Positions 1-64,000 of a stretch of 64,000 nucleotides of DNA are shown in pieces. The stretch's first letter is position 1. Every line of letters begins with the position of its first letter. This DNA is from Dioscorea cayenensis subsp. rotundata (lineage: Eukaryota > Streptophyta > Magnoliopsida > Dioscoreales > Dioscoreaceae), in contig NC_052473.1 in assembly GCF_009730915.1 (NCBI RefSeq), positions 18,930,100-18,994,099 on the forward strand, given 5' to 3'. The position numbers were made by a program, and so were the translations under genes. Below the pieces are notes generated by a model. It ran no database searches, had not been told where the DNA came from, and was given only the letters and a program-made list of their open reading frames with translations.

Positions 1-466
1 GAGATTGCCTCAGCAAGCCCAGCAAGTTGACCAACTATCAAAAGTGTCTCTGCCACTGAACCAATTGAACTCTGTCAACAGGCCACAGCAGCAATTGCAA
101 GACAATGGCACACAGCAGAGGCCGCAATTAGTCAATCAAGCATTTCCTTTAAGTCAGACTCAGAATAATGTTATACAATCACAGGTTCTGATCCAGACCC
201 AAGGTCAGCAACAACCATTGAACCAGGGAAGTCAGGCAGTACAAAACAACCTCCAAAATAACCAGCTACAACAACAGCAGCCGCAGCAGCAGCTACAACA
301 GCTGCAGCAACTGCAGCAGCTCCAGCAGAAGCAACAGTTGATGCAGCCTCAGTCACAGCTACAGAATAAGATGCCCGTTCAGCTCGCAAATGTAACCAAC
401 CAGCAGTTGCAGTTACCTGAACATCAAATTCAATTGCAGTTGTTACAAAAGCTCCAGCAGCAGCAA

Positions 467-498
<32 letters not shown>

Positions 499-3032
499 GC
501 AGCATTTGCTCTCAGCACAACCCACTCCGCAGCAGCCTCAATTGCATCAAGTACAAGAGCAACAAAGATCACTTCTAGAAGCACCACAGATTCTATCCAG
601 TCCCAATTCACTTCCTCAGCAACAAACAATACCTCAACAGCTTTCAAAAGGTGCTCCAATTGGTGTGCAATTTACTCAAATGCCTCAACACCAATCACAG
701 CAAAAACTTCAGCAACATCAAGGCCTACTGCCTGATCTGCCAGGGACCATTCTTCCCCCATCCTCAGCCAATCTTCTCCCAGCAACTGGAAACTCTTTGC
801 TAGCAGCTGGAGGAGCGCAATCAGTGCTCACAGATGATGTCCCATCTTGTTCAACCTCACCTTCCACGAACAACTGTGTTGTTATTCCCCAGCAAGTCTT
901 GAATAGAAGCCAACAAAGGAATGCAGTTCCTACAGATAACACCCCTCTACCAGCTGCTACAATCCTGAATCCTTGTCCTCTTGATGTGTTGGCTTCTAGT
1001 CCTAAAGCACACAAGCAGATGTCTAAATCTGAAAGTAACGTGAAGCCATCGATTTCAGTCCCGAAGCTACAAAATCATGGCGTGGTTGCTCCACAGACAT
1101 ATCCAAACAATGGAATTCAGATGGATTATTTGGATACAACCTCCTCAGCTACTTCAGCTTGTCTTTCTCAGGCAGATGGCTCTTTACAGCAAAGTTTTCC
1201 ACTTTCTTCATTTAATCAGACATCAATATTCAGAGATGCGGCCCCAGATAGTGACCTCCACGCCAATGATCTGAGGAATAATCTACTTTTTGGTGTTAAC
1301 ATTGATGGGCCATTAGGAATACCCCTGACTACTGAACCATTGTTGGCAAACAGCATTGATTCAGGAAAGTATCAGGGGCATATGCCTGGAGGCATTATTG
1401 GCAACTATAGCACTTCAAAAGATGCTCAGCAGGAGTTGTCATCATCTATGGTTTCTCAGTCATTTGGGGTTCCAGACATGCCATTCAATTCCATTGATTC
1501 TACAATGAACGAGAGCAGTCTGTTGAACAGAAGTTCTTGGGCACTGGCGCCTCAATATCAGCGCCGGACGTACACCAAGGTTTGTTATTTAAACTGGACA
1601 ACTTTGAAATGTTTTATCTTGAATATGTTGGTTTCAGATAAGAAAAATGCCTGCCATGATTTTATAAAATGGCTTTTATATGCATGCCTATTTCTGGATT
1701 CATATGCTGAAGATTTCAGTAATGTTTGTGAAGTATTAATAGGGTTAAGTTCATCTTATGGTGTTTTGAAGATCACTATTCTAATTTAGCTCGAGCCCAT
1801 GTAATGTTAGGAGTCGAGAACAAGCCTTCTGACAACAATTGAGGAAACTGTGCTATAAAATAATTGCACCTTAATCTTACCAATTGTGTTGCTAGTCATG
1901 CTAAGGTGGCTGATATGTCATAATGTTATATGAATAACTTGAAACTGAACCGCAGATTAAAACTAATACCTGTTAAAGTGACATTAAAATAAATTTTGCA
2001 AACGAGTAAATAACAGGTGCCATTCTTTGTTTCAGAATGGATGTAAATGTGTTCCTGTATGACCAAGAAACAGTATGGTTTTGTGTATTATGTGTTAACT
2101 ACAGCACATTGCATCCCCATTCACAAAGTATTTACTGCTAGATCTTTAAGGTTATCTGATTAAACTGCTGAAATTTTTGTGTGTTCAAGAATTGCCTTTT
2201 ATTTTTACAATTGCTTAACTTCACTACCATCCTTCCCAAATTTTCATGCACCTTCTATGTCTAGGTGTACAAACGTGGAGCCGTCGGTAGATCAATAGAC
2301 ATCACTCGCTACTCAGGCTATGATGATCTGAAACGGGACCTTGCTAGAATGTTCAGCATAGAAGGACAACTTGAAGACCGGCAAAGGATTGGCTGGAAGT
2401 TAGTATATGTGGACCATGAGAGTGATGTTCTTCTTGTTGGTGATGACCCTTGGGAGTAAGTGCCAATATCCTTGGTTATACAGAAGCTACTTTCTCTTTA
2501 TTGCAGTTCACATAGGATCAAACATATCGTTTTATGTAATAAAATGCCGAGAGTTTAACATATATAGTGCCCAGACAAAATACAACAAAAGGAAGTGTTC
2601 AAGACAATTAAAAACATAAATAACAATGGAAAACAAGTAAAAGATGATCTAATTTAAAGATTAAACTTAGAACTTGACCGAACTTCTAGGATACATAAAC
2701 ATGATACACACTAAAGTGATTTAGTTTTTCATTTGTCCATTCAAAATTCCGTCTTGCATTGGGATGAAATGAGTCATGTGTACTCAAGTCTTCTGGTGGT
2801 TTATTTATCAAGAACACTCAAAATGTGCAGGGAATTTGTGAGCTGTGTCCGGTGTATCAGGATACTATCCCCGCAAGAGGTGCAACAGATGAGCTTAGAT
2901 GGTGATCTAGGGAACAACATCCTTTCTAATCAGGCCTGTAGCAGCTCAGATGGTGGAAATCCATGGAAGGGCCAGTGTGACCAGAACTCTGGCAACCACC
3001 TTTCCGCTGGCTCATTTGGCCACTTGGAATGA
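1..3032 (+). CDS. Auxin response factor, ARF7/ARF19 clade (5' part outside window)
   Basis: Nuclear transcription activator of auxin-responsive genes. Exons 1-1579, 2265-2455 and 2831-3032 join in frame across GT/AG introns and give about 656 residues, open at the left edge, so the B3 DNA-binding domain lies outside. Residues 1-260 are a glutamine-rich activation region with a 16-Q run, followed by a Ser/Asn/Leu-rich stretch. The last ~135 residues are the PB1 domain: it opens with [18 protein letters not shown] (basic face with the conserved Lys) and carries the acidic OPCA face (VYVDHESD, then GDDPWEEF across the exon 2/3 junction). The Q-rich middle marks an activator. The PB1 domain is where Aux/IAA repressors and other ARFs bind. 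The C-terminal tail ([20 protein letters not shown]) is the ARF7/19 type. Family sure; which of the two paralogues is not decidable here. Confidence 0.93.
455..502 (+). repeat. CAG/CAA repeat coding a 16-glutamine run
   Basis: Sixteen consecutive Gln codons, mixed CAG and CAA, inside the ARF activation region. The mixture of the two codons suggests protein-level selection for glutamine rather than pure CAG slippage. Such runs are commonly length-polymorphic. Confidence 0.95.
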
Positions 3033-3509
3033 CCATCCTTTGGTGGTGACCAACAAAATTGATCTCCTTAGGTTAAATGTTTAGTGTGGCTGGCCGTCCT
3101 CCCTGTCAACTGTTGATGATTCAAGGATGATAGCCAACCTCAGCTAAAGCTGAGCCCTACTGCCACATTTGAGAACAAAGCAGTGCAACTGCAAAATAGT
3201 ATTGGCTTGTTTGATAGTTCTTGTATGATTATTTGGGCAATAGGAGTTAAATAGTTGGTGATGAAACATACTGTTGATAGGTAAATCAGGTGCGCTTATA
3301 GAATGCCTCTGATGATGTTTACGGCCGGTCTCTTTTTAGTTAATACTGTGTTGACTGTAAGGAAGCCAAAGCAGTGTAAGAGTTCTCTAATGTCTATATG
3401 TCCAGCTTATCTATTCAAACTCTTTGTTATGACACTGACTTCATGAGTTTGGGAATGCGAGAATAGAATGAAACAAGCTATTTGTCTACAGGTTCTTTGG
3501 TTCCATGTA
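3033..3509 (+). other. ARF 3' UTR and flank up to the gap
   Basis: No coding potential. The sequence follows the ARF stop directly, in the same orientation, and is probably its 3' untranslated region. The 3' end cannot be placed because of the gap that follows. Confidence 0.6.
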
Positions 3510-4509
3510 NNNNNNNNNNNNNNNNNNNNNNNNNNNNNNNNNNNNNNNNNNNNNNNNNNNNNNNNNNNNNNNNNNNNNNNNNNNNNNNNNNNNNNNNNNN
3601 NNNNNNNNNNNNNNNNNNNNNNNNNNNNNNNNNNNNNNNNNNNNNNNNNNNNNNNNNNNNNNNNNNNNNNNNNNNNNNNNNNNNNNNNNNNNNNNNNNNN
3701 NNNNNNNNNNNNNNNNNNNNNNNNNNNNNNNNNNNNNNNNNNNNNNNNNNNNNNNNNNNNNNNNNNNNNNNNNNNNNNNNNNNNNNNNNNNNNNNNNNNN
3801 NNNNNNNNNNNNNNNNNNNNNNNNNNNNNNNNNNNNNNNNNNNNNNNNNNNNNNNNNNNNNNNNNNNNNNNNNNNNNNNNNNNNNNNNNNNNNNNNNNNN
3901 NNNNNNNNNNNNNNNNNNNNNNNNNNNNNNNNNNNNNNNNNNNNNNNNNNNNNNNNNNNNNNNNNNNNNNNNNNNNNNNNNNNNNNNNNNNNNNNNNNNN
4001 NNNNNNNNNNNNNNNNNNNNNNNNNNNNNNNNNNNNNNNNNNNNNNNNNNNNNNNNNNNNNNNNNNNNNNNNNNNNNNNNNNNNNNNNNNNNNNNNNNNN
4101 NNNNNNNNNNNNNNNNNNNNNNNNNNNNNNNNNNNNNNNNNNNNNNNNNNNNNNNNNNNNNNNNNNNNNNNNNNNNNNNNNNNNNNNNNNNNNNNNNNNN
4201 NNNNNNNNNNNNNNNNNNNNNNNNNNNNNNNNNNNNNNNNNNNNNNNNNNNNNNNNNNNNNNNNNNNNNNNNNNNNNNNNNNNNNNNNNNNNNNNNNNNN
4301 NNNNNNNNNNNNNNNNNNNNNNNNNNNNNNNNNNNNNNNNNNNNNNNNNNNNNNNNNNNNNNNNNNNNNNNNNNNNNNNNNNNNNNNNNNNNNNNNNNNN
4401 NNNNNNNNNNNNNNNNNNNNNNNNNNNNNNNNNNNNNNNNNNNNNNNNNNNNNNNNNNNNNNNNNNNNNNNNNNNNNNNNNNNNNNNNNNNNNNNNNNNN
4501 NNNNNNNNN
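3510..4509. other. Assembly gap, exactly 1000 N
   Basis: A run of 1000 N. The round number suggests a placeholder of unknown true length. It separates the ARF gene from the repeat block, so their real distance and even their adjacency are not proven. Confidence 0.98.
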
Positions 4510-5150
4510 TAAAACTAGCTCAAACACTTAATTAACACCATTTTTGTCATTTTTTATTTTATTACAAAATGAATATTGTTGTTGTTTAATAGATCCAATA
4601 AATAATCTAATTTTCTTTTTTTACTTATATATATTGTGTGCAGATTTACATGTGTTTCTTAGTCATTTGGTCTAATCTCAATGTACAACTTGTTAGTTTT
4701 ATGCCATCTCTAATAATACATATGGTCATATATCATTGTACAATTAGGCAGTTACATGTCATCCTTGCTGATGTATGAAGTCGGGTATTCTAATGATGTG
4801 GACACTTTAGTATTAAAATTTCCAACACCAGTTAAACACATAAAAATGGTTTTTGTTATCTTTATTTATTGTACATAAATCTTTTTATTTCTTATTTGAC
4901 AAACAAGTCATACTCTAATACTCTAATTCTCTCTCTACATTGTGTATAACTTATTAGCATATGACACCATCTCCGCTAATAAATACAGTCATATACCTAT
5001 ATAAACCCTTTCGGTTGCATGTCATCTCAACTCTAGTATAAAAAGTGTCACTCAATCTATTACTGTCTATTGTTAATTTATAAAACTGGACATTCACAAC
5101 AATTTTCATTTATGTCCTTACAGTTTGAAGCTTCCCTCTATCATGTACAA
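4510..5150. repeat. Degenerate ~0.4 kb tandem repeat, first visible stretch
   Basis: AT-rich and non-coding. It carries the same recurring landmarks found at 7050-9110, 11400-12039, 19590-20760, 25790-26050 and 30031-31700: an ACTTGTTAG/GG plus TT-ATGCCATCTC block, TATTCAATCTATTAATG, and CTAATGGTGTGGACACTTTA followed by TTGAAAATTTC. It aligns by eye with 8397-9110, so it is part of the duplicated unit. Confidence 0.7.
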
Positions 5151-5993
5151 GTTTTTACAATGAACTTCTTTTTGGAGAAAGGATTTTTTTATTTTGGTTA
5201 AATCAAAACTTCTTTATAAACTCTCCAGTGAAGAATCCTACCGCAATGGGTAAAGTTTGGCTAGATTTTGGAGCAAATGGTGCAGTTTGCCCTGAACCTT
5301 ATAGCATCAAATCTTACTTTTTTATACATCTCTAGTATCGTAACAAGACCTAATTTATATTTTTCATATAATAGCTATTTAGAAATAAATTTTTATTTTT
5401 GGCAATGTTATTTTTAGAAAAAATAAATATTTTCCCCCAAAATAATTGGGTTTACATAAACACGAATCTAGTCATATTCATAAATGTCGAGTTTAGTGAA
5501 AATTTATTGTCATATTTGCATTATACATCATTATTTTTTTAACAATATTTTACATTATTATGAATTTATAATAATTACATTTAAAAATAAAAAATGGTCT
5601 AAATATGAATTCTCAGCAGAACATTTAAAAAAAATGTGACTATTAATATACAAACAAAACTGAAACTCAAATGAAAAAATACTTGTTGTTAAACAAATAT
5701 TAATGACCATTAAGGAATTATAAGAAAATAGATTTAGCTCAACCCTACAAAAGCCCAAATCAAAGAAAAAACATAAAATAACATCTTAAGCAAATAATTC
5801 AAAAAATTAAGTAAATAAAAAGAGAGAATATATATAACAAAAAAAAAAGTTTTATTCCTGTAACCATTAAACCATAAGACAAACCCAAATGACTCTAATC
5901 ACCATTGATGGAATCATGGGCGACTACATCCGAAGTTAATTAAAAACAAAAGAAATACAAAAAGAAGCAAACATCAAATCTCACTCTAACAAC

Positions 5994-6040
<47 letters not shown>

Positions 6041-6070
6041 TTTCCTTATTAGCAATAATAAACACTAACC
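5150..6070. other. 3' flank of MADS copy 1, duplicated with copies 2 and 3
   Basis: AT-rich non-coding DNA that is nearly the same at 9170-10093 and, more diverged, at 24117-24853. Shared landmarks include GGTTAAATCAAAACTTCTTT, TAGTATCGTAACAAGACC and CAAAATAATTGGGTTTACAT. It ends in a long CT run at 5998-6034. Confidence 0.75.
5998..6034. repeat. (CT)n microsatellite
   Basis: A pure CT run just 3' of MADS copy 1. The same run sits at the same place beside copy 2 (10015-10053) and is absent beside copy 3. Confidence 0.95.
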
Positions 6071-6730
6071 CTAATCAAGGAAAATCCCATCAAACCATGC
6101 AATGTTATCATCATCACCATCATCAGGATTAACATTCCCACAAGAAGGTTGGTCAGACTGCTCCCCTATAATAACACCCTGCTCATTGAAACCCAAGCAC
6201 CAACCATGCATTCTAGCTGCACTTGTGGTCGATGATCCTTCTCCATTGGCAGCTATTTCAGCCTTCTTCTTCGCCACCTTCTCTTTCACCAACTTCAACT
6301 TGTTATCCACCAACCAACTTAAGTGTGACATTGTTTCAAGATCAAGCCTGCTGAGATCTTTCGCATCAAGACACTGCCCCAGCAACACTATATTCTCAAG
6401 CTCTTTGTTCTCCTTCTCTTGCTTAAGAGCCTATTCTTCGAGTTTCATGTTTTGTTGTTGAAGAAAACTCACCTAATTCACCATTTTCTTTCTTCTCCCC
6501 AGCTCCGGTTCTTGCATGAACGGGACCAAAACATCTATCGGGTTTAGTGTTAATGACCAGACTTCCAGCACCGTACCACGGCAAGGATAAATAATTGCAC
6601 AAGCTTTTACATCACACAGTGTGCTTAGATCTTTCACCTTCTTCAAGAGACCATTCTTCCTTTTCTTGTATGTTGCGTTCCTTGCGGCTGCCTTCTCGAT
6701 CCATGCAAGCTTCACCTTCACCCTTCCCAT
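6071..6730 (-). pseudogene. Type I MADS-box gene copy 1 (AGL80-like), interrupted by two stop codons
   Basis: A single-exon type I (M-gamma) MADS gene of 219 codons counted from MGRVKVKLAWIEK. The MADS domain (residues ~1-60, with TYKKRKNGLLKK and LCDVKACAIIYP) is open, but two in-frame TAG codons follow: at 6473-6475, where the sister copies have CAG (KKMVN then Q), and at 6431-6433. No frameshift is seen and the reading frame runs on to IAWFDGIFLD. As it stands only the MADS domain and a short tail, about 85 residues, could be made. An upstream in-frame ATG exists, but the family starts at MGR/MAR. The upstream TATA-like element reads TACATAAA rather than the TATATAAA of copy 3. Probably a dead gene; a truncated DNA-binding peptide cannot be excluded. 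Confidence 0.85.
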
Positions 6731-7049
6731 GGTAATGTTGATGTTGGTGTTTTTGCTTTGGAGGGGATGAGCTTCTTGGGGGCATTTGCATGAGTTTATG
6801 TAGAGTGGAGAGTGAGAGGGCATTAAGTGAAATAGTAAATGCTGAGAAAGAGGTTTATTGGCATTATATGACATATTTAATAAGCATAATGAAGCATATT
6901 TATGATAAAATTAAGGTTCTTTGTTTAGGGTTTAAGGTTTAGGGTTCAGATGGTAATTTTCTAGATTCACAAATCATGTTTCCTTTTCAATTTGGTAAGA
7001 GTATTAGGAAAGATTTTACTTTGGTGTATAATTATACACTTAGGCTCAT
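6731..7049. other. 5' flank of MADS copy 1
   Basis: Promoter-side sequence, nearly identical to 11092-11400. The TATA-like octamer is at 6795-6802 (minus-strand reading TACATAAA). No other gene is visible. Confidence 0.6.
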
Positions 7050-9110
7050 GGCATGTATCCTAATGGTGTTTACTAGTAGCTCAACAAATTTCTGACACAA
7101 GCTCATACCCTTAACTTTAATATATTTTATTTTTATTTTATCATGCTGAATCAAACATATTTTAATTTTGTTGTTTGATAAACACTATCTCTTATTGTCC
7201 TTTTCTTTTATTATTATTATTGGCACATTTACATGTGTTTCTTTTGTCGTTAGGTCTTTTGTTTGTATACAATATACAATTTGTTGGTTTTGTGCCATCT
7301 TGATCTATTAATAAATGTAGTCGTATCTCTGCATACAACTTGTCAGTTATCCATTATTTCTGTTAAAATATATGGTTAATATTTAACCTATTAATGGCCT
7401 TCATTGACATACAACTTCTTACGTACATGTTCACTCTTTCAAGATATCATAATTATTTACGTATGCCCTTTTTGTTACGATGATTATTGCCTAAAGGCTA
7501 ATGTGTGTCCTAATGGGTGCGAACACTTTATTACTATTTATGTATTGAAGATTTCCGACATCAATTCAAACACTTAACACTAATTTTTATTATTTTTTTA
7601 TTTTATTATGGATACTTAAAGGGAGCTCTTTGGTGTTTCATAAACACCATATACACTCTGATTTCCCTTTTGTTTTTATATATTGTCTGCATAGTTACAT
7701 GTATGTCTTTGTTATTTGGTCATTGTCGGTATACAACTTTTTGATTTTTTGTCATTCTTGCTAATATATGAGGTCATATATATCTATATATTTGTCGGTC
7801 ACATGCCATCTCCACTAATTTGTATGATTGTTAAATCTATTAATACCAGTTATTGAAATGCAACTTAATTTTGGTGTGCATGTTCCGTCCTTGAACACAT
7901 CCTTATTTACATGTAGCTTTTCTCCTACTATCATTATCCTTTTAGCCTAATGGGTATCCTAATGAATGTGGAAACTTTCTTACTATTAATGTGCCAAAAA
8001 GTTTTGACACCACTTTAAACACAAAATCTTTTGATTTTTACTTTATTGTGCATACTTAACATATTTTTTTTTATTAGATATACACCATGCATACCTTAAT
8101 TTCCTTATTTCTTTTTTTATATTATGTGTGTGTTTCTTTGTTGTTGGGTCATATATTTGTACATAAATTGTGAGTTTCATGGCATCTCTACTAATATGTA
8201 ATGTTGTATATTGATATATAACTTGTTGGTTACTTGTCGCCTTTGCTAATATTTAACTTATGGCGTACATGTTCAGTCTCTTACCACTTCTTTATTTGCA
8301 TGTAGCCTTCTGTTGCCATCATCATTTGCTTAAGGCGGATTTGCATCCTAGCTAGTGGAGTAGAGACTCTGTTACCATTTGTGAATTGAAGTTCCCTAAA
8401 ACTAGCTCCAACATTTAACACCATTTTTGTTATTTTTTATTTTATTGCAAAACAAATTTTGTTGTTGTTTAATAGATCCAATAAATAACCTAATTTCCTT
8501 TTTTTATTTATATAAATTGTGTGCAAATTTACATGTGTTTCTTTGTCATTTGGTATAATCTCAATGCAGAACTTGTTAGTTTTATGCCATCTCTAATAAT
8601 ACATATGGTTATATATCATTATACAACTAGTCGGTTACATGTCCCTAGTGATGTATGCAGTAATTTAATTTCTTAACACCCATTATTTATGTGCAACTTT
8701 TGCTTTATATGTTCGTTCCTTTAACACCACATTATTTACATATAGCTTTTCTGATGTCATCATATATTAATCCTTAGGACTGACGTGCATTCTAATGATG
8801 TGAACACTTTACTATCAAAATTTCCAACACTAGTTAAACACATAACAATGATTTTTGTTATTTTCATTTTATTGTACATAGTTAAATCCTTTTCTTTGTT
8901 ATTTGACAAACACATCATACTCTAATACTCTAATTCTATATATATATATATATATATGTACACATTGTGTACAACTTATCAACATATGAAACCATGTCCA
9001 CTAATACATACAGTCATATATATACTTATATAAAGCCTGTCGATTGTATGCCATCTCAACTCCAATATATAGAGGGTTATTCAATCTATTACTGTCTATT
9101 GTTAATTTAT
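7050..9110. repeat. Tandem array of ~0.4-0.46 kb degenerate repeats (about five units)
   Basis: The landmark CCTAATGG/TGTGGACACTTTATTACTATT recurs near 7052, 7509, 7946, 8348 and 8790, giving periods of roughly 400-460 bases. Between the landmarks the order of blocks is constant: a TTCCGACATCAATTCAAACACTTAACAC block, a TTTATT-rich stretch, ATTGTGTGCACATTTACATG, CATATGTCTGTATACAACTTGTTGG, CATGCCATCTCTACTAATAT, then TATTTACATATAGCCTTT. No ORF is conserved. I know of no family name for it. Confidence 0.75.
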
Positions 9111-10011
9111 AAAACTGGACATTCACAACAACTGTCTTTTATGTGCTTATCGTGTTAAGCATCCCTCTATCATGTATAAGTTCTTTCAGTAAACTTCTTC
9201 TTAGAGTAAGGACTTCTTTTTATTTTGGTTAAATCAAAACTTCTTTCTAAGCTCTCTGGTGAAGAATCTTACCACAACGGGTAAAGTTTGGCTAGATTTT
9301 GGAGCAAAGGTTGCAGTGTGTCTTGAACCTTATAGCATCAGATCTTACTTTATTATACATCTCTAGTATCGTAACAAGACCTAATTTATATTTTTCATAT
9401 CATTGCTATTTAGAAATAAATTTTTATTTTTGGCGATGTTATTTTTAGAAAAAACAAATGTTTTCCCCCAAAATAATTGGGTTTACATAAACACAAATCT
9501 ATTCATATTCATGAATGTCAAGTTTGGTGCGAATTTATTGTCATATTTGCATTATATATCATTATTTTTTAAAAATATTTTACATTCTTATGCATTTATC
9601 ATAATTTAATATAAAAATAAAAAATGGCCTAAATATGAATTTTCAACACAACATTTAAAAAAATGTGACTATCAATATGCAAACAAAACTGAAACTCAAA
9701 TGAAAAAAATACTAATGTTATTGGACAAATATTAATGACCATTAAGGAATTATAAGAAAATAGATTTAGCTCATCCCACAAAAGTCCAAATCAAAGAAAA
9801 AATATAAAATAACATCTTAAGCAAATAATTCATAAAATTAAGTAAATAAAAAGAGAGAATAGATATAACAAAAAACAAGTTTTATTCCTATAACCATTCA
9901 ACCAAAAGACAAACCCAAACTGATAGAATCATGGGCGACTACATACGAAGTTAATTAAAAACAAAAGAAACACAAAAAGAAGCAAACATCAAATATCACT
10001 CTAACAACAAC

Positions 10012-10014
<3 letters not shown>

Positions 10015-10053
<39 letters not shown>
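10015..10053. repeat. (CT)n microsatellite beside MADS copy 2
   Basis: Same position relative to the gene as the run at 5998-6034, showing that it was present before the two copies separated. Confidence 0.95.
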
Positions 10054-10058
<5 letters not shown>

Positions 10059-10093
10059 ACTCTTCTCCTTATTGCCAATAATAAACACTAACC

Positions 10094-11091
10094 CTAATCT
10101 AGGAAAATCCCATCAAACCATGCAATGTTATCATCATCCCCATCATCATCATTATTAATATTTCCACAAGAAGGTTGGTCAGACTGCTCCCCTATAATTG
10201 TTGAAATGTCCAAAAGGTAGACCTTAAGTAGCTACACTAGTTGTGCATGCATGGCTTATACGTTAACAGGGTTTAGTCTTATCTCTGTTATGTTGAGTCA
10301 ACTATCCTAGACTTAAACCAATATCATGTTTTATTAAGAAGGTGTTTGTACTGTTTAAGTTATCACGTGGGTTATGAGTTGGCTTTGCATTAATTGGCCA
10401 CCTCCATATATGTATGCTGAATGGGGTGAATGAGAGTCAGATCCTTTTTGGAATCTCATGCTAAGAGCCTGGAACTAAGTGCCTTGTCTTCTCTTGCTCA
10501 TATATTATTTTCCACTTCACTACAAACAATAATAACACCTTGCTCATTGTAACCCAAGCACCAACCATGCATCCCAACTGCACTTGCAGTTGATGATCAT
10601 TCTCCATTTGCAACCATTTTAGCCTTCTTCTTCACCACCTTCTCTTTCACAAAATTCAACTTGTTATCCACCAACCAACTCAAGCTAAATATTGTTTCAA
10701 GATCAAGCACACTAATATCTTTCCCCTCAAGGCACTACCCCAGAATCACTATATTCTTAAGCTCTTTGTTCTCCTTCTCTTGCTTAAGAGCATGTTCTTC
10801 AAGTTTCATGTTTTGTTGTTGAAGAAAACTCACCTGATTCACCATCTTCTTTCTTCTTTCTAGCTCAGATTCTTGCATGAACGGCACCAAAACGTCCATC
10901 GGGTTAGGTGTCGATGACCAGACTTCCGGTACCGTACCACCGCAAGGGTAAATAATTCCACAAGCTTTTACATCACACAGTGTGCTTAGATCTTTCACCT
11001 TCTTCAAGAGACCGTTCTTCCTTTTCTTGTATGTTACATTCCTTGGGGCTGCCTTCTCGATCCATGCAAGCTTCACCTTCGCCCTTCCCAT
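10094..11091 (-). pseudogene. Type I MADS-box gene copy 2, two stop codons and an LTR insertion
   Basis: Sister of copy 1 over its whole length. The MADS domain (MGRAKVKLAWIEKAAPRN, KKRKNGLLKKVKD) and coiled coil (FLQQQNMKLEEHALKQEK) are open. In-frame stops follow at 10735-10737 (CAG to TAG after IVILG) and 10597-10599 (GGA to TGA after NGE). The C-terminal coding part is then split by a 330-base solo LTR at 10199-10528; the tail resumes as IAWFDGIFLD at its far side. The stops differ from those of copy 1, so the two copies died separately. The TATA-like element at 11155-11162 is TACATAAA, as in copy 1. Confidence 0.88.
10199..10528. mobile_element. Solo LTR, probably Copia-like, with 5-bp target duplication
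   Basis: Begins TGTTGAAATGTCC and ends CACTACAAACA, the TG...CA ends of an LTR. It is flanked by ATAAT at 10194-10198 and 10529-10533. Copy 1 of the MADS gene shows the empty site (CCCCTATAATAACACC), so the insertion and its target duplication are directly visible. The length of 330 bases and the TGTTGAA start fit small Copia LTRs; family assignment is inference. No internal region remains. Confidence 0.88.
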
Positions 11092-12039
11092 GGTAGTGTT
11101 GATGTTGGTGTTTTTGCTTTGGAGGGCATGAGCTTCTTGGGGGCATTTGCATGAGTTTATGTAGAGTGGAGAGTGAGAGGGCATTAAATGAAATAGTAAA
11201 TGCTGAGAAAGAGGTTTATTGTCATTATATGACATATTTAATAAGCATAATGAAGCATATTTATGATGAAATTAAGGTTCTTTGTTTAGGGTTTAGGGTT
11301 CAGATGGTAATTTGCTGGATTCACAACTCATGTTTCCTTTTCAATTTGGTGAGAGTATTAGGAAAGATTTTACTTTGGTGTATCATTATACACTTGGGCT
11401 CATGGCATGTATCCTAATGGTGTTTACTAGTAGCTTAACAAATTTCTGACACAAGCTCATACCCTTAACTTTAACATATTTTATTTTTATTTTATCATGC
11501 AGAATCAAACATATTTTAATTTTTTGTTGTTTGATAAACACTATCTCTTAATGTCCTTTTCTTTTATTATTATTATTGGCATATTTACATGTGTTTTCTT
11601 TTGTCGTTAGGTCTTTTGTCTGTATACAATATACAATTTGTCGGTTCGTGCCATTTAGATCTATTAATATATGTAGTCGTATCTCTGCATACAACTTGTT
11701 AGTTATCCATTATTTCTGCTAATATATATGGTTAATATTTAACCTATTAATGGCCATCGATGACATACAACTTTTGACGTACATTTTCACTCTTTCAAGA
11801 TATCATAATTATTTACATATGCCCTTTTCGTTACCATCATTATTCTCTAAAGGCTAACATGTGGCCTAATTGGTAACACTTTATTACTATTTATGAATTG
11901 AAGGTTTCCGACATCAATTCAAACACTTAACACAAAATTTTCTTATTTTTGTATTTTATTATGGATACTCTTTGGTGTTTCATACACACTATATAACTCT
12001 AATTTCCCTTTTTTATATATAATAAATTCATTCGCATAG
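11092..12039. repeat. 5' flank of MADS copy 2 and about 1.5 tandem-repeat units
   Basis: Matches 6731-7690 closely. The similarity to copy 1 stops at TCGCATAG (ending 12039), immediately before the geminivirus-like block. Confidence 0.75.
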
Positions 12040-12928
12040 CCCGGGAGTTGCACGAGGATGGAAGTCTACATCTGCATGTTCTACTACAATTGGACGCCCG
12101 GGTACAGATCACCAATCATAGATTATTTGATCTAAGGTTACCTACATCATCCCTCATTTTCATCCAAACATGCAGAGTGTGTTAATGTGAAAGAGTATAT
12201 TGAGAAAAGAGGTGATTTCATAGATTGGGGTGTGTTTCAAATTGATGTCGGATGTTCGCAAGACGGTAGGCATGATTTATCAAGTGTCTATGAGGATGCA
12301 TTAAACGCTGAAATAGTGGCAGATGCTTTTCAAATCATCCGGGAGAAGGATCCCTTGGCATTTCTTTTACAATATCACAATTTAAATCGAAAACAGATCG
12401 TATTTTTGCCAGGCCTTTGGATCCTTACCATTCCGTTTGGAATTATTCAACCTTCATGGTTACTACGCGTATTCAAGCATGGCTACAATGTAACTTTCAG
12501 ATGAATAGCATTACATGGCCAAATGAAAATATTATAGGCCAACCAGTCTTATCCTTGAAGGATAGAGTCGTACTGGTAAGACGGCATCGATACGATCTCT
12601 AGGTAACCATAATTATATCGGTGACCATCTAGACTTTAATCATGTCACATTTTGCAATGATGTTTTGTACAACATAATTGATGATGTCGCACCAAATTAT
12701 CTACGTTTGAAACACTAGCGGGAACTCATTGGTGCTCAATGCGATTTGCAAACAAATTGTAAGTATTGTAAACCTATTCAAATAAGAAGTGGCATTCCAT
12801 CTGTTGTAATATGTAATCCCGGGCATGATTCCAGTCATAAAGCTTACCTAAATAGAGAGGAGAATCTCCCTTTATGTGACTGGCCATTACATAATACGCA
12901 TTTTGAGTTCATTGTATCTTCAATCTGA
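12040..12928 (+). pseudogene. Geminivirus Rep-like fossil
   Basis: Recognisable Rep landmarks in order: ELHEDGSLHLHV, which contains the HLH metal-binding motif II of rolling-circle initiators; EYIEKRGDFIDWGVFQID, matching the begomovirus stretch before the oligomerisation region; DALNAEIVADAFQIIREKDP and LLQYHNLN, matching the conserved ALN...IIKEK...QFHNLN segment; and a helicase-side block with NIIDDVAP and SGIPSVVICNPG, corresponding to the Walker-B-like DDV and the later GGIPTIFLCNPG motif. The fossil is broken. In the virus, Rep nicks the origin and unwinds DNA. Confidence is high because many separate motifs fall in the right order. Confidence 0.88.
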
Positions 12929-12968
12929 CTGTCGTTCCTAGGACTATGTCTTTTGTTACTTCCTTAAT

Positions 12969-13374
12969 AATGGATTACCAAACCGGCAAATTTATAAATG
13001 AGGCTTAGGCTAACAATGGCATTTTTATTTGGGATTTATTAAATCTCTTGTACTTTCATGTGATAGAGAATATCAACCGGCCATTTCCACACAATTGGGA
13101 ATGCATAATAATTGAAGTACGTTTCACCTACAATCTTTGTAGGTCCTTGGGGTTACACAAGTGTTGGTTGTTCTTCACAATCTGGACAGACCTCCAGCCT
13201 TTGACCACTAGTTTTCTTCATTTATTTCATTGTCATGTAATGTGGTTTTTACAGAGTTTTGGTGTTATTTCAATTAATTCTATCATTCAGGTTGTTGTAC
13301 ATTTTGTTCGCAAGTTCTTGAGTTATATCATTGATGTACAAAATACAGCTTATATTCAGTATGATTTATATTAA
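12969..13374 (+). pseudogene. Geminivirus REn (C3)-like fossil
   Basis: Follows the Rep-like stretch directly, on the same strand, as REn does in begomoviruses. Landmarks: a start like MDYQTGKFINEA, then NNGIFIWDLLNLLYF, VRFTYNLCRSLGLHKCW, FFTIWTDLQP and FGVISINSIIQVV, against the family pattern ENGVYIWEI-NPLYF, RFNHNLRKALGIHKCF, FKIWT, LGVISINNVI. The length is close to the ~134 residues usual for REn. It is broken. REn boosts viral DNA replication by contacting Rep and host PCNA. Confidence 0.85.
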
Positions 13375-13484
13375 TTAAGATTCACATTTTTTTATTACAC
13401 ATACCGAATGAGCAACATTATTATTCCGTTATTATACTACTACATCATTACATTACCTACTGCATTCATATTTCAACTTTATAT

Positions 13485-13895
13485 TTATCTATTGGACATT
13501 ATATTACTTGGGCCTTCATGGTTCCTATACTCTCCTCTTACTTCGATTTTCCTGTTTTGGGTTACCACCATATCTGTACTGTGCCCTTGGATGTCCCAAT
13601 ATTGTCCATTTCCTTTTTTTTTGTATTTTTTAATAGCATTGTTCTCCACTAATGTATATGCTTCGGCAACTTCTGCATCTTGCTTACCTGTGGTTGCTAC
13701 TACTCGAAAGCATACGGTATAATACTGCTTCTTCCTTCTTTGTAATGCATTGGCATAGTCTAACCATGACTGTGGGTTATCTTCAATAGCTTCAATAAGA
13801 CATATCCCATGCATACAATTAAGAAGCATACTTTGACCGTATCTCTTGAACAATAAATACACTGCGAAGATTTTCTCTTTCTCCATTTTGTTCAT
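13485..13895 (-). pseudogene. Possible geminivirus coat-protein-like fossil
   Basis: A 136-codon open stretch converging on the REn-like fossil, exactly where the coat protein gene lies in a begomovirus. The resemblance is weak: VYLLFKRYGQSM against the family's VMFFLVRDRRPYGTPM, IEDNPQSWLDYANALQRR against the FDNEPSTATVKNDLRDR stretch, and VVATTGKQDAE against the VTGGQYAS stretch. Position and strand are the better argument. It could also be unrelated chance coding. Confidence 0.45.
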
Positions 13896-15388
13896 TTTTT
13901 ATATTCAAATCCAGGCTTTATATATTTATTAATCTTCCTCTCTACGTTTTTCTTCCTCTTAGTCTTTCCCCCAACAATGTTGTATATTCTATTATAAAAT
14001 ATTGGTCATGGGCCCCATAACTCACCATTTCTACCACTCCAATAAATCTCTCTTTGTTTATTGATTATTTTATTATATTGTGGGTCTGACCTTTAATTCA
14101 AATCTTTGAGAGAATCTAGGTGGCAACTTTAATTTGAATCGACCAATCATTTGAGGACACGTGGACGTACGGATGGGAGCTCGCTACTATCCTCTCCAAC
14201 TCTCTTACGGCCTAATCCTTATGTCCGTAAACAACCCGTAAGCAGTTGGGCATAAATAGAACTTATGAGGATTTCTACGGCATTCTCTATTCTATCTTTC
14301 TATTCTTTTGGGGCCGGCCCTTGGAGGCAAGATTGAGGAAGAAAAGAGCTGAATCTCTAGCACTCTAAGGGTGATTTAGAGAGCAATTTGGTCCTACATT
14401 CAAGGAAATTGAAGATCATAGCCATTAAGCTCATCTTGACAACATGCGTGGAAGCTTCTTCGGCGACTCTTCATCCTAGGGATTGAAAAGAGGGTTTTCA
14501 TGGATCTCATGTCTTCCTCTATTCTTTGTATCTTGAATGTTTGCCCTCCATTAATGGAGGGTTAATTTGTAGATGTTTAGGCATAATTAAACTCTAGAGC
14601 TTATCTTTTTGACTTTGGTTGTTAGATCTTTGATGCTTTAATTGAATTCTTATTTGCAATCATATCTATTTGAATCCAATTGTGTGTTTGAATGCTTGGT
14701 TGCTAACGAGGCAAAAACCTTAGCTATCATGTTTGATGTGCTACGTGATGACTAGAAATACCCACCTAGCATAGACATACCGTGATTAGAGGAAATTGTG
14801 AGTAAGCCTGGGTATAGGGTACTTTGGATACTCTGTCTCCCCCAATTCTCTTGAGTGAGTTGTTGACAATCTCCACGCTCTTTGCAATCATGTCGAGTGG
14901 ATTTAGGAGAAATTACATTTTTGCTCTGTATTCGGATTATAGGTAATCTATCTCTTTGGGGGAGATTATCTACTTAAGAGATTGTCATTAGCTCATGGTG
15001 AGATTTCATAAAGTGTTAATGAGACTGTGTGGATGTCTATATCAGCTATGCACCTATTTAGTTGCATTTTACCTTAGAAATCGGAATTTTGTATAATTAT
15101 AAAAATCTTTCGATTCAAATAGGATTGCATACAACATTTATCCTATACTTCATAACCCTAGACGGATACTATTCCCGAACATCGTCTCTTCCCTTGATTT
15201 CTCTCTGGTTTTATTTCCATATTCTTGTTTTGCTTTCTTTTATTCACACACACTACTTCATTACTTAGGCTAATTTTTGGAATTAGGGTTATTACTAGTA
15301 TTCACTTTCTTCCTTGTGGATCGACACTCTGCTTTATGCACACTTTATTACGCGATCAGCATGTACACTAGCGTCCCTATCAAGTTTT

Positions 15389-15407
15389 TGGCGCCATTAC
15401 CAGAGAG
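15389..15407 (+). other. Primer-binding site of the Athila-like element
   Basis: TGGCGCCATTACCAGAGAG lies seven bases after the LTR end. TGGCGCC followed by a GTT/ATT-GCC pattern is the tRNA-Asp-type primer site common in Athila/Tat elements. Confidence 0.75.
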
Positions 15408-16125
15408 GATTAGTGATATTAGGAATATTTGAATATCTATCACTTTAGTCATTTATTTTCTAATTAATTATAAACCATCACTTGTTTCATCTTGAGCATA
15501 CTTGTTTAATCCTTTATGTTACCAATTATTTTCAGGCCATCCTTATGAAGATGATCCGTGCAGTTGTTGAACAGTTGGCCATTATGAATGAAAAGTTGGA
15601 TAAAGTTATCCAACAAAGTTACCGGGGGAGGAGTGATTATACTACAAAAAGTAGCAAGTAGGATATAATTACCTTATGTGACTAGTTGTTTTAGTTTGAA
15701 TCGAAACATTTTCATAATTCAAGCCAACAAATACTAGAAGAGGCATTGGATCACTTTATATGTTCGTTGGGAGAGCAGCGAGAGAGAGAGAGAGAGAGAG
15801 TTCAAAGTTTCATCTTTTTCAAAACTGCAGGATGTGATGCCAATGTTAGTAGGAAAGAAAGTGGAATATCAAGAGAATGACAGTGCCTTGTAATCACCAG
15901 AGATGGATGAACTAATTGTAGAAGAGCAATTGGTATTCAAAATGAGAAACTGAAAACATCAATTAATGAACCATCCGAACTCAAATTGAATAAACTGCTA
16001 TAGCATTTAGAATACGCCTTTTTGGCTTAGAATTCTAAACTAGCGGTCATCATCTCAGCTTATTTATCTGCTTAGCACAAGAAGAGGCTAGTTAAAGTTC
16101 TTAAGGAACATCAAGGGGAAATTGG

Positions 16126-18843
16126 TTGAAGATCTTTGACATCAATGGTATAAATCCTTTGTTTTGTACCCATAATATCTTAATGGAAAAGGATTACAAA
16201 CCAGTTGTCCAACCTCAGAGGAGATTGAATCAGAATATGAAGGAAATGGTAAAAGCTGAGGTGATCAAGTTATTGGATGCCGGGGTCATTTATCTGATTT
16301 CTGATAGTGCATGGGTTAGCCCCATCCAGGTTGTACCCAAGAAGGGAGGAATGATGGTTATCACTAATGAAAGGAACGAATTGATCCCTACTAGTACTGT
16401 TACAGGATGGAGAGTTTGTATCGATTATAGGCGGTTGAATGATGCTACAAGAAAGGATCATTTCCCTCTCCCATTCATCAATTACATGTTGGAACGACTA
16501 TCTGGGTATATGTTCTATTGTTTCTTAGATGGGTTGTCAAGATTTTTTTTAGATCCTAATCAATCTAGAAGATTAAGAGAAGACAACTTTCACATGTCCT
16601 TTTGGTACGTTCGCATATAGACGGATGCCTTTCGCCTTATGCAATGCGCCTACCACATTTCAGCGCTATATGACCGCCATATTAGATGACCTTATTGAAG
16701 ATATTATGGAAGTATTCATGGATGATTTTTTTGTCTTTGGGGACTCTTTTGAACAATGTTTAAACAATTTGAAGAAGGTCTTACGGAAGTGCGAAGAGAC
16801 AAACTTGGTTCTGAATTGGGAAAAATGTCATTTCATGGTTCGCGAGGGAATAGTTTTGGGGCATAAAATATCTCAAAATGGGATAGAAGTTGATCACGCG
16901 AAGATTGAAACTATAGAGAAGCTTCCATCTCTGTCCTCAGTAAAAGCTGTACGGAGTTTCCTTGGGCATGCTAGTTTTTACTGACGCTTCATCAAGGATT
17001 TTCAAAGATAACCCGGCCACTCACTAAGCGTTTAGAGAAGGACATGTCTTTTGAATTTTTCACGGAATGTCATTCAGCATTTGAGACACTCAAGAAGAGA
17101 CTAGTGAAGGCACCCATTATTATAGTCCCTGATTGAAATCTTCCTTTAGAAATCATATGTGATGCGAGTGATCACGCAGTCAAAGATGTCCTAGGATAAT
17201 GAAGGGATAAGCACTTTCAACCTTTATACAATGCTAGTAAAACTCCAAATGATGCACAAGAAAACTATACCACCACCGAGAAGGAGTTACTAGCTGTGGT
17301 TTTTGCATTTGAGAAATTTTGTCTCTATCTTATTTTGTCCAAAGTCATAGTTTTTACTGATTATTTTGCACTTCGTTATTTGTTTAGCAAAACAGATGCC
17401 AAACCAAGATTAATCATTTAAGTTTTGCTTTTACAGGAATTCAATGTGGAGATCAAGGATAAACGCAGTGCGTAGAATTTAGCAGTAGACCATTGGCAAG
17501 ACTTGAGCACCTGAGGGGAAAACATCGAGAAGAAGTGGACATCAACGATCCCTTCCCTGAAGAGCATCTCTACTCTATTAATGCATTGGGTAAAATCAAT
17601 ACACCTTGGTTTGCTGACTTTTTAAATTACCTTGTAGCTCGGGTCCTTCCCAACAATATAGCCTCACATCTTAAAAAGAAATTTTTTGCTAATGTGAAGT
17701 ATTATATATGGGATGACCCATACTTGTTTCGAGTTTGTGCGGATCAAGTCATCCAACGGTGTGTTTCACATGAAGAAGGATGGGAAATCATTAGGGAGTG
17801 TCATTTGGGACCCGCTGGAGGATATTATAGCGCCAACAAAATTGTTGTGAAAGTGTTTGAATTCTTTTGGCCATCCATTTTTCGTAATGCACAAAGGTAC
17901 ATTTAACGTTGTGACAATTGTCAACGCACAAGTAATATTTCTCGCCGTTTTGAAATGCCTCAAAACCCAATTATTAATTGTGAAATTTTTTATGTCTGGG
18001 GTATTGATTTCATGGGCCCTTTCCCCACTTCTTTTGGAAATAAATACATCCCGGTAGTAGTAAACTATATGTCGAGGTGGGTTGAAGCTCAAGCTTTGCC
18101 TTCTGATGATGCTAGAGTTGTTTGTAGGTTTCTGAAGAGGTTATTCTCTCGATTTAGGGCACCTAGGGCAATTATCAACAATAGAGGAACCCATTTTTGC
18201 AATGTGTAATTGGAAAATGATCTCATGTGATATGGAGTCACTCACCGAGTGGCTACTCCATACCATCCTCAAACTAGTGGCCAAGTAGAGGTCTCTAATC
18301 ATGAACTCGAAACGAATCCTACAAAAGGCAGTAACCATTTGTAGGAAGGATTGGTCCAAAAAATAGATGATGCTCTTTGGGCATATAGGACAGCTTATAA
18401 GACACTGTTGGGAAACTCGCCGTACCGGCTGGTCTATAGAATAGCATGTCATTTACCGGTGGAGTTTGAGCATAAAACCTATTGGGTAACTAGGTTTTTA
18501 AATTTTGATTTAGAATCCATGGGGGAAAAAAAGAAACTCCAATTAAGTGCGTTAGACGAATGGTGGAAAATGTCGTATGAAAACTCTCGTACTTATAAGG
18601 AACACAAAAATATACCATGGTCGATTGATTAAACCAGGATGTGAGTTCCGTGAGGGAGATCATGTGTTGCTTTATAATTCTCGTTTGAAACTATTTCCAA
18701 GAAAACATAGATCAAGGTGGACATGGCCATATTGCATTACTCTAGTATTACGCCATGGGGCCATTGAGATCACACATCCAAAACATGGCACATTTCAGGT
18801 AGGGTGGAGGCTAAAACAGTACTTCGGCGACACTTCTAATTAG
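16126..18843 (+). pseudogene. Athila-like pol fossil (RT, RNase H, integrase)
   Basis: The reverse-transcriptase stretch opens with the Athila hallmark PVVQPQRRLNQNMKEMVK and has VPKKGGM, GWRVCIDYRRLNDATRKDHF and MPFALCNAPTTFQRYM. The polymerase site appears as FMDDFFVFG. RNase H-like DASDHAV and the following region lie at about 17150-17420. Integrase shows VSHEEGWEIIRECHLGPAGG before its zinc-finger end and [10 protein letters not shown], then [10 protein letters not shown] in the core. Order RT-RNase H-integrase is that of Ty3/gypsy elements. Broken and not functional. Confidence 0.9.
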
Positions 18844-18849
18844 GTTAAG

Positions 18850-19585
18850 AACATTTTTCAAGAAAGGCCTCCTTGACATACGCATTTCAGATATGTCAAG
18901 CTCGTGACATTAAACAAGCGCTTCTTGAGAGGCAACCCAAGCAAGATTTTTCCGTGCTTTGTTGTGTTTTTAAGTCTTTAATTGTAGGTTTGTAGTCTCA
19001 TTTGAGTTTGCAATAAATTGCTCGGTCTGTTGTGAATCTTCATGTGTTGGTTGGGTGCTTATGATTATAGACACTTATTTTATGCTTCCTAGGTCATATA
19101 TGTATTTGAGCTTAATTGTAGTAAACATGGAAAACTGAACTCAAATTTTTCAGGACTCTTTTGGGCTACTTACGCCTGTAAGCACAATTGTAAACCTCAA
19201 ACGCAAGGGAAGTACAGAGAGTCTTATGAGTGCATTTACGATCCGTAAGTCCTGGTGAGAACAGTTTAGAGGTTTATTACAGGTGACTTACACCCATAAG
19301 TGAGGTCGTAAGGGTCATCCAAAGCATCTTACGGTTATACCTTCAACCCTTACGACTTATAACCTTCTAGGGAATACAGCCTAGGTTCCTTAAGGGTACC
19401 TTACTCCCGTAAGCCAGACTGTAAGAACAAAACAGAGAACTTTACGAGCTACGGTGGTCAACCCCTTATGGTCATAACCTAGGTAGTACATATATGAAGG
19501 AGTGGTTCTTAAGCTCCTACATTTCTGTTGGATGTATTAAGCAATAATCTAAATTAATGCTCTCTATTTTCAAAAAAATAAAAAA
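18850..19585 (+). other. 3' non-coding end of the Athila-like element, rich in CTTAC/GTAAG palindromes
   Basis: After the integrase part comes CGCTTCTTGAGAGGCAACCC, a signature seen downstream of pol in this lineage, then LTR-type sequence at 19140-19480 in which short inverted motifs such as CTTACGCCTGTAAG recur many times. The same motif cluster occurs in the solo LTR at 27180-27440 and 29720-29800. Confidence 0.7.
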
Positions 19586-19589
19586 AACA

Positions 19590-20970
19590 ATGGACAACTT
19601 GTTAGTTTCATGCCATCTCTAATAATACATATGGTTATATATCAATATACAACTAGTCGGTTACATGCCATCTCTACCGATGTATACAGTTATTCAATTT
19701 ATTAACACCCATTATTTATGTGCAATTTTTGGTTTATATGTTCATTCCTTTAACACCTTATTATCTACATATAGCCTTTATGATGCTGCCATTAACCCTT
19801 AGGGGACGTGTGGTTCACAGTAATGTGAAAACACTACCGCCTGTTATGTAGTAATCTGAAAAGATTACCACATTTGGATTAATGGCGGTACCAAGTTTGG
19901 ATTAATGGCGGTGGTAATATTGATGGTAATTTGTGATAATCAACCTTAGAAGACTACCAAGAAACTTGGTAATTCCATTACAACCAAAATAGGTGGCTAT
20001 GTTGGATTACCAAGTGGGTGGTAATCAGAAATGTTTTTTGAACAAATATGCCCTTTGTTTAAAAATAATAATTTTCATACTTTATTCGTTGGATAAAAAA
20101 AATTAAATTTGAATAAAATTATTTTCGGAATATGTTGAACTTCAAAATTTTAATTTTTTTTATTCAAAATTTTATTTACTTTAAATTTAAACTTGCACAA
20201 AATGGGTAGACAAAAGGGTATTTTGGAAAATTTAGAACATTACCAAGTTAATTACTATGTTATATGAGTTTCCAACCAAACATGGTTATTATAAAATACC
20301 ACAACATTCCTAGGCATATAACATTCCTGATCTCATTACCATGGTAATCTCATTATGTAGTAATATATCATTACCATGAACCAAACGGCCCCTTAGGATT
20401 GATGTGTATTCTAATGGTGTGGATACTTTACTACTAAAATTTCTAACACCAGTTTAAACACTTAACAATGATTTTCTTATTTTTTATTTTATTGCACATA
20501 TTTAAATTTGTTTCTTTGTTATTTGACAAACACAAGACTCTAATTCTATATATATATATATATTGTGTGTATGGTTACACATGTTTCTTATTCTGTCATT
20601 TGGCCATATGTATACAACTTATTAGCATTTCCTACCATATATATACGGTTATATATATATACAATTTTTTGATTCCATGCCATCTCATCTAAAATATGAG
20701 GTTATTTGATCTATTAATGCCTATAGTTAATTTATAAAAATGGACATCTACAACAACTCACCTTTATGTGCTTATATTGTGAAGCTTCCCTTCATCAAAT
20801 GCTAGGTCTTTGAGTGAGCTTCTTTTTTAGAGCAAAGACTTTTCTTATTTTAGCTAAAAGCTTCTTTCTAAACTCTTCAGCAAGAATCCTATGGTAGAGG
20901 GTGAGGTTTGGTAAGATTTTGGAGCAAAGGGTGAGGTTTAGCATGATTTTGGAGCACTAGATCTTACTTT
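19590..20970. repeat. Tandem-repeat units and 3' flank of MADS copy 3, with a MITE inserted
   Basis: From GGACAACTTGTTAGTTTCATG onward the sequence realigns with 4680-5330 and 8566-9350. The only large extra piece is the MITE at 19802-20392. The alignment continues to ATCTTACTTTTATATATA, where two solo LTRs interrupt it, and resumes at 24118. Confidence 0.75.
19802..20392. mobile_element. PIF/Harbinger (Tourist-like) MITE, 591 bp
   Basis: Ends are inverted repeats: GGGGACGTGTGGTTCACAGT on the left and, read from the right end, GGGGCCGTTTGGTTCATGGT. The element is flanked by TTA at 19799-19801 and 20393-20395. The homologous site at about 8766 (ATCCTTAGGACTG) lacks it, so the insertion is proven by an empty site. 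TTA target duplication and the GTTTGGTTCA ends fit PIF/Harbinger. No transposase is present, so it is non-autonomous. The inside carries short repeats around GGATTAATGGCGGT. Confidence 0.85.
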
Positions 20971-20978
20971 TATATATA

Positions 20979-22135
20979 TGATATGCACTTTGCGTATTAC
21001 ACCCAAGTGCACGGGTTATATATATGAAGTAGTAAAAGTGTACCTGAAGGTCGGATAGTCAAATCTATGGGAGATTGATACTAGTACTAATTGTTCTTCT
21101 GCTATCTAGCCAATGCAATCAAGTGATGTTGCTAAACCTAATTAGGAAGACAAAGAATCGAGACGACGAGATGGTGAATTGAGGGTAAAATCAAGGAGAT
21201 AAGATGGTACCTCAGACGCAATCCTCTAAAGACGTCTATGTAAATAGTTAACTATATTGACTATTGATTGAGCATTCTTGGACCGTGAGACTCCTAAAGT
21301 AGCCTGACACCTTTGGTCCACGCGATCAAACCCTAATTCCATTCAAGAAAACTCATATCCAATATAATAAAAGGGAAATCAAATACAAATAGTCTCAAGA
21401 TTCATAGTCCATAGCACCAATGAAGCTTTAGCCTCTAATATTATAGAGAATCCTAGCTACTACAACCAATATAAGAGACAAGATTAGAAGCATTATGAAA
21501 ACTTATCTCAAGATGATAGGTGACGGAGATTCTCGGATTGGAGATGACAATGCAGTCGATCTTGAACCCAAAGGGCCAAAGAAAAGATGTCAACTTGTCC
21601 TTCATTGGATGTCTTCAACCTCCAATCAAAACCCTAGGCATCAATGAAGATCTCAACAAAAAGAAACTCACTTTACAAACCCTAGCTATCTGATTTTAAA
21701 GGTAACGGGCTAGTGCACTATCATGCTTAATGTGTGTTTGACCTGTGTTGATTGTTGGCGACACCTGAAATTCAATTCTGTGAGAAAATTTGCCATCCAG
21801 AGATTTGCATGGCCAAAAAGCACATCGTGCTTATTGGGCACTCTGGGCATTAGAACCATGCTTAGGATGTGCTCTTCAATTTCTCCGTTCTAGTGCTTTG
21901 CACTCCCTGAACATGCCCATGAATGTTGAGGCCATGCTTTTCTTTGGAATTGTTCTTTAGTGCTCGTTCAGCTCAGAATTGCATCAGTTTTATTCCTTTT
22001 TGTCCTAAAACCTATTTACCTACACATTAAATATAAAATGCCCAGCATAGTACTAAAATAAAGAAAATAATGCAAGAAGACAAGCAATGTGCATGGATTT
22101 ATAATACAAAATATGAGCATTCCATGCACTCATCA
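20979..22135 (-). mobile_element. Solo LTR, Athila/Tat-like, 1157 bp
   Basis: Plus-strand ends are TGATATGCAC and GCACTCATCA, with ATATA at 20974-20978 and 22136-22140. Read on the minus strand it starts TGATGAGTGCATGGAATG and ends with AACCCGTGCACTTGGGTG followed by a TGCATATCA end, a pattern I know from Athila/Tat LTRs; orientation rests on this. No internal coding region. It interrupts the 3' flank of MADS copy 3, which continues at 24118. Confidence 0.75.
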
Positions 22136-22140
22136 ATATA

Positions 22141-24117
22141 TGTCATGCCCCAAGCTCTATAGAAGACGTCAACAAACCAGCCACATATGTAGTGGACTCT
22201 AACTTGTATACAAGGTCTCAAACAAATAAATTGATAAATACCAAAACATCAAATAATAATAATAAATACTAACTCAATATGCCATGTCAACAACACAACT
22301 ATAGAAATAGTACAAAAATACTTCAATTTCCAACAGAAGAAAATGCACAATAGGTTTGAGTTTGGAGTACCACATCACCCCTAATACAAACTACATAAAT
22401 GGATAAAATTCAACACAACAATACAAAGGAATGGCATACATAACAGCAAGGACTACAATACTAGGGAGTGGCATCTACAGTAGTAAGATGACTACCCATG
22501 TTGAGATCCTACACCCTTACAATCGGTAGCTAATCCCTACAATCTTTAAAAAAAAGCAACAAACTAGTAAGCTCATAAGCTCAGTAAGTACCTAAAAGAA
22601 GAAAATAGAAGAAGAAAAGAAATATGGAGTTTTAATCAACAATAACCAAAGTAGATACATCAAATATAACTCATAAACAACATGTGCTAATGGGAAGTAT
22701 ATTTATTAATCAAACCAATAAACTTAGGAAATCACAACACACCCTCTGAAAGATCCAGAACATAAAACAAAATAAATAATGAGATATTCCACTTCATAGC
22801 CAGAGTAAAACAACATTTCTAGATGTGTACATCGCATACCCAATCACACCATCTATATGGCCCACACTATCTATCATCACACCTTCACACAGTCATACTA
22901 TCCCTTTCCCATGGGTACCTTGATCAAAATATTAGACTCATATCGATATGGCCAAATGCACATCTTCATTTGGTTGAGCAATATAATATATACTAGCATA
23001 TAGGAGGCCAATTTAGAATTTCCAAAAAATACACATAATCACCAGCATAAAATAAATAACCCACAACATTCACCAAGATAACCATGTAAATTCTTAGAAC
23101 ATACATGTATGAAATACTCAACATGATATGAATACCCTACCAAGATATCATACAAACAACTTCCAAAATTTCCAATATAATACCTCCACAAGAATAGGGT
23201 AACTATACATGTATACATAGAAGGAGAATATCATAAGTACCTAAAAGAAATGATAATTCAAACTAAGAAATATAATTACTCACGAAAGAATATGTACATA
23301 ACAAACCTTACCTATGTGCATCCATAAATTCATGCAAAACATATATATGTATATAGGCAATTTCAGAGATTACTACACAAGACAAGATCAAACAGGGTAG
23401 AATCGTATCTTAAGAAAATTTCTAAGCACAACAACATAAAAGAAATTTCCAAAATCTCTTCCACTTGACAAAGTCAATAATGAGCGTGATTGTAGGATGC
23501 ATGACATAAATTTTCAGCTAAAAATCACCATGAATTCTTAAGCTTGGAATTGAGAGCATGAAAACTACCACACAGAATTTGGAAAGATTTCAAAAGAATA
23601 CAAAAAATCTTTAAGACACTATTTAGGATACTTCCTAAAGTAGACCCGAGTTGAGATGAACTATTTTCTCTGTGACTCACTCTATCGACTAGCAACATCT
23701 CTATTCTTTTCAACTCCCCACTTCAATTCCTTCCTTTTCTCCTTTTCTTCTCTTCTCCTTCCCTCCTCTCACTTCCTTTCTTTTCCTTAATCCTCCTCCC
23801 TTCATAAACTAGCTTTCCAAACCCCAATGAAACGCTTTCCCCTAAGTCAAAAAAATCCAAACATCTAAAGCAAAGCCACAACAAAAGAACGAGAATCCAA
23901 TGCTACAATATTGTATATGAAGCTGATGCCATAATACTGTATCATACTGTAGAAAAGTATAGTACAAAATGGAAATGCTTTCTTTCCATGCATAGTAATA
24001 CTCATACAAAAATCAAGCTATTTAAATCGAAGGGTTTTACTAGGAATACTCGTGAAAACCACATCTTCAAATTGGAAGACTTTATATATAAAACCTAGTT
24101 CCAAGGTGGGCATTACA
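22141..24117. mobile_element. Solo LTR, possibly Tekay/Del-like chromovirus, 1977 bp
   Basis: Begins TGTCATGCCCC and ends GGGCATTACA, an imperfect inverted pair typical of Tekay/Del LTRs. Flanked by ATATA at 22136-22140 and 24118-24122. The left ATATA is shared with the right target duplication of the preceding solo LTR, so this element landed in that duplication. No coding sequence. Family assignment rests only on the ends and the length of about 2 kb. Confidence 0.72.
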
Positions 24118-24853
24118 ATATACCTCTATCAAAATGGGACCTAATTTATATTTTAGTAGTATTGTTATTTAGAAATAATTTTTATTTTTGGCAATATTAT
24201 TATGAGAAAAAATGATTTTTTTCAAAATAATTAATTCTACATAACATGAATCTAGTCATATTCATGAATGTCAAGTTTAGTGTAAATTTATTGTTAAATT
24301 TGTGTTGTATATGTTATTACCCATTTTGTTTTCTTTAACATTTTGCATTTTTATGAATTTATATATCTTGTTGTTTTTAATTAAAATAATAATAATAAAA
24401 GTTGGTTTAAATACGAATAGCCATCAGAGCATTTAAGAAAAAAATGTACCTATCAATAAACCAACAATGCTGAAACTAAGATAAAAAAAAATATAGGTAA
24501 TTTTGTAGGAGAATAATTTTGTTAGAAAAATAAATAAATATGAATTAATGATCATTAAAGCATAATACAAACATAGCTTTTAAATCATCCCTACAAAATT
24601 CCAAATCAAAAGAAAAATATATAAAATAACAACTTAAACAAACAACCCATAAAAACAAATAAATAAATAGAGAATATAGCAAGAACCTGGTTTTACTCAT
24701 ATAACCATTAGATCATAACACAAACCCAAATAACTCTAACCACCATTGAATACATAAGAAGTTCAAGTCAAAAGAAAAACACGAAGAAACAAAGATCAAA
24801 TCACTCTAGCCACTCTTATCTCTTCTCCTTATTACCAATAATAAACCCTACCC
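24118..24853. other. 3' flank of MADS copy 3
   Basis: Homologous to 5345-6070 and 9372-10093 (GACCTAATTTATATTTT, TTTAGAAATAA, TTTTTATTTTTGGCAAT). More diverged than those two are from each other, and lacking their CT run. Confidence 0.75.
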
Positions 24854-25513
24854 TTAATCAGGGAAAAACCCATCCAACCATGCAATGTTATCATCATCAC
24901 CATCATCATTATTAATATTCCCACAAGAAGGTTGGCCAAACTTCTCCCCTCCAATAACATTGTGCTCATTGAAACCCAAGCACCAACCATGCATCCCAAC
25001 TGCACTTGTCGTTAATGATCCTTCTCCATTGGCAGCCATTTCAGCCTTCTTCTTCACCACTTTCTCTTTCACCAACTTCAACTTGTTATCCACCAACCAA
25101 TTCAAGCTTGATATTGTTTCAAGATAAAGCCCATGAAGATCTTTCCCCTTAAGACACTGCCCCAGCAACACCATATTCTCAAGCTCATTGTTCTCCTTCT
25201 CTTGCTTAAGAGCATGTTCTTCAAGTTTCATTATTTGTTGTTGCAAAAACCTCACCTGATTCACCATCTTCTTTCTTCTTTCCAGTTCTGGTTTTTGCAT
25301 GAATGGCACCAAAACGTCCATCGGGTCTGGTGTCGATGACCAGACTTCCGGTACATTACCACCCCAAGGGTAAATAATTGCGCAAGCTTTTACATCACAC
25401 AGAGCACTTAGCTCTCTCACCTTCTTCAAGAGACCATTCTTTCTTTTCTTGTATGTTATGTTCCTTGAGGAGTCCTTCTCAATCCATGCAAGCTTCACCT
25501 TCACCCTGCCCAT
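24854..25513 (-). CDS. Type I MADS-box transcription factor, M-gamma (AGL80-like), intact copy
   Basis: A single-exon protein of 219 residues from MGRVKVKLAWIEKDSSRN. The MADS domain (residues ~1-60) shows TYKKRKNGLLKKVREL and LCDVKACAIIYP, the M-gamma pattern of Arabidopsis AGL80, then EVWSSTPDPMDVLVPF. A coiled-coil stretch follows (VRFLQQQIMKLEEHALKQEK, about residues 86-110). The C-terminus is acidic, with NINNDDGDDDNIAW. Family members bind DNA as M-alpha/M-gamma heterodimers and mostly act in the central cell and endosperm; that role is inferred here. I start at MGR because the 31 codons upstream do not resemble the family and contain the promoter-proximal region. A TATATAAA lies about 65 bases upstream. 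It is the only unbroken member of the three. Confidence 0.92.
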   Translation of the reverse strand: MGRVKVKLAWIEKDSSRNITYKKRKNGLLKKVRELSALCDVKACAIIYPWGGNVPEVWSSTPDPMDVLVPFMQKPELERRKKMVNQVRFLQQQIMKLEEHALKQEKENNELENMVLLGQCLKGKDLHGLYLETISSLNWLVDNKLKLVKEKVVKKKAEMAANGEGSLTTSAVGMHGWCLGFNEHNVIGGEKFGQPSCGNINNDDGDDDNIAWLDGFFPD

Positions 25514-25577
25514 GGTAATGTTGTTGTTGGTGTTTTTGCTTTGGTGGGGATGAACTTCTTCTGGGCATTTGCATGGG

Positions 25578-25585
25578 TTTATATA
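25578..25585 (-). promoter_or_regulatory. Putative TATA box of MADS copy 3
   Basis: TATATAAA on the minus strand, 65-72 bases before the chosen ATG. The two dead copies have TACATAAA at the same place. Functional role is inferred from sequence and distance. Confidence 0.55.
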
Positions 25586-25599
25586 GAATGGAGAGTGAG

Positions 25600-26050
25600 A
25601 GGCCATTAAAGGAAAGAGTAAATGCTAAGAGAAAGAGGTTTAATGGCATTACATGAGACATTTAATAATCATAATGGAGAATGAAATTAATGTTTATAAT
25701 GAAAGGTTCTTTGTTTGGGTTTTGTAGATGGTAATTTGTTGGATTGACAACTCATGTTTCCTTTTCAATTTGTTGAGAGGCCTAGGAAATCTTACATTTG
25801 GGGCATCATCCTAATATTGTTGATGCCTTATTATTACTATTTGTATATTGAAAATTTCTTATACCATTTCAAACGCTTAACTCTAGTTTTCTTATATTTG
25901 TTTTATTTTGTATACTTAATCATATTTCTTTGTTGTTTGATAAATGAAATATCTTAATTTCAATTGTTTTTTATAATGTGTGCACATTAATATGTGTCTT
26001 TTTGTCGTTAGATCATATGTCTGTATACAACTTGTTGGTTTCATGCAACC
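25600..26050. other. 5' flank of MADS copy 3 with part of a tandem-repeat unit
   Basis: Aligns with 6830-7300 at lower identity (CTCATGTTTCCTTTTCAATT, CTGTATACAACTTGTTGGTT). No gene. Confidence 0.65.
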
Positions 26051-27497
26051 TGATAGGGACTAATGTCACTTGCAACACAAGTGCAAGTGTGACCAAGTAA
26101 TAAAATTGTGCTTGAAGCATGGTATCAATCCAAGAAGAACTTGAAATTACTGGTATAATTCAAATCTTGTTATTTAATCCACACTAAGATCGAAAATGTC
26201 AACTCAAAAGTAAAAACAAGAAACTAAGACGTAACAAAGGTGGGATTGAACTAATGGCAAAACAAGCATGAATGAGAGGTATTCGAACATAGATTTTTCC
26301 TAGAATTTTGATTAATCTTTAGACAAGGTTACACTGATAATTACAATTCAATTTAACCGAGAGAGTTCGTAAAACATATTACTCCATTTCTCAAAGTGAG
26401 CAATAACTAGTTTTATATGGCGTTGATAGACTATCCTATGACTACAATACACTCTATGAACTCTTTTTTCCATGGAAAACATGGGTTCAAGGGGATAGGC
26501 AAGCATTCTTTCAAAGTGATTCCCACTCATCCTATACAAAGTAAAGATTATAATATTTTCCTGAAAGTTACTCTCTTTGATTGCATTGTGTGCATAACCC
26601 TAATGTTATCTCACTCGAAAAAAATACGGAGAAAGAAATCTCGACCCAAAGTTCCCTATTTCCAAGCAGACTCATGTTTCCCTTCAATCACATTATGTCT
26701 ATATATGATGAATCTCTTCATCATCACTCACATACGTCATTCATCAAACTCTCAGCTTTCACTACAATAGAGTTCAAGACAAAAGAAACACGCAATTGAA
26801 TTTAAAAACACAATATTGCAATAGAAAAGTCAATACAAGATTAAAAGTCTACAACCAATGTCATCAAACAATAAACCCCAGGTTCTACCTATGCCCAAAC
26901 ATCATGAGGCTTTAATTCTCCATTAAAGGGGAACAATCATACAATCCAAATGAGATAATGAAAACAAAGAAAAGCATTAAAACTCCCTCAAGTGCCTCCA
27001 TCCCGGATTAATCATTAACCACAACATATCTTCCATAAACGCCGCCGAGAATGTTCCTCAACTACTCTCTTGATGTCCTAGACAGTGAGTGAAGCTCCAA
27101 AAGTGCTTGGATTATCAGAGAAGACATTAAGGCTTCTTCTTCTCTCTTTCCTAAACTTGGTCACCAAAAGATTCCCCCAAATCCTTAGTAAATCCTTTTA
27201 TACCTAACCCTTTACGAACCACTTATGAGCGTAAGAACGAGACCATAAGAAGCTAGAGATGAAGAGTCGTATGCTTTCAAGCATCTTACGGTTGTAAGCT
27301 CTGCCTATAATGTTTTCATTATGGTTGTTACACTCTAGCTTACGACCGTAAGCACTAAACTGTAAGCTTTCACTATCTGGTGCTTACGACTTTCCATACC
27401 AGCATATGACCCACTCGTATGCTTCTCCACCCTAACTCTTATTTCCAAGCTTATAGGGCATAGGTGGCCTGCCCATAAGCCCTTCTATATAGTTATT

Positions 27498-27776
27498 TGA
27501 CGCAGCAGATACGCAGTTCTAATCCAAGAACTCACACTCAAATATGAGCAAACCAGAAAAAATCAATTTCAATTCATTGATCCCCTTTTCACAAAACCCT
27601 AAAACAATATTTATAAATCTAAACTAAGGACAAAATAGTAAATAAAACTAAAATAGTTACAAATTGATGGATAATAAACTAACTAATAAATCTAAGATAA
27701 TTACAAAAATTAAACAAAAACTACTTTGAATATTTAAATTTTAAATCCTAAAATCTTTAGCCACTATGTTGCGTCA
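27498..27776 (-). repeat. LTR (3' side) of the gag-only element
   Basis: 279 bases, TGACGCAGCAG...TTGCGTCA. Its right border meets the polypurine-like tract. Confidence 0.88.
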
Positions 27777-27804
27777 TTCACCGCCACTTGCGAAAAACTT
27801 GACC

Positions 27805-29334
27805 TCAAGTTTTAATATGGGCAACTAAGCTTGTAATTGAATGTTTCAGCAAACCATCATCATTCCAAAATTTAAATTTCTTATTCTTGAAATCTTCCCA
27901 TTTAGTAGTTTTTTTTTTCTTCCTCTTTGAAAATAACCACATTCTTAGCTTAGATTCTTTGAGATGCTCCAAGAAATCCTTCTCGTTGATCTTGTTGGTC
28001 TTTTTTCTTTCATCGACACTTTTCAAATCAACTTTTTTCATTTTTCCCTCAGTTTTAAAAGCTTCCCTAATTATCTTTTCACAATTTCCATCATCAATAA
28101 TAGTATTTAACACCTTATTTATAATCAACTGATGGCTTTTGGGAGTTGACATTATCTGCCTTAAAAGATAAACTTGCTTTTTTTCTGCTTCATATTCTTC
28201 TTCATTATCACCGTCAGGCTCACAAATAATCTCTTCATTCTTCTCAACAATGTTTACAGTCTTCCTCAAGGGACATTCATTTGATTTGTGTCTAGGTTGA
28301 TTACACCTAAAACACTTCCCTACAGTAGGTTTCGTATAGGGATTTTCTGTTTTTATGATTTCTTGATCTTTCCCTTCTTGATCTTTCCCTACAGTCTCTA
28401 TTGTCTTGTTCCTTCTATATTAGTTGTTGTTTTTATTGCTACGATCTTCAAACTCTTCTGTGGACTCTTCAGCTTTATGGTTCATGGTTCCTCCAACCTC
28501 GCTCTTGTTGCATTAACTCTGCCTTTAAAGTCATATTCTTTGCCTCACATAATGTTCGAATAACTTGTACACCGATTCTATCTCTGAGTGATGGCCTCAA
28601 ACCCTCCAAATACCTCCAACCTGTTGTCCTTCTGACTCAAGGAAGTTGTTTCTCTCAGCCAATCTCATGAATTTTGCAGTATGTTCATGGACAGATCGAT
28701 TGCCCTATTGACAACATTGGTACAGCTGAAACAGGATCGGCTCAAAATCTGGGGGTAGAAACTCCCTCTTCAATAAATACTTCATCTTGTACCAAGTTTG
28801 TACATGACCTTTACCTTCTCTTTCTCTCCTAGATTGAATCCATTCCCACCATGCAGATGCTCCCTCTTTCAAACGGCATGCTACCAATCCAACTCGTTTC
28901 TCCGGAGAGGTCTCCATGTAGTCAAAGAGTCTGTCAATTTCTGCAATCCAATCCAAAAATTCTTCTATAGCCAAGCTTCCGTTGAAAGATGGGATATCTA
29001 CCCTTAACCGGAAATCTCCACCATCCCTTTCAACATAACCATAATTATTTCCTCACCCTCTGGCCTTCATATGGTTGATGACGTCTGAACCAATTTGGTT
29101 CAAAATCGTCTTCTTCCTCTGAATCTTCATCATAGACATGTTGTCTATGAATTGGGACAAGACGACGTCTGTCAATAGGAACACCACGGGCCAACTCCAC
29201 CCTGGCCTTCTATTGTAATTCCGTCTCTTGTGTGCATCAATTTGTAGAGCATCCAGACGATCTATAATTTCTTCAAACCTCTCATCAAAACACCGGAATC
29301 TAAGATCCATCCGTTGCTCCAAACGTCGCTCCAA
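27805..29334 (-). pseudogene. Ty3-type gag with zinc knuckle and protease-like region, fossil
   Basis: Recognisable pieces in order: an arginine-rich N-terminal coiled part (MERRLEQRMDLRFRCFDERF); the retrotransposon gag core (FLDWIAEIDRLFDYMETSPE, LKEGASAWWEWIQ, KYLLKREFLPPDF); a CCHC knuckle (CFRCNQPRHKSNEC); and a protease-like IIDDGNCEKII in place of the usual D(S/G)G active-site stretch. Gag forms the particle; the polymerase would have to be borrowed from another element. Broken in a few places. Confidence 0.8.
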
Positions 29335-29437
29335 TCATTGCAACTGCTTCGTCCCCTAGAGGGGCTCTAGCCTCCTGATCACCATCACGAAGACCATCAC
29401 CATCGCCACCAGTTGACATCCTCTCCCTGATACCACC

Positions 29438-29715
29438 TGACGCACGCGGATACGTAGTTCTAATCTAAGAACTCACGCTCAAATAAGTGTAAACAAGAAA
29501 GTCAATTTCAATTCATCGATCCCCTTCCACAAAACCCTAAAACAATATTTATAGATCTAAACTAAGGACAAAATAGTAAATAAAACTAAAATAGTTACAA
29601 ATTATCGGATAATAAACTAACTAATAAATCTAAGATAATTACAAAATATTAAACAAAAACTACTTTGAATATTTAAATTTTAAATCCTAAAATCTTTAGC
29701 CACTATGTTGCGTCA
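29438..29715 (-). repeat. LTR (5' side) of the gag-only element
   Basis: 278 bases, TGACGCACGCGG...TTGCGTCA. It is next to the tRNA-iMet-type primer site. Confidence 0.88.
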
Positions 29716-30030
29716 CTATTATACTCCAGCTTACGGGCATAAGCATGCTCACAAGGTTTTCTGTTTGAGGCTTACAACTATAAGTGTTGGCCGTAAATGG
29801 ACCATAAGGTGTCATGGCTAGCATGTTCTTCTGTTCATGATGCCAAGATAACTTTTTCTTTCTCATCTTACTCCGAAATCACTTCTTTTATTCCCTCGTG
29901 CTCATTATGCTTTACCCATGACCTAAAATCAATTTTCCAACATGTTAAGTATCATTTCCCAAATAAATGATTGAATACATGCCATTTGAATATAAGAATT
30001 AGTATGAAAATATGTTCAATTATGCACTCA

Positions 30031-31700
30031 CCATCTCGGCTAATACATGCTATTCAATCTATTAATGATCATTGTTAATATGCAACTTTTGTCGTGGATG
30101 TTCTGTAATTTAACACCTCATTATTTACATATAGTTTTTTTTTCTCTTAGGGATGGTGTGTATATCCTAATGGTGTTGATACCTTATTACTATTTGTGTA
30201 TTGAAAATTTCTTACATTAGCTCAAATTGTTAACGCTAAACTTTATTTTTATTATTTTATTGACCATACTTAAGTGTATTTCTTTGTCTCATAAACACCA
30301 TACCCTAATTTTATTTTTATTTTTTCTTAACATCGTGAGCGCACTTTTACATATTTCTTTGTCATTTTGTCACATATTTGTAAATAACTTGTCAATTACC
30401 TTCCATCTCTACTAATATATATGGTTATTCAATTTATTAATGTCTAATTTTAAAATAAATGCAACTTTTGACATATGTGTTCAATTCTTTAGATTTATTT
30501 ACATCCATTCTTTCGACTGTTATCGTTATCCCTTTAGGGTTGAGGTGTATATATCCTACTAGTATAGTACTTTATCACTATTTATGTATTGAAAATTTAT
30601 GACATTAGTTTAAATAATTAATACTAAGTTCTTTTTTTTTATTTTATCACACATACTTAAACATATATTATTTTGTTTGATAAATACCATACCCTAATTT
30701 ATCTTATTTTTATTAATATTGTGAGCACATTTATATGTGCTTCTTTGTCCTTTAGTCCCATATATATGTATACAACTTGTCGATTACCTACTATCTCTGC
30801 TAATATATACGGTTATTCAATCTATTAATGTCCATTGTCAATATGTATGCAACTTTTGGCATACATGTTCAATCCTAATTAGCACCTTAATATTTACATC
30901 CATCCTTTTCGACTGCCATCATCATCCCCTCAGGACTAACATGCTTTCTCATGGGTGTAGATATTTTATTACTATTTATGTATTAAAATTTTGAGACACC
31001 AACTCAAACACTTACCACTAATTTTTCTTATTTTCGTATCATTGCACATACTAAAATATATAAATTTCTCTATTGTTTGATCAAACACCATACTCTAATT
31101 TTTTAATATTTGTGTGCAAATCTACGCATATTCCTTAGTTGTTTGACCATATATTTATACACAACTTGTTAGTTTCTTGTCATTCTCGCTAAAAAAATAC
31201 AGTCATGTATTTATATATAACTCATTAGTTTTTGGCCATCTTCACTAAATGGGCATTCATTTGCTCAAAAACTGTGAGAAAGTCATTTAAATAAAAATTA
31301 CTTCACCTCACTTCAAACATTTATTCGCTTTTGAGTGGAATAAGTGCACTTGCCCCACTTCAGCACCTTTTTTTTTATATTTTAGACTAAACTCTCTTCA
31401 TGAAAGTAAAAAATCAGAGAAGCAAAATGAACTAAACTCATTTCAGACGACTTTTCATTCCTACATAACGAACATCAACACTACTATAAGTAACATTACT
31501 TTCAACTACTTTAGGATATCACTTAAATTTCTTCGGTTCAATACCACTTTAGAGCAAATAAACATCCCCGATAATTATGGTTATTAAATCTATTAATATT
31601 TGTTGTTTATATGTAGCTTTTGGAGTATATGTTTAGCCCCCTTTAACATCTTATTATTTACGTGTAGCCTTTCCATCTGCTGCCACCTGATCTCTTATCT
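30031..31700. repeat. Tandem ~0.39 kb repeat units, right end of the array
   Basis: Landmarks ATCCTAATGGTGTTGATACC, ATCCTACTAGTATAGTAC and CTCATGGGTGTAGATATT recur near 30172, 30555 and 30942, periods of about 385 bases, with the same block order as at 7050-9110. The array stops near 31700, before the MFS gene. Confidence 0.75.
31249..31571. mobile_element. MITE of about 323 bp inside a tandem-repeat unit
   Basis: Left end ATGGGCATTCATTTGCTC; right end read inverted TCGGGGATGTTTATTTGCTC. TAA flanks both sides (31246-31248 and 31572-31574). The surrounding unit reads ACTAA-TTATGGTTATT, as expected if the piece is removed. TAA duplication suggests the PIF/Harbinger group, but the inverted ends are imperfect. 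Confidence 0.6.
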
Positions 31701-32301
31701 ATTGTCATTATCGTCAACAATTAAAATAATATATCATAAATAATTGTCCAATTATATATGCTCATGGAATGTACAAGACCAAATGCACAAATTCACAAAT
31801 TCACAGTGGAATTCAATCAACTAAAACATCAAGGATAATCAAGAACTATCATCATGTTTCAGGCCTAACAAGTAAAAAAGATCCCTATGGTTAAATGTTT
31901 GCTATTGCTCTACCACTTGATTCATGGGTAGAAAGCTGCTGAAAAATACATGTAACCGGTGCAGCAACGGTGGCAGCTTCACATAACTACTAATAACACT
32001 GCAGAAATACATGAATTGTGTGTACATCCTGCCGATGATTCAATCCCACTTTCATCGGCAAAAGTATGAATCTTACATACCTTTCAGAACCTGAAAACTG
32101 ATAAGCCTCTGCAAATGATTCCTTGATTTTCTAAAACTTCCTTCCTGGCTTATTGCAATGAAAATCACACATAACTAGCATCGGCAAAGTTATTATCTGC
32201 TCTATTATGTATGAAAGTTTTTCCCATGCATGTATTTGAAGCAGAAGCATCAACAAAAGAAGCCATGCGTCCTTGACCTTGTTCACAGTGTTTGATCTGT
32301 C
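31701..32301. other. 3' UTR and spacer after the MFS gene
   Basis: No coding sequence recognised. The part next to the stop is probably the 3' UTR of the MFS gene. Confidence 0.5.
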
Positions 32302-35300
32302 TTACAATTTATGCCAGTTTTGATGTGAATGCTTTCTTCCCCGTTGGAGTAAATGAATACAACCAGCAGAACATATCAGCCCAAAAGCAGCAAATGCCAT
32401 GATCATTGTATTGCTAAGAACCCTGCAATAACCACCCTGCAAATACAACACAAGGTTTAAAAAATCAGGCTATTATTATGCATCAAATTATAAAGGTATA
32501 TTGCGCGTATAAATGACATACTAAGACAAGAACAAACAAGAATGCAGCATTTGCAGGTGCCAAGGACAAGCTTATCATGCCTCCACGGAACTGGTTTGGA
32601 ATATACCTGCTCATGCAGCGGCACAAAAAATTTCAGATGAATCATTTACAAGAATAAAATCAACTAGTGAGCTCAGGAATTACAGCAGCTTACATTGTCC
32701 GTAATCTCGCAAGTGATGGAAGAATGAAACCAACACAAGCATGGAAGATGCAGAACAGTGTCACTAGAACTTCTATTTCCTAAAAGTAAAGCAAAATATT
32801 ATGAAACAATTGCTAAAAAATAAAAACCCAGCCAATGAATTGTATACCCAGCAATTTCATCCTTCATTTTGTTGTAAGAGTACCTGATAATCATAAGCTA
32901 CAATTGAAAATGCCAGACCAGCAACAGCAAATGCAGTTGTGAGATAATCCTCATTGTGGAGCACTGAACCACTAAAGAACCATGGGAATACAGTACTTCC
33001 GAGCATTCTTGAACCAAGGAAACATGGATATATCAGTGACAAGTGCACCACTCGCCCATCTGCCTGCGCTGACAAAAAAATGACAAAGAAAACAACCCTA
33101 AGAAATCACTCAGTCTGATATTCCCAAATTAAACAAGGTAAAAAACAGTTTAAGTTTTTATTATTCTCTAGTCCTTTCGATAATCAAAAAATCAAATGTC
33201 CTCAAATGTTACTTCAGTTGGAACTTGGTATCATAGAAATCATCAAAATACAAGAACTTGTATAAGAGTGAATAACTGGCATACCACAATTGTTGGAGCC
33301 CAGAGAATCCAAAAAACGGACATGGAAAAATAAATGCTTGCTTGGGCCAGTGTTAATGTCCACAATATTTTGTCTGCCAAGCAAGAACAAAGGCAACAGG
33401 AGAATTATTAAGCTCTGAGAATATAATATATATATTGATTGTTGGTAATTTTGAGATTAAATAGATAATATAATATCTTGAAATGGCCCAAATTGGTACC
33501 CCACAGCTTGCAAAGTAAGTTAGTGCTTCGAGTTAGAGCTTCCCTAAGATCTTAACAACATGAAAGCACTGAGAAATATGCATAGACCTTACAGTTCAAT
33601 GTTTGAATAATTTGAATTAGATAATAACACCAGGAAAAAATGACAGCTCGATGAAAGCAGCCAAATGAATTGGCATGCATCAAAGAGAATATTTCAAATT
33701 GAACAACATAATCTAGCAAATTTTCTTGTTTAAACATGGAATTCCTACCATTAAGAATAAGTGAAGAGAGAGACTTTGTATAATTTCCAATTGAGGTCAG
33801 CTGCTCGCATCCATTCCACTTCTTGTTAATGTAAAGAATGCTCAATATTGCCAAAAAGGAGGCTGACTTAGGGAGGGTGAGAAAACTTCTATCAGCATCC
33901 TTCACTGCCATATTTGCGAAAGCCTGGCTTCCAACAAGAGATGCAGACTCAAAAAAGAACATCAACCAAAAGGTGTCATTGAGCATATCTTGCCTGTGAC
34001 CTTGCTGCAAGTTATCAAGATAAATATCACTTCACGGCACCTCTAACAGCATGCCATTAAGTACGGAATGCATTATTCCAACACAAACCTTCTCGTGTTC
34101 AACGATCATCCATGTCTCGAAACAGAATGAGAATACTGAGGAAGCAAGTGCCAGACATATGCTCATTACCCAAATACTAGGATGTCCGCTTATGCTCTTC
34201 AAGAAACACATGAGAAGATGCAGAATGAAAAATAGAATACAAGCTGTCTTTGGGCCTCTACAAATGACAGCTGAAACTCATCAACAAATGCATATATCGC
34301 AAACTGAAACAAGTAAAACAAACAAACTAAAAAATGACACAACATCTTATAGATGATTACATGATCTTAATCATCATTCCTCTGTCTAAACAACCCTTAA
34401 GAATTCCAAGCTAATAAATTAACAAATAGGATGTCTTGTCAGAATCATAGAAAGAACAGAAATAAGTTCAGCTCTCAATATTGACATAACATATAGGATT
34501 ATATAAAAGAAAGCAAGATACCCACACAATTGATAAAATAAGATTGAAGATCAATCTTTTACGATAATCCAAACCTTAAGCATGACTTAAGAATGGCTCA
34601 TAAATGATTTTGATGGAACAATTACTCAAAGCATTCCAAAGCATGCATTCAAGCAAAAGCTCAGAAGGTAAACACCCTAGTATGTATCAAGTTTCAATCT
34701 TTTTCTTCTTAATATCGAAAACTTATGACTCGACACAATTGAAAGACATATATCTCCATCATATCACAAGCCAGTCAACAACACCACGACTCGAACTCAT
34801 GCAAAGACAACAATTTGAAGAAGAAATTCAAGAGAAACTCACTTGACATCAGAAACAATACCCAAAATAGGACCAATTAAAAGAGCAGCAGCAGCTCCAA
34901 CTGAAATACACAATGCTACATTCTCCCTGCTAATTCCATCATAATCTCCAAACAAGGATCCGAGCCCTTCCATTACTGAAAATCCCACAACAAACGAGAT
35001 CAAAATGCCAAAGATTTCAAACAAAAACAGCACAAAATTCACATAAAACACCCATTGGAAGGGATAGAAATGCTTACGAGAAGCGATAGAGTATAAGATC
35101 AAGAAGCGACGCTGGAAACGCTGAAAGGATCCGTAAGAGCCGAGATCGAAGGGGGAGGAGGCGGTGGTGGGTCTAGAGAGGAAGCCAGGCTTGGAGAAGT
35201 AAGGGTAGAGGAAGAGAGAAGCGAAGCAAGAGGCGAAGAGGAGGAGATAGATGAATGGCTTGGGCGCCCAAGGCGGTACACTCTCGATGACAACCGCCAT
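32302..35300 (-). CDS. MFS_5 family membrane transporter (molybdate-anion transporter-like)
   Basis: Nine exons on the minus strand: 35300-35078, 34975-34843, 34257-34089, 34004-33749, 33373-33285, 33063-32884, 32779-32694, 32606-32522 and 32436-32302. They keep frame at every junction and give 451 residues, the usual length. It is an integral membrane protein starting MAVVIESVPPWAPKPFIYLL. Conserved pieces include MEGLGSLFGDYDGISRENV, GPILGIVSDVKGPK, FCFETWMIVEHEK followed by GHRQDMLNDTFWLM, ASIYFSMSVFWILWAPTI, LGSRMLGSTVFPWFF, LPSLARLRTMYIPNQFRGGM and SLAPANAAF. The FETW...EHEK motif and the RGG before helix 11 are typical of the MFS_5 (former DUF791) group, to which eukaryotic MOT2 molybdate carriers belong. 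Substrate in plants is not established, so molybdate is only a family label. Confidence 0.85.
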
Positions 35301-37754
35301 GAGAATGGATCTTTGGAAGCGGAAAAAGAGAAACAGCGAGGGGAAGAGGAAAAGGGTAGTGCTGGGAATTATATTTTTTATTTCCGGAATTTGCTTATTT
35401 AAATAGTTATTTATTTATATATTCATTCATGTAAAAATTTTAAAGTTTTTAAAAATATTTTATAAAAAATTTGTTTAGTCCTTCCTTTTTCATAATTTTT
35501 TAAATTCCTCGAATTTCTGATTTTTTTTTAAAAAATTGTTTTGGTTTATATAAAAAAAATTAATTATGTTTATGTTGTTTTTAACAAATGTGAGGCAAAG
35601 TGTATACTAGTCAAAGCCGTGCACAAAATTATACTGGGTCTTTTGTAACCCCTTCCTTTTTTTTTAAATGGGAGGGGTGTTCACCATTTACTTATTAAAA
35701 AAAATTGATAACAACTACATTTGTTAACAAATTGAAATTCTTTGTAAGTTTATATTATTATGGGTGGTGCTTCCAGTGTTCTTTCATCAATTTTTAGATT
35801 TTCGTTAATCAAAAGGGAAGAGTTCATATATTTTTCCTATATGGCATTTTTACTTATAAAATACTATTATCCTTTGATAATATTAATATATTTACTATTT
35901 TCCACATTACAAATCAAATCGATTAGGAAATTCTGTTATCTAGGGTTAGTTCATTAATTCTTAAAAAAATTAAAATTAGTTTATTTAAATTTTCTTATCA
36001 TAACATTAGTCAGATTATAGGTGTTTGGCAGACAGGAGTGCTTAAGTCAATTTTTGATATTTATGGTTCACAAGTGTCAATATATATTTTTATGTTTAGA
36101 AGAGATTCGAAAGTGTGATGTGATAATTACTAAATTTGCCCATAATTTTATCCAAAAGACCCTATATGTATAATACTTTAAAAATTACAAATACGTCTTA
36201 ATTAAAAAATTACATTTACATTCCCTAAACAACTAACAAATAATAGAATTGTGCATGCCTCTATAAAATTTAAATTTTTATGTCAATATTAACAAAATTA
36301 TTTCTTTTTTACATTCAAAACCTAAGTATCTGTCTCTTTCCCAATTTTTACCCTTTTCATTTGTTTCTTTAGTGTTCTATTTGTTCACTTCCTCACTACC
36401 TTCTCTTAAATCTCCTCCCAATCTAATAATACAAATACTACCAAAAAAAAACCTATTAAAAACTCACTTTACAAACAATTTCAATCATTAAAACAGAAAT
36501 ATATATATATATATATATAAAAGTACATATATATAAATAATGTTTAAAAAAAATTTAATTTGCTTTAAATTAGGACTTCAGTATTTTGATTAATTTGACC
36601 ATAATCCCACTACATAAAAAATTTCACAAAAGTCCCAACTAGGAATTCTGAGAAGTCTCACTTCTTATTTCGAAAGGCACAGCAAACACTAACTAGGTTG
36701 CATCAAATACTAATTCATCTTGCATCAAAATATGATAAAATAATATCTATTTAAAAAATAAAAAATAAAAAAACCAACCCCACACCGAGCTTTGATATTT
36801 GCCATGAAAAGGAGCAAGAAAAACAAAGTACAGATAAGATAAATCAGAAAATAAACTGTAACCCAGTAGTTCTTTTGTTCTGGATCATAAACTGTCTGGT
36901 TGGTCCACCAAGGAGGTAATACAAAATGACAGACAGTAATTCAGACTCCTTGATATCAAACTCACACACGGTTGTGATCTATCTAAATAAAATTCATCAC
37001 AAGTCAATTAGATACTAGTATGTTCACTTGAAGTTTTGAATAATGCATGGTTAGAAACCATCCACTTCCTTTGAGAAACTAGAGGTACAAAATTGGTAGC
37101 ACAATATGAATTAAATGGAAAATTTTGAAAAGAAATGTTCATGAGGGGTTCAGACCCAGGAACATCATTTGCCAATAAAACGGCTCCATCAAAAATAAAT
37201 ACCAATTTTAGCAAAGAACAAAAAAAAAAATCATCACCTCTGGTAATGGCTCAATGGCTGTTTACAGATATCCCTGTCACATTATCAAATTTGAAAGAGT
37301 GTTAGCATTCAACACCCCATCATGAAGCAAATTATGCAAACTCAAGGGTTATATGGAGAAAAGCCCTTATTTATAACGAACATCATGATCCAAGTCTGCT
37401 ATATATTCACTGTTAATGATTATGTCATTAAATTGTTTCAGTATCCAGTGGTTAGAATAGTGCTACCTAATCCTCTATCGATCATATTCTGACATAGCAA
37501 TAACTTCAAACTAAAGTATCAGGTAATTGTGTGACATAGAGATACTAAACCTGCTTGAGTTCACATTCACACTCATCCTTTAATTTACTTCTATAGGAAA
37601 ATACAATCTACCACATGATATGCCAAGTTCATGATGAACAAAAAAATACTACAAGTCTGCAACCATCAAAATATTTCTTCAACAAAAAACAAGTACATTC
37701 TACTGATATATAAATGGGCTCAAGCAGGAAGAGGTCTAAGTTAATAAATACTTA
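35301..37754. other. AT-rich intergenic DNA with A/T-rich simple repeats
   Basis: No gene recognised. Contains A/T homopolymer stretches and a TA run near 36500-36520. The part from about 36800 to 37754 may be 3' UTR or flank of the next minus-strand gene. Confidence 0.5.
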
Positions 37755-39588
37755 CTATCTCCGGGATATCGACCCAGCTCCCACGGACCTAGCAAAAGAA
37801 CATGGCCAATTAACTTCAACTTCGAATGACAAACATGGGCAAAAACATACAGATTTACAGCACGACATTAATGAAAGGAAATCTCAGTACCTTCTCCCTC
37901 CAACACCATGTCTCCCGTCGCTCAATACTTTGTTTTGTAAAGGAGGTACAACCGTTCTATCAGGATTCACCCCATTTCCAACTGCAGCCTGTATAGGTGA
38001 AGGACCAGTTCTTCCACATGAATCATTAGATACATGGGGATCTTTTGTTTTGCTCAAGGTTTTCCCATCAGATATTCCTCTCATAGTATTAAAGCTGTCA
38101 CCTGAATTCCGAAGGTTAATAGAACTTTCCACAGTTTGAATGGTAGTCAAAGACTTCGAATCATTCATTGGAGTTCTTTTAAGCCGACTACTCTGTGCAA
38201 CAGGAGTGACAGCAACAGAAGGAAACTGTGCTGAAAAAGTTGTAAATGAAGCAGTAGCAGCAGCAACCTTTGCAACAGCAGCGGTTGCTGAGATAATTTC
38301 TTGAGCTCCTTCACGAAGATGGATAAAATCCCCTTCAATTACAAATAACTGAATTCACATAGTCAGAATATAAAACTATCATAGTAGGTTCCAAATCAAC
38401 AGGAATAAATAAAAATAGGGCATGGACACTTACTTCAGGATGACGCGCTACAAAATCATCAAGCTTGCCATACTGTTTCTTGTAATCATGCCAATGAAGC
38501 GGAGCAAGCATTTTCCCTAATCTATTTGGTAACTGAAACAATAAAAAAATATCAATGGCACCAGGTATTAAGAACAATTATGTTATATAACTATAAACGT
38601 GTATATACTCACAGTGGTGCTCATCTTGATTCCATTACCAGATCCAGCAGGAATTGCACGGACAATGCAAGCCAAAAGCGATCTTTCATCTAAAAGGGAC
38701 GGCTCCTTTGCTCTTACAGAGTTCATTAAATTTGTTGCCTGTGAAATTAAGACAGAACTTTCAGATGAAGTCATCATGTCATCCTTGCACTCAGCAGAAA
38801 CATTGGAAGTTGCTGAGCTGCTTGAAGCAGTAGATCCTGTCACACTTGAAATAGACTGCTGCTGACTTGAATTGGAACCTGGCTCTTGTGGTTGTCTGAT
38901 TGGAGGTGTTTTGTTCTTATACTGTACATGAATGATCAAAATATAACCACTTTTTAGATAACCACAGCCATCTCAAAAATCAATTAAGCACATATAAATG
39001 GGATGCTGATGTGAGACCATGGAAATACAACAAGGACTAAGATGCAAACCTCAAGCTCGGACTGCTGTTCTGATGGGTCAAATACAAATGTAGAATGAAA
39101 CTGAGAGTTTATGCTTAAGGCATCTTGGGATCCTGGGGAAACTTGATATCGCTTGGCATCTGGCTCATGAACCTGATGTCAAGCAGTATGAGTAATGATG
39201 CTGTTAACAAAAAACTTATCATAAGTTATAATTTAGACAAACAAGAGCAATCAATTTTAACCTGTATTTCCATACTAGACCCATTGGTTATTGCATCAGA
39301 CATCTGTTTTTGGTCAATATGGGTATTAAGATGATCTTCATGAGCTTTCCCCTTTTCAACAGGAAGCTCATGGCTATAACGAGCACCTGATTCTAAAAGA
39401 TTCTGGGTCGATTGGAACATTTGATGCTCATTTCGAATTAGGAATGGAAAGAGCATCTGGCACTGCCTACAACATAACAAGAAACAGAGGGTAAAATATG
39501 CAATAATCATGCATAGGTAGTGAAACATTTCAATCTTAAATCATTTAATACCTGCTGATTCTGCAGTTCCCTCATGGCAATAGTAGGA
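37755..39588 (-). CDS. Plant-specific protein of the DUF7725 kind, 5' part missing
   Basis: Seven exons on the minus strand join in frame: 39588-39552, 39462-39262, 39172-39050, 38921-38613, 38532-38434, 38348-37891 and 37788-37755 (stop). They code about 420 residues beginning inside ...SPTIAMRELQNQQ. The best-conserved block is LPNRLGKMLAPLHWHDYKKQ, YGKLDDFVARHPELFVIEGD, FIHLREGAQEIISATAAVAK: a compact winged-helix-like fold, preceded by LLACIVRAIPAGSGNGIKMS. Low-complexity Ser/Gln tracts surround it, and it ends GGRRSVGAGSISRR. I recognise it as a plant protein of unknown function; the DUF number is from memory. No start codon or upstream exon is visible between 39589 and the kinase exon, nor up to 41382, so the gene is cut here by rearrangement or assembly. 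Confidence 0.7.
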
Positions 39589-40248
39589 CTTCAAAACAAT
39601 TTAGCTGTCTTTGGTTAGTTTCCAAATGACGCCTGATCATTTTGGACAGATCCAGTCAACTTTTAAATGACATTGGACCTTGAATTTGTCTAAAAATTCT
39701 GGAAAACTTCTGACCGTGTTTGACTTCTTCACATCTATTCTAACAAATTCCACCTTTAATTTTAGTAGAGTGGCCAGTGACAGTTATACGTTATCTTGTT
39801 TGTCGTTCATTCTTAATGGCAGATTCTTGAAGGCTCACCATAAATAGCTTTTCATGTTTTGTTCATATTGTTTCTCGTTTGTTTTTAACGAAAAGAGACT
39901 TGATTTTTCATCTAATGCTCATCAGTCACAATCTTATATAATTAGCGTAGTCCCTTCTGGCAAAATGTTTTCAAACCCGCCAACTGAGAACAGAAGAGTG
40001 GGCGTGTTGATTATGAGTTTGATAATGTCTTCTATGATAATCAAAAGTAGCAACTCTCTTGCTTAGCAGGCATGTGAATATTTAGATCAATTGTAGTTGA
40101 TTATAAATTTGGCAGGGAAACTCAGCTATCTTATGATTTTCTTTCTTTTACTCAGCTTATATTTGGTACTTTAGTGTATTATGACAGCTTTATATTCTGT
40201 TTCTATTCTTGCTTATTTTGTGTTTTGATCACACCATTTTGTTTGCAG
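39589..40248. other. Junction between two genes that both lack their 5' parts
   Basis: Non-coding. A pyrimidine-rich stretch ending TTTTGTTTGCAG at 40248 is a good splice acceptor for the kinase exon, so at least the right part is genuine intron. No kinase or DUF7725-type exon is found inside. Confidence 0.6.
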
Positions 40249-40588
40249 AGAGATGATCCAGCACAGACCCTATAATCAGAAGGTTGATGTTTACAGTTTT
40301 GGCATTGTTCTGTGGGAGCTTATCACAGGTATGCTTCCATTCCAGAACATGACAGCTGTTCAGGCAGCCTTTGCCGTGGTCAACAAAGGGGTTCGGCCAG
40401 TCATACCAAGCGATTGCCTCCCTGTGCTCAGTGAGATCATGAGTCGCTGCTGGGATGCGAATCCGAATGTTCGCCCTCCCTTCACTGAGGTTGTCAGGAT
40501 GCTTGAGCATGCAGAGATGGAGATCATGACTACCGTTCGCAAGGCACGGTTCCGGTGCTGCATTTCTCAACCCATGACCATGGACTGA
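40249..40588 (+). CDS. Last exon of a Raf-like (HT1/MAPKKK group C) protein kinase
   Basis: A C-terminal kinase exon of about 112 codons following a clear TTTGCAG acceptor. Visible: [20 protein letters not shown] (kinase subdomains VIII-IX, after the APE-type Glu), [30 protein letters not shown], and [20 protein letters not shown] (subdomain XI with the invariant Arg). The tail [16 protein letters not shown] is that of the HT1-like Raf kinases. The nucleotide-binding loop, catalytic Lys and activation segment are absent, and no upstream exon exists on this strand because the minus-strand gene occupies the space. As assembled it is a fragment. Confidence 0.85.
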
Positions 40589-41382
40589 TTATAGAAGGGT
40601 AAAGTTTAGAAAGAAAGAAAGCACAGAAATGTAGTTAGGCTGTGGAGCTTCATGTATTTTACCATCTTGGGCTGCTGCTGAAGTGGAGATTGTTGTGTAT
40701 GTGGGGTAGTTTCAGTTGGTTTTGCCCTGAACTTGTACCAATCTGTTTGATTTGGTTTTTCTTTTTATGGACCTGAGAATATCAATTCAGCCTTATATTT
40801 TTCTATAGAAACATGGAAAGCATCCATCTCTTTGCAGGGTTTTGTGGTTTTTCCTTGCTTTTGATTTACTTGCAGACTTCCTCTTGATGACAGGCTTGGT
40901 TTTCACAGGTTCTTCATTGATGGGTGGTGTGCATGTGCCCTGTTTTTGCTGATGTTGCTGTATCCTCTAGAAGCAAGCAAGCAAACATTTGGTGAGGGCA
41001 ATGCGTAAGACACACAGGTTATGTATGGTTTGAAGGCTGAGTTTTCCAGCTTTTTTTGTTTTTTCTATTCTGTATTGCAGTATCAGCCATGAGGCCTTTT
41101 TTGTTTTTTGTCTTATCCCCTGATAGCTGAGGAGAGGCATGGTATAGTAATTTACAGCTTAAATTAATTGTGCAAATATTTACTGATAAGTTGCAGGTTC
41201 GTTCATTCATGGACCAACCATTTTTAGTAGCAATAATGATATGATAAAAGAGTACTAGTTTGTCCATAGAGGCAACCATGCAGGGAAAATTTTTTTAAAA
41301 AAAAAGGAGAATATTCCACATTACTAACAATATTTGTGATCTGAGTAAAAGGCAGCAGGGGGATGATGGTCAAGAGTGATGC
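40589..41382. other. Kinase 3' UTR and spacer
   Basis: No coding sequence. The first few hundred bases are likely the kinase 3' UTR, followed by the 3' flank of the SUMO E2 gene converging from the right. Confidence 0.55.
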
Positions 41383-42656
41383 TTAAACGGCAGATTTGTA
41401 TAGCTGAGCCTGGTCGAGAATTCGTTGCTTGTACTCAGTCGGCTTCTGCGCATGTTACAGGTGAATTAATTAGTTGCAAATGATATTTATATATATTTAT
41501 TTATATATAGCACAACAAACATTTAAAAATTGTTTAAAACAGAGGTTGTGAAAGGGCCCAAATATGTACATGGACAAAGAGGTTGTGAGCAGCAGCCTGG
41601 GCGGGGTCAGCAAGGTTGGGATGATCAAGCAAATCTTGTACACCCATGAGAATCTGCCTCACAGTAATGCTTGGGTGCCATCCCTGTAAAATAAATAGAA
41701 CCACAATTATTATTATTATTATTATTTTAAAATAATAATAATAATAATAATAAAATACATAAAAAATAATAATTAATTAATTAATTAATTAATATAATAG
41801 AATAAGATTCTGTTTGTTTGTGTTGTGTTGTGTTGTGTTGGGTTGCAGAGATGTACATACATTGTCTTGACTGAGAATTGACAGGCACACCAGTCCAGAG
41901 TCGAAGACGTTAGGGGTGGAAGAAACCCTTTGGAAATTTGCATTTCGGAGCTCGACTTGGGTAGTCCTCTGAAAAAGTCAAAACGATGGGGAAGCTACCA
42001 CCTTCCCAGTCTGTCTGCAAACACAAACACACACATATTAATATATATATATATATAGCCCACATATTCTTCTAATTAGTTTTCACAGGTTCCGTTCTTG
42101 TTATTTATTTATTTCTTTCTTTCTTTCAAGTTTCTAGCATTCATTACTTCATTTTTTATGCTGAATAGATTAGATTATATTAGATTAGAGATGTAGTAGT
42201 AAAAGATCATGATCCTTTATACTACGAAGGATTATTGATGAATGGGGGTGAAAATATGAGATTGAATTGAAGTAGTAGTTCATACAAACATAAAATAGTA
42301 AGAGATGGGAGCGAGTTCATATTAATCATAATTGAAATAAAACACAAAAAAGAAGGAGAAGAAGAAGAAGAGTAATAAGTTAGGCTTTTATTACCCCTTG
42401 TCTACCAGGGATACTGCAATTCCAGACCATTAAATTAACAGTACCATCTGGAGATGTTGCTGGCCTTGCAACAAAGCCCTGTCATTAATAAAGAAGACAC
42501 CATATATCATTCATATTATTATTAATTAAAAGTTAAAAAAAAAAATGGAAAATGAAGGAGTAGAGGTAGAGGAGGCACACTTACATGGGGATGATCCTTG
42601 CGCCATGCTTTCCGTTCTTCCGCAAGACGGCTGCGTGCTACACCTCCCAACGACAT
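41383..42656 (-). CDS. SCE1: SUMO-conjugating enzyme SCE1/UBC9-like, with a one-base insertion
   Basis: E2 enzyme that takes SUMO from the E1 and passes it to target lysines. Exons on the minus strand: 42656-42585, 42478-42395, 42014-41861, 41683-41570 and 41445-41383, each with plausible GT/AG borders. Pieces: [73 protein letters not shown], then [13 protein letters not shown] with the catalytic Cys, [20 protein letters not shown], and the end [20 protein letters not shown]. Exon 3 has 154 bases where 153 are expected: an extra T after CACCCC gives a stop right after FFHP, before the Cys. Without that base the product would be 161 residues, against about 160 for plant SCE1. Either a recent null copy or a base-call error. 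Confidence 0.85.
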
Positions 42657-43389
42657 TCTATGATATTTATCTCCTGATTGATTCTCTGCCCAAAAAAATA
42701 AAAATAAAAATTAAAATAAAATATATTAATCAGAGGATTCTGGTTTGGAACATGAAAAGATCGAGCGAGCAAACGAATGACACCGTGAGAATGAGATAGG
42801 AAGGAAACGGTGACGGTGAGGTGAGACGCTTGCGCTTCCAAAACCTTTTGCCTTTTGGAGTTGGGGCGGGGGGAGATTTTGATTTTTATTTTAATTTCCC
42901 TCACATTTTTTACCCAAATGTGTCATTTATAAATTTAAAAGACCTTTTTTTTAAAAGAAAAGGAAAAGATTATCTCTTTTAATTTATAAATCATTTCCAA
43001 ATTCACATCTGATTAATCTTTTTATTGTCATACCTTTCTTTTAAATATTTGTTTATCAACCACAGAAAATTATTTAAAAATCATTTTTAATGTAAAATTT
43101 GGTTACATATAAATAGTTTTTCTTTTTTCCTTTGTTATTATCCGGATGTTGTAATTTAAAATAAATTTATTTTTGAAAAAGGGAAATTATCTTAAAACTA
43201 AAACAAATTTTATCTTGAATCTTTGATTAATAATGTAGATTTAATTAATGTTATTTATCTTTTATTTTGATAATATAGGTTCAAACTAACAATCATATTA
43301 TTAATAATAAAATTACATTTGCGGGCAACCTCGCGGCTTTGCCTGTTTTATTTTCATAAACCTATTTATAGAGTTTTTTTTGTTCGTAT

Positions 43390-43424
<35 letters not shown>

Positions 43425-43828
43425 ATCCAATTTTTCAACCATGCTTTCGGATGGGAATTGTGTTATATTTGTGGTACCCACTACCCATTTAAGAAACAGT
43501 GTATTGAAATTAACTATTAGTTTAACATCAAAATTTAAAATTTAAATTCATTTTTTTGCAAAATAGTTATTATGAATGTAACGACTACACTGAATTGAGA
43601 AGAATTGCAAATCATAATAAAAATTATATGATTAGAAAAAAAATTATACAATAAGAAGAAAAATTAAAAAGGAAAAATAATACATAAAGATATTCTAACA
43701 ATAGAAAAACACTCTAATTAGTAATTATAGTAGATTCTAACATATATCTTTAATATTTATTTTTTCTTATCACTTGTTTTGATTTGGACAGAAGGTCCAC
43801 ATGAACAAATCCCAGAATAAACGAACAA

Positions 43829-43874
<46 letters not shown>

Positions 43875-44267
43875 TTTAATATTTTTTACAAGGGCCTCTA
43901 TCCCCTCAACCCTGGTACGCCCCCTATCCCTGCAGCCCAACAACTTTATGATAATACAAATACACACAAGCTCTAACACACACAAGGGCCACAACACCAC
44001 ACCATCATGTACCACTGCAACATTCTCATTTACTTTTTATTAACGTTGTGTTCCAAGTGTTCACAATGCATGCACGAATAGAAATACAAGTCTGATCGGC
44101 TTGAATATATAATAAACAATTTTACTGGAAGCAAGCACATAACAAACAACCTTCTTCCTGGGCTCAGGCTCACCTAAGAAATCATTGGGCATCTTCTCTC
44201 AGTTCGGTGAGATTACCATGAGATGTAGCAAAAGCAAACAGCAAGCTATACATTACCTGCTGATGGA
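42657..44267. other. Intergenic, AT-rich, with microsatellites
   Basis: No gene recognised. Holds a (CA)n/(TA)n tract at about 43390-43423 and an ATT run at about 43833-43873. The first bases are the 5' flank of the SUMO E2 gene; the last few hundred are probably the SPL 3' UTR. Confidence 0.55.
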
Positions 44268-47200
44268 TCAGCGTATCTGACTGGAATCATATAAAGCAGC
44301 CTCAGCCTCAACTGATGATGACGATGCTCTAAGCAACTGATCATACTGACCACCATTAACATGCCTGTTGAATGGTAACTGCATTTTTGCTTGTTGAATT
44401 AGAGCTTCTTCCCCATCTTGGTATAGTTGATGAATTGCCTGCTGGGCAGTGGCATCAAGTGAATTTGAACGAATTTCAGATGAGGAAGAGCTACGAGGAT
44501 CATTTGACAGAAGAGAGAGAGCACGCTGGAGATCCAGTGCTCCATCTGAGTTGGGAGAAACATCTGATGCTCCCGGTCCTGCAAAACAAAGGCATACACA
44601 AATATCATCTCCATAAGATCAAAGCTCCTTTCATCTGATCTGGTGAAAAGACTACTGCACAAATGTTCTATCTTGTTTCAAATTTAGTCGACTAATCTGA
44701 AACATACCTTAACCAGTCAATGTTGCATAATCTAACTATCAAATAAGGATACAAAATGCATTTATCCCCATTTTCAAATAAACTAGTGATGAAGGATATT
44801 TGTAGAACTTCAACCTCAATTAACCATCAACTAAAAGCAATCAAGCATCTTTGTTTCTAAAGCTCTAATATGAATTGAGCTTTGAAAGTAAAGGCTAGGA
44901 ATATTTTGAAGTACCTCCAAGGTCAATTAATATACGTATGTACTCACTTCTCGTCCAAAATAAAGTAAACTAAAATAATGCAAGACAGAAGGATAACACA
45001 TTTTTATATGTAATCACTCTTTCAACAGGAAAAGTGGTCACGCACCTTCAACAAACAACAGTATAAAAAAAATGTTTCCCTGACACTTTTTGCAAAGGAA
45101 AACCAAATGATAAATAGAAGGAGTCTATGATATAATGTATTTTTAACTTCCTTTACTTTTTCCTGTGGCAGAAGAGTATATACTGAACCATATGAACCTT
45201 AATTCAACTTGCACTTTTGGGTAACCAATGGTGATGATATTTTGTCAGTGGTGAGGAGCATAGTAGCAAACTATCCTAGCAAGTTTTGGGTCATTTCCTA
45301 GAAATGATGAAATTATGAAAGACAAAATGACCATATATATCGATCGCTCCCCTATTGAGTGTGCAAACCCACAGAAATTCCTAGATTCTTCTTAAAAGTT
45401 ATGCTTTAGATCTTGGTTTGCCCTCTTTTCTAAGTATGAAATTCTTTGGATTCACAAGAACTCAGGACACTCAACTGGAGTACCTATACCTAAGTTTTCA
45501 AATATTAATTTCAATTAAATACATTCACAAGTTTGATTCAATGTCTTTGTCATAAAGGAAGCAGACACATGTCTTCTAACTATGGTCCTAACATATCAGT
45601 TCAGAAGATAAACAACAAGAGTTATTACCAATAAACTTGGCGTTAGCTATCCACTCTAACTGCAAATTCCTCTTTGTTTCTTGTTAATTTTTATTAAAGC
45701 AAATCCGTATTGTGCTTCACCACTTTTGACGTGAAAGGGGTCCAGCACATAAAGGTTTTCCGCTCTGATCATTGTAAGCAACACAAATTTTGCCTCTTTT
45801 CACAAAGAATGAAAACACTAATGCGAAAATTTTTCTATACTACCATTCCTAGGTTAGCAAATGTACCAACCAAAAATCCAGAAAGGACTACAAAACTTTC
45901 TTGAAATATCATCAAGGTCTATAATTTAGGTTAAGATAAAAAGCTGAACTTAATTCCCCACATGAACATAAGTGTATCAATGCATACCTTGAATGAGGGC
46001 TTCAGCAGTGGCACCCTTAAATGGCAAGAGTCTGTCTAAGTCATTACGGAGTGAGGGGCAAGAATTTGAAAGCCTAAAGCTCAGACATTGCAGATCTTCA
46101 TTAAAGGTTCCAGTTTTCGCAGACTTAATCCAAGACACTCTTGTAGGCATAAGCTTGAAGTCCAATGATGCATCCCAAGTTGAATTCATTGTGGGACAAG
46201 CTTTGTTCCAAATTGGGTTCATGTGGCATTGATCATCTAAAGAAATTGAAATTGCAAGGAGAAAATGACATTAGTAACTGCTCAACAACTAAGCTATCTT
46301 ATAAATGACTAATTTAGCACCAAAATATACTATAATTTCCCAAGGAAAGAAGAAAAATAAAATAAAATGTTAGCATTTGACATGCTATGACAGACCCAAC
46401 GATGCCTCAAGCATGGCTGGCATATAAATATATATTGGGTGCGCACAGACGTTTGGTATGACTACATTAATATCTACTTCTGATTTTTGCCTAGATAGAT
46501 GGAATCAAGGCGATTCTAATCTCTCTGTTAGGCATGAAGTCTACGTCATGTCGACTTTTGCTGGAAAGCATCCACTTGGCCTGAATAATTTCTTGATACC
46601 TAGCACCACCATATCTGGCAATGATTTTGTTTGTAATGCATTTATTTCCTTTTTATAGTATTATGGACAACATACACTCTCCTTTTTGACCAAAAATTGC
46701 CAATTATAAGTCAGATGTATCTCTCAATGGAAGGAATGGTGCTGCAGAATACTACTGACAGAATCTGCCTAGTTGGTACTATGTCCTTTTGTGGGTGTAA
46801 TAAATGAGAAACACAACAATAAGGACAACAGCAAATTGCTCTGGTTGATGCCAGTTGATGCTAGTTGGCTAGAAAGAATGCAACTACAGAGGTTAACCTA
46901 ATGAAGAATATCACATTTTAACTAGACAATAAGAGTAGAGAATTGGCATCTAATGTTTTCCCATTTGTTATTGTTATGCTCATGGTAATGTCCTTCTCTC
47001 AGGCTTATTACAGTGGTGTCAATGTAACAATAAAGACTCATTTTGAACTGACATGAGATGAGATGGATGACCTTAAATTCAGACTGCTATAATATAGTGT
47101 GAAACACGAAGTTATTTTGATTTTCATGAACTCTCAGTGGGAGGGCATTGCCAATTCTCTTGGGTACAAACATTGCCTGTAATATAAATTTTCTATATTT

Positions 47201-49417
47201 AACAGGGATCGCAAGCTCATGCTAATACCACAACATTTGTTCCAAAAAAATAAATACCTATATTCATGGGTTGTTGATAACAATTATAAATAACCCATAT
47301 TGATATAAATGCTACACACAATATTGTAGAAGAGCAACTAATACCAGAATTAGTTTAATCCTGATTAAGATAGACTAGTCTAATCCCCACAACTTGGAAT
47401 ACTATGTAAAATTTTGCAATAAAGGCACAAGGCTCATGTTTTCAGATTAAGGGGTTTGATCCATCATCCATCCCATGTTCCCTAATTAAACACTACCCAA
47501 AAACATTTTGAGTTTGCACTCATGACTCAACATGGGTGAAACCTTAAGTCGGTGTTTGGTGTGGGGTTAACCAAGCATTTTATTTGAGCTAAACCAATAT
47601 TTGACTTAGTTAATACAAACAGAAAATTAAATATTTTAAGATTAAAAAAATACCTTTCCTAGACAGCTATAATTTTCATTAATATTAATATTTTTTTAAA
47701 CATTAATTATTAAAATATATTTATTAAAGTAACTCAATTTTTACATAATAGTTGGATAGAACTTATCACAATTTGTTGGTTGGGGAAGGGTTGCTATCCT
47801 CCAAAGGCCATATGTTTGTACTTCAATATGCAAATTATGGTATCACATTTATTTTCATTTCTTAATCCAAAATGGCTATCCCTGTAACTGATTCATCATT
47901 ATTTAAGAAAATATACTGGATATATAAATGATTGCCAGCTTGTAGTGCATCATTTTCTTTAATCCAATTCTTCAAATATATCCAAGAGCAATCGTCTCAA
48001 ATCAGGGATGGAATGGCAGTATCGTATTACAGAATAAAGGATTTTTTAGGACTAGTCCGAATTCATGTTTGAAAATTCAAGGTTCTACACATGTAGCAAA
48101 AGCTGGTATAAGTAGTCAAACAAAGTAATGGAGCTCTTAGAAGAAGATTGATGGTCACTGTTTGGACTACCTAAGCACCAAGTTATGCAGTCTACAGTAC
48201 AAAAGAGATACAAAAGAGAACATGGTGCAATAAGAAGAATGAGAGAAATATTTTCTAAACAGAAATAATGGTAAGCAGGGTTGATGATATCAAAAACGAC
48301 AAGAAAATTAAATTAATTACCAAAAAATGAAGGAGAGAACCTCCCAGAATTGAACGAAATCAAATCTGGGGGTGGCTTGCGACGGCGAGCATTATGATCA
48401 GATAGACGCCTACGACAGCTTCGTTTTTTCAGGTCAAACTCAGACAATTCATGGAACCTGATGCACGATAAAGAGGCAATATTATAAGCGATATCAAATT
48501 TCAAAATACATGAGTTTTAAGTAATAAAAAACAATCATAAATTGAATAAGAGTACATGAGTGCTATGAGCAACAAAATCCAAGTAGCTGCTTCACAATTA
48601 AAAAAATTACTATATGAATTTTCTGCAGAAGCCAGACACTTTAAGCACAGAAAACATCATGTTATAAACCTTCATTTAGAAAGAAACTACAAGGAATTCA
48701 CCTGCTGCACTGCTGGCAAAACCGACGCTCCTGACCAGCAACAATGACCTTGGGACATTTGGAATGGCTTTCACAAACCCTGTGTTTTCGATGATATTCT
48801 TTAGCTGTACTGAGATCAAAGCGACAACCTTCAACCTGGCAGTAAAAAGTCTGTGTGCTATGCAAAGACACCTTTGACTTCTTACTCAAAGTCACAGCTG
48901 GAATCACCGATGTCAAGGATGATGACGACAATGATGAAGACGATGAAGAAGAGGAGGAGCTGCCATTGTTACTTCCAGTACAAACATCTTCAAAGTAGGT
49001 CCTCTTGCCAAGCTTCAGCCCAATCAGCTGCTCACCTTGGCAAGCTGTGGACACCACACAAGGAGATGCATCAATAGCTCTGGCCCTGGTAAATTCTTTG
49101 GTCATGCAAGGCTTTTGGAAAGACCAATCAACTGCCTGATAATCAAACTCGGTTATTTTGGTCTGTGGCATTGATGAAGAGCCAATAGAGGCAGAGATGG
49201 AGCCTGTTGGTGAACATCCACTACCATATGCAGAGCCAGAATAAGCACCAATCCCTGACAAATATACAGACCCATTAGTAATTGCTCTATCTCCTTCAAT
49301 CTTCCACTGTGATTCTTGTTCACCTCTAGGGTTCTCACATTCCTTATCACCAAAATTCAGTCCAAGATTTTCCCAGTCCCACTGAGTGGGACTTTTCAAA
49401 TTCCAATCCATGGACAT
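44268..49417 (-). CDS. SPL (SBP-box) transcription factor, miR156-regulated, SPL2/6/10/11-like
   Basis: Four coding exons on the minus strand: 49417-48702, 48457-48321, 46236-45988 and 44578-44268, in frame throughout, 470 residues. The start is [18 protein letters not shown], the N-terminal signature of this SPL clade, followed by [15 protein letters not shown]. The SBP domain (about residues 187-262) opens with [20 protein letters not shown], includes [17 protein letters not shown], is split by the conserved intron at that Arg codon, and ends [20 protein letters not shown], which holds the second zinc site and the nuclear signal. It binds GTAC-core DNA and promotes phase change and flowering in related plants. 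The last exon carries a miR156 site coding ALSLLS. Two introns exceed 1.3 kb. The 5' UTR probably continues past 49417 with an upstream exon near 50.8-51.06 kb. Confidence 0.93.
44505..44524 (-). promoter_or_regulatory. miR156/157 target site in the SPL coding sequence
   Basis: On the minus strand the site reads GTGCTCTCTCTCTTCTGTCA, the canonical target found in miR156-controlled SPL mRNAs, in the frame that codes ALSLLS. Every base agrees with the consensus as I know it. Confidence 0.95.
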
Positions 49418-51070
49418 CAATGAAGAACCATCTCACAAACCACTATCCACTCCATAGATTATGCAGAAAATAACAAGCTCCTTCCCTGAAAATTACAAAT
49501 AGATGTGGGCTTTGCACAAAGATCCAATAGAAAGAAAAGGAAACAATAAAAAAGTGCACGACAAGAGAATAAAAGATTGGTCACAAAATGGGGAAAAAAA
49601 CAACATAAGAAAATAAAAAACAAGAAATTGTCTCCAGAGAAAAAATAAATCCAAAATTTTGAGGCTCTAATAGTGATTGGTTGTTCAACAGCATGCATGT
49701 TCCTTACCTTATGCATTTGAGCTCTCGTACACTACACTTGAAAATACCAATTTCAAAGCATCCAACTACCCCATTAATAATAACAAGGCAACCTTAAGTC
49801 ATCTCTCCCATTACACACAACACACATTTCCACGTTTTCACGACCCCTAAAACTCAATCTTTAGGCCCTTTTCTAATCAAAATCCATAAGTGTCAGAGTA
49901 AGTACCAAAATGAGATCGCAGGAATAGCAATTTTTGTTCTAATAAAAAACAGAAAAATTTAAGTATAATAAGATAAACCATTTCTGTGGTTTATTTCAAT
50001 GTACATTAGAGTTCTTGACCTTCTCCATGATCAGAAACCCAAGGCACTTCCCAAATTATTTTTTTAAATTTTATCAAAATAATATAATAACAGCTGATTG
50101 TCTAAATTTCAAAATTAAACAGAGCCATTGAACAACCACACCCCAAACTCTAGGTCTCAGACTGCCATATGATTTTTTTTGTTTTTTTTTTTAATTAAAA
50201 AAAAGTGACTTATCTTTCACTGTCATGGGTTGAAACAATCACTATAAATCTTTTGAAACAATCTAAAACAAGGGCCTCCAGTGATAAATCTTTTATTTAG
50301 AAAATTATATTTTTCAGTATAACCGTCTCCAATGTTTCATCACGAGAAACACAGATGGGTTTAGGTTTACCCTAATCCAAGATATGGGTATCAGTTGTAC
50401 AGAATGACATTCTTGAAATCACAAACAAGAAAGGTGATGAGAAAAGGAGGGTAAAACGCACTTGTGTTGTGTTTTACTTTTACCACAAGAAACAAGCAGA
50501 GGTCTTTACACTAATTCAAGAAATGGGTCTCGATTATAAATAATGACATTCTGGAAATCACAAACAGGAAAAAGACGAGAAGCACAAAGACGCGTTTACC
50601 TTAATTCCACCAAAAAAAGAAAAAAGAAAAAAACATTGATAAAAACCCAATCCGCTTATATTTATATTTAATTTTCACCACAAGCAAGAATACCCTAATT
50701 CAAGAAACGGGTCTCGATCACAACGACACTAGTTGGAATCACGGGCAAGAAGAAGGAAAAAAAAAACACCGACTGAAGATGAAAGAAATTAGAAAGTAAA
50801 AGAAGAAAAGAGAAAACAAACCATGGATGGCGTGATGGCGTAGAGTGCTGCGAAGCCCCTCCATAACCTCTTCAAGTGAACGGAAAAGGATAGCAGAGCC
50901 TCTGGATAACTGAGGAGGGAGTTGGAGTTGGAGTTGGAGTTGGAGTCGGAGTCGGAGTTGGAGTTGGAGTCGGAGTTGGAGTTGAACGAACGGAAGAGAT
51001 CGGTGGCTGGCCCCGAGCTGATGAAGCACAAGTTTGAGAAAGAGAAGGAAAAAAAGCAATAGATAGAGCT
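49418..51070 (-). other. SPL 5' region (5' UTR intron and leader)
   Basis: No second coding gene. Short repeats of a CCTAATTCAAGAAA-GGGT/ATGGGT theme occur at about 50370, 50510 and 50690. A leader exon around 50.8-51.06 kb is likely because a good CT-rich stretch and hexamer repeat lie there, but splice sites were not settled. Confidence 0.45.
50925..50990. repeat. GGAGTT/GGAGTC hexanucleotide repeat
   Basis: About ten copies of a six-base unit alternating GGAGTT and GGAGTC, in the presumed 5' UTR/first exon region of the SPL gene. On the minus strand it reads CCAACTC/CCGACTC, a CT-rich leader. A dipeptide could be read from it but has no support as coding sequence. Confidence 0.85.
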
Positions 51071-52815
51071 CGGTCTGGTCAGGGTCTGGGTTTTCTCGTT
51101 GCTCTATCTATACCTACTTATTACCTTAGCTTTAAAAAATGAACTGCTGGTCACATGTGATGTAACTCACTCTCACGCGTGGTTTTTTTAAGATTTTTAA
51201 TTATGTGAAAGTCCTCCTTCAACTATATAACCAAAAAAAAAAAACTCTTATATGTATATAAATTTGAAATTTCGTTCCTGTACCAGTTTATTAATACTTG
51301 TGTCCCTTTGATGGTGCCTGTCCTCTTTATAATATATATATATATATATTAATTTATAAATCCAAATGAATACATTTTAATTTTCAAACTATACAATTAT
51401 ATAAAATTTATTCCTCGAGCCACATGAAAATAAATAGACTTCTCTGGAGTTTTGTTTGTTGGCTATCTTTTTTTAATGAATGTCGTTTATCCACTTTTTT
51501 TCAAAAAAAGAAAATAAATAGACTTAACAGTACTTGATCCATCTCTCAAATCCAAAAATCAAAAGTTTAAATTATATGACTTATTTATTTATTAAGATTA
51601 AAAAGAATAATTTCTTTCCAAGTACTACACCATTATCTGTAAGTTAATCTTTTTATTTACCTTTTTATGGTAATAATAAGTTTAATAAGTGAATATGATG
51701 TGATCTGCAGGTTAGATTTTACTTTGTATATCTCATCAGACTTTTCAAAGTGAAAAGATATATATATACATTGCTTAATTATTCAAGACGACTTTTGCCG
51801 TGATAGTTTTGGGATGTAGCATGCTATTGCTGCATGCACATAGAGAGAGAGAGAGAGAGAGAGAGATGTCATTGTGAGCACTCTGACCCATAAAAAAAAC
51901 AACAACAACAGTTGTTGGGCCCGTACATGAGACTTTTGATGGATGGATGGATGGATGGATATGGATATGGATATGGATGAGCACGCCAAGTGCCAAGCCG
52001 TGTTTATTGATCTGGTTCACAGTCTCAAAACATCTCAACAAGGGAGGATATGCACAAAATCCAACCATTTGCTACCAAAGAAAAATGCATAAATATGCAG
52101 GTACAAAATATTATGATAATATGAACGAGAAATTGAATTTCTTCACGCCAAATAAAACTTGAAAGAAAAGGAAGCCAATTAAAGCAATTGAAAAAAATGT
52201 GATGGCCGTGGGAAGGTGGCTGGATGTATTCATTATTATTGCTCAATTAATTGGGGGTCGTCAGTGATTGTATATATTGTCTCTTGTGTCATATCTCTCA
52301 CAATGATTTAAAAAGAGGAGAATTTGTGTTGCAATATCTAAAAGATAAGATACAAAAAAAAGAGAGAGAGACAGGGAGAGAAAAAGAGTTTGTGTTCGAT
52401 TTGTATTGTATAGTAATAATATATGCATGGTGCAATGCCTCCAATTAAGAATAAGAGGTGGTATTTGTCTCTATTCGAATTCAATTCATATGAAAACTAA
52501 AATAAAAAAACAGATGGAAGGATTCACTAATAATTCTTTGACTTAAATAAAATTAATGCATGGAAAATTCAACAAGAACAAGAATAATGATGGAGCGAGC
52601 GGTGGATGAGGATCAGTTGCAAAGCATGAAATTAATTGATAGCTGGCTGGCTGGCTGGCTTTGTAATACGGTGACATGTGAAGCGCGGACAGTGCTCCAC
52701 GTCTGGGTCCAGTCTAGTTGTGGCACAGGCCCAACCAAGGGTCAACATCATCATCATCATCATCATCATCATCGATAAATTGGCAGATTGGCATGGCTTC
52801 GCTTGGGCTATCAAT

Positions 52816-52873
<58 letters not shown>

Positions 52874-53290
52874 CCCAATCACGAAAGGAGACAACGGCGA
52901 CACGATAGTGATATTATAGCCCACCTTTTCATGCCTCGCCATTGATTTCAGAATTATTTTCCTGCTTGAAATCAACCTCATCATCCGGGATTCTTATACT
53001 ATTCTACATCACGTATATATCGACATCCGAGTTCAGATCTGCTTTATATTCATAAAAAAAGGCATTTATCGTCTATTATTCAAAAAAAAAAATAATTCAA
53101 TCAATTCTTTCTTCTTAATTTTTTTTTTTAAAACACGGATAAGCAGCAAATTCAAGCCCTCCAATCTTTGAATTATAAAGTAGCTCCTCCTAATTAATTT
53201 TAACTTAGTAAAATTAAAATATAATTTAAAAGAAATAAATAAAATTATCACCCTTGAAAAACATATGTACTTCAAACAAACAAAAATTTT
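51071..53290. other. Intergenic with many microsatellites
   Basis: No gene recognised. Simple repeats: GA at about 51842-51866, GGAT at about 51938-51962 continuing into GGATAT, CTGG near 52642, ATC at about 52747-52775, and TA at 52820-52871. Confidence 0.6.
52820..52871. repeat. (TA)26 microsatellite
   Basis: An uninterrupted TA run of about 52 bases. Confidence 0.95.
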
Positions 53291-53671
53291 GGGTAAATTT
53301 TTTAGTAGGACATTAAAACTTTGACTTATTTTTACTTTGATCATCGAACTTCATTAGATTAATTTGGTCACTCAACTATAATTTTATTTCAACCGGTAAT
53401 AAATCAAGGATTTCAACTTCCAATTGATTACATGGTTGTTTAAAAAAATATAAGTTAGTCCCTCCCATCGACACGTTATTAAAGTTTCATTAGAGGTGTC
53501 CAAATCATCGAAAAAAAGAGCACATCATTCATTTAGAGGTTGAATTCTCTGATTTACTACCAGTGAAATGAAATTAAAATTGAGTGATCAAATTGATATA
53601 AATCGAAGTTCGATGATCAAAAGTGAAAAATAAAGTCAAAAGTTTAGTGATTTACTAAAAAAATTTACTCC
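53291..53671. mobile_element. Long-TIR MITE, Mutator-like, about 381 bp
   Basis: The first ~130 bases pair with the inverted last ~130: for example ACTTTGATCATCGAACTTC on the left against CTTTTGATCATCGAACTTC read from the right. The outer ends are GGGTAAATTTTTTAG and, inverted, GGAGTAAATTTTTTTAG. Flanks are AAAAATTTT (53282-53290) and AAAATTTTT (53672-53680), a near-9-bp target duplication. Long inverted ends and a 9-bp duplication fit Mutator-like MITEs. No coding capacity. Confidence 0.78.
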
Positions 53672-54513
53672 AAAATTTTTTTTTTGCAGTTGCTTACCAG
53701 CTTATTTGAATTTTCTTATAATAATAGTAATGAAAATGTCAAACTTGACATATTACTGTTTATGTCTAGGCTTGCACAAACCAATCACCGCTCAACCCGG
53801 TTAGAAATAGCCTACCTACCCTTGGTGGTTGGCCATTTTAGGAGCACAACAAAAATTCATTTGGACTTGTGTCATTCCAACGGCTAGGTTTAATTCTAAA
53901 TTGTTATTTCAAAAGCTTAGAAAGCCTTCCAAATTTCTCCAATACTTTTAAAAAGAATTTTTAAATAATAAATACCTAATTTTTAAGAAGTTTTTTCTTT
54001 AATATATTAAAATAATTATACATTTAGTAAAATCTTAAGAAAGACACAAAAAAATATTTTTTTAATATGTGCGTGTAATAGTTATTTAAATTTAAGATAT
54101 ATATCTATATACATATGGTTTATCTTTCTCACGTATCTTATTTAAAAACTATTTAATAAAATTAACATTAAAAATATTCACTCACTTAACTGGTGTGTTT
54201 CATGTTTACTTGTGTATATATTATATATATAGATTAATATAGTTAAATTTTTTTTTTTACTTATTTTATTAAAAAGAATATCTAAATGAATGATGCATAC
54301 ACACTAGCATATGTGGAAGAGAGACACACCCAGGTGAAAAACCTGGCAGGCCCAGGACCCAGGTAACGCGCTTGGCACAATGGCACAATGGCATTGCAGC
54401 AAAACACCTGGCCCAACCCAAGATGAGCACTGACCCAGTACTGTAGTACAAGGGCCCACAACCTAACCAACCATGTCGGGCCACAAGTGGCAATGCCAGA
54501 TTAATAATACATT

Positions 54514-54546
<33 letters not shown>

Positions 54547-54890
54547 GACTAAACTAATAGTGGTGGTGGTCAGTGGTCAGTGGTCACTCCTCATGCTTTA
54601 ATAGATGCTTGATACTGATGGAAAGCAGCACAGCACGCCAGCGCGATACTACTATGTCTATGTGTGAAGTGAACTAGTGAAGAAGAATAAGAAGAACATG
54701 GTTTGCCACTCTCTCGATCGAATAAAAAACATGAATGAATATATTAATGAACAGTTAATCCATCCCTTGAGTATGTTTACTGTTTAGATATGGCTCCCTC
54801 AATTCAAATATTCAATGGAGACTACATTATTACTCATAACTCAGATTATAGTATCAGATTGCTTTAATTAATTAATTAATTTTTTTTTTA

Positions 54891-54921
<31 letters not shown>

Positions 54922-55485
54922 GACGAACCACAGACTCAAACAAGCCTTACCTCTGCATAACCTTTAGTTAATCATTTGCAATAGTGGGAAGTGGAATAAA
55001 ACAAGAAAAAGAAGCAGCTCCTAAAAGTGAGAAGAGGATGGCCGGCCTCAAACTCTTCTTCGTTATGCTGTGGACAGTGGACTATATAGTCTTATTCTAA
55101 ACAGAGGGAGACAAATAATCTCCCTCTGTTATTCTAAAGGTGGGGTGGCAATGTAACACAAACATTAGAAACAACTCCTTTTTCATCTGCAGTAGCACAT
55201 ACTTTCACTTACCTTACCTACCTACCATCATCAACATGGAATCCATGCTTGAACCATTGAGCATCTACAATAGATATATACATCTGTAATCTATCTATCT
55301 TCGCGCTCTTTTATGTGCTGTGTGCAGCAGTTACCCTTTAATGTTTAGATGAATTGCAATGGATCCCAATCCCTTATAATCAATTTGATCAGATACTTCT
55401 TCTACATCACTACTGCTGAATCCCAATAAAATGATGGCTGGAACACCAAGATGGAACGGACAAGTACTAAACAATGAGAGGCATG
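53672..55485. other. Intergenic and 3' flank of the glucanase gene
   Basis: No gene recognised. Contains an AAT run at about 54515-54545, a TA run near 54900-54920, and a perfect 12-bp hairpin at 55100-55130. The last ~200 bases may be the 3' UTR of the glucanase. Confidence 0.55.
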
Positions 55486-58286
55486 TCAAAACAACAAGGC
55501 AATGCAGAAAAATACAAACAAAAAACCAAGGCTCTGTTCCCTGAATTGGTGCAGCGGCCTAATAGAGGTTGTGCCAGAATCAACATCAATCATGATCTTA
55601 AACCTGCAAGATGCACTCGAGGGATCCATGTCGGTAATGGTGGCAAGGCCGTCAAATCCACAGGCAACATCTTCCTGATCACTCTTCTGGTAGTAGCTAT
55701 TGAAAGCATACGAAATGTTTCCCCGTGAATCCATGTCACCACATGATGTCTTGTAGCCAAGGCTGGTGCAGTCTGCATTCCCACAGGCGTAGCTGATGCT
55801 ATCAGCCACCTTTGGATTGTTCAGGCTTACCGAAGGCTTCAGCACACACCACTGTTTATCGAGATACTTCACATTACGCACTCTCACCAGTGCACCTGTG
55901 TTTGTAGTCTTGAGGTTAAGTTGATACTTGGGCAAACCATCATAGGAGAATATACCCCAATGTCTCTCAAAGTTTCCTGGCTGAATGCTCTTCTCATCCT
56001 CGTCAATCAAACTAAAAAGATAAGCATCAATAGATCCTGGTCTCATTGGAGTTCCCCGCCCAGAGGAAATGTGATTCATGAAACCCTGGTTGAATTTTTG
56101 AGCATACTGAAGATTAGCATTCATGTCTCCATCCGTGGGCCAACCAATCTCCCCAACAATTACAGGGACATTCCCAAAGCCATTCTTCTGCAGGGCCCAT
56201 ATAAGGGTATCATGGTTCGCATCAAACATATTGCCGTATGCGGCATTTCCGTCTACCACGCCTGAAGAAGATCCATCAAAGAAAGCATAATCCACAGGAA
56301 AATTGGCATCTGAGTAGAGGCTGATGAAGGGATAGATGTTGACGGTGAAGGGTGCCCCATTATCACTAAGGAACTTGACAATAGAAAGCATTGGCTGACG
56401 GATGTCATCTCGGAAATCTCCATCCGATGGCTTGCCACTTGGTGACTGATATACATCGGCATTTAGGGGAACAGTGACCTTGACCTGCTTGCTCAGACCG
56501 GCTTTGATGAGGGCCGCTTGTATGTTCTGGAGGGCAGGGAAAGTGGTTTGCAGAAAGCTCCCATTGTAAGTCTGTAGGAAAGGTTCATTTCCAACTGCTA
56601 CATATCTGCCGAGAAAAGCAAAATCATCTGAGTCAGGCGGGAGGACCGTCCAAGTGTAAATATAACTAAGTCAGTTGGAATTATCAACCACCCAAGTTGA
56701 AAGGTCTTTTCTGCAGAAAGTGCGCAACTTTATTCCAGGACAAAGCTGTGCAAAGTTATCATGACTGTCACATCAAATGATCAATTCAAATATTCTAGTA
56801 AACTAATGATTGCAATGTTATGATAGAAAAATGGATAGGAGATAAAAGACCAAACCAGTGTATTTTGGGAAAGCCCTGATGATTGTTTTGCCAATCCAAG
56901 ATTCACTTAAGGTTAAGCGGAGAGAGTAAAACATATTCAGGTCAGGAATGAATCTATCCATTACATATATGCGTGCCTGCGTGCGTGCGTGTGTGTGTGT
57001 GTGTGTGCATATATTTCTAAAAACACATTACCAAGTAGTGATTTTGAGAAAGCCTGAATTAATCATGCTCCTTGTTACGTGTCTTCAACATTGCAAATAT
57101 ACTAATCACTAGCACATCATTCTTAGCTGACACCACTTCATCCTTTCCAACTGGTTTATAGTGCTTCAAACACACACACACACTCCCAAAAAAAGAGTCT
57201 GTAATTCACTATCACAAACTCTTATAGATTTCACTATCACAAACTTATAGATTTCACTATCACAAACTCTTATAGATATATATAGAAAGAACCCGTTGCC
57301 AGACTATTCTTCCCACATTTTGACTTCTAGTCTAGAGATACTCTCCTCTCCATGGCTAGAGTGGTAGAGGACTGCAGACGTTGATGAATATATATGTTCA
57401 AGTTGGGTTATAGTTGACTGACAAAGATGTGTGATTCATTAATATGCAAAATAATTAGCGGACAGAAAAGATGCATGAAAAACATAATAATTAAAAATGC
57501 TAGTGATAAAAAGGATGTCTATTCTAATAACGAGCTAATCAAGCAGACAACTCATTTATGCATTTCTGCTTAACCTCAAACCCCACTCCCTCTCTCAACA
57601 AACTATAATCCAGATGACAAAAAGACCAACAAAATTGCAACTTGATATAAAAAAAAAGACAATAAAGCTCATTTATTAAAAGGTGATTTGAAACAGCTTT
57701 CAATGTTAATAATACTTGAAGGATCTCAAAGCTCCACAGAAATGTCTGTCTATTCTAACGCTCGAAAAGGATGTCCTTTCATAAGATTCAAGTAAAAATG
57801 GGGGAAAAAAGAAAGGAATGCGCACATACCTGGAAAAGGAAGAGAATACAAATGACCATCACTAGTCACTACTACTTAATAAGAATCAATCAAACCAGAG
57901 GTCAAAATTTGCTCAAAAAGATAAGAAAATAAAGAATAAGGAGAAACAGAAAACCTGATATCCACCCCATCACTGACGAAGCCGGAGACATTCTTTGAAA
58001 CCCACTTCTCAGCAGCCTTGAAGTTAGAAGCAAGAGTGAAGAGCATGTCATTAGGGATGCCCACCATGACTTGAATCCCAGTCTTCTTCAGAGCATTCAA
58101 AGTTGCCTCTTCAGCATCAAAGAGCTTCACCTTCTGGAAACCGTTGTCCCTGAGCATCTGAACTACTTGGGAAGGTGGCAGCGGGTGGCTCGTTTGCGTG
58201 CCCCAGTTAGCCCCAATCCCATTAGCACAGCCTAAGAGGAATACCCAGCAAAGCACCCCTAAGACCGGAGAGAAGAACCACCCCAT
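55486..58286 (-). CDS. Glucan endo-1,3-beta-glucosidase, GH17 with X8 domain and GPI-type tail
   Basis: Cuts beta-1,3-glucan (callose) at the cell wall or plasmodesmata. Two exons on the minus strand, 58286-57955 and 56605-55486, join in frame to 483 residues. The start [10 protein letters not shown] opens a signal peptide of about 22 residues ending GCANG, then [19 protein letters not shown] begins the GH17 barrel. Catalytic residues: the acid/base Glu in YVAVGNEPF (about E118, just after the intron) and the nucleophile in [13 protein letters not shown] (about E263). [20 protein letters not shown] closes the barrel. The X8/CBM43 domain follows ([29 protein letters not shown]), with its cysteines for glucan binding. 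The hydrophobic end [14 protein letters not shown] suggests a GPI anchor. It matches the Arabidopsis glucosidase 5/6 subgroup. Confidence 0.95.
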
Positions 58287-58627
58287 AAAACAGCTAGCCT
58301 CACAACTGATGCTGATGAACTTCTTCTTCTTCAGTACTGTTGTTGATCTTAAGACTTGGGTACGTTTTCTTGAATTCTCACGCTGCAAAAGCAAGCTTAG
58401 CTACAAAAAGGAGAAGAGGTGTATATATGAAGAAGGCTCGGCACTTCCCAGAGCACTCCACCATGAACTTTTTGAAGGTGGTGATGATAAATGATAAAAC
58501 TTGAAAGAGAGAGAGGAAGGTTGGTATATGGAGCTTGGGTAGAAAGGGGAGGGGGAAGGAGGAAGAGGAAGCCAATAGATAGATAGATAGATAGATCAAA
58601 AGAGAAAAAAAATAAAAAGTTTCGAAC

Positions 58628-58671
<44 letters not shown>

Positions 58672-59891
58672 AGTCAGAAAGCTAATTAAACTAGTAAAGG
58701 GTTACACTGTCCGTGCGTATGGACAACGGTATCCCGGAGCTTGCTTTTTCAAAAAAGAACAGAATATTTTTCACTATAAAAGCAAAGTAGCTTATAACTT
58801 TGTTATTTGATTAACCAAACAGAGATGATGAGATGAAGATAAGCATGGAAGAAGATTTCTTGAGTGGGACGTGAGCTCAGGCATTGCATCTCATATTACT
58901 CCATTTAGCAATAATCAGCACTGAATGGACTAAATGGGATTGTGTTTATCATATGATGATGACAAGTATGTGTTTTTTTCTTTTATCATGATTTAAGGGA
59001 AAAAAACATTAGTGCAATACACCCTTTACATGAAATTTACAATTCAAAAGAAATAACATGGAGACTCGACCTGTGTAGTGCTTATATGACACATATCTAT
59101 GTATGATGGTGAGTAGACGCTTGGCTGATGCTACTCCCAAAGTGTGCTTGTACTAAAGCATTGGGAAAAGCAATAACTTTACCATGACGCGGAAAGCCTG
59201 GGTGCCACCCGTAACGCTGAGTCACTGGATCAAGTTAGCTTAGCTTAGTTTCGTGGACGATATTCAAAGAAGAACAACTTGGTGTCAACGGGCCCGATGA
59301 ACTTTGTGACACGAAAATTGAAGAAACAATTAAACAATAAAGGTAATTTTCAAGAGAGATATATATATACATATATGGTGATTGGTGGGGTTCAGGGTAA
59401 ACTCTTCAGCTCTTCCCAAGTTATTGGCCGCTTCTTGTGATTGATCTTTTATTTATGGCCTGGCTATGCTCCGTCGCATGTGTTCCTTGGAGAGTTAATA
59501 TAGAAAAAGGAAGATGAAATTATAAAGGCAAATAAAACAAATAAGGAAAGCTTAATTACAAGCATACAAGCATATTTTCTTCCAATTGTTTACCTAGTGT
59601 ATTCACTTTGTTTATTTATTTAATTTATAACCAATAAAACGCAAGGAAACAGATCCCACGTTTTAGTTGATCACAGAAATCCCTGAAGCTGATTCCTTGA
59701 GAACATGACAATTAGACACGAGCACATGCTACTTAGTACTTTCTGCAGATGATGGTCAGAAACTCGGGGGAGCACTTCACATGGTACTCTTGCAAAATTT
59801 CCTCAAGCTAATGAGCAAAGTAATATGCCAATGACATGGCTATAATAATAATAATAATAATAGCAACAATAACTTTTATTTGCTACACAAA

Positions 59892-59924
<33 letters not shown>

Positions 59925-60098
59925 ATGCTCGCTGTCCTTCCTGCCTAGTCAGTCAGTCAGTCCGTCCATCTGTCCTAGGCTTCAGGGGAGGGGAGAGGGA
60001 CTGTATCTCCTGCAAAACCACATCTCTCATTTCTCATATTGGTCCATAAAATAACAACTCATAGTCTCATAGTGTCTTTCCTTAGTTCCCTCACCATT
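58287..60098. other. Promoter side of the glucanase gene and intergenic DNA
   Basis: No gene recognised. Repeats: TAGA at about 58575-58597, GA at about 58631-58666, AAT near 59845-59862 and TA at about 59895-59920. The CT-rich (minus strand) leader close to the ATG is typical of plant 5' UTRs. Confidence 0.55.
58631..58666. repeat. (GA)n microsatellite upstream of the glucanase gene
   Basis: A pure GA run about 345 bases before the start codon; on the sense strand it is a TC run such as plants often have in 5' leaders. Confidence 0.9.
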
Positions 60099-63000
60099 TC
60101 AGCCAACTGGAACAGTAAAAATCAGTTCTCTGTTTGAGTTAAACTCACCATTAGGTTTGGGATCGACATGGACATAAAAACTGGCAGCTACTATCAGATA
60201 GCAAAGGACGAGCATCAACCCCTTAAAGTAGTTTGAAGAACCATCCTGCAGTGCCAAACAAATGACAATATGTTTTTTGAGATTCGACATCTGCCATCTG
60301 GAACTTTAGCCTCTTCTTACAGAATATGCAACTGATTTGCTAGGTGAAATTCACAAACCAAAATGACAATATGACACACCTGAAGCATGAAAGCCAGCAC
60401 TAACACTGTAATGAAGAGAATGGCTGTCTCAAAAAGTTGAAAATTTAGGTCCATCGGTCTTCCCATCAACCATCCAAGCACCACAGAGAATGGTATCTGC
60501 AGGGTGCAGCAGAATGACAAACAGTAGGAGGATTGGTTTACAGGTGGGTAAAAAAGTGAATGTCAAAATTTAGCTCAACTCGGGCAAAGCAATACACTCT
60601 ATGAGGTAATCATCATTCAGGAAGAACATGAAAGGACCAAGAAAAGAGCAAATTATTCATCAGATAAGCAGTTTCACATGCAACACATACCTCTGTCCAC
60701 TGTGACAACAAAAATTATTATTATTTAAAAAAAACATAAATGAAAGTATACCAACCCCAAACATCGCAATCTGAGTAGAAGACCCGATTGCAACTCCAAC
60801 AGAAATATCCTGATCAAGTTCATAAAATGGTTCAATTTAGATGATTAAGATAAAATTCCAGGGAAGGGAACACATTATACCATACTTACAAGTTTGTCTT
60901 TCATGGCAAATGTTATAGCACTTGCATGCTCAGCAGCATTCCCAACAACTGGAAGTAAAACAACACTGATAAAAGCAATGGGTATTTTCAATGCAAGTGA
61001 AGCACCCTGCAAAATAAAAAAACATGTCATTGGAACAAAAGCTCATGAAACATTCTGATGACAGTGGTGAGACCAAAAAGGTTTGGCAGCAAAAGCAAGA
61101 AATTTAGAGAAAATATCTTTTTATGTCATTTTGAACTATGAATTGGAAGAAGAATCCTCAGTATTTGCTATTATTATTACTATTATTCTATCATTACTAT
61201 TGTTTGGGTAAAATGAAGACATTTCTGTTAGAACATTAAACTAACTTACACATTGCATTTGCTACAAAAGTAGGAACTCAATTTGAGAGGTTAAAACAGG
61301 CTCATCCAAAGGTGCATTTCATAGATGTTACTTAGCAAACTTTTCTAGTAAACAGCCATTGGTTGATCAAGGGGGTACAAATATCATCAAAACAGAACCA
61401 ACTTTCTGATCTAAATGAGAAGCCAATGAGAGAGCATTTTCAACTTTAAATACCCAAAAGGAAAAAGATGTGTCACCTCTATAGTTCTTACTAGATACTC
61501 GGAAAGGACTGAAATCCAACCAGCAATAACTGCAAGCCAAACGACAGCCTCCCACTTAGAAATCTCAGCAACATCATTGTCAGCACTTTCTTCCTGATTA
61601 CATCACTTTCACCACATTAAGTTGAAGCACAACAATCACAAATAAAAGGTGACTACTTCAATAATTTGTGCAAGTAACACAAAGAAAAATGATACGACAT
61701 CTTATGTTTTTATTTCGGTTTCCAGAATTGCAAAAAATGATTGCTTAAATGTACGTACCATGTAAATTTAGATATAGTACATGCTGGTTTTAAACTGTGT
61801 CACTGGTTTGAATAATCAAGATAAGTTTGATGAGAAACCCACACTTTTACAGAAGCAACTTGAAATCTATTAGTTATAAATTTAACATATGCAGAACAGA
61901 ATTTAATAAGAAAATAACTCATGAGTTTAAAAGTCATGATGCGCCACTGGCCAAGTCTGCAAATCAGCCAGAGCTATTGATTATCAGGCTTCACTTTTAG
62001 TGACTAGATGCTTGCCCCAAGACCCCCATGTAGCAGACACATGGGATAGTTTGGATTAGTAAAATCCATAAAAAGCTAAAGGGTTCCAGATCCAGTACAT
62101 ATATAAATGCATTAGCTTCAAGCGTCCACCACAAATTACAAAATCATGATAATCGAAGCATGTAGAAGGTGGCTATAACCAACCTCATCAGCACGATCAC
62201 TTGTGACTTTCTGATTTTTCAACTGGAAAACAATGTAGAAGGCATAAACCAGTAGCATAACAGAACTAGTAAATCTTGAAAGGGCCAGCTCTGAAGCGCC
62301 GAAATGTGCTTCAGTATGGGTGTAGTGGAGAACAGCAGGAGACAAGAGGCCCATAACTGCTATCAGCAGCAACCCAGAGTTCATTGTAGCAGCTGACTAT
62401 CCATAAAGTATTAAGTCCTCTGGTCATCATGCCATGGAATATAAGCAGAAAATCAATAAAGATGCAGCATACCTTGTTAAAAACTTGCTCTTTATGAAAA
62501 CTTATTCCTCCGCAGAAGAATGCACATCCAAGAACTAGCAATATGTTTGACAATATGGACCCTAAAAGTGACTGCTGAACAACACGCAGCATTCCGCTTT
62601 TTAGTGCAAAAATTGATATTATTAATTCTGTTGCATTACCAAATGTAGCATTTAGAAGGCCCCCAGCTGCACATAAAAATTAGTCAATGAACAAAAACTC
62701 GAGGCAAAGTAAGAGTAAACATGGGTTTGCTGGTGTTATCATGGAAAAACATTGGCACAGCATGTTTAAACTAAGGTTAGACTAGGTGACTGTTGTCCCA
62801 GACTCCTACGAGAAGTGAAGTAGAATCGGATGTGACAAACACCAAAGGTTCTGCTATGGACATGAGCACTATAACGAATTGAACAGGTTAAACTAAGAGA
62901 TGAATCCCATCTGCCTTGAAAGTAGCAGGAAGAAATTATTGCAGCATGTGTGAAAGCTTGAGATAGCAAATTAGAATATTGTATTTCCATATAATGCAAC

Positions 63001-63871
63001 AAGCATGAGTGGGGGGAATTAGTGTCGAGGAGAAACCAATCAGCAGGCTAACATTTTGCATGGAAGTAACAACTGCCTCAGTGTTTCTAGTCCACTACCA
63101 AAGCCTTTCAAGAAAATTCAACTAGGAAAAAATAATTTTGAAGCGTATGGGTTTTTTAAAAGATAATACTAATCCCTATAAGCATCAAATAAACAAGACT
63201 TTTTACGAATGGCGAGTATAATAATTGCAATAGCTGGTGTTTCTGGAGGTGAAATTTACCTGTAGGTCCGGTGAAGAATGCTAATTGCCTGCATAAAGTG
63301 AGGAATGAATGGTAAAAGATGTTCCCCATGGCACTTGAGTAAAGAAGAAATATGATTGACACTTGGATTTTCTTACTCAGTAGCAAAACCCAAGCGCTCT
63401 GCTAGAGGTATGATGCCCAGCAAGCTTAGCAAGAATACCCATCCCTATATACCATTTGTTCCGTATTTAAAGAAAATCCCAGAAAAAAAGATATCATAAT
63501 TCATAAAAGGAAAAATATGAACACTAAATGAATGTATCTGTTTTAGTGTTTCCAGAATGATACACCAAGAATTCAGTAGTACGAAGGAATGGCGGAGGTC
63601 AGTGCAAACTCACATGGTAGGCTGTCAGATAATTGACTACAATTGCAGCAGGGCCACAAGGCAACAGGAGATTAAGTTTGGTTGTTAACATTACAATCTT
63701 TACGCTCTTGACTAGTCTGGCCTGTAGATATTCAATACTGAAGCCTTGCTCACAATCAGACAGAGAACTGGAGTGAGCTTTGTTGGCAGGAGGAAGTCCT
63801 CCCTTTCTAGCTAAGGACACAGGGCTTTCATCACCGAGTTCATGTCCTGATATATCATTTGCTACGCTCAT
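60099..63871 (-). CDS. Vacuolar cation/proton exchanger, CAX2/CAX5 type
   Basis: Tonoplast antiporter moving Ca2+ (and Mn2+ or other metals in this clade) into the vacuole in exchange for H+. Ten exons on the minus strand: 63871-63614, 63444-63377, 63289-63261, 62666-62473, 62396-62184, 61593-61477, 61006-60890, 60809-60756, 60496-60380 and 60245-60099. All junctions keep frame: 437 residues, close to the 441 of Arabidopsis CAX2. Both alpha repeats are present: [20 protein letters not shown] (c-1) and [19 protein letters not shown] (c-2), with [20 protein letters not shown] and [14 protein letters not shown]. The acidic loop after [20 protein letters not shown] sits between the halves. QEQVF-type wording (FHKEQVFNK) and [20 protein letters not shown] match CAX2 rather than CAX1/3. 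The ATG follows a CAG acceptor directly, so an upstream exon, non-coding or coding, must lie beyond 63871. Confidence 0.94.
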
Positions 63872-64000
63872 CTGCAAATCATGAACTTATTAGAAATATC
63901 AAGTGCAGAATCAGAAACATATTACCCATAAAAAACTCAAGATTAAAAACAGAGAGATCCCAGCTCATTAAAATCTAGCTAAATGCATGCTCATTACTAA
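63872..64000 (-). other. 5' intron of the CAX gene, running off the window
   Basis: The bases before the ATG read TTTGCAG, a splice acceptor, so this stretch is most likely an intron of the same gene. No exon is visible before the window edge. Confidence 0.5.

Follow-up and report, generated by a model that had tools for sequence, protein, structure and literature searches.

The 64,000-base stretch of DNA that was analysed (the window) very probably carries a non-functional endogenous geminivirus-like element, a single copy of a truncated Rep gene without its N-terminus followed by REn, left by an extinct or unsampled REn-bearing geminivirus. At the level of the sequence, the homology, gene order, strand, broken frames and left chromosomal flank of the element are directly evident. 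A sequence-only reading had drawn the viral copy at 12040-13900. A viral stretch does lie there, but detectable homology covers only approximately 12024-13374 on the plus strand, where Rep precedes REn in the viral order and on the viral strand. Beyond about 13374 no viral homology was detected, and nothing between 13375 and approximately 13.9 kb could be assigned. The features are collected in Table 1.

Table 1. Features of the element and of its host flanks (positions in the window)
Feature	Position	Strand	Basis
Host tandem unit A, free of viral DNA at the equivalent position (after 7682-7694)	4510-8396	.	Self-comparison
Host tandem unit B, bearing a MADS-box copy and flanking the insertion on its left	8397-~12021	.	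Self-comparison
Left host/virus junction zone	12022-12039	.	Host homology and Rep-like reading overlap
First piece of the Rep catalytic domain with HLH (motif II), lacking the N-terminal part	12024-12161	+	Gemini_AL1 35-81 of 113
Rep second piece, other frame: end of catalytic domain and IIREK helix-4-like motif	12148-12390	+	Gemini_AL1, Gemini_AL1_M, 1l2m
Rep third piece (central domain)	12369-12512	+	Gemini_AL1_M, below cut-off but collinear
Rep helicase region, Walker-A-like SRTGKT	12566-12715	+	By eye
Rep C-terminal region, CNPG	12719-12928	+	By eye and by position
Nearly full-length REn with an in-frame stop close to its start	12970-13374	+	Gemini_AL3; start 12970 from reading frame
Intact 136-residue ORF, convergent with REn	13485-13895	-	No family match; TATA-like sequence just upstream (by eye)
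Rest of the insertion with truncated Ty3/Gypsy-type retroelement (reverse transcriptase, weak integrase remnant)	13896-19587	+	RVT_1, Integrase_H2C2
Host tandem unit C, interrupted at ~20979-24138, host sequence resumes	19588-~26046	.	Self-comparison

Homology of the Rep and REn pieces

Stop-free pieces were scanned singly against Pfam in 35 scans (8, 10, 10 and 7, three of the last seven being repeats), with E thresholds that varied among the scans (1, 5, 0.01 and 10). A Gemini family was returned in four of them, all inside the Rep-REn stretch, and in none of the remaining 31, which include the two pieces given to Rep by eye. The piece that bears the HLH motif, 12003-12182 on the plus strand, matched Gemini_AL1 with an E value of 1e-16 and 61.4 bits, well above the curated cut-off of 24, indicating a geminivirus Rep catalytic domain. 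The best solved-structure match for Rep was PDB entry 1l2m, labelled 'Rep protein' and which we take to be a begomovirus Rep; its E value was 1e-10 with the first piece and 0.0016 with the second. The piece at 12136-12501, containing DWGVFQID and IIREK, resumed the Gemini_AL1 profile at positions 82-113 (E 0.0029, below the curated cut-off) and also matched Gemini_AL1_M at positions 10-43 (E 0.052, below cut-off), while the piece at 12312-12602 matched positions 37-85 of the 107 in Gemini_AL1_M (E 0.0045, again below cut-off). These three sub-cut-off matches are collinear, their profile positions succeeding one another in order. The helix-4 motif of this Rep reads AFQIIREKDP.

The C-terminal half of Rep was assigned by eye, and should be read as a putative assignment; neither the piece at 12566-12715 nor the CNPG-bearing piece at 12719-12925 had a match in Pfam or PDB. 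All four motifs that the sequence-only reading had named (HLH, DWGVFQID, IIREK and CNPG) were found where it had put them. Its REn-like stretch, said to follow Rep on the same strand, was borne out as well: the piece at 13009-13371 matched Gemini_AL3 (REn) with an E value of 1.2e-20 and 74 bits (cut-off 24.1), covering positions 13-113 of 119, and had no match in PDB. The element has the begomovirus arrangement of REn (C3) after Rep, although REn occurs in some genera besides Begomovirus too.

The remaining viral genes were sought by Pfam. Five stop-free pieces from 12852-13208 gave no TrAP (C2), although short decayed pieces could escape detection; C4 was not found in two scanned pieces; and the scanned pieces of 13375-14064 contained no Gemini family that could represent the coat protein. 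The origin nonanucleotide TAATATTAC has no exact occurrence in the 64,000 bases, compared with 1.31 expected by chance. This motif belongs on the virion strand, and the one single-mismatch form between 11500 and 14500, at 13499, was taken as a chance occurrence since it lies on the Rep strand. The earlier term 'begomovirus' is only partly supported: that branch is consistent with REn and with a helix-4 motif close to the known one, but TrAP, the coat protein and the origin were not found in the pieces and window searched. Scans of the viral_contigs collection with Rep or REn pieces gave 8, 3 and 109 pattern matches, of which none was confirmed. Because the Rep and REn pieces themselves retrieved no relative, this collection is uninformative here.

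Damage to the viral genes

Rep is spread over three frames, with at least three frame changes and two in-frame stops, and REn has one in-frame stop near its start. This count, which was made by eye, gives a minimum of three frame breaks plus three stops for the two genes together, or at least six disabling lesions, in agreement with the earlier description of a copy broken several times. Moreover, the Rep catalytic domain lacks the first 34 positions of the profile. Judged from these frames, neither Rep nor a full REn can be made from the element in its present state. A suggestive reading of the Rep N-terminus at 11897-12019 was rejected, since that stretch is part of a host repeat with several further copies in the window.

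Host flanks and the point of insertion

Comparison of the window with itself revealed a tandem array of MADS-box units, designated A, B and C. The segment 10529-12021 of unit B is 90.8% identical to 6168-7682 of unit A, and the similarity is firm up to 12021. A gapped alignment with unit A extends to 12039 by way of a common GCATAG. The start of the Rep-like reading, 12024, lies inside this extension. Because the host alignment and the Rep reading overlap, the junction was placed within 12022-12039 and not at an exact base; the junction proposed previously, 12039/12040, falls on the edge of this zone. The overlap possibly reflects microhomology at the left junction.

In unit A, no viral DNA interrupts the repeat at this point, and the sequence is similar to other copies of the repeat. 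For this reason, unit A was read as an empty site, apparently a paralogous one within the window, but unequal crossing-over between the repeats could imitate such a site. The element is joined to host sequence on its left, the flank being a tandem copy with an apparently empty counterpart in the window, and it looks chromosomal, as had been suggested.

Unit B gave an SRF-TF match on 10735-11271 with an E value of 1e-14. SRF-TF was matched in the MADS copies of units B and C; the main piece of unit A was left out of the scan. Other host genes recognized in the window are SBP-domain, GH17-X8 and Na/Ca-exchanger genes. The MADS-box copies of the three units are presumably AGL80-like. One of them, at 24857-25624, is an open frame of 256 residues, and each of the remaining copies has been either shortened or split. 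A run of exactly 1000 N at 3510-4509, representing a scaffold gap, hides the sequence to the left of unit A. Degenerate repeats of about 388 bp occupy 30030-31200, where Tandem Repeats Finder (TRF) reported about two copies at 30155-30873; related sequences make up the AT-rich tails of the MADS units, among them the target of the viral insertion.

On the right, 8562-8787 aligns with 19588-19810, and the similarity starts sharply at 19588, where the host unit resumes. The 7.57 kb between the host flanks comprise the viral genes, the stretch with the minus-strand ORF and a truncated Ty3-type element. The latter was recognized by RVT_1 (E 6.7e-18) and by the integrase zinc-binding family Integrase_H2C2 (E 0.012, below cut-off). 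Together with the SRF-TF matches, this substantiates the MADS copies and the retroelement that had been named as neighbours of the virus. The label 'Athila-like' given to the retroelement is a putative one based on the primer-binding-like TGGCGCCATTA at 15389, one of 10 matches in the window with at most two mismatches, where 2.65 would be expected. No second LTR of the Ty3-type element was found when the window was compared with itself. To locate its left edge, the retroelement was compared with a second, opposite-strand element at 26035 and up; apart from short matches at chance level, only two stretches, within 14533-14827, could be aligned. The Ty3-type element is now a neighbour of the viral DNA and may have arrived earlier, later or jointly with it.

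Two further structures were observed on the minus strand. The segment 26035-26944 is the end of a second LTR-like sequence, in which two stretches are 70-75% related to 14533-14827 in the opposite orientation. At 27498-29715, there is a small retroelement-like structure with a pair of repeats of about 280 bp, 93% identical and 1.9 kb apart, between which weak gag and zinc-knuckle matches were obtained. A primer-binding-like TGGTATCAGGGA is located at 29424-29435, but matches of this kind are no more frequent in the window than chance would predict (3 against 3.95). A tRNA search and a search of Rfam at the gathering score gave no match.

Alternative explanations

The possibility was considered that a free (episomal) geminivirus or a contaminant had been misjoined into the plant assembly. 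The 1000-base gap does mark a scaffolded draft assembly. However, the window has no other run of at least 10 N, and there is none at the element; moreover, the viral homology is truncated inside Rep, and Rep and REn bear the six or more disabling lesions counted by eye, so that a misjoined virus is very improbable. Rep domains of this class are common to several replicons, and a weak match (E 0.045) was obtained with the generic Rep profile PF23343, as might be expected if the Rep-like sequence had come from a genomovirus, a phytoplasma plasmid or a Helitron. The geminivirus profile is far stronger at 1e-16, and the gene that comes next is REn, known from geminiviruses, at 1.2e-20. Such a non-geminivirus source is hardly credible.

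A different question is whether everything from 12022 to 13.9 kb is viral, the minus-strand ORF at 13485-13895 being a virion-sense gene without a known relative. The ORF is placed where virion-sense genes sit, convergent with REn and with the TATA-like sequence upstream. Its length was compared with a chance model, in which 2000 stretches of 926 bases were simulated for each composition and searched for stop-free runs of at least 137 codons; such runs appeared in 79 of the 2000 with the local composition and 22 of the 2000 with the composition of 11.5-20 kb, so that the ORF may have arisen by chance. Moreover, it matched no geminivirus family in Pfam, the window has no exact TAATATTAC, and the ORF could equally be explained as host sequence or as a product of chance, making an entirely viral stretch unlikely. 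Nothing beyond noise was obtained for it in Pfam or PDB, and its identification as a coat protein, V2, C4 or movement protein was rejected because none of these was found there. In viral_contigs it gave 3 pattern matches, none confirmed, in a collection that missed relatives of Rep and REn too. A bolder version, in which the element preserves an unsampled geminivirus lineage and the ORF is its virion-sense gene of about 136 residues, still open and taking the place of the movement and coat proteins, is likewise unlikely. The preferred reading remains a truncated Rep and REn copy.

Origin and age

Such integrations are usually explained by end-joining that captures geminivirus DNA, which is located in the nucleus. 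For this Rep-REn copy, nuclear viral DNA would have been captured through illegitimate end-joining at a chromosome break, probably within the tail of degenerate repeats that follows a MADS-box copy. This would have taken place once that MADS unit had been duplicated, and the element may then have decayed neutrally. End-joining is consistent with a Rep that is cut off internally and with the short overlap that may exist at the left junction. Most likely the element does nothing today, except that it may be targeted by DNA methylation and small RNAs.

Provided that unit A is truly an empty site, the viral insertion is younger than the duplication that separated A and B. Units A and B differ by a K2P distance of 0.069-0.102 in four segments (one nested in another), or approximately 0.035-0.051 per lineage. 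The six lesions, counted over about 1305 bases of coding sequence, were converted into substitutions per site since integration with three assumed indel rates, which gave 0.028-0.056, with 95% ranges jointly extending from 0.010 to 0.123. The divergence of the duplication and the lesion-based age are compatible. Substitution rates of 7e-9 and 1.5e-9 per site per year give central ages of about 4-8 and 18-38 million years, respectively, but these rates may not be those of the host. Weight is therefore placed only on the relative dating. For such dating, the paralogous, apparently empty site in the window provides a relative upper age bound without recourse to a second species.

Comparison with known endogenous geminiviruses

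The sequence-only reading held that such copies are described from only a few plants and that the element hints at its host. The first statement is superseded by a 2020 survey, in the account of which Rep homologues are reported from 17 of 134 genomes (one then set aside) and from 42 angiosperm species overall (PMC7758297). Given that number of species, the element says little about the host. In the same account, 1601 of 2165 extended genomic loci bore other geminivirus domains (PMC7758297). The window element is therefore a further, possibly already catalogued, case of a well-surveyed kind. No publication that could be tied to this locus emerged from the literature search, a result that does not itself indicate novelty. 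As argued in PMC5014472, fossil copies can be used to calibrate the deep history of geminiviruses.

Macadamia elements, as described in PMC8626973, likewise consist of begomovirus-like genes that have decayed, contain stops and lie in a plant chromosome. The macadamia locus is more complete, having AC2, AC4, two AV1 copies and an origin (PMC8626973). Seventeen of its 21 or 22 primers were compared with the window and had no close match, the best showing 5-10 mismatches in 20-28 positions.

The yam elements EGV1 and EGV2 share with the window element the presence of Rep and REn and, in the description given in PMC5014472, have no CP and no TrAP, neither of which was detected here. The helix-4 motif given there, ALxIIRExxP, differs from that of the window by one residue. 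For EGV1, Rep is predicted to be full length, an origin with TAATATTAC and tandem repeats is described, and Rep is reported to be maintained by selection (PMC5014472). In contrast, the window element has a truncated and broken Rep, no origin was found for it and it occurs in one copy in the window. As regards the origin it resembles EGV2, which according to the same source is without a detectable one (PMC5014472). The GRD sequences of Nicotiana likewise contain a degenerate, truncated begomoviral rep in the chromosome (PMC5014472). They are reported to have an origin-like sequence and, unlike the window copy, to include several classes in multiple direct repeats (PMC5014472). REn does not figure in the description of GRD given in that source, whereas it is present, and near full length, in the window element.
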